IMG/VR virus record: IMGVR_UViG_3300029922_000183
Location: 1 to 36,397 of that record
DNA length: 36,397 nt
Direction: 5' to 3' (one strand)
Source of the DNA: a virus
This document shows positions 1-36,397 of this stretch, piece after piece. Within the stretch, counting starts at the first letter, position 1; each line of letters begins with the position of its first letter. The position numbers and the translations under genes were made by a program. The notes under the pieces were generated by a model. It did no database searches. It saw only the letters and a program-made list of their open reading frames with translations, and was not told the origin of the DNA.

Positions 1-70
1 ACTGTTGTCAGAACTCAAAATGGTTTTTACGGATCATGCGAGTTCGTAGGTTCGACTCCGACTACGGAAC
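1..70 (+). tRNA. degenerate or 5'-truncated tRNA-like sequence
   Basis: A T-loop signature (GTTCGACTC) with a weak T-stem lies at 46-62. An anticodon-like stem, ATGGT pairing with ATCAT (20-24 with 33-37), encloses an 8-nt loop. The expected acceptor 5' strand would begin a few bases before the window, and no CCA follows at 70, unlike the other tRNAs here. It may be a tRNA cut by the window edge or a decayed copy. The anticodon cannot be assigned. Confidence 0.3.
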
Positions 71-137
71 GAATTTGAAATGCCACGGTGGCACAGCGGC
101 GACTGCAAGATGTTTAAGTTTTTGCGGTTGTGGAAAT

Positions 138-210
138 AGGGGTGATGGCGACGGTAGTCTAGCTGCCTTTGAAGCAGTGAATGAGGGTTCGACTCCCTCC
201 GCCCCTGCCA
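138..210 (+). tRNA. tRNA-Gln(TTG)
   Basis: The acceptor strands AGGGGTG and CGCCCCT pair with one wobble. The anticodon stem GCTGC/GCAGT encloses loop CTTTGAA, giving anticodon TTG. The T-arm is GAGGG-TTCGACT-CCCTC, the discriminator is G and CCA is encoded. G73 and a weak 1-72 pair agree with glutamine identity. The D-arm is irregular and short, which is the only weak point. Confidence 0.85.
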
Positions 211-218
211 AGTTTTAT

Positions 219-293
219 GCACCCCTCGTTCAGTTGGTAGGACGCCTGTTTCGTAATCAGGGGACATCGGTTCGAGCCCGATGGGGTGCTCCA
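219..293 (+). tRNA. tRNA-Thr(CGT)
   Basis: Acceptor GCACCCC pairs fully with GGGGTGC and CCA is encoded. The anticodon loop TTCGTAA gives CGT, decoding ACG. The T-stem ATCGG/CCGAT is perfect. The anticodon stem has a T-T mismatch at 31-39. The G1-C72 and C2-G71 pairs together with G35-U36 fit threonyl-tRNA synthetase identity. Confidence 0.92.
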
Positions 294-344
294 AGTTGTA
301 AGGTGCAAACTAAGTAGCTGATAACTGGTGGGCTCCAATCTCAG

Positions 345-355
345 TATTAGAGATA
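345..355 (+). promoter_or_regulatory. leaderless-type -10 box before the HNH gene
   Basis: TATTAG lies 4 nt before the ATG at 355 and there is no Shine-Dalgarno sequence. This is one of at least six similarly placed boxes in the window; transcription would start at or next to the start codon. No clear -35 box is seen. Confidence 0.4.
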
Positions 356-987
356 TGAGCTACAGTAACAACAAAAAAGCAAAGCAGTTAGGGATGCCCA
401 ATGGGACAGCGTGCAACCGTTTATTGAAGCTGGTCTTATTGGACTTGCTTCGAAGGTTGAAAACGAATTTCTGCTTTCGATGCAAAACAGAAATCCTCAG
501 TGTGGAGGATTTGAGCCTCGACCACAAAGAACCATGGTTGGACGCCACACCGGATTTGTTTTGGAATTTAGACAACATTGCATTCTCGCATCGCTCCTGC
601 AATATACGTGCGGCCCGAAGAGACCCTGCGAGATTGAGAGAGACTGTAAGACAACGGTGGTTGAATTCTACACCAAAAGGAAAATCGTGGTGCATGGGGT
701 GTAAGGACTTTCTTATACTTGACCAGTTCAACACCAACCGTACTCGGGTATCAGGGGTGCAGAAATACTGCATTAAATGTCGTTGTAATGGAATCGGAAG
801 AAAGAACACTGCACACCTTCGCAAGTATCAACGACCCTCGACGGCTGAATTGGAAGCAATGTTGATGAAAGAAGGCTACCGAGAGTTGGCTCAGAGATTA
901 AAGGTCAGTCACATGACAGTTCTTCAATGGGCGAAGGATGATGGGCTGACCCACATCCGTAGGAAAAAGTTTGCACCTGTCGTCTAG
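355..987 (+). CDS. HNH homing endonuclease with zinc finger and helix-turn-helix tail
   Basis: A 210-residue protein. The N-terminal part has a CxxC pair (FCFRC), then LSLDHKEPW, then LDNIAFSHRSCN, which together make the HNH metal-finger nuclease core (LDH, N, H..CN). A second CxxC pair (CMGC and CIKC) forms an additional zinc finger around a KFxxNRT-type segment, and the C-terminus (RELAQRLKVSHMTVLQWAK) reads as a helix-turn-helix. Such genes are selfish DNA that cut allelic sites lacking them. An upstream GTG at 328 is in frame, but ATG 355 follows a TATTAG box and matches the usual start of this family (MSYSNNKKAKQLG). The gene ends inside the downstream tRNA-Thr, whose D-arm supplies its TAG stop. 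Confidence 0.9.
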   Translation: MSYSNNKKAKQLGMPNGTACNRLLKLVLLDLLRRLKTNFCFRCKTEILSVEDLSLDHKEPWLDATPDLFWNLDNIAFSHRSCNIRAARRDPARLRETVRQRWLNSTPKGKSWCMGCKDFLILDQFNTNRTRVSGVQKYCIKCRCNGIGRKNTAHLRKYQRPSTAELEAMLMKEGYRELAQRLKVSHMTVLQWAKDDGLTHIRRKKFAPVV

Positions 988-1048
988 TGGCTTAGGACTC
1001 CTCCTTGGTATGGAGGGTACAGGGGTTCGAATCCCCTCAGGTGCTCCA
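973..1048 (+). tRNA. tRNA-Thr(GGT), copy 1, on a tRNA-Glu-like body
   Basis: Acceptor GCACCTG pairs with CAGGTGC and CCA is encoded. The stem CCTCC/GGAGG encloses loop TTGGTAT, giving GGT (reads ACC). The D-arm (GTCTAGTGGC..AGGAC), the 4-nt variable loop and the T-arm AGGGG-TTCGAAT-CCCCT resemble bacterial tRNA-Glu rather than tRNA-Thr. The first 15 nt overlap the 3' end of the HNH gene. Confidence 0.92.
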
Positions 1049-1056
1049 ATCTTAAC

Positions 1057-1132
1057 GCCGGGTTAGCTCAGTTGGTAGAGCATCTGCCTTGTAATCAGAA
1101 GGTCATCGGTTCAATTCCGATACTCGGCTCCA
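1057..1132 (+). tRNA. tRNA-Thr(TGT), copy 1
   Basis: Classic cloverleaf: acceptor GCCGGGT/ACTCGGC, D-arm GCTC/GAGC, anticodon loop CTTGTAA giving TGT (reads ACA), T-stem ATCGG/CCGAT, and encoded CCA. It closely resembles the standard bacterial tRNA-Thr body. Confidence 0.94.
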
Positions 1133-1148
1133 GTTTAGTTGTTTTGCA

Positions 1149-1224
1149 GATGTAGCATAGCGGTCAATGCGCCTCCCTTGTAACGAGGACGCCGTCAGTT
1201 CGAATCTGACCATCTGCTCCAGTT
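1149..1224 (+). tRNA. tRNA-Thr(TGT), copy 2
   Basis: Acceptor GCAGATG pairs perfectly with CATCTGC; D-stem GCAT/ATGC, T-stem GTCAG/CTGAC, and encoded CCA. The loop CTTGTAA gives TGT, the same anticodon as the tRNA just upstream but on an unrelated body. A C-C mismatch closes the anticodon stem. The boundaries may be off by a few bases. Confidence 0.88.
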
Positions 1225-1235
1225 TGAGGTACGAT

Positions 1236-1373
1236 ATGAGAGTTATCAGCATCGCGTTGTACCGATTTGCTCAGGCGCTGTCTTACGTTCTACCTGAGTC
1301 GATATGGGAACCAGTGACCTATCCAATCGACCGATTGCGTTGGTGGTTCGAAAAACATGCACCTGTCGTCTAG
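1236..1373 (+). CDS. small hypothetical protein ending inside a tRNA gene
   Basis: A 45-residue ORF between two threonine tRNAs. GAGG lies 6 nt before the ATG at 1236. The sequence has an amphipathic N-terminal half (MRVISIALYRFAQALSYVL) and an aromatic C-terminal half (RLRWWFEKH). No family is recognised. Like the HNH gene, it ends in the residues APVV and takes its TAG stop from the D-arm of the following tRNA-Thr(GGT). A longer ORF from 1167 would start inside the upstream tRNA and was not chosen. Confidence 0.45.
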   Translation: MRVISIALYRFAQALSYVLPESIWEPVTYPIDRLRWWFEKHAPVV

Positions 1374-1434
1374 TGGCTCAGGACTCCTCCTTGGTATGGA
1401 GGGTACAGGGGTTCAAATCCCCTCGGGTGCTCCA
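1359..1434 (+). tRNA. tRNA-Thr(GGT), copy 2, near-identical to copy 1
   Basis: It differs from 973-1048 at only a few positions: TTAGG to TCAGG in the D-arm, TTCGAAT to TTCAAAT in the T-loop, and CAGGTGC to CGGGTGC in the acceptor, which leaves a G-T pair. The anticodon loop TTGGTAT and encoded CCA are kept. It looks like a recent duplication; the T-loop change removes the usual G57. Confidence 0.9.
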
Positions 1435-1443
1435 ATTTTATGG

Positions 1444-1456
1444 TATTGTTCTTCTA
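1444..1456 (+). promoter_or_regulatory. leaderless-type -10 box
   Basis: TATTGT lies 6 nt before ATG 1456 and there is no Shine-Dalgarno sequence between the upstream tRNA 3' end and the start codon. The spacing would place the transcript start at the ATG. Confidence 0.35.
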
Positions 1457-1674
1457 TGAGTACATTGACGTGGGAAGAACGAAACCAGCGGATTAAAAAG
1501 GAACAGCTTACTGAAGAAGAGTTGGGGACTTTAGTAGGCTGTGCTGTAACCGGAGTGCGGAGATTCTGGGGTCATGGAGCAGAGTATGAAATCCGCTTCG
1601 ATGATGGTCGAACGCTCTACATTACCAAGAGCGACTACACCAACGATGTAGTTTGCATGTTCAAAGAGTTTTAA
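1456..1674 (+). CDS. hypothetical small protein
   Basis: A 72-residue protein that starts MSTLTWEERNQR. A charged helical N-terminus is followed by a compact beta-rich part (GCAVTGVRRFWGHGAEYEIR, then FDDGRTLYITKSDY). The second part has the look of a small barrel or SH3-like fold, but no family is recognised. The start is set by ATG 1456, next to the -10-like box. The gene begins 21 nt after tRNA-Thr copy 2, in the same transcription direction. An orphan tRNA-like 3' tail (GGCTCCA) follows its stop. Confidence 0.6.
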   Translation: MSTLTWEERNQRIKKEQLTEEELGTLVGCAVTGVRRFWGHGAEYEIRFDDGRTLYITKSDYTNDVVCMFKEF

Positions 1675-1737
1675 GCTACGAGTCGTGGCTCCAGTTTCCG
1701 TATTAGTGAGTATTAGTGAGTACGAGGTACTGACTAA

Positions 1738-1929
1738 ATGGGTAAGAAAGTTGAAAAGGGGTTGTGTTGGGAGTTGGATGATTCGGAGTGTGATATCAAC
1801 GCCCCCTCACCGCATTTCACGGATGACAGTAGCGAACGTGAGAACGACTATCTGTACGGGACGTTTCCCGTGCTGATTCCTAAGAGGCCACCTTCAAGGT
1901 TGCAACCTCCGAAGGAACCAAAAGAGTAA
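1738..1929 (+). CDS. hypothetical small acidic protein
   Basis: A 63-residue ORF starting MGKKVEKGLCWELDD, rich in Asp, Glu and Ser, with a proline-rich end (RPPSRLQPPKEPKE). GAGG is present about 10 nt upstream of the ATG. The spacer before it holds a tandem duplication of GTATTAGTGA at about 1700-1719. No family is recognised. A second ORF from 1685 in another frame is lower quality and overlaps it. Confidence 0.5.
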   Translation: MGKKVEKGLCWELDDSECDINAPSPHFTDDSSERENDYLYGTFPVLIPKRPPSRLQPPKEPKE

Positions 1930-1930
1930 A

Positions 1931-1986
1931 TCGCGCAATATAAGTGGCGCGATTCAGGTTTTAATTGCGTGATTCGGAATCGCGCC
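1931..1986 (+). other. candidate H-type pseudoknot
   Basis: Two long helices interleave: TCGCGCAAT (1931-1939) with ATTGCGTGA (1964-1972, one G-T pair), and GGCGCGATTC (1946-1955) with GAATCGCGCC (1977-1986, perfect). The order S1, S2, S1', S2' is that of an H-type pseudoknot, or of two alternative hairpins. The same bases can be read as direct repeats of AATCGCGC and GCGYGATTC. It covers a possible TTG start at 1965, so a translational switch is possible. Confidence 0.45.
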
Positions 1987-2144
1987 ATAACGCCGCTTGT
2001 GGCAAGCAAGCCACTTGGGTTCGTCACACGCAGTTTGCCGGTACTCATCCTTTCTGCACTGAGTGTGCAAAGAAGGAAGATGATTTTGGTGAAGAGTCCA
2101 GCTATGTGGTTTGGGAGGAGCTTTTACATGAAGTTGCTCAGTAG
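1965..2144 (+). CDS. putative small zinc-finger protein
   Basis: A 59-residue reading frame starting at TTG 1965 with AGG 5 nt upstream. Near the start HNAACGKQATWVRH and then HPFCTECAKK give a Cys..CxxC zinc-finger pattern; the rest is acidic and helical (WEELLHEVAQ). No ATG is available, so the start is uncertain. The frame continues beyond the TAG at 2142 without another stop until 2316 (next entry), so this could be the front half of one gene with an in-frame amber codon. Confidence 0.45.
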   Translation: MRDSESRHNAACGKQATWVRHTQFAGTHPFCTECAKKEDDFGEESSYVVWEELLHEVAQ

Positions 2145-2318
2145 TTGGTTCTTCTTCGTGCCTCCATTCACGATCCTGCCTCGGTGGAAGTTGGCAGTTA
2201 TGCGTCAGTGGCTGTGGAGGTATCAGAGGTATACACAGCCGGGAGTTCGTGGATGTCCTATGAATGGGGATGCTTTCGGTTGTATCGGATTTTGGATGAG
2301 GAAGCTTGTCAATTTTAG
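2145..2318 (+). CDS. reading frame continuing past an amber codon
   Basis: Fifty-seven codons in the same frame as the preceding zinc-finger ORF, beginning with TTG directly after its TAG. It encodes plausible protein (LRASIHDPASVEVGSYASV, then SSWMSYEWGCFRLYRILDEE). It ends with TAG at 2316-2318, the base before the tRNA-Thr acceptor at 2319. It may be a separate gene with a TTG start, the readthrough part of the upstream gene, or the tail of a gene broken by a nonsense mutation. TAG is a real stop elsewhere in the window (thioredoxin), so general recoding is not supported. Confidence 0.4.
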   Translation: MVLLRASIHDPASVEVGSYASVAVEVSEVYTAGSSWMSYEWGCFRLYRILDEEACQF

Positions 2319-2394
2319 GCCGGAGTAGCTCAGTTGTTAGAGCGCCGTCTTGGTAAGACGGAGGTCACGGGTTAGAACCCCGTCTCTGGCTCCA
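2319..2394 (+). tRNA. tRNA-Thr(GGT), copy 3
   Basis: Acceptor GCCGGAG/CTCTGGC, D-arm GCTC/GAGC, perfect anticodon stem CCGTC/GACGG around TTGGTAA, T-stem ACGGG/CCCGT, and encoded CCA. This is the normal threonine body. The T-loop reads TTAGAAC instead of TTCGAAC, so the near-universal C56 is A, which could weaken the elbow contact with G19. Confidence 0.9.
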
Positions 2395-2621
2395 AATCTT
2401 GAAAGGGGATTCCATTGAAGCCTCCTCTTGGTTCAATTCTGAACTAAAGCCATCAATATCACGGCTTACTGTATCCAAATCAGACCCGCTAATTAAAGCA
2501 GTATACCAACGGATATGTCTGTACATTAGTTCGGGGTTTAAGAGTGTCCGATGGACGCGCAGTTGTTGAAAAATAACTGGGCTTTGGTGAAAGCACGATT
2601 TGTAGCTGAAGGGTTTTGTTA
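2395..2621. other. non-coding gap of 227 nt
   Basis: No convincing gene on either strand. A reverse-strand ORF across it shows no family resemblance and overlaps the tRNA and the ligase start. It probably holds the promoter of the operon that begins at 2622, but no clear -35/-10 pair could be assigned. Confidence 0.4.
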
Positions 2622-3218
2622 ATGGAACAGTATCCGAGTATCGAAGGCAGTTCAAAGGCCCCCCTTGGTGAGGCGGGTCTTGCCTTCTACAAGTATGACG
2701 GCTCGAACCTCAGGTGGGAGTGGAACCCCAAGAAGGGGTGGTTCAAGTTTGGCACCCGCACCCAACTGTTCGATAAGTCGGAGCCGTTATTTGGTCAGGC
2801 CATTCCCCTTTTTATGCAGATGGGCGATGAGATTGTCCATCGTGTGAAAAGTGTTGAACGACAACCGCAACGCATTACAGCTTACACGGAATTCTTCGGC
2901 GAGAGCAGTTTCGCCGGGAGCCATATTCTGGAAGAGCCGAAGCAACTCAAGTTGTTCGATGTGTACTTGTTCAAGAAGGGGTTAATGAAGCCCCGACAGT
3001 TTGTGAAGACCTTTGGTGGTTTGCCTTATGTAGCGGAAGTGGTTTACGATGGCAACATCAACCAATCATTTGTTCAGGGGGTCCGGGCTGGAGAGTATCC
3101 AGTTTGGGAGGGGGTCGTCTGCAAGGGCGACAACTTCATGTTCAAGGTGAAGACCGATGCCTACTTGAGGAAGCTGCGGCAGGTATACCCGCAGCGATGG
3201 AATCAGTTTTGGGAGTGA
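2622..3218 (+). CDS. RNA-ligase-like ATP-dependent nucleotidyltransferase
   Basis: A 198-residue protein with the ordered motifs of the covalent nucleotidyltransferase superfamily: motif I KYDGSN with predicted adenylated Lys24, motif III ITAYTEFFGE, motif IV WEGVVCKG, and motif V FMFKVKT. The compact size and motif spacing fit single-domain RNA ligases of the T4 Rnl2 type, which seal nicked or cleaved RNA, rather than DNA ligases with an OB domain. No C-terminal extension is present. GGG lies 8 nt before ATG 2622, which is preferred over the in-frame TTG at 2616. It heads an operon with thioredoxin and a Pth2-like gene. A role in tRNA or mRNA repair is inference; a DNA nick-sealing role is less likely. 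Confidence 0.8.
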   Translation: MEQYPSIEGSSKAPLGEAGLAFYKYDGSNLRWEWNPKKGWFKFGTRTQLFDKSEPLFGQAIPLFMQMGDEIVHRVKSVERQPQRITAYTEFFGESSFAGSHILEEPKQLKLFDVYLFKKGLMKPRQFVKTFGGLPYVAEVVYDGNINQSFVQGVRAGEYPVWEGVVCKGDNFMFKVKTDAYLRKLRQVYPQRWNQFWE

Positions 3219-3220
3219 GC

Positions 3221-3517
3221 ATGGTAAGAAACTGGTGCAATTCAAGGTTCAAGGACAAGACGACAGAGTACCTCATGGACCTGTATGGTCAACCTTCGCG
3301 TGGCGAACTTTCAGGGTTTTCTTTCGTCATGCTTCGTGTGGACATCGGGGATGAAGTCTACGCCCGGTTCAATGAGCACATGAATCAAATCGGGATGCAT
3401 GACTTCATGGTGGACGTGGAAGAGCGTTGGCAGAGACTACGTGCTGAACGACAGAAGCGGATGGAAAAGGGTCGCACTTTAGTCAAGCGACTACACTTTG
3501 GAATCCCCGCTGAATGA
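3221..3517 (+). CDS. hypothetical basic protein
   Basis: A 98-residue protein that begins 2 nt after the ligase stop (an in-frame GTG at 3215 would overlap it). The middle is hydrophobic and beta-like (GFSFVMLRVDIGDEVYARF) and the C-terminus is a basic, probably helical stretch (RWQRLRAERQKRMEKGR). No family is recognised. Tight linkage to the ligase and thioredoxin genes is the only functional hint. A longer ORF from 3104 in this frame only adds sequence antiparallel to ligase coding and was rejected. Confidence 0.65.
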   Translation: MVRNWCNSRFKDKTTEYLMDLYGQPSRGELSGFSFVMLRVDIGDEVYARFNEHMNQIGMHDFMVDVEERWQRLRAERQKRMEKGRTLVKRLHFGIPAE

Positions 3518-3518
3518 G

Positions 3519-3530
3519 TATTAGTCTGCA
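3519..3530 (+). promoter_or_regulatory. leaderless-type -10 box before thioredoxin
   Basis: TATTAG, 5 nt, then ATG 3530. The 14-base string AGTATTAGTCTRCA just before the start codon is nearly identical to the one before the helicase gene at 10740. No Shine-Dalgarno sequence is present. Confidence 0.5.
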
Positions 3531-3850
3531 TGGCGATTGAAGTAACAAATGCGGATTTTGAATCGGTGGTTATCCAGTCCACGATTCCAGTCATCGTTGA
3601 TTTTTGGGCAGGATGGTGCAGCCCATGCAAGCAGTTAGCACCCACAATCGAAGCCCTCGCTGAGAAATACGCCGGTCGCGTGAAGGTTGTCAAGGCAGAT
3701 GTTGACAAAAACAGCAAGGCGGTTGCAGACTACGGTATCCGCAGTATCCCCACTCTGGTGTGGTTCAAGGGGGATAAGGACGAGGTTATCGCTGTGGGAT
3801 TCAGGACGCAGGAGCGACTTGAAAGTTTGCTGAACGAACGACTCAAATAG
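3530..3850 (+). CDS. trxA: thioredoxin
   Basis: A 106-residue single-domain thioredoxin of normal length. The active site WCSPC (residues 29-33, redox cysteines 30 and 33) replaces the usual WCGPC. The cis-proline loop is seen in GIRSIPTLVWFK, and buried Asp24 lies in VIVDFWAGW. It reduces disulfides in the cytoplasm; in phages it commonly supplies electrons to ribonucleotide reductase or acts as a processivity factor, and which applies here cannot be seen. The start is directly preceded by a TATTAG box with no ribosome binding site. The stop is TAG and the next gene follows 9 nt later. Confidence 0.93.
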   Translation: MAIEVTNADFESVVIQSTIPVIVDFWAGWCSPCKQLAPTIEALAEKYAGRVKVVKADVDKNSKAVADYGIRSIPTLVWFKGDKDEVIAVGFRTQERLESLLNERLK

Positions 3851-3859
3851 AGGTTTGCA

Positions 3860-4060
3860 ATGAAACTTGATTTGCAATCGGCTTCGCGTAAGCCTGACTT
3901 TTGGTGGAAAAATCCTATCCTTGTGATGACCCTCGGTCTGATAGCCATCGTCTTCGGGGTCTTCGTCCACAACCCGGCTGGTGAGCATATTGCCAATATC
4001 GGGACATACGTTCTCGCAGCCGGGATTGTGGTTTGGATACTCAGGCTGAGACGTTCATGA
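3860..4060 (+). CDS. small membrane protein, two transmembrane segments
   Basis: A 66-residue protein with a polar N-terminus ending in KPDFWWKNP, a first hydrophobic helix (ILVMTLGLIAIVFGVFV), a short loop (HNPAGEHIAN), a second helix (IGTYVLAAGIVVWIL) and a basic tail (RLRRS). AGAGG lies 8 nt before the ATG. The basic tail and short loop suggest a helical hairpin with both ends in the cytoplasm. The stop overlaps the next start as ATGA. Function unknown. Confidence 0.75.
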   Translation: MKLDLQSASRKPDFWWKNPILVMTLGLIAIVFGVFVHNPAGEHIANIGTYVLAAGIVVWILRLRRS

Positions 4061-4359
4061 AGATGTACATTCTAATCCGGGATGCTGTTCCACCGGGTCT
4101 TGCCGTAGTAGCCGCTGCCCATGCGTCATTGGCGTGCTACCTGAGATTTCAAGACCACCCGGACATGAAGAAGTGGTTGGAAGGACCGTTCTACAAGGCG
4201 GTCTGCAAGGTCTCTGATGGCGAGTTTGAAAAGGCCAAGGAAGAGCGAGACCATGTGGTGCTCACCGAGTCGGCATGGTTGGTTCAGGAAACAGCGATTG
4301 CATTCGTGCCCCGTGAAGAGTATCCGAAGATGTTCAAGTTTCTGAGGTTGTACAAATGA
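4057..4359 (+). CDS. Pth2-like peptidyl-tRNA hydrolase family protein
   Basis: A 100-residue protein, close to the length of the Pth2 core. It starts MKMYILIRDAVPPGLAVVAA followed by AHASLACYL, which matches the Pth2 pattern of a first beta strand, an alpha helix and a conserved AH(A/S) segment. It then has KAVCKVSDGEFEKAKEE and a terminal FLRLYK like the Pth2 end. Pth2 enzymes release amino acids or peptides from tRNA. The usual catalytic Lys near the N-terminus and the Asp of the QDAG segment are not clearly kept (TESAWLV replaces it), so the protein may bind rather than hydrolyse. It is coupled by ATGA to the membrane gene upstream and to the Tat-leader gene downstream. Confidence 0.6.
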   Translation: MKMYILIRDAVPPGLAVVAAAHASLACYLRFQDHPDMKKWLEGPFYKAVCKVSDGEFEKAKEERDHVVLTESAWLVQETAIAFVPREEYPKMFKFLRLYK

Positions 4360-4619
4360 ATCGCAGGTCGTTTCTTAAAAGTTTTTTCGTAGTCGCGGGT
4401 GTTGCAACGGTCGCACCTGAGATGCTGCTACCTAAGTCAGACTCGATTACCGAGGAGATTGGGTCTCTCTGCTATAACCCCATGACTGTTGGACAGATGG
4501 CGGCTGGATTTGCGATGATTCAAAAGCATGATTTCGTACCGTCATACATGTTCGTGCATCCTCGGGTGTACAAGGAATTCGGTGGTGTGTTTGTTCATTG
4601 CTCTCGTTACGAGGATTAA
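4356..4619 (+). CDS. small protein with a twin-arginine-like leader
   Basis: An 87-residue protein starting MNRRSFLKSFFVVAGVATVA. RRSFLK at residues 3-8 followed by a hydrophobic stretch and an APEM end fits the twin-arginine (Tat) export signal, which sends folded proteins across the inner membrane. The mature part is about 60 residues and contains MFVHPRVYKEFGGVFVHC. That segment resembles the short VHPxxxxxL(A/F)G motif often seen in major capsid proteins of phages, but the protein is far too small for a capsid subunit. No other family is recognised. The start overlaps the upstream stop as ATGA. Confidence 0.65.
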   Translation: MNRRSFLKSFFVVAGVATVAPEMLLPKSDSITEEIGSLCYNPMTVGQMAAGFAMIQKHDFVPSYMFVHPRVYKEFGGVFVHCSRYED

Positions 4620-4695
4620 CCATTCCGGGTTCGTTTTGGGAGCGATAATAGTGGCTGAGTGCGTATTGAATAAAAAGAAGGTTTATGGAGATTAT

Positions 4696-4875
4696 ATGGC
4701 AAAGGTCATTCAAGTTGAGATTCCAAGAAGTACCATACAAGAGTTGAACGGCGACGGAGCTTTTGCTCACAACCTGTACAACGCCATCCTTGAAGCAGAA
4801 GCCACTGGCAAGGTAGTTGAAGTGCCGGTCGGAGAAGCTCGGAAGAGGGCACAAGTAGCTATCGTGGAGGGCTAA
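4696..4875 (+). CDS. hypothetical small protein
   Basis: A 59-residue protein starting MAKVIQVEIPRSTIQELNGD, with a beta strand, a helix (AHNLYNAILEAEATGK) and a second strand (VVEVPV). GGAG lies 6 nt before ATG 4696. The frame is open upstream to 4528, but the ATG with its ribosome site is preferred. The stop TAA overlaps the next ATG (TAATG), so the two genes are probably translationally coupled. No family is recognised. Confidence 0.6.
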   Translation: MAKVIQVEIPRSTIQELNGDGAFAHNLYNAILEAEATGKVVEVPVGEARKRAQVAIVEG

Positions 4876-5315
4876 TGCCTCAAGGTGCGTTCAGAACCGT
4901 CTGGTTCATAGAAAAGTGGGCGATTAAAATCCCTCGGTCACCTGAAGGCTTGAAAGCCAATCAACGTGAAGTTGCCAAGTGGCGAAGCATTGGGAACACC
5001 ATCTTTGACTACCCCGGTGGCAACATTCGATTATGTCCTATTGTGTTCTCCCTTCCATTTGGTTTCGCTGTGGTCATGCGTCGAGCCAAATTGCTACCTC
5101 CCAACTACTTCGCCGACTTGAAGACTTTTACCAGAACCCAATTTCTGTTCCACACCGTTCGACAGAACATCATGGACACGGATTACCTAAAGGCAAGCAA
5201 CTATGGTTTCCTTGACGGTACTTTAGTTGTGTTGGATTATGCTGGTCTTGATGGCACAGAAAATGGAATTATGGTAAAAGTTAAGTACGACACCAAAGAT
5301 TGGGGTCGGTGGTAG
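4875..5315 (+). CDS. hypothetical protein, faintly kinase-like
   Basis: A 146-residue protein. The order of segments recalls a trimmed protein-kinase-like fold: WAIKIPR (beta-3 lysine), then GLKANQREVAKW (helix C glutamate), then GFAVVMRRAKLLPP (hinge), then GTLVVLDYAGLDG (DFG-like position). The usual HxD loop is not evident, so this is a weak structural analogy and not an assignment. It is coupled to the upstream gene through TAATG. Confidence 0.55.
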   Translation: MPQGAFRTVWFIEKWAIKIPRSPEGLKANQREVAKWRSIGNTIFDYPGGNIRLCPIVFSLPFGFAVVMRRAKLLPPNYFADLKTFTRTQFLFHTVRQNIMDTDYLKASNYGFLDGTLVVLDYAGLDGTENGIMVKVKYDTKDWGRW

Positions 5316-5337
5316 TATTATCACGTGAGGCATCTAC

Positions 5338-5916
5338 ATGTACAAACCATACGTTCCGAACGAGAGAGTAGTTGATCGAGCGGTAGAGTTGTGGAAACGG
5401 ACTCTTCTTCAGGCTCCGACTTTTGACAATGGGGCACACGATCTACCGAACATGTTTGCCAGCGCACTGGCGACAGGTCTGGCAAACAAAAGCAAAGCAA
5501 CTCCTGAGCAGCTTGAGGCGTTCGGCGAGAAGCTGAAATACTTCCTGATGAATGAGCTTTCCTTGGAGGAGATTAAAGGAGAGCCTGAGCCTGAAAATTG
5601 TTATAAGTCCCTCCACAACAGTGTGGGGGTAGATTACCATCCGGACACTGTGTTGAGCGCGGCTGCAAACGCTGCGGGAATCAGCACCAACCTCTTCCCA
5701 TGGAAGACCAACATGAGCATCAATGTGGATTATGTGGCCTTCGGGGTGGGCTACTGTGCTCCATGGGATTACCACTACCCGTTGAAGAACGGTCGTTGGT
5801 TGATTACGCGACTCTCTGGTGAGGACATCAACAAGGTGATTGACTACGTGGAGGGTGAGACCCCAGCGTTCACTGTGGAGGCCCCTCCTTCTCTGGCTCT
5901 GGTGGTGGCGGAATGA
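5338..5916 (+). CDS. hypothetical protein
   Basis: A 192-residue protein starting MYKPYVPNERVVDRAVELWK. The N-terminal half is helical (one segment reads SKATPEQLEAFGEKLKYFLM) and contains FDNGAHDLPNMFASAL. The second half has YHPDTVLSAAANAAGI and a beta-rich part (MSINVDYVAFGVGYCAPWDY). GAGG lies 7 nt before the ATG. Position in an early-type operon and overlap with a zinc-ribbon gene are the only context. No family is recognised. Confidence 0.7.
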   Translation: MYKPYVPNERVVDRAVELWKRTLLQAPTFDNGAHDLPNMFASALATGLANKSKATPEQLEAFGEKLKYFLMNELSLEEIKGEPEPENCYKSLHNSVGVDYHPDTVLSAAANAAGISTNLFPWKTNMSINVDYVAFGVGYCAPWDYHYPLKNGRWLITRLSGEDINKVIDYVEGETPAFTVEAPPSLALVVAE

Positions 5917-6092
5917 ACTGCCCCGAATGTCAGACAGAGTTGATCGACAATACATGTACGATCTACTGTATGAAATGTGGGTACTACACCGGCCAGACAC
6001 CTGTCACATGGGCACAGACTCAGGCGAATTTTGCCGCTATTGGTTTAAATGTTCAGAGGTTCAATCCGCTACTCGATTGTTGGGAAGAATAA
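5913..6092 (+). CDS. small zinc-ribbon protein
   Basis: A 59-residue protein whose N-terminus holds CPEC and, after TIY, CMKCGYYTG: four cysteines in two knuckles, a treble-clef or zinc-ribbon fold. The C-terminal half (TWAQTQANFAAIG, then RFNPLLDCWEE) is unassigned. It starts by ATGA overlap with the upstream gene. Its TAA stop ends one base before the acceptor stem of tRNA-Gln at 6093. Confidence 0.7.
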   Translation: MNCPECQTELIDNTCTIYCMKCGYYTGQTPVTWAQTQANFAAIGLNVQRFNPLLDCWEE

Positions 6093-6166
6093 TCCGGGCT
6101 CGTTCAATGGTAGGACAACGGACTTTGACTCCGTGAATTGAAGTTCGAATCTTCAGCCCGGAGCCA
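6093..6166 (+). tRNA. tRNA-Gln(TTG), second copy
   Basis: Acceptor TCCGGGC/GCCCGGA is perfect; D-stem GTTC/GGAC has one wobble; stem ACGGA/TCCGT encloses CTTTGAC, giving TTG; T-stem TGAAG/CTTCA. Discriminator G and encoded CCA are present. U1-A72 with G73 is textbook glutamine identity. It lies alone, 3.7 kb from the main cluster and directly after a stop codon. Confidence 0.95.
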
Positions 6167-6186
6167 ATAATTGAAAGGTTTTTTGT

Positions 6187-6270
6187 ATGATTACTTGGCC
6201 TGAATTTTGGGGTATCATCGGTTGCACTGCAATCATGACAACTGTAACCTACTGGTTGTCGAAAAAATAA
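6187..6270 (+). CDS. micro membrane protein (27 residues)
   Basis: A 27-codon ORF starting MITWPEFWGIIGCTAIMTTV and ending in WLSKK: one hydrophobic helix with a positive end, probably a single-pass membrane peptide. GAAAGG lies about 7-8 nt before the ATG. It is the only gene between tRNA-Gln and the RNA-element array. Its small size keeps the confidence moderate. Confidence 0.5.
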   Translation: MITWPEFWGIIGCTAIMTTVTYWLSKK

Positions 6271-6274
6271 TTGG

Positions 6275-6307
6275 TTGCTTTTGATTTTTTGTGGTATTGT
6301 ATACCTT
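6275..6307 (+). promoter_or_regulatory. candidate promoter of the RNA-element array
   Basis: TTGGTT at 6272-6277 and TATTGT at 6296-6301 are separated by 18 nt, followed by TATACC. Initiation shortly downstream would start a transcript at or just before the first RNA element at 6308. The -10 has the same TATTGT form as the box before the gene at 1456. Confidence 0.4.
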
Positions 6308-6375
6308 GAGTCGGCTATTGCAGCCCTTCCTTCTACATCTATTGGACAGAGCTTAGGTCTGCTGCTCTCCGACTC
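6308..6375 (+). ncRNA. structured RNA element 1 (tandem family)
   Basis: A perfect 7-bp closing stem, GAGTCGG (6308-6314) with CCGACTC (6369-6375), encloses the core CTATT-GCAG-CCCTTCCTTCT on the left and AGGT-CTGC-TGCTCT on the right. GCAG (6320-6323) pairs with CTGC (6359-6362), and CC/GG can extend that helix across a mismatch. The middle is variable. A separate hairpin, TGAGTG/CACTCA, lies between this element and the next. Confidence 0.7.
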
Positions 6376-6412
6376 GCAAATTTTGAGTGTTGTTGATTGC
6401 ACTCATCAAGTA

Positions 6413-6495
6413 GAACCGGCTATTGCAACCCTTCCTTCTCACTTAATAACCCCCGCAAGGGGATTACCGATAACAGGTTTGCTGCTTTCCGGTTC
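6413..6495 (+). ncRNA. structured RNA element 2
   Basis: The closing stem GAACCGG/CCGGTTC is perfect and unlike element 1 in sequence. The core CTATT..CCCTTCCTTCT and TGCTTTCC is kept. The inner helix is GCAA (6425-6428) with TTGC (6479-6482), a compensatory change from GCAG/CTGC. The variable middle holds a CCCC-GCAA-GGGG hairpin with a GNRA tetraloop. Confidence 0.72.
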
Positions 6496-6500
6496 ATAAC

Positions 6501-6586
6501 ATAGGTTGGCTATTGGAGCCCTTCCTTCTAAAAATCAGAGCCGCAAGGCTCACTTCGAGAATCAGGTCTCCTGCTTTCCAACCTAT
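6501..6586 (+). ncRNA. structured RNA element 3
   Basis: The closing stem ATAGGTTGG/CCAACCTAT is 9 bp and perfect. The inner helix is GGAG with CTCC, a further compensated pair. The middle holds a GAGCC-GCAA-GGCTC hairpin. The element ends 11 nt before ATG 6598 and 17 nt before ATG 6604, so its 3' stem is just upstream of the AAAGG ribosome site of the TerD-like gene. Confidence 0.72.
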
Positions 6587-6603
6587 ACTGAAAGGTAATG
6601 TCC

Positions 6604-8814
6604 ATGTCTGTACAGTCCATTGTTTTGCGTCGTTCGAACAAGGTTATACTCCCGGTTCGGAACACCGTGTTTGTAGCCAAGTCCCCTGTGTCTCAGGCCC
6701 TTGTTGCTACTTTCAATCTGAACATTCAGTCTCTCGGCTACACCCTATCTGCCGATGCAATCAAGGCTATCTTGAAGTTGGGTGTGACCTCGGCCACTCT
6801 TGTGTTTGATGAAGTCCTGTCGAGCCTCAAGGAAATCAAAGGCGTACGCAGTTACAGGCCCATGTACCCGAACTTTCCGAAGCAGGTCATCGAGGCTTTG
6901 GATGCAGAACTGTACCTCAACGCGACGATGCACTATTTCAGCTTCTTGCTGGTTGACCTCACGGGTGACTCCAACAAGATTTGGTTGCCGAAGTATGCGA
7001 AGGATAAGCGTGAGCCACTTGACGAGAAGATTGAACTGCGTGTGCTCGGCGTGGCCGACAAGGTGGCTGTTGACATCCTGACCGACCGTATCGCTACGAG
7101 CAACACATCCCTCTCAGCATCGGACAAGGACGACTTGCGTACACTGCTTACCAGTGGGTATGGGCGGAACATTGACGACATGCTTTCGCGGATTAGCAAC
7201 AAAGAGAACCTCGCCTTCGTGAGTTCCATCATCTTGTCGTCGGGATCAGCAACTGACATCACTCCATATTTCCGCACGGCCACCGACATCCTACGTTTGG
7301 CGACCGCGATGAGTGGTGGTGACGTGTCGCTTAAGGACGACTCCAAGTTCAAGAAGTTCAAAAACTCAGAGCGTCGGTTCTTACTTGGCCTGTTGGAGCC
7401 TATCGGTAACAAGGTTGAGGACATGCTCCGCTGGCGCGAGCGTTGGGTGCGTCTTGGTCATCCACTGCATCCGGGTGAGTCTGCTAAGCGGTTTCCGACC
7501 ACGGCTCGGGCGTTCACCATTCTCCGTAACAATGAACATGTGGACACGTTCCGCACACAGGTGGAGTCCGCTGTTCGCTCCGGACATGTACTTCAGGCTG
7601 TGACGCTGTTGACTCAGCATCCGGGTGAGTTCGCTCGTCGGCTCGACCACGTGTTACGTCAAGCCCCCAACGCTCACACCCAGCTTCGTGTTGTTGATGC
7701 TTTTTTGTCAGTGGCTCACGAGGTCTCAACCCCGGTTCTGTTGCAGGTACTCGCTCACTTTGAGCATCGTGATGAAACTGACCTGCGTGTTGTGTTCCCG
7801 AAGGGGAACGTGGCGAAGGTTATGTCTCTGGATAAGCCCTTGGCGAAGCTGCCAAAGATAATCACTAATGCTGTCTCTGTTGGTATCGAGTCAGTCCTGT
7901 TGTCTCGTTTCTCAGCATTGCCGGATATGGGTAAAGTATATCTCGACCCGGCATTGCAGGATGTTCTCTTACCGTTCTCGCAGCGTTCGGCCAACAAGGC
8001 TCTCCGCACCTTGGTGCGTGGCTCCAAGTTGTCCTTCGGTGACGAGAAAAACACCATTCGTTTCTTCATCTGGTGGAAAGACGAAGATAAGTCCGATAAT
8101 AGCTTCGACAACGGACGGGTTGACCTTGACCTCTCGGCGTGTGCCTATGATGAGAATTGGGTGAGCATGGGAGCGGTGACGTATTACAACATGCGTGAGC
8201 AGTACGCAGTTCACAGCGGTGATATCACTTCGGCACCGAAAGGCGCGAGTGAGTTCATCGACGTGGATATTGCGGGGGCTGTTAAGGCTGGTGCGCGTTA
8301 CATCGTTCAGACGGTTCACAGCTTCACCGGCCAGAAGTTCTCTGACGTGCCGGAGGCTCTCGCTGGATTCATGCTTCGTGATAAGCCCCAGTCTGGTGAG
8401 GTATACGACCCTCGTACTGTTGTTGACCGGGCGGATGTGACGACCGAGGCCACCTCTGTTGTGCCGATGATTATCGACATCGTTGACCGCAAGGTTATTT
8501 GGGTTGATGCAGCGATGACAACTGGAGGTAGCCGTGGTTACCGTTATTTCTCTCGTGGCAACAACGTAGCTTCAACCCGTGGTACAATTGAATTGTTGGG
8601 TAAGGCGTTCACCAACATTCACAAGCCGACTCTGTACAGGTTGTTAAGTCTCCACGCAGCCGTGCGTGGTGAAGTAGTAGCTACCAAGGAAGAGGCGGAT
8701 GTGGTGTTTTCGGTGGAAGCCGGTACTCCTTTTGAACTCGACCGCATCGCTTCCGAGTTCATGGCAGACGCCGTAAAGGAATCTGCTGTGAAGCGGGAGG
8801 CGGTGGCAGTCTAA
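6604..8814 (+). CDS. large helical protein with C-terminal TerD-like domain
   Basis: A 736-residue protein. ATG 6604 is preferred because AAAGG lies 8 nt upstream; ATG 6598 would leave only 2 nt. Residues 1-460 are mostly helical, including repeats such as HPGEFARRLDHVLRQA. Residues about 470-680 look like the TerD beta-sandwich: FFIWWKDED, then RVDLDLSACAYD around residue 507, then VTYYNM, HSGDIT and ARYIVQTVHSFTGQKF. TerD proteins bind calcium and belong to tellurite and stress-response systems. Helical-plus-TerD proteins also occur in bacterial loci proposed to act in RNA repair (SCO0854/MXAN_6230-type), which this one resembles from memory; a search is needed. It sits between structured RNA elements, and the window also has an RNA ligase. 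A capsid or tail role seems unlikely. Confidence 0.65.
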   Translation: MSVQSIVLRRSNKVILPVRNTVFVAKSPVSQALVATFNLNIQSLGYTLSADAIKAILKLGVTSATLVFDEVLSSLKEIKGVRSYRPMYPNFPKQVIEALDAELYLNATMHYFSFLLVDLTGDSNKIWLPKYAKDKREPLDEKIELRVLGVADKVAVDILTDRIATSNTSLSASDKDDLRTLLTSGYGRNIDDMLSRISNKENLAFVSSIILSSGSATDITPYFRTATDILRLATAMSGGDVSLKDDSKFKKFKNSERRFLLGLLEPIGNKVEDMLRWRERWVRLGHPLHPGESAKRFPTTARAFTILRNNEHVDTFRTQVESAVRSGHVLQAVTLLTQHPGEFARRLDHVLRQAPNAHTQLRVVDAFLSVAHEVSTPVLLQVLAHFEHRDETDLRVVFPKGNVAKVMSLDKPLAKLPKIITNAVSVGIESVLLSRFSALPDMGKVYLDPALQDVLLPFSQRSANKALRTLVRGSKLSFGDEKNTIRFFIWWKDEDKSDNSFDNGRVDLDLSACAYDENWVSMGAVTYYNMREQYAVHSGDITSAPKGASEFIDVDIAGAVKAGARYIVQTVHSFTGQKFSDVPEALAGFMLRDKPQSGEVYDPRTVVDRADVTTEATSVVPMIIDIVDRKVIWVDAAMTTGGSRGYRYFSRGNNVASTRGTIELLGKAFTNIHKPTLYRLLSLHAAVRGEVVATKEEADVVFSVEAGTPFELDRIASEFMADAVKESAVKREAVAV

Positions 8815-8822
8815 AGTTTCTT

Positions 8823-8880
8823 GACTATCACCCTCTAATTAGAGGGGCTATTGAAGCCCTTCCTACTAAGGGCGATAGTC
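8823..8880 (+). ncRNA. divergent RNA element 4 masking a ribosome binding site
   Basis: The closing stem GACTATC (8823-8829) with GATAGTC (8874-8880) can extend by one pair into the A of ATG 8881. Inside are a palindromic hairpin CCCTCT-AATT-AGAGGG (8831-8846) and GCCCTT-CCTACT-AAGGGC (8856-8873). The core words CTATTG and AGCCCTTCCT match elements 1-3, but the right half AGGT..TGCTYT is absent. The AAGGG that would bind the ribosome is locked in the second hairpin. Confidence 0.6.
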
Positions 8881-9504
8881 ATGGTATTTTACACGGTATA
8901 CAGAACTCAGAACATCACAAACGGCAGGTATTACTTCGGCGTCCACAAGACTAGGAACCCGTATGATGGGTACCTTGGGTCGGGAAAAGTGCTCCGGACT
9001 GCGGTTAAAAAGTATGGTGAATCCTCGTTCATCAAGAACATATGTTTTGTCTTCGACAACCCTGAAGACGCTTTCTCCAAAGAGTTTGAATTGATTGAAT
9101 CGTATCGCGAAGACCCGTTGTGCTATAACCTGAGACAAGGGGGTAGCGGGGGTTTCGACTACATCAATCAGGCGGGGCTATCACCGGGATTTAACTACAT
9201 AAATGCCAACGGACTGGCTGCTGACAACAGGTTAAACCCTAAGCGAATTGAAGCGGTCAGGGCATGTTTGGTGGCACACCCGCGCTCTCACCCTTGTTCA
9301 GAAGAAACAAAACTCAAGTTACGGAAGGCTTTGGAAGGTCGGATATTGGGTGAACGTACCCAAGAGACCAGAGAGAAGATACGAGCCGCAAACAAAGGCA
9401 AGGTTCTATCTGAGGAGACTAAAGAAAAAATACGACAATCTCGATTAAATCGTGGTATTATTAGACATTGCGCGGCTATTGGAGCCCTTCCTTCTAAAAA
9501 TTGA
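8881..9504 (+). CDS. GIY-YIG homing endonuclease with NUMOD3 repeats
   Basis: A 207-residue protein. The N-terminal FYTVYR and RYYFGVHKTR are the GIY-YIG catalytic strands, followed by GYLGSGKVLRTAVKKYG and a catalytic-type Glu in EFELIESYR. The C-terminal half has tandem NUMOD3 DNA-binding repeats (SEETKLKLRKAL, QETREKIRAANKGK, SEETKEKIRQSRL). AAGGG lies 8 nt before ATG 8881, inside the element-4 hairpin; an upstream in-frame TTG at 8851 lies within that hairpin and was rejected. The final residues AAIGALPSKN are translated from the left half of RNA element 5, so the gene has no spacer from the array. It is a mobile gene inserted into the RNA-element array. Confidence 0.9.
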   Translation: MVFYTVYRTQNITNGRYYFGVHKTRNPYDGYLGSGKVLRTAVKKYGESSFIKNICFVFDNPEDAFSKEFELIESYREDPLCYNLRQGGSGGFDYINQAGLSPGFNYINANGLAADNRLNPKRIEAVRACLVAHPRSHPCSEETKLKLRKALEGRILGERTQETREKIRAANKGKVLSEETKEKIRQSRLNRGIIRHCAAIGALPSKN

Positions 9505-9543
9505 CCGATAATCAAACTAAAAGGTCTCCTGCTCTCCGCCAAT
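9467..9543 (+). ncRNA. structured RNA element 5
   Basis: The core CTATT-GGAG-CCCTTCCTTCTA on the left and AGGT-CTCC-TGCTCT on the right matches elements 1-3, with GGAG (9481-9484) pairing CTCC (9526-9529). The closing stem GCGG/CCGC is 4 bp and extends to ATTG/CAAT after a bulged C. GGTATT at 9454 could instead pair with AATACC (9541-9546), suggesting that an 11-12 nt stretch was inserted in the left arm. Its first 38 nt are also the 3' end of the endonuclease gene. Confidence 0.65.
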
Positions 9544-9550
9544 ACCATCG

Positions 9551-9580
9551 AAACCCCCAAGTAAACTTGGGGGTTTTAAC
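9551..9580 (+). terminator. intrinsic terminator
   Basis: An 11-bp perfect stem AAACCCCCAAG/CTTGGGGGTTT with a TAAA loop, then TTAAC. It ends the RNA-element and endonuclease block. The T-tract is short but overlaps the stem. Confidence 0.8.
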
Positions 9581-9609
9581 AAAACCTTGTATTAGCTATT
9601 GAGGGCCTC

Positions 9610-9807
9610 ATGCTTCTTCCTAGCCAGAACAGTTCTGAAACAGTTCGCTTCTATGTGAAGTCGAGCAATGGTGTGTATCTGGAGTCAAAGATATTCGTTA
9701 ATCAAGAAGATGCTGAGTTAGAAATGAAAAAGGAATTCTGGCAGGGCAGGGAACCTTGCGTTGTGCGGATTACCACCCTTGAAGAAGTTGTTTTACATGG
9801 AGAATAA
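9610..9807 (+). CDS. hypothetical small protein
   Basis: A 65-residue protein starting MLLPSQNSSETVRFYVKSSN, with a beta-hairpin-like front (RFYVKSSNGVYLESKIF), a helix (EDAELEMKKEFWQG) and a final strand (CVVRITTLEEVVL). GAGGG lies near the ATG and a TATTAG box is 14 nt upstream, shortly after the terminator, so this is probably the first gene of a new transcript. No family is recognised. Confidence 0.6.
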   Translation: MLLPSQNSSETVRFYVKSSNGVYLESKIFVNQEDAELEMKKEFWQGREPCVVRITTLEEVVLHGE

Positions 9808-10156
9808 ATGTATCGAACCAAACAAGGACTATGATTGTGCTTGTGCCATAATGTGGCCTGACGATGAACTCGCCAGCCATTGCCGGTGCGTATGTCATAC
9901 TCGGATTGAGGAGGATGCTTGGATCACCCAGAAGGCGGCAGAAGAGGATGGAGCATTTATCGCAGCGGGGCATATCGGCTTTTCCGCGATGTTTGCTCAG
10001 ATGAAATCCCGCTGTTCTCAAGTCCAACTCCCTTTGAAGCGTAGCAGTGAGCCTTGGTGGTTCATGCTCGTCGCAGCCGCAATCTCGTTTGGGATAACGA
10101 TAGGGTTTTTGTTACTGGCGTTGGGTGTTATTTACTTCGCTGCGAGGCCACACTAA
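9797..10156 (+). CDS. cysteine-rich membrane-anchored protein
   Basis: A 119-residue protein. The N-terminal part starts MENKCIEPNKDYDCACAIMW and continues HCRCVCHTRIEED, a cysteine/histidine-rich segment that probably binds metal. The C-terminus has one strong transmembrane helix (FMLVAAAISFGITIGFLLL, extended by ALGVIYFAA). ATG 9797 overlaps the previous gene by 11 nt. An upstream in-frame start at 9761 would add residues inside the previous gene. Its stop overlaps the next start as TAATG. Function unknown. Confidence 0.6.
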   Translation: MENKCIEPNKDYDCACAIMWPDDELASHCRCVCHTRIEEDAWITQKAAEEDGAFIAAGHIGFSAMFAQMKSRCSQVQLPLKRSSEPWWFMLVAAAISFGITIGFLLLALGVIYFAARPH

Positions 10157-10494
10157 TGCCACTAAAAGACAAGCAAGAAGTTCTTGAAGGCATCGCCTTC
10201 GGTCTTAACAAAGATGATTCATTTATTATGGGGTCATACATTACCTTCCGTAGGGAGTGGGCACAGGAAGTCGGCAAAGTTACCAAGATTTGGGTTGTGA
10301 ACGAGGGGAAACTCCTTCACGGAACTATACTTGGTCAAGTAAGGTGGTTCCCCCGTTGGCGTAAGTATGGGTTATTCACCGAGGGCGGCATGGTGTTCGA
10401 GGAGACCTGCCTTCGAGAAATTGGCTACTTCTGTGAAACGGCTACAAAGATTCATAAGGCAGCTTTAAAAGAGAGAAAAGCAGCATCAGCATAG
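10156..10494 (+). CDS. hypothetical protein
   Basis: A 112-residue protein starting MPLKDKQEVLEGIAFGLNKD, with beta-rich, aromatic segments (SYITFRREWAQEVG, then KIWVVNEGKLLHGTIL, then VRWFPRWRKYGLF) and a basic helical end. It is coupled by TAATG to the membrane-anchored gene upstream. The longer ORF from 10054 only overlaps the transmembrane coding region of that gene. No family is recognised. Confidence 0.6.
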   Translation: MPLKDKQEVLEGIAFGLNKDDSFIMGSYITFRREWAQEVGKVTKIWVVNEGKLLHGTILGQVRWFPRWRKYGLFTEGGMVFEETCLREIGYFCETATKIHKAALKERKAASA

Positions 10495-10502
10495 AAGGTG
10501 CT

Positions 10503-10673
10503 ATGGAAATTGATGATCGTAAGTTCGCTGCATTCATTCGGTATTATGGCCGGAAAGCGTTTGAAGAGGGTGATGAGGATGCGTATATTCGCTATCCCTT
10601 TGAAGGCATGGGTACAGACTCCAAAGACTATTCGAGTTCTTCCTGCGGACACTTTGCAAGTGGATGGTGTTGA
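10503..10673 (+). CDS. small hypothetical protein
   Basis: A 56-residue ORF: MEIDDRKFAAFIRYYGRKAF, then EEGDEDAYIRYPFEGMG and a serine-rich end with CGHFASGWC. GAAGGTG lies just before the ATG at 10503. A second frame across 10498-10728 gives a less protein-like N-terminus but a plausible end (LPADTLQVDGVESPTVVFIA), so a frameshift or a second tiny gene cannot be excluded. Confidence 0.5.
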   Translation: MEIDDRKFAAFIRYYGRKAFEEGDEDAYIRYPFEGMGTDSKDYSSSSCGHFASGWC

Positions 10674-10728
10674 AAGTCCCACTGTGGTTTTTATAGCGTT
10701 TGTTGATAAGACTGAAGCTGAGACATAG

Positions 10729-10740
10729 TATTAGTCTACA
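10729..10740 (+). promoter_or_regulatory. leaderless-type -10 box before the helicase
   Basis: TATTAG, 5 nt, then ATG 10740, with no Shine-Dalgarno sequence. The string AGTATTAGTCTACATG differs by a single base from the thioredoxin start region at 3518-3532. TTGATA lies 20 nt upstream as a poor -35 candidate. Confidence 0.5.
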
Positions 10741-13526
10741 TGCAACTGAATGAAGAACAGATAGCCGCAGTAGAACACCCACTCGGGCAACCAGCTTGTC
10801 TCATCGCCGGAGCCGGATCAGGCAAGACTCGCGTTCTTACCGAAAGAGTAAAATGGCTTATCGCTCAAGGGATTCCACCTAGAAAGATAGCGGCGATAAC
10901 CTTTACTAATAAGGCCGCAAACGAATTATTAGACCGGCTTCAACTTGATGGTGCCTCCTTCGATGTCCCCAAAGTATCCACCATTCACTCTATTGCCCTC
11001 TCAGCGATACGCCGTGACCCGGTTGGTTTTGGTCTCCAGCAAAAGGTGACACCGCTGGACGATTATGACCAGAGTCAGATGATTCGCCGGATTGTAGAAC
11101 GGACGGTTGATGTTAAGGAAAAAGGTATCAGCCTTGGTTCTTATGTGTATGGTTTCCTTGATAAGGTGGGCTATCACCGCGCTCGGGGTCTCGGGTTTTG
11201 TGTGGACTACACCGATGAGGTTCACGAGCAAGCGTTGGTTGCCCACGCAGGGCACCACGCTCTTGAGCCGTTTGATTTGCAGATTTGGAAGCTGTACGAA
11301 GCTGAAAAACAATCTTGTGGTTCGATAGATTTTGACGACATGCTTTGCCTGTTTAACCGTCGCTGTGAGCAAGACTCAGCATGGAGAGCCCAACTACAGA
11401 AGGCATTTGATGTTGTGCTGGTTGATGAGGCACAGGACTTGTCTGTTCCGCAGTGGGGGGTAGTTAACGGGCTTCTCGCTCCGGCTAATCCAAACCTAAT
11501 GACGGTGGGAGATTTGAGCCAGTGCCAACCTCCGGGAACTAAGGTTAAGGTCACTACCTCCCTTTCAAGGGGTAGCGTCAAATCAAGGTTCGAATTGCGT
11601 AACATCGAAGATTTGCGCGACGGTGACTTAGTTCCTACTTGGCACAAGCGTGACCAAATATCCTATCATTCAGGGCGGAAAATAAAAGTAGCCCACCGCC
11701 CCTATTCAGGGGCATTACTTAAAATCACCACTGAAACCAGTTCGACTGAATGCACCCCCAATCACTGGAATTGGGTGAGATTCAATAAAAACACAACAGG
11801 AAAATACATGGTGTATCTCATGTATCGTTCTGATTTGGGGTTTAGAGTGGGTCTTAGCATTTTTAAGCGCAGTACAGGGAAGGGCACTACAGGTAGTTAT
11901 GGGCTCTCCTCTAGGTTCACTCAAGAAAAGGCTGATAAGGCTTGGATTTTGGGCGTCTATGACACTCGACAGGAAGCGGAAGCATGGGAAGAAATCATCT
12001 CACTAAAATATGGCATCCCTGAGTCCCTTTTTGAAGCTACAGTGTGCTGGCACAAAACTGATGAGCTAATTAGGCTAATCTTCTCTCACGCTAACCCTGA
12101 AGGGGGTCAGCGTTGCTTATCAGACCACGGTCTTATTTTTGAACAACCGATTCTGTCTCCACGTGCAGACGGGTTTATAGGTAGAAGTTGGCGTGGGTAC
12201 TTCAAAACAGCAGCGGCTAACATCCTGCCGGGATTGATGGACATCCCAATTGAGGGACGGAACAAAAGCGTACCTATTATTGCTTGTCCATCTAGGCACT
12301 ATGAGGGGTTAGTCTACTCCCTAGATGTTGAAGAAGAGCACACGTATATAGCTGATGGGTTAGTCGTAGGGAACTCCATCATGGGATTCAATGGGTCTGC
12401 ACCACACCTTCTCAAGGAGTTTTCAGAGGGGTGGAGAGGGCACACACCCATACTGTATCGTATCGCACGCAACCATCGCAGCCTTCCGCGCATCGTATAT
12501 CTCGCTAACCACATTCAGTCAAAGATGACTGACACCATTCCACTCAAGATGCAAGTCTTCCGTGGTGACTCGGATAACAAGGGCACCATCGAACTAACTC
12601 GTGCTTCGATGCCCCTTGACATCGCACTGATTATCGCCGGAGAGATTTCCAAAGATAACCAGCGTAAGAAGGATCAGATTCCATATAAAGAGAACTGCAT
12701 CCTTGTTCGCAGTGCCCGTCAGATACCTGACCTTGAGAGCGCACTGGTGCGTCATCGCGTCCCCTATCAGATACGCGGGGGTCGCGGACTTCTTCAAACA
12801 GAAGAGATTCGTGATGTGCTTTCATACTTGAGGCTTGCCACCAACCCCAAAGATTTTACTGCTCTCGCTCGTGCAGTCACCGTACCCAAGACAGGTGCTG
12901 GTGATGTGACGTTGGAAAAGATTCGCAAGACGGCCAATGATAAGTTCGGCGGTGACTTGATTAAGGGCTGCACCTCTGTTGACAAGTTGTCAACGTTTGT
13001 AATGGCGTTGGAACGGTTTCAGAAGTTCGGTGACTATCCGGTTCAGGCTCTTGACCAAATCATTGACTACATGAACTATAAGAGCTATGTTTCCAACAAG
13101 TACAAGAAGGAACCCGACAAGATAAAAACCAAACTGGAAAACATCGACCGCTTCAGGGAGCTTGTACGTGGTCTTTCCGAAGATCATAAGATGTCCACTG
13201 AAGACCTTGTATTCCAACTTACTATCGACCGGGCACGTGAGGATGACAAGGATGGTATGGTCACGGTGTCCACTATCCACTCGGCAAAGGGGCTGGAGTG
13301 GCGGAGGGTTTATGTGACGAATGTAGTTGAAGGTAGTTTACCTCATCGGTTTTCAATGGGGAGTGAGGCCGAAATTGAGGAGGAGCGCAGACTTTGGTAC
13401 GTGGCCGTGACTCGCGCTAAAGACGCCCTCACCATTTGTGTACACTCCATGGAGCAGAACGAGAGCAACACTCGGAGAGTAACACCCAGTCGGTTCTTGT
13501 CAGAGATTGGAGTCATCAATGAGTGA
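10740..13526 (+). CDS. UvrD/PcrA-type superfamily 1 helicase containing an intein
   Basis: A 928-residue precursor; removing the 284-residue intein leaves about 644 residues, near the UvrD/PcrA norm. Motif I is AGAGSGKT (Lys29), motif Ia is AITFTNKAANEL, motif II is VVLVDEAQDL, and motif III GDLSQ is split from SIMGFNGS by the intein. Later come NHRSLPRI (motif IV region), TVSTIHSAKGLEW (motif V) and YVAVTRAKD (motif VI). It is a 3'-5' ATP-driven DNA helicase for replication, repair or recombination. Activity should depend on protein splicing, because the intein separates motif III from its following Ser. The start has a leaderless-type box. The stop overlaps the next gene. Confidence 0.95.
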   Translation: MQLNEEQIAAVEHPLGQPACLIAGAGSGKTRVLTERVKWLIAQGIPPRKIAAITFTNKAANELLDRLQLDGASFDVPKVSTIHSIALSAIRRDPVGFGLQQKVTPLDDYDQSQMIRRIVERTVDVKEKGISLGSYVYGFLDKVGYHRARGLGFCVDYTDEVHEQALVAHAGHHALEPFDLQIWKLYEAEKQSCGSIDFDDMLCLFNRRCEQDSAWRAQLQKAFDVVLVDEAQDLSVPQWGVVNGLLAPANPNLMTVGDLSQCQPPGTKVKVTTSLSRGSVKSRFELRNIEDLRDGDLVPTWHKRDQISYHSGRKIKVAHRPYSGALLKITTETSSTECTPNHWNWVRFNKNTTGKYMVYLMYRSDLGFRVGLSIFKRSTGKGTTGSYGLSSRFTQEKADKAWILGVYDTRQEAEAWEEIISLKYGIPESLFEATVCWHKTDELIRLIFSHANPEGGQRCLSDHGLIFEQPILSPRADGFIGRSWRGYFKTAAANILPGLMDIPIEGRNKSVPIIACPSRHYEGLVYSLDVEEEHTYIADGLVVGNSIMGFNGSAPHLLKEFSEGWRGHTPILYRIARNHRSLPRIVYLANHIQSKMTDTIPLKMQVFRGDSDNKGTIELTRASMPLDIALIIAGEISKDNQRKKDQIPYKENCILVRSARQIPDLESALVRHRVPYQIRGGRGLLQTEEIRDVLSYLRLATNPKDFTALARAVTVPKTGAGDVTLEKIRKTANDKFGGDLIKGCTSVDKLSTFVMALERFQKFGDYPVQALDQIIDYMNYKSYVSNKYKKEPDKIKTKLENIDRFRELVRGLSEDHKMSTEDLVFQLTIDRAREDDKDGMVTVSTIHSAKGLEWRRVYVTNVVEGSLPHRFSMGSEAEIEEERRLWYVAVTRAKDALTICVHSMEQNESNTRRVTPSRFLSEIGVINE
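11523..12374 (+). mobile_element. intein in helicase motif III, with a GIY-YIG-like insert
   Basis: Residues 262-545 of the helicase. Block A is CQPPGTKVKV with Cys1. Block B is seen as STECTPNHWNWV (TxxH form). The end is VYSLDVEEEHTYIADGLVVG-N with Ser+1 in the host protein. The penultimate residue is Gly instead of the usual His, a known but minority variant. Between blocks lies KYMVYLMYR..FRVGLSIFKR, then SRFTQEKADKAWILGV, then RQEAEAWEEIISLKYGIP. That segment resembles a divergent GIY-YIG-type domain rather than the common LAGLIDADG insert; whether it still cuts DNA is unclear. Confidence 0.88.
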
Positions 13527-13752
13527 TTGGGTTCCTCTAAAAGAGCGTAAACCAAACCATGACCAAGTTGTGCTGGTCTGGTGGCCTAATGCCCCCGACG
13601 AACACCAGTGCTTCAAGGCTCGATTTTGTCGTCATGACAAGCGCAGAAAGGGTTATTTTGATTGCTCTGAATTCGAGGATGTCTACTGGACGCTGGCGAA
13701 CGAAGAGGCCACCCATTGGATGCCGTTACCCCAAGGTCCAAAAAAAAATTAG
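13519..13752 (+). CDS. DUF551-like protein
   Basis: A 77-residue protein starting MSDWVPLKERKPNHDQVVLV and ending THWMPLPQGPKKN. The WxPLxER...VLVWWPN...THWMPLP framework is the signature of the DUF551 family, which is common in phages and of unknown function. ATG 13519 overlaps the helicase stop by 8 nt; an in-frame TTG at 13507 was not chosen. Confidence 0.75.
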   Translation: MSDWVPLKERKPNHDQVVLVWWPNAPDEHQCFKARFCRHDKRRKGYFDCSEFEDVYWTLANEEATHWMPLPQGPKKN

Positions 13753-13785
13753 GGGGAAAAGTATCCAGAGTTAGACTGGTTCAGG

Positions 13786-13798
13786 TATACTACGTACA
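13786..13798 (+). promoter_or_regulatory. leaderless-type -10 box
   Basis: TATACT, 6 nt (ACGTAC), then ATG 13798; no Shine-Dalgarno sequence. TTAGACTGG lies upstream as a weak -35 region. This is the best consensus -10 of the set. Confidence 0.5.
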
Positions 13799-14061
13799 TG
13801 AGCTACTTCGAGATGGACGAGAACCTCACATCCGAACAACTTCAGGCTATGCGTAAGTGGGCGAACCTTTATGGTCGCACATGGAAGTCGAAACTCCGCG
13901 ATGCTTGGATGACCGGCGACTATGCTGGTTTCGAGGGTAGCAATTTTCTTCAGCAGCTTCGCAACGCCTACGGCCCCTCTTGGCTCATACACTTCAATCT
14001 TTCAGTAGTGGAACGGATGCATCTTCCTTCGGCGCGGTTAGTGAGGGATTCCTATGCCTGA
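13798..14061 (+). CDS. hypothetical helical protein
   Basis: An 87-residue protein starting MSYFEMDENLTSEQLQAMRK. It has a helical first half with WANLYGRTWKSKLRDAWMTG, the motif GSNFLQQLRNAYGPSWL in the middle, and a helical end. The LTSEQLQAMRKWANLYGRTWKS..L pattern is shared with short phage proteins of unknown function. Its stop lies inside the next gene. It heads the transcript that runs into the NAD+ genes. Confidence 0.65.
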   Translation: MSYFEMDENLTSEQLQAMRKWANLYGRTWKSKLRDAWMTGDYAGFEGSNFLQQLRNAYGPSWLIHFNLSVVERMHLPSARLVRDSYA

Positions 14062-14176
14062 GTTTTTAATCGTTGACATGCACACCCATATCGACCCCCA
14101 TGAAGAGTTGGAAGCAATGGTCGGCCACGACATGAAAATCATCCCCATTACATTGGGGTTGGAAGAGGAAGATTGA
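14054..14176 (+). CDS. micro-protein upstream of the NAD+ genes
   Basis: Forty residues starting MPEFLIVDMHTHIDPHEELE, acidic, with several histidines (HTHIDPH). It overlaps the previous gene by 8 nt and its TGA overlaps the ATG of the adenylyltransferase gene (TGATG), which favours translational coupling. No family is recognised. Confidence 0.5.
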   Translation: MPEFLIVDMHTHIDPHEELEAMVGHDMKIIPITLGLEEED

Positions 14177-15120
14177 TGCAAAAACCCAGTTATGGTGTAC
14201 TCGTCGCCCGGTGCCAAGTGCATGAATTGCATGAAGGGCATCTCTGGTTGTTCAACGAAGTCAAGGCACGTAACTCGCGTGTCATTATTTTCCTTGGCGT
14301 CAAACCAATCGGAGCCACTTACAAGAACCCTCTTGACTTCGAGACCCGCAGGGCGATGATTCAAGCAATTCCCGCCTACAAGGATTTCAATATCCTTCCA
14401 CTTCCCGACATGCCGACCGATGAAGCGTGGTCGAAGGTTCTGGATGGTCGCATCCGTGAACTTTGTGATTATGGCGAAGTGACGCTATACGGCTCTCGTG
14501 ATTCTTTCACAAAGCACTACACCGGCTCGTTTACGCCCGTTGAACTGACCATGCCACACGACCTTCGCAGCATCAATGGTACGGAGATTCGGGCTGGCCT
14601 CACTAATCAAATCATTGCCTCCGCCGACTTCCGGGCCGGGGTCATTCATGCCATCACCAATCTCCGTCCGCAGGTCAAGGCGACCGTGGACATCGTGATT
14701 ACCACCGAGACCCTGCTATCGTGGTCGCATCCCGGCCCTGACGCCGCTAGGTTGACGCGGTTCTTTCTCCTCGGCCAGAAGCCCGGTGAAACGTGCTGGC
14801 GCTTCATCGGGGGTTTCTCAGAGCCCACCACACCTTCCTACGAATTCGATGCGGCTCGTGAAGCCATGGAAGAGACCGGCTTGCCGATTGAAGACCTGAA
14901 GTATATTGGCTCAACTCTGGTTCCGGACTGGCGTTGGGCAGGGGAGCCCGACCAAATCAAGACGCTCGTTTTTGTTGGAACGTCCATGACCATGGGGGGT
15001 AAGGCCAACGACGACATCGCCAAGGTGAAGTGGGTTAAGGCCAGCGAACTCTCCGAGTCGTTGTTCAGTGATGTTCACAAACCCATTTGGCACATCGTCA
15101 AAAAGCACTTCAATCTGTAA
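14176..15120 (+). CDS. bifunctional NMN adenylyltransferase / Nudix hydrolase
   Basis: A 314-residue two-domain protein. The N-terminal half has the nucleotidyltransferase HxGH motif (HEGH, residues 19-22) in the strand-helix start GVLVARCQVHELHEGHL, and a C-terminal RSINGTEIRAGL like the ISSTxxR motif. It would join NMN and ATP to give NAD+. The C-terminal half is a Nudix domain with REAMEETGL at residues 228-236; the Nudix box is stretched before its first Glu. This architecture is known from bacterial NadM-Nudix enzymes and from phage KVP40. It lies 12 nt upstream of the nicotinamide phosphoribosyltransferase gene. The ATG overlaps the upstream TGA. Confidence 0.92.
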   Translation: MQKPSYGVLVARCQVHELHEGHLWLFNEVKARNSRVIIFLGVKPIGATYKNPLDFETRRAMIQAIPAYKDFNILPLPDMPTDEAWSKVLDGRIRELCDYGEVTLYGSRDSFTKHYTGSFTPVELTMPHDLRSINGTEIRAGLTNQIIASADFRAGVIHAITNLRPQVKATVDIVITTETLLSWSHPGPDAARLTRFFLLGQKPGETCWRFIGGFSEPTTPSYEFDAAREAMEETGLPIEDLKYIGSTLVPDWRWAGEPDQIKTLVFVGTSMTMGGKANDDIAKVKWVKASELSESLFSDVHKPIWHIVKKHFNL

Positions 15121-15132
15121 AGGGGGCAACAT

Positions 15133-16569
15133 ATGGCACTTTCGAAATTGTCGCAAGAGTTTGATGGTAGGGGAGACCTGTACAAATACTCCCACTGGCG
15201 GATGTACCCACCGGGCGCTCGACGCCTTGAATCGTACCTCGAATGCCGCATCGGTGCGAAGTATCACAAGACCGTGCCCTTTGGTCTCCAGTACATCTTG
15301 GAGGAATACTTCACCGGCAAGCGCCTTTCGAAGGATGGCATTCTTCGTCGCCAGTGGAAGATTGACCAAATGATGGGACCGGGAACCTTCAACATCAAGG
15401 GTTGGCTGGATATGCTCGAAGCACACGATGGCGCTCTACCCATTCGCATCAAAGCGATTCCTGAGGGCACCGTATTGGACAACTCCAACGCTCTGCTGGT
15501 GCTCGAAAGCGTTGACGACCGTTTCATCTGGTTCAACAACTTCGCTGAAACTGCCATTATGCAGTCGTGGTATCCCACCACCGTCGCCTCGGCTCAGTTC
15601 GCCAAGCGACAGATGTTCCTCGAATTCCTGTACAAGACAGGCGACCCCGGTCTCATCGACTACAAGTGGGTGGACTTTGGCTATCGTGGTGTGTCTTCGC
15701 AGGAGTCAGCGGCTCTTGGTGGTGCGGCTCACTTGCTCAGCTTCAAATCGAGCGACACGATGATTGCAGACGACTTCGTGGAAGCCTACTACCCCGATTT
15801 AACCGGCGCTCCACACACGGTGAAGATGGGCAGCGTTCCAGCCTCGGAGCACTCCACGACAACCTCGTGGGGCAAGGAAAACGAGCCTCGTGCTATCGGC
15901 AACATTCTGGAAGCGTACCCCACAGGTATTGTCTCCATTGTTGGCGACTCGTACGACTACGAGAACTTTGTTCGCGCCATCATCGGTGGTAAGTATCGCG
16001 ACAGCATCCTTCGCCGTGAAGGTGTGGTTGTGGTTCGCCCAGACTCTGGTGACCCGGCCACGATGGTCCTTCGCTCCTGCCAGTGGTTGGAAGAAAATTT
16101 TGGTGCCGATTACAACGACAAGGGCTACAAAGTTCTCAACAAGCACGTTCGTGTCATTCAAGGTGATGGCATTGACTACGACTCCGCTTACGAGATTCTT
16201 GCCACACTGGAGCGTTCCAAATACTCGCTGGACAACCTTACCCTCGGTGAGGGTGGCGGAGCACTCCAGAAGGTCAACCGTGACACACAGCGCACTGCTC
16301 TGAAAGCGTCGGCCATCGACATTGAAGGGGTGTGGCACGATGTGTTCAAAGACCCCAAGACCGACCCCGGCAAGGCATCGAAGGCCGGTCACCTCGCGGT
16401 AGTCTGTGTGAATGGGGTATACCGCACCATCCCCAAGCAGGAAGGTATCACCTACCCGCAGGATTGCTTGGTTCCTGTGTTCGATACTGGAAAGATTCTG
16501 AAGCGTTATGGCTTCGATGAAGTTCGGACTCGGGTTGTGGCAAACGACGGAACGGCGGAAGACTTTTAA
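15133..16569 (+). CDS. nadV: nicotinamide phosphoribosyltransferase (NAMPT)
   Basis: A 478-residue protein, the usual NAMPT length. Conserved blocks are DLYKYSHWRMYPPG (N-terminal substrate region), DFGYRGVSS, SVPASEHST with catalytic His240 (the His247 equivalent of the human enzyme), RPDSGDP for the phosphoribosyl group, and LGEGGGALQKVNRDT. It condenses nicotinamide with PRPP to make NMN, which the preceding enzyme turns into NAD+. AAGGGGG lies 8 nt before the ATG. The pair forms a complete two-step salvage route and is known in phages as a pathway that rebuilds NAD+ after host defences destroy it. Confidence 0.96.
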   Translation: MALSKLSQEFDGRGDLYKYSHWRMYPPGARRLESYLECRIGAKYHKTVPFGLQYILEEYFTGKRLSKDGILRRQWKIDQMMGPGTFNIKGWLDMLEAHDGALPIRIKAIPEGTVLDNSNALLVLESVDDRFIWFNNFAETAIMQSWYPTTVASAQFAKRQMFLEFLYKTGDPGLIDYKWVDFGYRGVSSQESAALGGAAHLLSFKSSDTMIADDFVEAYYPDLTGAPHTVKMGSVPASEHSTTTSWGKENEPRAIGNILEAYPTGIVSIVGDSYDYENFVRAIIGGKYRDSILRREGVVVVRPDSGDPATMVLRSCQWLEENFGADYNDKGYKVLNKHVRVIQGDGIDYDSAYEILATLERSKYSLDNLTLGEGGGALQKVNRDTQRTALKASAIDIEGVWHDVFKDPKTDPGKASKAGHLAVVCVNGVYRTIPKQEGITYPQDCLVPVFDTGKILKRYGFDEVRTRVVANDGTAEDF

Positions 16570-16571
16570 CT

Positions 16572-16706
16572 ATGAGATTTCAATTGCACAGAAACCCGCA
16601 GCTTAGTTTTACACGGTTACCGGACACTACGGTGCTCCGTGCTCTCGGTGTAAATCGCATTTTAAGTGTCGGGTTTCTGACAATTGGATGGTGGTGGAAA
16701 GTATGA
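16572..16706 (+). CDS. small protein with a hydrophobic end, over a long inverted repeat
   Basis: A 44-residue ORF 2 nt after the NAMPT stop: MRFQLHRNPQLSFTRLPDTT, a middle VLRALGVNRILSVG, and a hydrophobic end FLTIGWWWKV. It shares an ATGA junction with the next gene, which supports translation. The DNA from 16589 to 16679 folds into a nested inverted repeat, which could also be the reason no long gene lies here. Function unknown. Confidence 0.5.
   Translation: MRFQLHRNPQLSFTRLPDTTVLRALGVNRILSVGFLTIGWWWKV
16589..16679 (+). repeat. nested long inverted repeat
   Basis: The outer arms CAGAAACCCG (16589-16598) and CGGGTTTCTG (16670-16679) are a perfect 10-bp pair. The inner arms TTTACAC (16608-16614) and GTGTAAA (16648-16654) are a perfect 7-bp pair, with an ACGGTGC/CCGT-type hairpin at the centre. 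There is no T-tract, so it is not a normal terminator. It lies just downstream of the NAD+ genes. Confidence 0.6.
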
Positions 16707-16930
16707 CTTGGAGTTGGAGTGAAGCAGGCGAAATGACGGAAGAGATAAAAGCAAAGATCGATAGCCTAGATCGCTATGAGATGTGCCGCATATGGCGTTA
16801 TGCTGCCAGTGGGCACTCTTTATTACAAGGCGAAGCGGGAGACTACTTCAAGACGCGGCTGTATGATCTAGGGGGCTTTAGTCCTGAAATTAGCAAATCA
16901 CTTGGATGGGATCACCAAAGATATGTATGA
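16703..16930 (+). CDS. hypothetical phage protein
   Basis: A 75-residue protein starting MTWSWSEAGEMTEEIKAKID and continuing SLDRYEMCRIWRYAASGHSL. The segment with YEMCRIWRYAASGHSLLQ followed by DYFKTRLYDLGGFSPEISKS is a pattern common in small phage proteins that describe position or size (hypothetical). Start 16703 is chosen over 16688 because it gives an ATGA overlap with the gene before it. It overlaps the next gene by 8 nt. Confidence 0.65.
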   Translation: MTWSWSEAGEMTEEIKAKIDSLDRYEMCRIWRYAASGHSLLQGEAGDYFKTRLYDLGGFSPEISKSLGWDHQRYV

Positions 16931-17048
16931 TGATGTGTGGGTGGAGATGACGGCATCCCCTGATATAGGCTTTTTGGGTTGGATTCATTTCCGCAATGAA
17001 AGCATCCCCACTCTCTTGAAAAGAGTCAAGGAGTATCGCAATGGATAA
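16923..17048 (+). CDS. micro-protein in overlapping cluster
   Basis: Forty-one residues starting MYDDVWVEMTASPDIGFLGW, ending KRVKEYRNG. It overlaps the gene before it by 8 nt and the gene after it by 8 nt, in different frames. A Shine-Dalgarno sequence is not obvious, so translation is probably by coupling. Function unknown. Confidence 0.5.
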   Translation: MYDDVWVEMTASPDIGFLGWIHFRNESIPTLLKRVKEYRNG

Positions 17049-17196
17049 CAAGAGGGCGGAAGTAGCTCGGCTTCTTAATGACCTCAAAGAGGCCAAAGGT
17101 AACCAAGAGAAACTCATGGCCGCATCGGCTCTCCTCGCTGACTTGGGGCTCATTCCCAACACCCCGCAGATGAAACTCAGGTGGATGAATCAATAG
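17041..17196 (+). CDS. small helical protein
   Basis: Fifty-one residues: MDNKRAEVARLLNDLKEAKG followed by NQEKLMAASALLADLGLIP. It is mostly one or two charged helices. AAGGAG lies about 9 nt before ATG 17041 inside the previous gene. No family is recognised. Confidence 0.55.
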   Translation: MDNKRAEVARLLNDLKEAKGNQEKLMAASALLADLGLIPNTPQMKLRWMNQ

Positions 17197-17260
17197 GGAC
17201 TTACGTAGTTAACTCGGCAAATCAAGAGATGATAGAACTAGATAAAGGTGAGGTGTTCAG

Positions 17261-17476
17261 ATGAGTATGAGATGGATCGATGGCGAAGGAATGACAACAC
17301 AAAACATCGAAATCGAAACGGATGTTGTGGACACGACGGATTGTCCTAAATGTGGCAGTGTTGCTGGTGAGGGTTGCGGTTTCTGGAATCGCGCAATGAA
17401 TGTGACGTGGGTTAGACCGCACAGTGTCCGCGTCGAACTGTATTTGCAATCAAACCCTTCGATGACTCAGTATTAA
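17261..17476 (+). CDS. small zinc-knuckle protein
   Basis: A 71-residue protein with one CPKCGSVAGEGC zinc knuckle followed by N.T.VRPHSVRVELYL. The CPxCG..xGxxC...HxxR arrangement is common in small phage and actinobacterial metal-binding proteins. AAAGGTGAGG lies upstream of the ATG at a good distance. Its stop lies in the TATTAA box that precedes the next gene. Confidence 0.65.
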   Translation: MSMRWIDGEGMTTQNIEIETDVVDTTDCPKCGSVAGEGCGFWNRAMNVTWVRPHSVRVELYLQSNPSMTQY

Positions 17477-17482
17477 GTAGCA
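17471..17482 (+). promoter_or_regulatory. leaderless-type box overlapping a stop codon
   Basis: TATTAA, 5 nt, then ATG 17482. The TAA of the box is also the stop of the preceding zinc-knuckle gene. No Shine-Dalgarno sequence is present. Confidence 0.35.
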
Positions 17483-18225
17483 TGAGCCAAGAGCTACTCA
17501 AGGGTACAGTATACTGGCGTGAAATTAGAAGCAGCCTATTCGTACACAATGAAAAATGGGATGAAACTGTCAAGCGGCTCCCTGAGCTATTGAATTCAGG
17601 GATCGTCTATAAGTCCCTCCAAACTGTTGACCAACTCCTTGCCTCCGGGTTGCATGGTGTAGGTACAATTGGAAACAAGAAGATTGAAGTCACCCCGGAC
17701 AAATACATACTCCTCGACACCGCTCCTCTTTTTGAAGGAGTTTACACCACAGAGAATTTGTTCCTTCAGTGGATGTATCAGTTTTGCATCATTGAAACCC
17801 TCGCTTCTCACCTTAATGCCACCCCGCTGCCGGAGTGGAACCCTACTTTCATAACTCTGTTTGAAGACAAGCTGCATGTGATGACCTACATCGCGGCACT
17901 TATTCTTCTGTATGAAGAGGGTCAGTTTAAAGCTGTAGTAACCGATGATAATTTTCAATCCACCAAGATTCACGTGCGAAACAAGGTGCAGGAGTTGACC
18001 AGTACCATATACTCCAAATGTGCTGAGTATGGTGAAAGTTTCCGTCGTCATGGTGTGCAAGGTACTTTGCCTCGGCTGTGGGACAAGATAGCCCGATATG
18101 CCCAACTCTCGGCACTGGGTCGGGATGCAAAATATGAACCCAAGTTGGACTCGGCCAGAGATTTACTTGGGTATTGTATTATTGCATGGAGTTTAATCCA
18201 TGAATTGGATGAGGATAATACATGA
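17482..18225 (+). CDS. DUF1599/Nmad1-like protein
   Basis: A 247-residue protein. The N-terminal half (starting MSQELLKGTVYWREIRSS) is unassigned. The C-terminal 90 residues match the plan of the DUF1599 / nucleotide modification-associated domain 1 family: STIYSKCAEYGESFRRHG, then RLWDKIARYAQLS, then DSARDLLGYCIIA. That all-helical family is related to the MazG/dUTPase-like fold and is linked with modified nucleotides in phages. The residues KCAEYG and DKIxR are kept. It overlaps the next gene as ATGA. Confidence 0.7.
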   Translation: MSQELLKGTVYWREIRSSLFVHNEKWDETVKRLPELLNSGIVYKSLQTVDQLLASGLHGVGTIGNKKIEVTPDKYILLDTAPLFEGVYTTENLFLQWMYQFCIIETLASHLNATPLPEWNPTFITLFEDKLHVMTYIAALILLYEEGQFKAVVTDDNFQSTKIHVRNKVQELTSTIYSKCAEYGESFRRHGVQGTLPRLWDKIARYAQLSALGRDAKYEPKLDSARDLLGYCIIAWSLIHELDEDNT

Positions 18226-18515
18226 GCTATACGCCAATCAATTCAAAAGCCCCCTCGGTTGCAACACTTCGCAAGCTGTTTAAGGCCAACCCTGAGTTGG
18301 CTCCCATGGCTCCTTATATTGGGGGTGGGCTCAAGGCAGTGAACTATGCCTTCAATGTTCTTGACGCAGCCAAGACAGTTGCGGCTCCTCGCGGTATTGA
18401 AATCGCAGCTATTGAAATTCATGCCAAGAATGAAACCAGCAAGAAAGCCGTAGGCGAAATCGCGGTCGCTAATTTTATCCTAGATGCTCTTAAGCAGAAA
18501 CTTGGTTTGTCATGA
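18222..18515 (+). CDS. hypothetical protein
   Basis: A 97-residue protein starting MSYTPINSKAPSVATLRKLF. It is alanine-rich and helical with a central AAPRGIEIAAIEIHAKNETS. ATGA overlap with the Nmad1-like gene upstream and ATGA with the gene after it indicate a coupled three-gene unit. No family is recognised. Confidence 0.65.
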   Translation: MSYTPINSKAPSVATLRKLFKANPELAPMAPYIGGGLKAVNYAFNVLDAAKTVAAPRGIEIAAIEIHAKNETSKKAVGEIAVANFILDALKQKLGLS

Positions 18516-18940
18516 AGACACACTGCAAGCTACTCGATGACATGGGGCTTGTATTTATCGGCAACGGTGCAATGGGCTATGGGATGGAACATGGTGCCCT
18601 GCGATGGGCTCCTGATTGGGTTAAACGGGCCATCTGTAGGGTATGGAATAAGGTGCATTGCGCCTACGCTGGTCATGACCAATTTGGATATGAGGCATAT
18701 ACCAGCCACGTTATATTCGGTGCTCCGGTATGCATTAACTGTTGTTCCAAGCTGAAGATTGACGGGCGGCACCCCACTCCAGAAGAGATTACAGTTCACA
18801 ATGAATTGTGCAGGAAGAACATGGAAGAATCAGAAGCTAAGTGGCGTCTGGAACACCCGGAGGATGCGGCTGAACATGACCGGCTGATGGCTGAGATGGA
18901 TGCCAATATAGAAACATGGCTGGCAGAAGCCGACGACTAA
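18512..18940 (+). CDS. hypothetical protein with cysteine pairs
   Basis: A 142-residue protein starting MKTHCKLLDDMGLVFIGNGA. The middle has NKVHCAYAGHDQFGYEAYT, then VCINCCSKLKIDGR, a probable zinc site from HC..H..CxxC. The C-terminus is a long charged helix (ESEAKWRLEHPEDAAEHDRL). It is the last gene before the virion block. No family is recognised. Confidence 0.65.
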   Translation: MKTHCKLLDDMGLVFIGNGAMGYGMEHGALRWAPDWVKRAICRVWNKVHCAYAGHDQFGYEAYTSHVIFGAPVCINCCSKLKIDGRHPTPEEITVHNELCRKNMEESEAKWRLEHPEDAAEHDRLMAEMDANIETWLAEADD

Positions 18941-19004
18941 GTGAAAAAATTCCTTCTTTTCAAGAATTACGCTACCGGGTTCTTAGAAGAGGGGAATACT
19001 TCGC

Positions 19005-20000
19005 ATGGTTACACTTACACAGGGAAAAACTTTAGGCTCAGGCGACCTGAACTTTTTAGTTAGGGACATTAGCGGAGCCCTTATAGACCCAGCCCTGATT
19101 ACTTACAGCATATTTCAGGTATCATCTCAAATTCCTGTCAAGGTTCGTGGGGCGTATGAGTACGACACTCTACAGCCTCAGAACCTCCTACAGCCTACGT
19201 ACACACCTCAGAACGCTGTCTTGGTGGGTCAGCCCCGAATGGTGCCCTCCAGAGCCTCTCAGGGGGCTTATTGGGTCAATATTACCATCCCTACGATGTG
19301 GAATGGTGTGTATCGGCTGGTTTGGTATCTAACTCAATATAAGGATCAGCCAGAGAATCAGGCATTTGAAGACTTTGTCGTCCAAAACGTGGACCCGGCA
19401 TCGAACTCTTTTGAAGCCCCTTCTTCCATTATTGCCCAAGCTCCCATCACGACAAACAAATACGCCCCGGCCATTATGTACGTTCGGGAACTCATCTCCG
19501 ATGAAAACCCCGACCGCAATTACCACTTTCGTCCGCCGACGCCGGGTAAGGTCGTCGCCGGGTACACTACTCGCGTGGGGTACATCTGGCTTGATTCCAC
19601 TATTCTTCGAATGCTTGACATTTCCATTTCTAAACTGAATACGTGGAACATCAAAAACTACTGGAATTGGACACTCGATACTATTCCAATTGACTGGGGT
19701 CGGTGTGCGGCTATTGGGGCAGCATCATCTTGCTTACTCAAGGAAGGCGCACGTTGGGCTGCTGACGAGTTCAGCTACAGTCTGAACGGCGTGTCTCTCG
19801 ACATCAACAAGGCCAACTTGTATCAATCCCTTGGACAGACATATCAACAGGAGTTTAATGAGTGGGCTCCTCTCATCACGGCTAACAGACCGTTCAGTGC
19901 GGGTCTCAGACAACAGAGATGGTTGCTAGGCGCTTTAGCTTGGTTAGCTATTCTTATCCCTCCTTTAGTTTCTGCGTTTGTCAGCAGTAGTGGTTGCTAG
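19005..20000 (+). CDS. putative virion structural protein
   Basis: A 331-residue protein starting MVTLTQGKTLGSGDLNFLVR. The first 130 residues look like a beta-sandwich (GVYRLVWYLTQYKDQPENQA ends it). The second half has WGRCAAIGAASSCLLKEGAR and WAADEFSYSLNGVSLDINKA, a pattern seen in phage neck or tail-associated proteins, and the end is strongly hydrophobic (WLLGALAWLAILIPPLV). GAGGGG lies upstream of the ATG. First gene of the virion block; exact role unknown. Confidence 0.6.
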   Translation: MVTLTQGKTLGSGDLNFLVRDISGALIDPALITYSIFQVSSQIPVKVRGAYEYDTLQPQNLLQPTYTPQNAVLVGQPRMVPSRASQGAYWVNITIPTMWNGVYRLVWYLTQYKDQPENQAFEDFVVQNVDPASNSFEAPSSIIAQAPITTNKYAPAIMYVRELISDENPDRNYHFRPPTPGKVVAGYTTRVGYIWLDSTILRMLDISISKLNTWNIKNYWNWTLDTIPIDWGRCAAIGAASSCLLKEGARWAADEFSYSLNGVSLDINKANLYQSLGQTYQQEFNEWAPLITANRPFSAGLRQQRWLLGALAWLAILIPPLVSAFVSSSGC

Positions 20001-20044
20001 ACTTCAAAACGAAAATTTTCACCTTTATTTAGGTGTGAAGAATT

Positions 20045-21346
20045 ATGATTCAACAGCTTCTTGTAATGAACAGTTCGTATATTGGCTCCCGTGACCTTTG
20101 GTGGATGGATGATGAGAAAGCCACGAAAGGTTACAACATCTATCGAGCTTTTGACTACCCGGTGAACTGGGTGAAGCTGAACGCTGCCCCATGGTCAGGT
20201 CATTTCTACCGCGACCAAGTGACTCTACAGCAGGTCACCTACACTGTGCAGGATTCTGATTGGCGGGATAAAGGCACGTTGGGTAAATGGGTGTTTCAGA
20301 TTCCTGACATCCCCTACGCCGACGTGGATAAAGGCCGTCCGTATGTCTCTAACAACCCTCAGGATGTTCAGGTGATTTTGGATGGGACGACCATCGTCAC
20401 TCCGGTGCAAGTGCAAGGGCTCGACCGAACCGTCTGGCTTCAGGCCGACAATGAACTCAAGCCGGGAGGTTACGTCTCAGACTTGGCTCCGGTGAGCACA
20501 GACGTTGTCTGGCGGACAGATTATTCAGGAATTCAAACCTTCCAAGTTGTCTACAACAAGCTGGCTAATTATGTGGACATTTACAGCGGAATGGTTCGTA
20601 CGTTTTACACCATAGTTCCGGTAGGTGCCACTGGGGAGCTTCATAAACCCGGAATCCCCGGCTCCAAGGTGGTCAACAGTCAAGAGGTTGATGAAATAAC
20701 GTGGGAGTATGCGGAGATGGTACGCCGCAACGAGTGGTTATTCGAGCAGGTTGGTGAGCCAGCGTATGTGATGTTCCGCAAAACTCGCGGTGAGTTGTGT
20801 GGTTGCCGTGGTCCCGAGACTGGCTTGGGAGCAGCCCGGACAGGATGCCCGATTTGTTTTGAGGTCGGTATTGTTGGCGGCTACTACGGGCCGTATGACC
20901 TTCTTTATGTTCCACCAGATTCCGCTATCACTCGTGAGCTAGATGAGGGCGGCGGTATCAAAGCGACTCGTGATAGCAAAAGCTATTTGACTCGAACTCC
21001 TATTATTCAGGATGGTGATCTTATCATTCGTCGCACGGGCGACCGGATGGTGGTGCATAGTGTCACGTATAAGTCCCCTCGTGGCATCCTCTTGCAGCAG
21101 GATTTTAACACTGAATTGCTGAAATGGGGCGACACCCGATACCTTATCCCTCTCAATACAGGCTTACCTACTTTGTACGACCCTGTTGTGAATAGAAATC
21201 CATTCCAAGGTCTTGACCCTAATAACCTTAATGGAAACGGGGAACCCCTTTATGACGCCCGTGTTCAGCCGGGTAAACCTGTATGGGAGAATCAGGCCGA
21301 GATTCCAATTGGTCGGACGGTAACGTTCGGACGTATAATGTCGTGA
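20045..21346 (+). CDS. putative virion structural protein with zinc site
   Basis: A 433-residue, aromatic, beta-rich protein. It opens MIQQLLVMNSSYIGSRDLWW. The centre has a TRGELCGC and CPICFEVGIVGGYYGPYDLL pair of cysteine knuckles, as in some phage baseplate or neck proteins where a CxC..CxxC site precedes GGYYGP. AGGTG lies 10 nt before the ATG, within a short hairpin formed by TTCACCT and AGGTGTGAA. Position supports a structural role; the exact one is unknown. Confidence 0.6.
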   Translation: MIQQLLVMNSSYIGSRDLWWMDDEKATKGYNIYRAFDYPVNWVKLNAAPWSGHFYRDQVTLQQVTYTVQDSDWRDKGTLGKWVFQIPDIPYADVDKGRPYVSNNPQDVQVILDGTTIVTPVQVQGLDRTVWLQADNELKPGGYVSDLAPVSTDVVWRTDYSGIQTFQVVYNKLANYVDIYSGMVRTFYTIVPVGATGELHKPGIPGSKVVNSQEVDEITWEYAEMVRRNEWLFEQVGEPAYVMFRKTRGELCGCRGPETGLGAARTGCPICFEVGIVGGYYGPYDLLYVPPDSAITRELDEGGGIKATRDSKSYLTRTPIIQDGDLIIRRTGDRMVVHSVTYKSPRGILLQQDFNTELLKWGDTRYLIPLNTGLPTLYDPVVNRNPFQGLDPNNLNGNGEPLYDARVQPGKPVWENQAEIPIGRTVTFGRIMS

Positions 21347-21365
21347 CCCCTAGAATTTCTCAACT

Positions 21366-21491
21366 ATGACTCCCTACTACAGGAAGTATCCCAGCACGGC
21401 GTTTGTCGATTTCCACTCCGACAAAGCTAAGAAGTATGAATACGGCCCCTGTATCAGTCACACCTTGGGATTTAGAGCTTGTGGAAAATGA
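21366..21491 (+). CDS. small hypothetical protein
   Basis: Forty-one residues: MTPYYRKYPSTAFVDFHSDK, then AKKYEYGPCISHTLGFRACG. It starts 19 nt after the previous stop. Its TGA lies next to the AAGGA ribosome site of the next gene. The next gene's frame could instead extend back over it to 21403 or 21436, so only one of the two readings is likely real. Confidence 0.4.
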   Translation: MTPYYRKYPSTAFVDFHSDKAKKYEYGPCISHTLGFRACGK

Positions 21492-21504
21492 AGGAACAAA
21501 ACCT

Positions 21505-22029
21505 ATGACCGCTACCGCTTCGATGATTGAAAATTTGGCTAAGACTGCACGCATCCTGTGTGAAGACGAAGAAGTAAACTCTGACTCTACACTTCAAGCG
21601 ATTGTTGGCGACCCGTCAGACTCTCGTTCTTCCACGTTTGTCCAGTTCAAGCCGAATCCCGGCACTATGCAACTCCCCAACCCGCTATCTCCGATTGAAG
21701 GGGATGAGATTTTCTTTGCGTATATGATTCCCGGCTCCCGCTTTCAATCTCATGATGGTTCCGAGTGGATGATTCAGAACTATGTTAACCCAGATGAGAT
21801 TGAGATTTACAATGTATGGTACCCATCGGTTCAACCCATTGTATCTCTCAATGACGTTCGCCGTTCCATTCATCAGTGGACTAGCCCGATAACACAGACG
21901 GTACCGCCTCCACCTCCGGGTGTCGATTACGGTGCTCTGCCTGTCAAGATTGTTGACGGGCCTGAGCGTTATGGTGCTGGCGACCAGATTACCGACTATC
22001 AGAAAAATGACGGTGGCGGTGGCTGGTAA
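21505..22029 (+). CDS. putative virion-associated protein
   Basis: A 174-residue protein from ATG 21505 (AAGGA 8 nt upstream); ATG 21436 in frame would add 23 residues. After a helical start (TATASMIENLAKTARILCED) it becomes beta-rich (DEIFFAYMIPGSRFQSHDGS, then WMIQNYVNPDEIEIYNVW) and ends with a proline run and GGGGW. No family is recognised. The position between structural genes suggests a minor virion or assembly role. Confidence 0.55.
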   Translation: MTATASMIENLAKTARILCEDEEVNSDSTLQAIVGDPSDSRSSTFVQFKPNPGTMQLPNPLSPIEGDEIFFAYMIPGSRFQSHDGSEWMIQNYVNPDEIEIYNVWYPSVQPIVSLNDVRRSIHQWTSPITQTVPPPPPGVDYGALPVKIVDGPERYGAGDQITDYQKNDGGGGW

Positions 22030-22395
22030 ATGGGTGCCTTGGGCAAAAAACTCCGCACAATAGAAGGCGGCATTCTCGCTTTTTGTTGCCCCGGTTGTGA
22101 GGAGTGCCATGGTGTAAGTGTAAGCGGGGATCACCCTGTATGGGGGTGGAATGGGAGCGTGGATGCTCCTACTTTCACCCCCAGTATTTTGGTGCGTTCG
22201 GGACATTATGCTCCGAATGGTGTTACCAATAGCTGCTGGTGTACCTATGACGCGGAGCACCCGGATCATCCCTCTGGTTTCAAATGCAAGGTGTGCCACA
22301 GTTTTGTAACAGATGGGAAGATTCAGTTCCTCTCCGATAGTACGCACAAGCTTTCTGGACAGACTGTAGAGATTCCTGACTGGGATACGTGGTAA
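22030..22395 (+). CDS. DUF6527-like protein
   Basis: A 121-residue protein with two cysteine knuckles in FCCPGCEECHGV, then a WGWNGSVDAPTFTPSILV block, then CKVCHSFVTDGKIQFLSD and THKLSGQTVEIPDW. The WxWNG...PTFTPSIL...CHSFVxDGxIxFLxDxTHxLxGQTV frame is that of DUF6527, found in many phages, function unknown. It starts directly after the previous stop. Confidence 0.8.
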   Translation: MGALGKKLRTIEGGILAFCCPGCEECHGVSVSGDHPVWGWNGSVDAPTFTPSILVRSGHYAPNGVTNSCWCTYDAEHPDHPSGFKCKVCHSFVTDGKIQFLSDSTHKLSGQTVEIPDWDTW

Positions 22396-22427
22396 CTTAA
22401 CTTTCCTCCTCTAGGGTAGAGGCGTCT

Positions 22428-22889
22428 GTGTTCATATACAAAGTCACCAATAAGCTAAATGGTAAGGTCTACATCGGGAAGACTGTGCGTCCAGTTGACG
22501 TGCGGTGGGCACAGCATCTTTGGTTTGCTAAGATGGGTGGCGGGTGTCCTTATCTGGGTGCAGCCATACGTAAGTATGGTTCAGAGGCGTTTGAAGTAGA
22601 GCAACTAATTCAAGCTATAAGTGAAGACGAACTAAATAAGATGGAGAAGGGGTTCATCCAACAGTTTCAGTCGTACCGCCGAGAGTTAGGTTACAACTTG
22701 ACTTTGGGACAAAAGATACAAAATGCAAACTCTAAGACTTATGAATTTCTGTCCCCGACGGGGGGCACAGTTGTCATTACTAACTTGAAGGCATTTTGTC
22801 TGGAACAGGGGCTAAATGCTTCTCACATGAATTCAACCTATCATGGAAGTCGTAAACAGCACAAGGGGTGGACAAGATGCTCGATTTAA
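22428..22889 (+). CDS. GIY-YIG homing endonuclease
   Basis: A 153-residue protein starting at GTG with AGAGG 5 nt upstream. The N-terminal FIYKVTNKLNGKVYIGKTVR is a clear GIY-YIG core, with RWAQHLW (catalytic Arg) and MEKGFIQQFQSY (Glu). The C-terminal part has the sequence-reading SPTGGTVVITNLKAFCLEQG and HKGW pattern typical of phage homing endonucleases. It sits between a DUF6527-like gene and a structural gene and overlaps the latter by 13 nt, so insertion probably targeted this junction. Confidence 0.92.
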   Translation: MFIYKVTNKLNGKVYIGKTVRPVDVRWAQHLWFAKMGGGCPYLGAAIRKYGSEAFEVEQLIQAISEDELNKMEKGFIQQFQSYRRELGYNLTLGQKIQNANSKTYEFLSPTGGTVVITNLKAFCLEQGLNASHMNSTYHGSRKQHKGWTRCSI

Positions 22890-24502
22890 CTGGGGCTAAC
22901 CTCGTATCGTACCTCATGCGTGTTATTCGGGACTCTGTATCTCGAAATCCAAGGTTTAATCAATCCCTCGGTGAAGTTACATTCCAATCTAACAACATGA
23001 TTCAGTATCGCGATGTGCAGATTACTGTTCGTGATGTTAGCACCTCCGGTAATAGACTCAGCCCCGATTATTTTGTTTGTAATCAGTATGGTAGAGCCCT
23101 TGTTGCCAAGGTTGAAAACAAAGAAGGTACCTTCATTGAGTGGATTAAGGAAACGGATGTCACGGGGCAAACCCCGGTCTCCGGAGTCTACTATTTCAAC
23201 GTCAATGCGGTGAATGAAAAGACCAACGATGTTGATTTAACGATCCATAAGTTCCGCTGGGTTGAAGGCAAATATTACAATGCAGTCGGCTCTATCGCTT
23301 ACCTGAAAAGTGGCATTGACGGTACCACTCTCACCGCCAAAGATTTGGCAACAGGGGACACCGTCGCCATCGAAGGGTTTGTAAATTATGTCATTCTTAC
23401 CGTCCCGACTCAAACCCTTCAACTCTATTATGCCGACGATACCCCTCTTGTTCCTATGACAGATTTTTGGTACCAACGAGCCAGTTCAGAGGTGATTATT
23501 CAAAGCACATTGGGAGGTGCGGAAGTAGCCAACATTCCCGGCCAGTGGGTGTCTTTCACATTGTTCGATCAAGACAATTATCAGCTTCAAAAAAACAGGG
23601 ATTGGCAGTATTTCGGAAAAGGGTTCATTCAGTTAGGTCAGTGGAGCCCAGCGGGGAGCACCATCACGGCGAACATTGTTCAGAAGGTTGACCCCTCAAC
23701 TGTATCAGGTACCAACCCAGAGAATATCCTTCATCTTGGTGTCGGCCCTAACGAAAGTCTAGCCCCCGGACAAGTGTTCATCCATACAACTGAGGGTGAC
23801 TGGTACGATGCAACGGTCAACGCCGATGGCACGGTAACGCTGCCCCAACTCCTCAAACCCGGTGAGTGGGTTCGTTGGGAGGTTCGTATCGACGCAGGTC
23901 AAACCACCTGTCGAGGAAAGAAGTTCGCCATCAATGGGTTCTGGCAAACATACACAGACCTGCAAGGAACTCTTCAATATTATCTCGACCCCAGCACTCA
24001 ACAACGTGTTGATGCTTTTCCCGGACTAGCCGTTGCCATGGGAGACGCTGTTGTGGCCGGTGACCAAGCAGCCCTCATCGTGAGTCCAACTACAACTGAG
24101 ACATATGAGGTTTATGGCTCCAAGGAGAACTTGGATTTCACACTAGACTTTCGTTCTAATGACCTTCAGACATCCTCTGATTTAAGTGAGTTGCTCAAGC
24201 AGCAGCTTTTGATTATGCGTCGGCAGAATATGGAAGCTGATGGCATTACTATTTTTGAGGCGCGGCGGTCGTATCGTGGTCAGCAACGTGACATGTCAGG
24301 AACTGCACCTATGTTTGTTTATAGCGTTTCCATTTCAGCTTCGGCTGATTGGAAGGTTTTTATACCCAAAGTGACCCGAGTGACCTCTTTCGAGATTAGC
24401 GATACAGCGGCTATTCCTGATTTCCAAGGGAAACTGGAGATGACGCCTCGGGTTTCGGCACTTGGCTCTACGCGATTTCAATTTATTAACCACTACTCGT
24501 GA
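22877..24502 (+). CDS. putative virion structural protein
   Basis: A 541-residue protein. Start ATG 22877 has AAGGGG 8 nt upstream within the endonuclease gene; the in-frame GTG at 22868 is less likely. It starts with a short helical segment (MLDLTGANLVSYLMRVIRDS) and is beta-rich thereafter, with a region YYADDTPLVPMTDFWYQRA and an end SLEKQQLLIMRRQNMEAD-like helix before a final beta part. Size, composition and location fit a neck, baseplate or fibre-associated protein. No family is recognised. Confidence 0.55.
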   Translation: MLDLTGANLVSYLMRVIRDSVSRNPRFNQSLGEVTFQSNNMIQYRDVQITVRDVSTSGNRLSPDYFVCNQYGRALVAKVENKEGTFIEWIKETDVTGQTPVSGVYYFNVNAVNEKTNDVDLTIHKFRWVEGKYYNAVGSIAYLKSGIDGTTLTAKDLATGDTVAIEGFVNYVILTVPTQTLQLYYADDTPLVPMTDFWYQRASSEVIIQSTLGGAEVANIPGQWVSFTLFDQDNYQLQKNRDWQYFGKGFIQLGQWSPAGSTITANIVQKVDPSTVSGTNPENILHLGVGPNESLAPGQVFIHTTEGDWYDATVNADGTVTLPQLLKPGEWVRWEVRIDAGQTTCRGKKFAINGFWQTYTDLQGTLQYYLDPSTQQRVDAFPGLAVAMGDAVVAGDQAALIVSPTTTETYEVYGSKENLDFTLDFRSNDLQTSSDLSELLKQQLLIMRRQNMEADGITIFEARRSYRGQQRDMSGTAPMFVYSVSISASADWKVFIPKVTRVTSFEISDTAAIPDFQGKLEMTPRVSALGSTRFQFINHYS

Positions 24503-24505
24503 CCT

Positions 24506-24646
24506 GTGAAATTTTTCAAGAGAGACCAAGCAAAAAGTCTACACGCAAGTGGACTTTCACTTTCAGCTATAGCAGAGCAAATAAATATGTCGATGACATT
24601 TGTCCGTCGCCATATCAAGTTTAAGGAAGGCATGTATGCCAACTAA
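24506..24646 (+). CDS. micro-protein with helix-turn-helix
   Basis: Forty-six residues from GTG 24506, 3 nt after the previous stop: MKFFKRDQAKSLHASGLSLS then AIAEQINMSMTFVRRHIKF. The segment AKSLHASGLSLSAIAEQINM with SMTFVRRHIK is a resolvase/MerR-like helix-turn-helix. It overlaps the start of the next gene by 11 nt. It may be a tiny DNA-binding regulator, or a detached homing-endonuclease DNA-binding tail. Confidence 0.55.
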   Translation: MKFFKRDQAKSLHASGLSLSAIAEQINMSMTFVRRHIKFKEGMYAN

Positions 24647-25166
24647 GAAAGTATATCGTTGTGAACCTTGCAACTTTGAATACGAGCACCTTTCATTTGG
24701 AACCAAGTGGGACAAAGCGGTTCCTCCTTGCTCCGTTTGTGGAAAGGCTATGACTTACGAAGAGCCGGAGATTAGCGAAGACTATGTGTACAACTGTTTG
24801 ACTGAGACGTGCAAGATCACATTTAGTGTGGAGCACTTAACAGGACAGGCACCTAAAACGTACCCATGTCCTCTGTGTAGTGTACCTGCCCCAAAGAAGC
24901 TTGAAGGTTTTGCCATCGTTCATGGGAAAACTATGAACAAGGGCGCGAGTGTGGACGTGGCGATTGGTCGATCCGCAGAGGAAAGATGGGGTCGAATTCA
25001 CGAACGTAAAGCGGTTCGTGATAAGTTTCGCAAGGAAACGGGGACACAAGCATTATCCATCACTGAAAGTAATGGACAGGTGTTTGGAAAACCTATAAAG
25101 GATGGACGTTTGGCAGAGGTTGAAGCAACATCAATGCCTAAAATTCCATTAAACAAGAATAACTAA
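24636..25166 (+). CDS. zinc-ribbon protein (FmdB-like)
   Basis: A 176-residue protein with YRCEPCNFEYEHL...PPCSVCGKAM at the front, a zinc ribbon of the FmdB type, then a second CxxxxC site (YNCLTETCKITF) and a third CPLCSVPAP. The helical end has AEERWGRIHERKAVRDKFRK. AAGGAAGG lies 5 nt before ATG 24636. Similar zinc-ribbon proteins sit next to sheath genes in other large phages. The role, perhaps in assembly or regulation, is unknown. Confidence 0.65.
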   Translation: MPTKKVYRCEPCNFEYEHLSFGTKWDKAVPPCSVCGKAMTYEEPEISEDYVYNCLTETCKITFSVEHLTGQAPKTYPCPLCSVPAPKKLEGFAIVHGKTMNKGASVDVAIGRSAEERWGRIHERKAVRDKFRKETGTQALSITESNGQVFGKPIKDGRLAEVEATSMPKIPLNKNN

Positions 25167-25223
25167 GAAAAATTTGGACTTTGGTTTTCTCAGATTGAAG
25201 TCCATTTTAGACTGGAGCACCTC

Positions 25224-28200
25224 ATGGCGTTGTTTGGTTCGTATGCACCCCCCGGAGTTTACACAAGCGTGATTATTTCAGGCGGCGGGCAGCCGCTGTT
25301 CGGTTCCGCTCGTATCCCCGTCATTATTGGTGAGGGTCAACAGTCCTTCACTCAAAACAATGTGGAACTGTTTCGTGGCTCCTCCGCAGTCGCTGATCCC
25401 CAAGCAGTCAATGAGAATCTGTCTGACCAAGTCACCGGCACAACAAACACCTTTACCACAACTTATTTCCCTGTGGTTAACAGCGGTGGTACCGGCACAG
25501 TAACCACTGACCCCACACAGATTCAGGTAACAGTAGACGGCGTCCCAGCCACAGTAATTTCTTTGAATGGTACGACTGGTTCGTTTGTTCTGCAAGACAT
25601 TCCTGCTCTAGGAAGTAACCTTGTGGCAACCTACTACTTCCTGCGTGGCGATACCCTCATCTCCAATGAGAACTTGGCCCCTCAGATTCCGGTTTTCGCC
25701 AGTCTCACTGTCTCAGGAGCTTCATCCTCTTCAATCATCCTCGGTACAACGCTTCCCGGTGCCGTGGGTAACGAAGTCTCTCTCCAACTGGTCAGCACGG
25801 GTCCGGGTGTCACTGATTCTCTAGCAGTCTCAGGGTATGGCACCAACACCATCGTCATCAATATTCTGAAGACAGACTCTACCACAAGGACTGTTGTTGA
25901 TCTTCACAACCTTGTTGAAGCGGGTATTCTTACCCTCTCCGCTGGGTACCTTACAGCCACGACTCCGGTTGGTACTGGAGCCTTGTCCACTTTGTCTACT
26001 ACTCACCTAACTGGTGGGGCTGGCCCGAACTCCAACACTCAGTTCCAAGTCCATAATCTTCCAATTGTGGATGGTACAAACGGCGGTGTTGTGACTACAA
26101 GCCCAGCAAAGGTTACCGTAAAGGTCAATGGAGTCGCGGTCGCAGTTTCGGCTGTCGATGGTGCGGCTGGTTTGGTGACTCTTGTTAACCCGGTACCTTC
26201 TACTACTTCCACCTTTACCATCACGTACTTCACAAACACCTATCAGAACACCTACGATTTGCTACCGGCTAGTAATGTTGCCAGCATCGTTGAGGTTGGC
26301 CTCGGCCCAAATCGTGCTGACTTCATTCAGGATGTGGATTACGTGTTGGGTACTGATTCGAACGGCAATCCAATTCTCAACTGGGGCGCTTCGACCTCGA
26401 CTACAGTAGGAACCTCAAACTCCGCTGACACTACACCATTCGGCCCTGCCGACATCGTCACCACCTTGGTGGATGAACATGTGTACTTGCAGTTCGCTGG
26501 TACAGGCAACGGTAATACGGCGGTCTTCACACTTCCTGATGTTCCAACAGATGGTAGTGGTTTAGACAACCCGACTGACAACCCGAATCTAATTCAGGTT
26601 TATGTTGGCACCAACCCCTACCTTGCATATCAGGCCGGTGCGGTAAAGGTTGCTCGTGTGAACGGCGCTTCGGCACAGGTCACTTTGTACAATATCCCTT
26701 CTGCTGGAAGCTATGTATATGCCAGCTACTATCGCAACACGTTGAATGACCACAGCTACACATTGAGCGTTGTCAATGCGGCTCAGTCTGGTCAGGGCAC
26801 TTACACAATTGCCAACGAGCTTGGTTATATCCTCCCTGTGGTTGCCAACAGCACCAACACGGTAGCAGCTTCCAACTTCGCAACAACCGGCATTGTCTAT
26901 CCACATGCGTTCTCGGATGCATGGGACGAGCCCAATGCTCCGAATGAAACCATCACTCTGACATTCAACAATGACGGTTCGACCACCACACCCGGTGTTC
27001 AGGCATCATTGATTACGCAGGGTATCACTTTCACCGCCACTACAACGGGGACAAGCGGCAACTCTGTAACCATCGCGTTTACTAGCGTTGGTTCTGCTGA
27101 TTCGGCAGCTATCACAGGGGGTGGCACCAATGCCCTAACAGTGGACATCACAACATCAGGTTCTGCAACCCGTACAACTGCTCAAATTGTGGCTTTGTTT
27201 GGTACCTACCCACCAACTACAACGGGAGGTGGCATAATCACCGCGACGGGTGGTTCATCGAGCAATGCAGCAATCGCTTCTCTTCTGCACTTGGCTGGTG
27301 GTATAAACCCAACCTCCGTCCCCTACACGCACAGCTATGCTGTTACCTCTTCCTTGGGTTCCAGCGGATCACACGGTACTGGGTACCTTGACCAGACATA
27401 CATCGACGCCACCACAGGCTTTAAGGTGACGATTGTCAACCCTGCTGATGCCTTGGGCTTTGGCTACACACAACTGCCTTCTCCTCAGTACGCTTTCGCA
27501 CCGGCAGACACACTCACTTTCACGACCAGCCAGTCCACTGTACGATACACGGGCTCTACTTACGTTCCGTTCGGACCTGCTCAACCCAACAACTTGATTG
27601 CCATCCCCGGCTTGACCACCAGTGTCGTTACGACCTTCGGTGCGTCTACGGGTGACACAGCAATTGTCAACACCTATAACAAGTCGGGCAGCGGTCCTAC
27701 AGTCGGTGAGTTCTACTACGTGACATTTACAGTAGCCAAGACCGCCGCTGATATGGCGCTCCAACTGTTCGACAATGAAGCGGATGCCTACACGGTTTAC
27801 GGTCAGCCAAGTGTGGTCAACCGCCTCTCCTTGGGTGTCCAGTTCTTGGTTGGTAACGGGGCTAACGTATTCGGTTGCATTCAGGTGCCTCAGCAACCCG
27901 GATTGAACACTGCGTCAGATGCAGATTTCATCTCGGCTATCCAATCGCTGACAACGAATCTGCCGGGTTACACAAAGAAGGCAGATGTTATTGTTCCTCT
28001 GAGCACAAGCCCCACGGTTCACCAGTTCTTGAGCCGCCAGCTTATCACTCAGGCCACCGCCCGTTACAAGGGTGAGGGTATCGGCTTTGTTGGTTACAGC
28101 CAATACACAACTTCAACTCAGGCCATTACCAATGCACAGGGCTTGGCAAACGGTCGTATGATTGCTATCGGCAACCCGGTTGCTGGTGTTCAGATTACGA

Positions 28201-28757
28201 ACAGCCAGACAGGCATTGCACAGGAATACGCAGTATCCGGCGAATTCATGGCAGCAGCGTTGGCTGGCCTGAATGTCAACCCAGCCAATGACGTAGCAAC
28301 ATCGCTTACGTTGCAGGATTTGGTTGGCTTCTCTCGTCTCCTCATCCGCTACGACGATGCAACCATGAACCTGATGGCTTCGCAGGGACTCGTTATGCTC
28401 ACTGACAACTCCGGTGCGTTGAGCATTCGTCACTACAAATCTACCGACCCGTCGAACCCGATTACCTCGGAACCGACATGCACTACTATCACCGATTATG
28501 TCCGTCAGCAGTTCCGTGGCGACCTAAAGCAGTTCATCGGTCGTAAGTTGGTAAGCAGCCTTGTGAACGACATCACGGCAGTCTGCAACGCCCGTCTCCG
28601 TTCACTGGTTTCGAATGAAATCATCAACGGGTATAAGAACCTGTCAGTTGTTCCTGACCCGAATGACCCGACAACAGTTGATGTCACTGTGACCTTCATG
28701 CCTATGTTCAGCTTGCTCTACATCAGTGTGACGTTTACCGTAACGACAACCTTGTAA
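25224..28757 (+). CDS. giant tail sheath protein with inserted repeated domains
   Basis: An 1177-residue protein, far longer than the usual 400-700 residues. The front (LFGSYAPPGVYTSVIISGGG) is a tail-sheath start, and the end (CNARLRSLVSNEIINGYKNL followed by VTFMPMFSLLYISVTFTVTT) is a sheath end. Conserved core parts include LLIRYDDATMNLMASQGLVM. Between them lie two kinds of repeated beta domains: type A (IQVTVDGVP..VISLNG at about 25500-25640, with copies near 26090-26240 and 26578-26740) and type B (about 25735-26013 and 27005-27305, sharing GNEV/GNSV..TNTIV..TRT). They probably form external decoration on a contractile sheath. GGAG lies 10 nt before the ATG. Confidence 0.85.
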   Translation: MALFGSYAPPGVYTSVIISGGGQPLFGSARIPVIIGEGQQSFTQNNVELFRGSSAVADPQAVNENLSDQVTGTTNTFTTTYFPVVNSGGTGTVTTDPTQIQVTVDGVPATVISLNGTTGSFVLQDIPALGSNLVATYYFLRGDTLISNENLAPQIPVFASLTVSGASSSSIILGTTLPGAVGNEVSLQLVSTGPGVTDSLAVSGYGTNTIVINILKTDSTTRTVVDLHNLVEAGILTLSAGYLTATTPVGTGALSTLSTTHLTGGAGPNSNTQFQVHNLPIVDGTNGGVVTTSPAKVTVKVNGVAVAVSAVDGAAGLVTLVNPVPSTTSTFTITYFTNTYQNTYDLLPASNVASIVEVGLGPNRADFIQDVDYVLGTDSNGNPILNWGASTSTTVGTSNSADTTPFGPADIVTTLVDEHVYLQFAGTGNGNTAVFTLPDVPTDGSGLDNPTDNPNLIQVYVGTNPYLAYQAGAVKVARVNGASAQVTLYNIPSAGSYVYASYYRNTLNDHSYTLSVVNAAQSGQGTYTIANELGYILPVVANSTNTVAASNFATTGIVYPHAFSDAWDEPNAPNETITLTFNNDGSTTTPGVQASLITQGITFTATTTGTSGNSVTIAFTSVGSADSAAITGGGTNALTVDITTSGSATRTTAQIVALFGTYPPTTTGGGIITATGGSSSNAAIASLLHLAGGINPTSVPYTHSYAVTSSLGSSGSHGTGYLDQTYIDATTGFKVTIVNPADALGFGYTQLPSPQYAFAPADTLTFTTSQSTVRYTGSTYVPFGPAQPNNLIAIPGLTTSVVTTFGASTGDTAIVNTYNKSGSGPTVGEFYYVTFTVAKTAADMALQLFDNEADAYTVYGQPSVVNRLSLGVQFLVGNGANVFGCIQVPQQPGLNTASDADFISAIQSLTTNLPGYTKKADVIVPLSTSPTVHQFLSRQLITQATARYKGEGIGFVGYSQYTTSTQAITNAQGLANGRMIAIGNPVAGVQITNSQTGIAQEYAVSGEFMAAALAGLNVNPANDVATSLTLQDLVGFSRLLIRYDDATMNLMASQGLVMLTDNSGALSIRHYKSTDPSNPITSEPTCTTITDYVRQQFRGDLKQFIGRKLVSSLVNDITAVCNARLRSLVSNEIINGYKNLSVVPDPNDPTTVDVTVTFMPMFSLLYISVTFTVTTTL

Positions 28758-28763
28758 TCAACC

Positions 28764-28786
28764 GAGGGGTGGGTAAACCACCCCTC
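28764..28786 (+). terminator. hairpin after the sheath gene
   Basis: A perfect 9-bp stem GAGGGGTGG/CCACCCCTC with a GTAAA loop, 6 nt after the sheath stop. No T-tract follows, so it may be an attenuator or an mRNA 3'-end stabiliser rather than a full terminator. Confidence 0.55.
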
Positions 28787-28806
28787 AACATACTTTGGAG
28801 TTTTAG

Positions 28807-29238
28807 ATGAAAGTTCACACCGTGGTTACTCAGGCGAATGGCATTATCAGCCTTGTCATTCAACCGTCGTTCGTTGGTGACATGACTGACGCTAATGATA
28901 AGGCCCTCATTGCTGCCTTTGGCGACCCTCAAGTGAACATTGCTGGCAGCTTCACAGACCCAAGTAATACCGCTTTCACTTTTCAGTTCCCCACTTCTGA
29001 ACTCTATGTAGGGGTTACAACTCAGCTTTCATCACAGGTAGCTCAGTTCATGCTTGCACTCCCCTCCGGTCCGCCAAATCAATCGGCTCCGGTACAAGGC
29101 CCAATGTCGTGCATTACTCCTAATCCGAGTGAGGCTGCGACAGCATGGCAAGCAGTGGTGGTTACTCGTATTCAAGCGGCGATGGCTGCATTGCGTAGTC
29201 AAGTGTTGGTTCCCTCAATCGGGGATGTAACTGTTTAA
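28807..29238 (+). CDS. putative tail-associated protein
   Basis: A 143-residue protein starting MKVHTVVTQANGIISLVIQP, with a beta-rich front, an FTFQFPTSELYVGVTTQLSS segment and a helical tail (AAMAALRSQVLVPS). GGAG lies 9 nt before the ATG. It sits between sheath and the 480-residue protein; a completion or tail role is suggested by place only. Confidence 0.5.
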   Translation: MKVHTVVTQANGIISLVIQPSFVGDMTDANDKALIAAFGDPQVNIAGSFTDPSNTAFTFQFPTSELYVGVTTQLSSQVAQFMLALPSGPPNQSAPVQGPMSCITPNPSEAATAWQAVVVTRIQAAMAALRSQVLVPSIGDVTV

Positions 29239-29254
29239 GTTCGGAGAAGAATAT

Positions 29255-30697
29255 ATGGCATCAAGACTAATCGCCCGTCGTCGTCAGGAACCAAAAAAAG
29301 CGACTACACTCGTCTCCAAGCAAACGCTTGAACAGGCAGTACAAGAGGCAAATGAGCTTGTTCAACAGTTCGTACGCACCAACGTTCACGATGTACGTCT
29401 TGACCAGCTTGAAGAAGCAATTAGTTTTCTTACCAGCATCCTTAAAAAGTCCCCAGCAGAGATGCAGCAAGAAGGGGCAGCAACACTGGACGACTATTTG
29501 GATGATGCAGTGATGCCAGACATGGCAGAAAAAATTAAACAGGATGTGGACATGATTGCCAAATTTAAAAATGCAGGAGTAGAAGGTCAGGGTCAGGAAG
29601 CTGCGGCACCTGTCATGGCCTCCGGTGTTGACTTTGTTAGTGATCGAGATGAAGACGGTAAGCCTCAAGCTCCCGAATTGGCCGAGGTTCCTCGTCTCGC
29701 CGGGTTGAAGAATGCCGATTTATTTTACGGCAAGAAGGCCGAAAAAGTTACTCCTATCAATGCCCCTAGACCAGCTAAGACGCCGACAGTTAACCCAGAT
29801 GCCGACATTAAACAACTATCCAGCGACGTTCTCGCCAAGATGTTGAAGGCTCTGTCTACAGCGGAAGACCTTATGAATGACAAGGCGGCGAACAAATTCA
29901 TTGGTGCTATTGCCGCAGAACTTGCCCTTCGTCCTGTTGAGGTTGAACAGGAGGCACCCGCTACTGCTCCAGCCGCATCCCCTGCCGCTGCACCTCTACC
30001 TCTTGCCGCCTCGATTATGGGTGGGTTGGTCATCGCTGCTGATGAAGATGGTAACACCAAGGTCGCCACCTCTCAAGGTGGTGCATGGTTTGTGACCGAT
30101 AAGGACACATTCACCATCAAGGAAGATGGTGGTCGCACTCCTGAGATTGGCGAAGCTCACAGCAAGCTGGAAGACAACACCGGCATCAAGCGTCCAGCGA
30201 CTGAGCTTCCCTCAAAGTTCGCTTTTATTAAAGAGGCGGGGTTTTTGAGTGAGGTCTTCGCGGCCATCAAGACTATTCTCGCTGGGACTGAGCCGACCTC
30301 CGAACAATGGAATAGGTTGGAACAACTGGTTGATCTTATTCAGGGACGTGGAAATAAGACTGCTGCTAAAATTGCCGCTGGTGACATGACCGCCGCCAAA
30401 GCTCTTAAGTTGGTTGAGAGGTTGGAAAATGAACTCAAGCGCCTCTACTTTGAAGCAAAGCCAGTCACAGAGGCTCTCGGCTCTCGTCCTGTTCGTGAGG
30501 GAGTTGAAGCGATTTATCGGGCATACAACCTGCTTGGTGAGGCTTCAAAGGCGTTGAATAAGCAGCGTATGCAGGAAGAAGCAGAAGAACAAGCTCTTGA
30601 AGTTAAGGACAAGAACAAAAAGAAGAGTTCCTCGGTTCTCTTTGGATTGGCTCTCGCGGCTGAGGATGAAGAAGACGACGACGAAGAAGTTAAGTAA
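29255..30697 (+). CDS. large helical acidic protein, unknown virion-block role
   Basis: A 480-residue protein starting MASRLIARRRQEPKKATTLV. It has long charged helices (LVSKQTLEQAVQEANELVQQ), an alanine/proline linker (APATAPAASPAAAPLPLAAS), a folded middle (GGLVIAADEDGNTKVATSQG), a helical part (VFAAIKTILAGTEPTSEQWN, then LKLVERLENELKRLYFEAKP), and an acidic end EDEEDDDEEVK. The mix of helices, linker and acidic tail fits a scaffold or chaperone-like virion-assembly protein. GGAGAAG lies just upstream of the ATG. Confidence 0.55.
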   Translation: MASRLIARRRQEPKKATTLVSKQTLEQAVQEANELVQQFVRTNVHDVRLDQLEEAISFLTSILKKSPAEMQQEGAATLDDYLDDAVMPDMAEKIKQDVDMIAKFKNAGVEGQGQEAAAPVMASGVDFVSDRDEDGKPQAPELAEVPRLAGLKNADLFYGKKAEKVTPINAPRPAKTPTVNPDADIKQLSSDVLAKMLKALSTAEDLMNDKAANKFIGAIAAELALRPVEVEQEAPATAPAASPAAAPLPLAASIMGGLVIAADEDGNTKVATSQGGAWFVTDKDTFTIKEDGGRTPEIGEAHSKLEDNTGIKRPATELPSKFAFIKEAGFLSEVFAAIKTILAGTEPTSEQWNRLEQLVDLIQGRGNKTAAKIAAGDMTAAKALKLVERLENELKRLYFEAKPVTEALGSRPVREGVEAIYRAYNLLGEASKALNKQRMQEEAEEQALEVKDKNKKKSSSVLFGLALAAEDEEDDDEEVK

Positions 30698-30701
30698 GTG
30701 T

Positions 30702-30815
30702 ATGGCTTGGTTTGATCGTGGGGTTTATCTAATTCGGAATACGGATATGTATTTACCAACTTCCAGACTATGCGTTACTTCATTTGAACAGCCGATTACG
30801 GCTAAGGAGAATTAG
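30702..30815 (+). CDS. micro-protein before the tube gene
   Basis: A 37-residue ORF: MAWFDRGVYLIRNTDMYLPT, then SRLCVTSFEQPITAKEN. It starts 4 nt after the preceding stop and ends 2 nt before the next start, whose AAGGAG ribosome site is inside it. No family is recognised; expression is uncertain. Confidence 0.4.
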   Translation: MAWFDRGVYLIRNTDMYLPTSRLCVTSFEQPITAKEN

Positions 30816-30817
30816 AC

Positions 30818-31486
30818 ATGGCCCAAGGGGGATACATCTACCAGCAGGGTACGAGCGCACAGACTGAATCTGTCATCTCGTCTCGCTTCAAGATTTTTAC
30901 TGACGTTGTTGACGTGGGTAAGTTCGTGAAGCTTGGCGTCACCTCGTCCTTTGAACTTTCAGAGACGAAGAACGTTGAAACGATTCGCGGTCTTGGTTAT
31001 GGTGACCAAGTGGCAGAACTCGTTCCCGGCGTGACAGAGCCGATGCAGCTAACCATTGCCCGTACTTGTTTGTACCTTGCAAACCTCATGCAGGTTCTTG
31101 GTTACAAGGCTGGCGTCAGCGGTGCGGTTCGTTCTATCCGTCACCACAAATGGCCGTTCGACATCAAGACTGAAATTGTCTTCTCCGAACTTGCCAACAC
31201 CGACTCGAATCTTGGTCAGGCCACATTGGCCGACATCCCGAACGAAGGCGGTCTCAACAACACAGGCAACCCCGGCCTTTACGCTGTGGCAACTGTGTAT
31301 GAAGGATGCTGGATGAGTAGCTATAACACTGGTTATGCTATTGAAACAGCGGCTGTGACTGAAAATTGCACTGTTATGGTCACGGACCTTTTTGACATCT
31401 CTGGTAGCGTGTACGGTGAGTTCCTCGACAGCGGCCTGAGTCCAAATGATACAACTGGTGCTTCGCTCCTCTATAGCATCAGCTAA
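30818..31486 (+). CDS. putative tail tube protein
   Basis: A 222-residue protein starting MAQGGYIYQQGTSAQTESVI. It has FKIFTDVVDVGKFVKLGVTS followed by SFELSETKNVETIRGLGYGD, then a VPGVTEPMQLTIART strand and a beta-rich end (NCTVMVTDLFDISGSVYGEF). The size, beta-rich content and location after the sheath fit a tail tube or tube-initiator subunit of a contractile tail. No sequence motif makes this certain. AAGGAG lies 9 nt before the ATG. Confidence 0.6.
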   Translation: MAQGGYIYQQGTSAQTESVISSRFKIFTDVVDVGKFVKLGVTSSFELSETKNVETIRGLGYGDQVAELVPGVTEPMQLTIARTCLYLANLMQVLGYKAGVSGAVRSIRHHKWPFDIKTEIVFSELANTDSNLGQATLADIPNEGGLNNTGNPGLYAVATVYEGCWMSSYNTGYAIETAAVTENCTVMVTDLFDISGSVYGEFLDSGLSPNDTTGASLLYSIS

Positions 31487-31492
31487 GGTTTC

Positions 31493-31519
31493 GAGCCCTC
31501 GGTGAATAGCTGGGGGCTC
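31493..31519 (+). terminator. hairpin after the tube gene
   Basis: GAGCCC (31493-31498) pairs with GGGCTC (31514-31519) after the putative tube gene. It is followed by CAACCTATACTGA, a 13-mer also present at 6580-6592 next to RNA element 3. Without a T-tract, its role as a terminator is uncertain. Confidence 0.4.
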
Positions 31520-31539
31520 AACCTATACTGAGGTTGTGA

Positions 31540-31683
31540 ATGCCCAATCTGAAAAACCCCCTCCTAAAATTTAGCTCAATCCTTGCCTCGGTGGTTAAAG
31601 AAGCCGCAGGGTACAACGGTTGTTCAAGAGACCAGAATCAGATGAAGAAGCTAAGAGAGACGGTATACGAGTGTCTAGTCTAA
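31540..31683 (+). CDS. small protein with LKNPLLK start
   Basis: Forty-seven residues starting MPNLKNPLLKFSSILASVVK. The MxxLKNPLxK opening is repeated by the next gene (MSSLKNPLFKTPRLSSLKVA), which starts inside its final codons. It may be a truncated relative or a leader for the larger gene, and GAGG lies about 6 nt before the ATG. Confidence 0.45.
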   Translation: MPNLKNPLLKFSSILASVVKEAAGYNGCSRDQNQMKKLRETVYECLV

Positions 31684-33548
31684 AAAACCCGCTATTTAAA
31701 ACTCCTCGCCTCTCTTCCCTCAAGGTGGCTCTCGATGCCATGCTCGAAACTATCGATCAAGAGAAGCATCCCGAACAAGAATACACAACACAAAATGGCA
31801 AGATGATGGGCAAGGGCACCGAGGTCGAGCAAGGCGCGTTGAACGCATCCGTTCCCGGTAGCTTGCTGGCCTCCGCCACGCAGATGTGGTATCACGGTAC
31901 GTCAAAGTTGGAGAGTATTCTTAAATCTGGACGACTTGAGCCCCGAGTTGTGGATGAGGAATATCCCGCTGGTATTTGGTTTGCTTCTCATGTAGAGGAT
32001 GCCGCCCTTTTTGGTGACCAGATTTTGTGCATTACAAATAGGGATTTGCGGAGATTTAAATACAAGGCGATTCCAACTGCTTATGCCATGCTCGTCCTTG
32101 AGCCAATTCCTGTGCAGTATTTGAAGACCATCAAAGCGCCTAAGACAGCTTTGAAAACCTCGAAAATGCATTGTGTCGCTTGCGAGAGCGGGGACTGCAT
32201 CGGTCACGGTGGAACTATCAATGATCTAACCAATACAGTTGTGCCCGGTGCTCTTGAAGCACCTACGGTCGAGGACGCCACCTTCTTTAAAGAGAGTGAT
32301 GGAGATTTCGAGGTATACCGTACAGCCTCAGGTAGGATCGTTGTTGCTGATGCCGCACAGGACGAGGCCGTTAAAAATGAGCAGGAAGAGCTAACTCATG
32401 AGGAAGTCTCTCGTTTTAAACAAGCTGACACGAAGTCCTATGGGGCTGGTACACCGCTTGGTGGCACCCCCACGGCTCCAAAGCCTACAGATGTTAATCC
32501 AAGCCCGACCGCACCGATGCCAAACCCAGTCCCGCCTGTACAGACGCAGAACAAAGGACCGCAACAGCTTCATGATGAGGCACAAGGTGCGCCTCAGGAA
32601 GCTGGCAACCTGACTCAGCAACAATTGAGTCAGGTACTCCAAGCTCTGAAGTCTTCGGGTGTGAAGATACAGAATGATGTTGTAGACGCGGTGGAAGAGT
32701 TTGCTCCTTCTGTTGGAACCGTTGTGAAGGCTGCGGTGCCTATCAAGGAGTCCCCCACTTCGTTACCACCTCGCGATGATATGCGTCGCCATATTGATGA
32801 GACTGCACAGGCTGAGGTTATGGAAGGTGTTGGCAATAATCCTTCACCGGCTCCTACGACACCGCAGCAGCCAGTACAACCTCAAAGTCAGCCAGTACAA
32901 CCAGTCGCTCCCACGGCTCAACAGGAGTTGTTGAAGCAAACATTGTCTTCGGATAAGAAAGCTTGGGTTGAAGATGATGAGGATGATGAGGATGATGAGG
33001 ATGATGAGGATGATGAGGATGATGAGGATGATGAGGATGATGAGGATGATGAGGATGATGAGGATGATGAAGATGATGAAGACGATGGAGCCTTGGGTAC
33101 TCTGTATGGCAAGCCGTTGGGAAATTCAGAAGTAGCCAACACTCCTCAGGAACGTTTGGAGTACCTGAGGAGTCAACTGAGAGCCGAATGTATCAGTCAA
33201 GGTGAACAGACGGAGCTAGAGAGTCTGGTTCAATATATTGAACCAGATGATGTTGAACTACTGGAAGCTGCTGGCGTTCCTGAAGAGGAAGCGATGGCTA
33301 TGCAGGAACGGATGCGTACACCAGCGGCGTCAAAGCCTAAGAAGCGATTCCGCACTACAGATAAGGACAAAAAGTGGTTGCAAGAACTTGGCATTAAGGC
33401 GAGTAAAGTAGCCGTGCAGACTGAAGAAGGCGTCAATCTGGTCTGTCCAGCTTGTCATTCGCCTGAGGCAAAAAAGGTGGAAGATTCAACCGCTGAGGAC
33501 GGCAGCTTGATGGAATGCATCGCGTGCGGATGTTTTTTCGCACTATAG
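31671..33548 (+). CDS. virion-block protein: ADP-ribosyltransferase-like domain, acidic repeat and zinc ribbon
   Basis: A 625-residue protein from GTG 31671, chosen because its MSSLKNPLFK start repeats the upstream small protein; an in-frame TTG at 31620 adds 17 residues. Residues about 75-150 hold MWYHGTSKLESILKSGRLEP, then AGIWFASHVEDAALFGDQIL, which looks like an ADP-ribosyltransferase-type fold (HGTS, then FAS..A..FG). Next come Cys pairs (CVACESGDC), proline-rich linkers, a long Asp-Asp-Glu repeat and a C-terminal zinc ribbon (LVCPACHSPEAKKV, then ECIACGCFF). A virion ADP-ribosyltransferase could be injected with the DNA, as T4 Alt is. Activity is not shown by sequence alone. Confidence 0.6.
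   Translation: MSSLKNPLFKTPRLSSLKVALDAMLETIDQEKHPEQEYTTQNGKMMGKGTEVEQGALNASVPGSLLASATQMWYHGTSKLESILKSGRLEPRVVDEEYPAGIWFASHVEDAALFGDQILCITNRDLRRFKYKAIPTAYAMLVLEPIPVQYLKTIKAPKTALKTSKMHCVACESGDCIGHGGTINDLTNTVVPGALEAPTVEDATFFKESDGDFEVYRTASGRIVVADAAQDEAVKNEQEELTHEEVSRFKQADTKSYGAGTPLGGTPTAPKPTDVNPSPTAPMPNPVPPVQTQNKGPQQLHDEAQGAPQEAGNLTQQQLSQVLQALKSSGVKIQNDVVDAVEEFAPSVGTVVKAAVPIKESPTSLPPRDDMRRHIDETAQAEVMEGVGNNPSPAPTTPQQPVQPQSQPVQPVAPTAQQELLKQTLSSDKKAWVEDDEDDEDDEDDEDDEDDEDDEDDEDDEDDEDDEDDEDDGALGTLYGKPLGNSEVANTPQERLEYLRSQLRAECISQGEQTELESLVQYIEPDDVELLEAAGVPEEEAMAMQERMRTPAASKPKKRFRTTDKDKKWLQELGIKASKVAVQTEEGVNLVCPACHSPEAKKVEDSTAEDGSLMECIACGCFFAL
32973..33086 (+). repeat. 9-bp tandem repeat coding for Asp-Asp-Glu
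   Basis: About 12 units of GATGATGAG, nearly perfect until the last two, which change to GATGATGAA and GACGAT. It encodes an acidic tract of about 38 residues within the ADP-ribosyltransferase-like protein. The perfect DNA identity suggests recent expansion by slippage. Confidence 0.9.
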
Positions 33549-33568
33549 GACTGTATTTATAGAAGCTT

Positions 33569-34435
33569 ATGCCATTCACTAAAGTAGCCAATGCGGAACT
33601 CAAAGAGCCCACTCTGAGCATGTCAGATTGGGGTAAAATGTATGGTATCCATACGTTCGGACGCAAGACCGCCGCATTCAATAAAATCTCAGCCGACTCA
33701 AGCCGCTACTTGCTTAGTCATTGCACAATTATGGCCTCGGTGATGACAGAGGCCGACCCGTTTGACTATCTTATCAAACCGGAGTGTTCACATCTCGTCA
33801 ATAACAATGATGATGCGTGGGAGAACAGTACACTCAAACTCTCTCACCGCTCCTTCGTTGGTGCTTTCAACTTTGTCGAGCACTTCCAGAATTCCAAGTA
33901 CGCGAAGGGGCACATCCTTGATGCTGTCCTCCGCAAGATTCAAATCGCCGGTCCGGAGTGCTGGGTTTACTTTTGCGACATCCTTGTTGCCACCGACCTC
34001 GCTCACGATAAGCTAGTTCACGATATTCGTGGCGGTAATGTTCGTTATCTTTCCATGGGTTGTGTGACCGATTTGGTTATCTGTTCTTTCTGCGGAGCCC
34101 GTGTCACCGACCAGAGCACGTATTGTCACCACTTGAATTTCAACAAGGGAACATTCCTTGTGGATGACGACGGTATCTCACGTCGTGTCGCCGAATTGTG
34201 CGGCCACAAGTCATTACCTAACGGTGGTGTGAAATTCGTGGAAGCGTCTTGGGTAGCAACCCCGGCTTTCCCCGGTGCAGCCAAGCGGTCTATCGTGGCT
34301 GACGAATGGGTAGGTCCGAAGACACCTTATACGCGCAAAGCAGCTAGTTTTGGTGCCTTTGCAAAAGCGGCTTCCGCAGTTGATGTCGGTGAAGCACTAA
34401 TGAGTTCAGATTTGGAAGGTGGCTTACTAAGATAA
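33569..34435 (+). CDS. prohead core protease-like protein
   Basis: A 288-residue protein. The stretch KYAKGHILDAVLRKIQ (His), then LVHDIRGGNVRYLSMGC (SMGC Ser), fits the His-Ser-Asp prohead proteases related to T4 gp21. CSFCGARVTDQSTYCHHLNF adds a zinc knuckle, and FVEASWVATPAFPGAAKRSI matches the SWVxxPAFxGAxxR ending of that family in giant phages. It would cut scaffold and capsid proteins during head maturation. Place between the acidic repeat protein and the partial acidic protein, two possible substrates, supports this. Confidence 0.75.
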   Translation: MPFTKVANAELKEPTLSMSDWGKMYGIHTFGRKTAAFNKISADSSRYLLSHCTIMASVMTEADPFDYLIKPECSHLVNNNDDAWENSTLKLSHRSFVGAFNFVEHFQNSKYAKGHILDAVLRKIQIAGPECWVYFCDILVATDLAHDKLVHDIRGGNVRYLSMGCVTDLVICSFCGARVTDQSTYCHHLNFNKGTFLVDDDGISRRVAELCGHKSLPNGGVKFVEASWVATPAFPGAAKRSIVADEWVGPKTPYTRKAASFGAFAKAASAVDVGEALMSSDLEGGLLR

Positions 34436-34450
34436 TGACTTTCGGGTCGC

Positions 34451-34540
34451 ATGGGGTACGAGAAATTTGTAGCGTGGATAAGTCGAGTTGTTAAATACCA
34501 CACTACGAGAACCTTTATAGGGAATGGAGATTTACGCTAA
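34451..34540 (+). CDS. micro-protein coupled to the last gene
   Basis: A 29-residue ORF starting MGYEKFVAWISRVVKYHTTR and ending NGDLR. Its TAA overlaps the next ATG (TAATG). This coupling, together with the short distance from the protease gene, is the only support. No family is recognised. Confidence 0.35.
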   Translation: MGYEKFVAWISRVVKYHTTRTFIGNGDLR

Positions 34541-36397
34541 TGGCTAATATTTACCAAACCAGTTATTGTAATCAAGGTCATGACCTAACCACTGGAAAAC
34601 CAGTAGGTCACGAGTGTTACATTCTACCTCCTGCTGCCCTTGAGGCTGAACGAACCGGAGATGTGGATAGGGCTCATCAAATTATTGAGAGAAGTAAATC
34701 TACACTGCCTTTCTGGGGTCGGATAGCTAGTAAAGAAGGAAAACAGACTATGGCTAACATAACAAAAGAAGCAGCAGACAAGGCAATTCTTCAGGTCATT
34801 GCTAACTTAAAGCAGAAGTTCGCTGAGTTGGATGCATTGGATGAAGAGTTCGCCGACCTCGACGCCTCCGCTCCCATGGACATGATGGACACGGGTGTGG
34901 GTGAACAGTTTAACCTCCTCTCCGATAAGCGTGAGGAACTCGAACAAGAGATTCGCTCGATGCGTGAACGAGTGCAGCTTATCTCCGAGTGGGAAAAGTT
35001 TAAGGGCAGTGGTTGGAGTGATGATATCCAATCCGAGCTAAACTCTCTCGACCAACAGTTTTCGAACATTGCGGACGGAGCATCATCTGATCCATTGGGA
35101 GCACCCTCGCTTCCTTCGGCCCCTCTCTCACCTGAGATACCGGACGCTCCCCTTCTTCCTCCAACTCCTGATATTCCGGCAGATGCGTCTATCGAGCCAT
35201 CACTTGATGAACCAGCCATAGAGCCAACGCCCGAAGCGGCACCTGACGCTCCCCCGGCTGAACCAGAACCTCTTGCTCCACCGATGGCAAGCACTAAAAA
35301 CTCAAAAATCAACGAAAAAACTAACTATGGACTCCAAGATAAGAAGGGGTCTAAAAATCCCTCTGACTTGAAGAAAGGCGATACTCACATGGCAAATCAA
35401 CCTACCAAGCCCACATCCTCATTGAAGGAGAAGCTTGCCGAGGCTAAGAACAAGCGGGAGGCGATTACTAAGGAGGCCAAGACCCGTGTGGCATCCGCGT
35501 GGACTATCGCCAAGACAATGCTCCCCACGGCTCCGGACGCGGTGAAGAAGGCTTTCGCAGCTTCTCTCCTAACCAACTCTACGCAAGTGCTCACGGCGGC
35601 ACTTCGTCAGACTGCTATCAATGCCCACAACACCAAGCTTGCTGAGACTTTCAAGGAAGTTCACAAGGTTGAGTTGAACGATCTGTTGGAAGACCCGTCT
35701 GTTCTCAACGCTGAGAAGAAGTCAGTCGAGAGCGAATTGAAGGGTGATGCCAAGTCCGCTGGCAAGGTAGCCGATGACCGCAAGGAATCCGGCCCTCAGC
35801 CTGACAAGTACGATGATGGCCGTCACAACTCTGAGCCAAAGCAAATCGACGCTTCCAAGGCTGGTGATCGTCCAGATGCTGGCGAGAAGCCCGGTCAGAC
35901 TCAGAACCTGTCTGATGGCAAGAACGCTGGTGCCAAGAAGGCTTGCGTTGGCAAGGATTGCACTGGCTGCACCAACAAGGACTGCAAGGGTAAGAAGGCT
36001 GGCGTGAAGAAGGCCGAATTCCCACCGGCTGAAGGCGGAGCCCCGGCTCCTGAAGCTCCTGCTGAGGCACCCGTTGACGATGCTCCAGTAGAAGATGAGG
36101 CTCCAGTTGAGGAATCCCCCATGGGTGAACTACCCCCTGTTGAGGACAACCCCGAAGCTGAGGCCACCGAGATTCTGACGGATGAAAAGAAGCAGGTTCT
36201 CGAAGAGAAGATTGACGAAGCACAACAGGCTATCCACGCTATCGAGGAAGAACTCAACGTTGAACGTGACGAAGAGCTTGACCTTGCTAAGCTTGACGGT
36301 TCCGAGAGCGGCTTTGAGGGTCTGGAAGACCTTGAAGGTGAAGAGGAAGGTCTTGAAGGTGGACTTGAGGGCGATGGCGACGAGCATGAGCATGAGC
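34540..36397 (+). CDS. large acidic/proline-rich protein, 3' end outside the window
   Basis: Open through at least 619 codons with no stop. It starts MANIYQTSYCNQGHDLTTGK with a short Cys/His patch. A coiled-coil follows (REELEQEIRSMRERVQLISE), then a long proline/acidic linker. A second helical part near MANQPTKPTSSLKEKLAEAK (internal ATG at about 35389 with AAAGG upstream) may be an internal start. Later come CVGKDCTGCTNKDCKGKK, a Cys-rich patch, and a very acidic end. It resembles phage head scaffold or core proteins in composition. No family is recognised. Confidence 0.55.
   Translation, partial: MANIYQTSYCNQGHDLTTGKPVGHECYILPPAALEAERTGDVDRAHQIIERSKSTLPFWGRIASKEGKQTMANITKEAADKAILQVIANLKQKFAELDALDEEFADLDASAPMDMMDTGVGEQFNLLSDKREELEQEIRSMRERVQLISEWEKFKGSGWSDDIQSELNSLDQQFSNIADGASSDPLGAPSLPSAPLSPEIPDAPLLPPTPDIPADASIEPSLDEPAIEPTPEAAPDAPPAEPEPLAPPMASTKNSKINEKTNYGLQDKKGSKNPSDLKKGDTHMANQPTKPTSSLKEKLAEAKNKREAITKEAKTRVASAWTIAKTMLPTAPDAVKKAFAASLLTNSTQVLTAALRQTAINAHNTKLAETFKEVHKVELNDLLEDPSVLNAEKKSVESELKGDAKSAGKVADDRKESGPQPDKYDDGRHNSEPKQIDASKAGDRPDAGEKPGQTQNLSDGKNAGAKKACVGKDCTGCTNKDCKGKKAGVKKAEFPPAEGGAPAPEAPAEAPVDDAPVEDEAPVEESPMGELPPVEDNPEAEATEILTDEKKQVLEEKIDEAQQAIHAIEEELNVERDEELDLAKLDGSESGFEGLEDLEGEEEGLEGGLEGDGDEHEHE

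What the first reader, a model, noticed from the sequence alone, without database searches (positions are those of the whole stretch)
6308..6586. Three tandem copies of an unrecognised structured RNA with covarying helices
Three elements share CTATT-(4 nt)-CCCTTCCTTCT on the left and AGGT-(4 nt)-TGCTYT on the right. Each is closed by a perfect but different 7-9 bp stem. The inner 4-nt helix covaries (GCAG/CTGC, GCAA/TTGC, GGAG/CTCC). The middle is variable and twice holds a GCAA-tetraloop hairpin. Conserved single-stranded words with compensated stems are the signature of a functional RNA. I do not recognise it as a known riboswitch or ribozyme.
Basis: partly seen in the sequence, partly recalled or inferred. 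Interest (0 to 1): 0.93.

Follow-up and report, generated by a model that had tools for sequence, protein, structure and literature searches.

The report
Y-RNA-like RNAs partnering an uncharacterised protein
Three look-alike RNAs in a virus that infects bacteria belong to a previously uncatalogued RNA family that sits beside one uncharacterised protein gene in many bacteria and phages and sometimes carries an inside-out imitation of a transfer RNA, so together they look like a hidden cousin of the Ro60/Y-RNA machine.

Summary
Window 6308-6586 holds three elements with one anatomy: P1 stem, CUAU, 9-position P2, UCCUUCU, variable insert, P2', GCUYU, P1'. A fourth full copy is at 9472-9539 and a half copy at 8846-8867. 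Rfam 15 has no family for them. The same element flanks homologues of the adjacent 738-aa ORF (6598-8814; NCBIfam NF041916, phrog_33734) in diverse phages and bacteria. Covariation is very strong: 96% of cells paired versus 60% shuffled, and own-partner pairing far exceeds swapped controls in elements picked by sequence alone. In 539 bacterial genomes, RNA and protein occur together in 90, RNA alone in 1, protein alone in 1 (a gene fragment), neither in 447. In several loci the insert is a circularly permuted tRNA mimic, the module of bacterial YrlA Y RNA. I conclude these are Y-RNA-like non-coding RNAs, most likely bound by the NF041916 protein. The protein is not detectably Ro60/TROVE, so they are not Y RNAs by membership. 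Binding, expression and effector are inferred. Riboswitch or autoregulation is less likely because about 16 loci have elements only downstream of the gene; self-cleavage and type III toxin-antitoxin remain untested rivals.

The parts
6308..6375 (+). Element 1: P1 GAGTCGG 6308-6314 / CCGACTC 6369-6375; CTAT 6315-6318; P2 6319-6327 / 6355-6363; UCCUUCU 6328-6334; GCTCT 6364-6368
   Evidence: R1 match 64.0 bits, E 1.1e-14 (in the seed alignment)
6413..6495 (+). Element 2: P1 GAACCGG/CCGGTTC; P2 6424-6432 / 6475-6483; insert with CCCC-GCAA-GGGG hairpin
   Evidence: R1 56.5 bits
6501..6586 (+). Element 3: P1 ATAGGTTGG/CCAACCTAT; P2 6514-6522 / 6564-6572; insert with GAGCC-GCAA-GGCTC hairpin; ends 11 nt before the ORF start
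   Evidence: z -4.8; R1 59.7 bits
9472..9539 (+). Element 5: full copy downstream of the gene, overlapping the end of the GIY-YIG-like ORF, followed by a GC-rich hairpin with T tail at 9552-9577
   Evidence: R1 50.9 bits
8846..8867 (+). Element 4: only the 5' half (GGCTATTGAAGCCCTTCCTACT), lying inside a long hairpin 8822-8881 directly before the endonuclease ORF; also present in relative L001
6598..8814 (+). 738-aa ORF, predicted protein partner: phrog_33734 (E 3e-100), NCBIfam NF041916 (448 bits, cut-off 600); helical N-terminal half, beta-rich TerD-like C-terminal part
   Evidence: co-occurrence
6295..6300 (+). Possible -10 box (TATTGT), kept in position in L001 (TACTAT) and L003 (TATTAT) just before element 1; the consensus scan did not call it
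   Evidence: sequence reading; not called
8881..9504 (+). Probable GIY-YIG homing endonuclease (NUMOD3 motif, E 3e-6; GIY-YIG assignment by eye) inserted between the gene and element 5; absent from the syntenic site of L003-L005

Best explanation
The elements are non-coding RNAs of a new family that works like bacterial Y RNAs. Shown: a conserved fold (P1, CUAU/GCUYU internal loop, P2, nearly invariant UCCUUCU, interchangeable insert), near-perfect genomic co-occurrence with the NF041916/phrog_33734 protein, and in some members an insert that is a circularly permuted tRNA mimic like the YrlA effector module. Inferred: the protein encoded next to them binds the conserved P1/loop/P2/UCCUUCU module. 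The insert (short hairpin or tRNA mimic) acts as an exchangeable effector or gate that positions a second factor (nuclease, tRNA enzyme) or blocks the protein's substrate site, as YrlA does for Rsr. The RNAs would be transcribed with, and processed from, the mRNA of their partner. In phages, several RNAs with different inserts beside tRNA genes suggest a role in tRNA/RNA quality control or in countering host tRNA-targeting defences. That last step is the least certain.
For: Covariation: 14 pairs over 56 sequences, 96.2% of cells paired versus 59.8% shuffled and 41-54% slid, 282 double-change cells versus 85. Unbiased test: of 111 elements picked by the 5' sequence alone, 98 pair at 13-15 of 15 positions with their own 3' side, versus 6.7% with swapped partners; 52 pair perfectly, versus 0.7%. 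Co-occurrence: Brevibacillales 22/22 with 17 having neither; Paenibacillales 65 both, 1 RNA-only, 1 protein-only fragment, 134 neither; Pseudomonadota 3/3 with 296 neither. Second gene copies carry their own RNA. No other gene is a widespread neighbour across 99 loci. tRNA-like modules lie inside elements: YrlA-model hits at positions 23-88 in L103, L090, L037, L039, L033 and full length in L001; 14 elements with T arm followed by D arm; cloverleaf-like folds with the acceptor stem closed by a short loop. Published bacterial Y RNA is a circularly permuted tRNA mimic (PMC13355120), with a basal stem binding Rsr and a tRNA-like effector domain binding PNPase (PMC8394870).
Against: No binding, expression or phenotype data. 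The protein shows no TROVE relationship: Pfam none, hhalign probability 0.1%, no Foldseek PDB match below E 0.001. The window's own three elements carry short hairpins or unstructured inserts, not tRNA mimics. Many elements sit just before the start codon, as a cis-regulatory leader would. L038, L093 and L119 have the gene without a detected element; genome G278 has an element without a detectable protein. Co-occurrence counts ignore phylogeny.
Confidence: 0.7

Rival explanations
1. Cis-acting regulatory leader: the RNA senses the protein or a ligand and controls translation of the downstream gene (riboswitch or autoregulatory site).
For: Tandem copies directly upstream of one gene family, with gaps to the aligned gene start of mostly 10-140 nt in bacteria; conserved loops between compensated stems.
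Against: 38 of 143 scored elements lie downstream of the gene, and by my reading about 16 loci have elements only downstream (for example L022 with seven, L023, L048, L066, L078, L098, L103, L111). Interchangeable inserts, including tRNA mimics of over 80 nt, are unusual for a switch.
Confidence: 0.14
2. Type III toxin-antitoxin-like locus: tandem RNA repeats neutralise a toxic protein encoded downstream.
For: Tandem RNA elements beside a single protein gene, in phages and bacteria, with nearly strict co-occurrence.
Against: From established knowledge, ToxN-type toxins are small RNases with near-identical short repeats. Here the protein is about 700 aa (up to 880 with a RING domain), copies differ, bacteria often have one or two, and many lie only downstream of the gene. 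Toxicity untested.
Confidence: 0.06
3. Self-cleaving ribozymes that process the transcript.
For: Small, closed by a variable stem, with conserved unpaired words; several copies flank the ORF.
Against: No match to Rfam ribozyme families. One-to-one link to a single protein family is not typical of ribozymes. Not tested.
Confidence: 0.05
4. A DNA-level feature, such as homing or recombination sites or selfish repeats.
For: An endonuclease ORF sits between a half copy and a full copy in the window.
Against: Compensatory base-pair changes and one orientation relative to the gene; only 1 of 143 scored elements was on the opposite strand. Present in many bacteria with no such endonuclease as a shared neighbour.
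Confidence: 0.02

Closest known systems
Bacterial Y RNA YrlA (Rfam RF02553) with Rsr/Ro60
   Same: Basal stem formed by the two ends, a conserved protein-side module, and in several members a circularly permuted tRNA mimic inserted at the distal end; gene for the partner encoded beside it.
   Different: Basal module sequence is different (CUAU, UCCUUCU, GCUYU); Rfam YrlA scores stay below gathering (best 45.4 versus 69) and mostly match only the tRNA-like part; the protein is not TROVE; window copies lack the tRNA mimic.
NCBIfam NF041916 (MXAN_6230/SCO0854 family RING domain-containing protein)
   Same: The window ORF is clearly homologous (448 bits, E 6.6e-134).
   Different: Below the curated cut-off of 600; no RING finger was found in the phage protein, unlike L106. 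I found no described RNA partner for this family.
Vault RNA (RF00006)
   Same: A weak match (26 bits, cut-off 34) to an element in L017; vault RNAs, like Y RNAs, associate with a TROVE protein (TEP1) by established knowledge.
   Different: E 0.19, below threshold; probably chance similarity of the terminal stem.
Type III toxin-antitoxin RNAs (ToxI-like)
   Same: Tandem structured RNAs beside one protein gene in phages and bacteria.
   Different: Repeat size and divergence, position downstream in many loci, large non-ToxN protein.

Membership tests
Bacterial Y RNA (YrlA) | Large stem formed by 5' and 3' ends | tested here: met
   P1 plus P2, 96% of cells paired with covariation
Bacterial Y RNA (YrlA) | Circularly permuted tRNA-like module | tested here: inconclusive
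   Met in relatives (L001, L022, L025, L033, L039, L079, L090, L103, L115), absent from the window's own elements
Bacterial Y RNA (YrlA) | Partner is Rsr/Ro60 (TROVE domain) | tested here: not met
   Pfam none; hhalign 0.1%; Foldseek none
Bacterial Y RNA (YrlA) | Rfam RF02553 gathering score of 69 bits | tested here: not met
   Window none; relatives at most 45.4 bits
Bacterial Y RNA (YrlA) | Physical binding of the partner and tethering of PNPase | not testable with these tools
   Needs biochemistry
NF041916 protein family | Curated score cut-off of 600 bits | tested here: not met
   448 bits, E 6.6e-134; clearly homologous but below the equivalog cut-off
TerD domain (C-terminal part of the protein) | Profile match to TerD | tested here: inconclusive
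   hhalign probability 44%, E 2.3e-4 over 115 columns with aligned D-L-D-S and HSGD motifs; no Pfam hit
Riboswitch / cis leader | Located in the 5' leader of the gene it controls | tested here: not met
   38 elements downstream of the gene; about 16 loci with downstream copies only (my reading)
Known self-cleaving ribozyme | Rfam ribozyme match or cleavage activity | tested here: inconclusive
   No Rfam match; cleavage not testable here

The most novel reading that the evidence does not exclude
A previously undescribed ribonucleoprotein system, spread over many bacterial phyla and carried by phages, in which a non-TROVE protein (helical repeat/TerD-like, sometimes with a RING finger) is paired almost obligatorily with its own Y-RNA-like RNAs. 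tRNA-mimic effector modules are gained and lost in the same slot, implying convergence with, or a very ancient common origin with, Ro60/Y RNA.
Probability: 0.5. Interest if true: 0.93.

Novelty: new variant of a known kind. Interest (0 to 1): 0.87.

Why it matters
It would give an RNA partner to a protein family known only as RING-domain protein or unknown function, extend Y-RNA-like biology beyond Ro60, and show that the tRNA-mimic module is an exchangeable part used with more than one RNA-binding protein. The partnership is directly testable in culturable Brevibacillus or Paenibacillus. In phages it points to an RNA-based way of handling tRNAs during infection.

Tried and rejected
TROVE/Ro60 identity of the protein: my first hypothesis, not supported by Pfam, hhalign or Foldseek. 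Anti-Shine-Dalgarno role for UCCUUCU: not supported, since L033 and L039 have UACUUCU in its place. Conserved gene neighbours as a functional clue: none shared widely; Thg1 upstream in L042 and a tRNA nucleotidyltransferase near the gene in RpAliso are anecdotal. YrlA-model hits outside elements (L039:97-168, L037:925-984) fall at or next to annotated real tRNA genes and were discounted. A genome-contig scan with alignment A1 failed and was redone with A2. Literature searches found no description of this RNA or of a partner for NF041916; key Y RNA papers were not in the library.

Full report
What is there. The window is a 36.4-kb virus record with eight tRNAs. At 6308-6375, 6413-6495 and 6501-6586 lie three copies of one element: P1 (7-9 bp, different in each), CUAU, a 9-position helix P2, UCCUUCU, a variable insert, P2', GCUYU and P1'. 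The bipartite word is far beyond chance (6 matches against 0.25 expected) and all three fold better than shuffles (z -2.5 to -4.8). A fourth full copy is at 9472-9539. A 5' half copy at 8846-8867 lies inside a long hairpin that is shared with relative L001.

It is a family. Pattern scans of viral contigs found relatives. In L001-L005 the elements keep both positions, in front of and behind the same ORF. Homologues of that ORF were then collected from viral contigs, GenBank phages and bacterial genomes. Almost every locus whose flanks are present carries the element: a strict scanner finds it in 79 of 99 loci. Of the other 20, seven are cut off at the gene start, most of the rest have covariance-model or by-eye matches, and L038, L093 and L119 show none. 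Organisms include Bacillota, Planctomycetes, Acidobacteria, Armatimonadetes, Bacteroidota, Pseudomonadota and Actinomycetota.

Structure is under selection. In alignment A3 (56 sequences) the proposed pairs form in 96.2% of cells, versus 59.8% after shuffling and 41-54% when slid; 282 cells have both sides changed versus 85. Those seeds had been chosen partly by pairing, so I ran a test without that bias. Of 111 unique 5' halves found only by GGC[TC]AT-N9-TCCTTCT, 98 pair with their own downstream strand at 13 or more of 15 positions, against 6.7% for partners taken from other elements and 4.3% for shuffled downstream sequence. 52 are perfect, against 0.7% and none seen.

It belongs to one protein. 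The ORF matches phrog_33734 and NF041916, the MXAN_6230/SCO0854 family, with no Pfam hit. Whole-genome searches with the RNA model and with the protein gave the same genomes: 22 of 39 in one order; 66 and 66 of 201 in another, of which 65 are shared; and 3 and 3 of 299 in a phylum sample. In total 90 have both, 1 RNA only (G278, no homologue seen near the RNA), 1 protein only (G361, a C-terminal fragment) and 447 neither. Fisher tests give 2e-11 and 8e-51 for the two orders, ignoring phylogeny. Extra gene copies have their own RNA, including G007's second locus. No other gene is a widespread neighbour.

It has an exchangeable insert. Inserts are usually 10-50 nt, but a class of about 80-97 nt contains a T arm followed by a D arm, that is, a tRNA read 3' half then 5' half, with the acceptor stem closed by a short loop and the anticodon stem leading into the element. 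Rfam's YrlA model hits these inserts at positions 23-88, below its gathering score, and the L001 element over its full length. The bacterial Y RNA is described as a circularly permuted tRNA mimic (PMC13355120) whose basal stem binds Rsr and whose tRNA-like part binds PNPase (PMC8394870). This shared modular design is the reason for calling the family Y-RNA-like.

What it is not. The protein is not detectably TROVE. Its C-terminal part resembles TerD weakly, and some bacterial members carry a RING finger. AlphaFold gives a fair model (pLDDT 77.5, pTM 0.73), helical in the N-terminal half and beta-rich in the C-terminal part. Elements are also found downstream of the gene (38 of 143 scored), and about 16 loci have them only downstream by my reading. 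That argues against a riboswitch.

Mechanism. Shown: conserved fold, covariation, co-occurrence, orientation and position, and tRNA-mimic inserts in some relatives. Inferred: expression as RNA, binding by the neighbouring protein, and an insert acting as gate or tether. A -10-like box just before element 1, kept in L001 and L003, suggests transcription begins at the element, but the scanner did not call it. The proposed phage benefit (tRNA/RNA quality control or counter-defence) is the most speculative step.

Limits. E-values of the RNA model are rough. Seeds match it by construction and some seed genomes recur in the genome searches, so the weight lies on genomes that were not seeds and on the near absence of matches where the protein is missing. 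The literature library lacks the main Y RNA papers, so prior description elsewhere cannot be excluded; Rfam 15 and the searches made here show none.

Noticed in passing
L037 1846-2148; L039 1933-2154: Permuted tmRNA (RF04321, 108 and 129.5 bits) upstream of the partner gene in Rhodobacter phage RcXuper and Ruegeria phage RpAliso, next to the Y-RNA-like array.
   Followed up: no
window 10740-13526: UvrD-type helicase interrupted by what looks like an intein (insert between GDLSQ and SIMGFNG, ending HTYIADGLVVGN); a similar insert is in L001.
   Followed up: no
window 14173-16569: NUDIX protein followed by a nicotinamide/nicotinate phosphoribosyltransferase (NAMPT_N plus NAPRTase), a possible NAD+ salvage pair.
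   Followed up: no
window 138-2394 and 6093-6166: Eight tRNAs of only two kinds: six tRNA-Thr and two tRNA-Gln, an unusual set.
   Followed up: no
window 8822-8881: Half element inside a long hairpin immediately before the endonuclease start codon, conserved in L001; could be a remnant or control the endonuclease.
   Followed up: partly
L003 2432-2530: Another potentially structured stretch closed by a 10-bp stem (TTGACGAGGG/CCCTCGTCAA) between the gene and its downstream element.
   Followed up: no
L034 2510-2900: Mycobacterium phage WXIN has about five divergent elements in a row (CAGGCTC...CTTTCA...TTTCCCTG) that model R1 barely sees, so the family is broader than the model.
   Followed up: partly
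L042 1869-2651: Thg1 tRNA-His guanylyltransferase gene directly upstream of the element and partner gene in a Gimesia genome.
   Followed up: no
L142 3687-3754: Orphan element (50 bits) in a Paenibacillales genome with no partner gene seen nearby.
   Followed up: partly

Follow-up and report, generated by a model that had tools for sequence, protein, structure and literature searches.

The gene pair and its setting

The window analyzed here, a 36,397-base stretch of DNA that makes up an entire virus record, carries two adjacent genes on the plus strand, one for a NadM-Nudix protein (P0001; 14176..15120) and one for a NAMPT of 478 amino acids (P0002; 15133..16569). A first-pass annotation had placed a complete two-step NAD+ rebuilding module at 14176-16569; its coordinates, the adjacency of the genes, and the 12-nt gap between them were all correct on checking, and both genes that it named are present, although in reversed order, with NadM-Nudix preceding NAMPT. 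The gap (15121..15132, plus strand; AGGGGGCAACAT) contains the NAMPT ribosome-binding site, and a purine-rich site of this kind precedes each gene of the pair. For NadM-Nudix, the ATG at 14176, with AGAGGA upstream, is the preferred start; an in-frame TTG lies one codon earlier, at 14173. A micro-ORF of 32 amino acids (14078..14176, plus strand; MHTHIDPHEELEAMVGHDMKIIPITLGLEEED) terminates in a TGA that overlaps this ATG (TGATG). It was not found in the two closest relatives and is possibly only a translational-coupling leader. The pair is under purifying selection (dN of 0.18 and dS of 1.8 against the closest relative, with dS near saturation), and its reading frames are intact in three contigs.

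Because the window encodes a tail sheath (25224-28757), a head maturation protease-like protein (33569-34435), eight tRNAs, and a UvrD-type helicase (10740-13526, plus strand) that contains an intein-like insert, we regard it as a fragment of the genome of a contractile-tailed phage. Megablast against GenBank found no near-identical phage; jumbo phages are among the relatives (Tunturi_5, 309 kb; LR756502, 642 kb).

Several other features of the window were recorded. GC3 is 0.65 to 0.66 in both genes of the pair versus 0.51 to 0.54 in the helicase and sheath genes, and the most GC-rich 2-kb block is 14001-16000. The intein-like insert of the helicase seems to occupy the same place in one relative (L004), while the helicase of another (L026; 645 amino acids) seems uninterrupted. 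The tail-sheath protein (plus strand) has 1,177 amino acids and a long N-terminal extension, with matches in its last 320 residues only. Six tRNA-Thr genes (CGT, three GGT, and two TGT) and one tRNA-Gln gene are packed into 2.3 kb (138-2394, plus strand), so that one amino acid is oddly overrepresented; the copies at 965-1054 and 1351-1440 are near duplicates. A protein of 738 amino acids (6598-8814, plus strand) matches phrog_33734 and also NCBIfam NF041916, the MXAN_6230/SCO0854 family of RING-domain proteins, with 448 bits (E = 7e-134), below the 600-bit cutoff; this bacterial RING-type family is unusual in a phage. Two ORFs (8851-9504 and 22428-22889) matched the "NAD synthetase" family phrog_447 weakly (E = 2.5e-4 and 2.7e-4, respectively); we rejected this assignment, as both are GIY-YIG-type homing endonucleases.

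Domains and active sites of the two enzymes

The second gene product matches solved NAMPT chains with an E value of 3e-107 and NCBIfam NF006629 with 490 bits, above the cutoff of 405, and its Pfam matches are NAMPT_N and NAPRTase. The catalytic His240 reported at first pass is indeed residue 240 of NAMPT, inside SVPASEHSTTTSWG, and the protein also keeps DFGYRG, D208, RPDSGDP, and the GGG loop (GEGGGALQKVNRD). In human NAMPT, the Asp that aligns with D208 recognizes nicotinamide.

The NARP1 enzyme Namat is homologous to NAMPT and has an aromatic "selectivity clamp" (F392 and Y396 in SpbetaL1), which was probed with the mutants F392G and Y396K (PMC12774641). By alignment and human residue numbering, the clamp positions were assigned to the last Gly of GGG and to the Lys of QK; the region reads GVGSYTYQYMTRD (Y, Y) in Felix O1 Namat versus GEGGGALQKVNRD (G, K) in the window's enzyme, and the two proteins are 28% identical. 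Because G and K stand where Namat has aromatic residues, P0002 is of the NAMPT type; by the same residues, its donor site is of the PRPP type and not of the ADPR-PP type.

The NadM-Nudix protein combines an NMN adenylyltransferase domain (residues ~1-160) with a Nudix hydrolase domain (residues ~165-314). Motifs of the adenylyltransferase half are R12, H19xGH22, and SINGTEIR139, and those of the Nudix half are GG212-213, R228-E229-xx-E232-E233, and D251-W-R253; the HEGH and REAMEETGL motifs that had been described as kept correspond to residues 19 to 22 and 228 to 236. The NadM half is weakly recognized on its own (Pfam CTP_transf_like, 0.0019, below the cutoff), and a profile of seven family sequences aligns the full-length Francisella NadM-Nudix protein 2qjt with an E value of 2.2e-24. 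An AlphaFold2 model (51 sequences) reached a pLDDT of 93 and a pTM of 0.85. When this model was compared with the PDB by Foldseek, the only full-length matches among those listed were 2qjt, 2r5w, and 2qjo, all bifunctional NMN adenylyltransferase/ADP-ribose pyrophosphatases. The VIA-align rows are mostly Nudix proteins, because the Nudix domain fills the list; among the matches listed, the same three structures were the only ones to span both domains. The ADPR-binding Nudix domains of TRPM2 and NrtR were also among the structural matches.

A scan of viral contigs and phage genomes yielded 85 NadM-Nudix loci, which group into 61 lineages at 90% identity. All 61 keep R12 and R139; H19 and H22 are nearly invariant, HxGH is present in most, and REXXEE is kept in ~90%. 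Two marks distinguish the subfamily. Two residues are inserted before HxGH in the nucleotidyltransferase motif (RCQVHELHEGH in the window's protein versus RFRPFHNGH in KVP40 NatV, which lacks the insertion and is 23% identical to the window's protein over the NadM half), and the Nudix box has D or T for its first Glu and is mostly one residue longer. In the window's protein, the box differs from GX5EX7REUXEEXGU ahead of REUXEE, by T for E and one extra residue, and the metal-binding REXXEE is intact. ADP-ribose is the likely substrate, although the Nudix box is noncanonical upstream of REXXEE.

Linkage, nrtR, and apparent exchange of the phosphoribosyltransferase

A NAMPT-like gene was found near NadM-Nudix in 57 of the 61 distinct viral lineages, within the stretch available for each locus. 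It is nearly always downstream on the same strand and mostly follows directly, often overlapping NadM-Nudix. In the 462-kb phage LR756500, a nicotinate phosphoribosyltransferase (PF17767 and PF04095; L008:8400-9587) takes the place of NAMPT, a few genes past NadM-Nudix. A YAcAr-SLOG gene lies between the NadM-Nudix and NAMPT genes, mostly directly, in about 10 lineages (L046, L063, L055, L057, L073, L083, L078, L064, L079, and L049), a Macro gene is near the pair in eight (e.g., directly after NAMPT at L065:7499), and a NADAR-like gene is near it in six (e.g., directly after NAMPT at L088:7566); for these counts, one representative per family was checked against Pfam and the rest were assigned by BLAST clustering. 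These neighbors in the relatives point to an ADP-ribose conflict, as a passage of PMC9503650 argues for NADAR near NadM/NadV. Probes for Macro, NADAR, SLOG, Nuc_deoxyri_tr2, and PncB had no match in the window or its flanking contigs.

The same NadM-Nudix subfamily occurs at 49 bacterial loci, many of them on long contigs with an adjacent NAMPT gene. Carriers of the pair include isolates and a 1.29-Mb contig with PspA and AAA neighbors, and chromosomal carriers belong to Bacteroidota, Ignavibacteria, and other groups; among the contigs counted as bacterial, some are short metagenome fragments and possibly viral in origin. NrtR is a known ADP-ribose-sensing regulator, and an nrtR gene (NUDIX plus NrtR_WHD) usually lies just upstream of the bacterial pair; its best NCBIfam match is the ADPR-responsive repressor, below the cutoff of that family. 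A full-length NrtR match was found at 27 of 39 distinct bacterial loci versus 1 of 58 distinct viral loci (LR756504) when judged within ~5 kb of the pair, or 36 kb for the window (Fisher P = 1e-13, with loci treated as independent despite shared ancestry). The 36-kb window and the sampled flanks contain no NrtR gene, so the enzymes are probably not under ADPR-responsive control from the viral locus while infection proceeds. In the NadM tree, phage and bacterial rows are intermixed, with nine label changes of which at least five are forced, which argues for several transfers.

The type of phosphoribosyltransferase beside NadM-Nudix varies. At eight loci (L007, L043, L045, L056, L062, L082, L086, and L092), it belongs to a divergent class with the motifs DFGDRAG, ALAHRN (replacing EHST), and GGGLRN, which Pfam NAMPT_N hardly recognizes; seven of these sequences form one clade with support of 100, and that of L082 is also of this type. 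The gene of L082 (5938-8574) is additionally interrupted by an intein-like insert within its active-site motif (RPD|SGD), and at another locus (L069:6038-8463), the NAMPT gene is split into two ORFs with an apparent endonuclease ORF between them.

The NadM tree joins the window to L025 and L026 (100/99). In the NAMPT tree, a quick version of which only strongly supported joins were used, L025 and L026 are together (96), and the NAMPT of the Tunturiibacter phage Tunturi_5 is the sister of the window's (SH-aLRT of 100). The pair of Tunturi_5 (gp218-gp217) has the same order; its NAMPT is 54% identical to the window's, while its NadM-Nudix is on a different branch and 41% identical. Between the window and L025, NadM-Nudix is 77% identical and NAMPT 45%, and the NadM-Nudix of L025 extends, through a longer C-terminal tail, past the start of NAMPT in that locus. 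The simplest reading is that the window's lineage had its NAMPT replaced at the junction of the two genes. Further pairs are discordant in the same way (NadM-Nudix versus NAMPT identity of 77% versus 39% for L032/L034 and 72% versus 31% for L043/L063). The phosphoribosyltransferase thus looks to have been exchanged repeatedly beside a conserved NadM-Nudix, and the window's NAMPT looks imported.

Proposed NAD+ rebuilding and competing readings

Some bacteria destroy their own NAD+ upon infection, and rebuilding it is a known countermeasure of viruses. In the NARP2 pathway, attributed to Osterman et al. in 2024, NAMPT and an NMN adenylyltransferase reportedly rebuild NAD+ from metabolites other than ADPR-PP. 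The match to NARP2 proposed at first pass agrees with our results: the clamp is in the NAMPT state, and the NadM-Nudix model matches only bifunctional adenylyltransferase/pyrophosphatases over its full length. Most likely, the locus is a two-gene NARP2-type NAD+ reconstitution module of a large tailed phage, of the bacterial salvage-operon type without NrtR. The sequence, the model of the fold, and the conserved gene linkage give good support to an enzymatic route from nicotinamide through NMN to NAD+, with a Nudix half that likely splits ADP-ribose.

Host NADases cleave NAD+ into nicotinamide and ADP-ribose. Given their conserved active sites and folds, NAMPT would convert nicotinamide and PRPP to NMN, and the NadM half would join NMN and ATP into NAD+. 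The Nudix half most likely hydrolyzes ADP-ribose to AMP and ribose 5-phosphate, which a host PRPP synthetase could turn into PRPP and feed back to NAMPT. The description of the module as complete therefore applies to the two catalyzed steps and not to PRPP, which would come from the host: Felix O1 Adps is a PRPP-synthetase homolog, and a probe with it found no Adps-like ORF in the window, itself a genome fragment, or in the flanks examined. The benefit would most likely be that NAD+ stays available in infected cells, including against NAD-depleting defenses, which would give the pair a counterdefense role.

The two genes may be auxiliary metabolic genes that raise the NAD+ pool for general phage metabolism (e.g., NAD-dependent ligase, ADP-ribosylation, or redox for dNTP synthesis) and have no specific part in defense, an account that we consider plausible but do not favor. 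General NAD+ support is a live alternative because chromosomes of Bacteroidota, Ignavibacteria, and other groups carry the pair too, as a salvage operon linked to nrtR. The KVP40 pathway was likewise described as NAD+ salvage, and no Macro, NADAR, or SLOG gene neighbors the pair in the window. However, the near-absence of nrtR at viral loci and the Macro, NADAR, and SLOG genes of the relatives fit a conflict over ADPR-based immunity better, and metabolic and counterdefense benefits may coexist. A different emphasis would make the Nudix half mainly a regulator of NAD+ levels or a degrader of signals (ADPR, cADPR-type signals, or NAD+), with signal removal outweighing NAD+ rebuilding. We consider this unlikely, since pure signal degradation leaves the NAMPT partner in 57 of 61 lineages unexplained, even though REXXEE is conserved in most of the family and ADPR-binding Nudix folds are among the best structural matches.

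The remaining readings concern the enzymes themselves. Namat is homologous to the window's phosphoribosyltransferase and is commonly annotated as NAMPT, so that NARP1-like chemistry, in which a Namat would make NAD+ directly from ADPR-pyrophosphate, had to be weighed. It is very improbable: the clamp carries G and K, identity to Felix O1 Namat is 28%, Adps (the other component of NARP1) has no counterpart in the window or the flanks examined, and NARP1 has no use for the partner, an NMN adenylyltransferase. We rejected a Namat identity on the clamp residues. That the genes are decayed or inactive and retained by chance is scarcely credible; the noncanonical spacing of the HxGH motif and the Nudix box might suggest it, but these departures are common to the whole subfamily, the frames are intact in three contigs, the catalytic residues are kept, and dN is well below dS.

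NARP2-type reconstitution, our preferred reading, places the locus among described systems. The Schizotequatrovirus KVP40 uses the same two enzymes (NadV and the NadM-Nudix protein NatV) in the same two-step route, but its genes are ~43 kb apart, whereas those of the window are adjacent. NARP2 shares the combination of NAMPT and NMN adenylyltransferase; the window's pair differs in its divergent NadM-Nudix subfamily. The locus is also an instance of the class formed by jumbo-phage NAPRTase-NTase pairs and NADAR/NadM/NadV neighborhoods, which are described in parts of PMC7824862 and PMC9503650, respectively; the former also cites the 2017 description of the KVP40 pathway as NAD+ salvage, and passages of PMC12300627 and PMC12028318 mention NARP2 secondarily. 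The basic finding is thus already covered by these systems. The sections of PMC7824862 and PMC9503650 consulted contain no description of nrtR loss or phosphoribosyltransferase exchange, and in the portions of the literature examined, we did not find the 57-of-61 linkage in this subfamily, the exchange, or the nrtR contrast described.

We tentatively propose, as a possibility and not as our firm expectation, that large phages of many lineages carry an NrtR-less version of the NAD salvage operon that ADP-ribose regulates in bacteria and repeatedly swap its phosphoribosyltransferase (NAMPT, the ALAHRN class, or nicotinate phosphoribosyltransferase) as host immunity or precursor supply changes. 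If so, NadM-Nudix would be the constant element around which viruses rebuild NAD+. Work on phage NAD+ reconstitution is recent and active, and the locus presents the NARP2-type pair as a linked, exchangeable cassette common to phages and bacterial chromosomes. It also offers testable contrasts, between pairs with and without the ADP-ribose-sensing repressor and between different phosphoribosyltransferases beside the same NadM-Nudix.

The bacterial nrtR-nadM-nudix-nampt operon, as in Sporocytophaga (the 1.29-Mb contig, L134) and Arcicella aurantiaca (L112), has the same subfamily and gene order as the window but mostly carries the NrtR repressor upstream, which the phage lacks. In A. aurantiaca, an AbiH abortive-infection gene lies directly downstream of the operon (L112:8326-9411).
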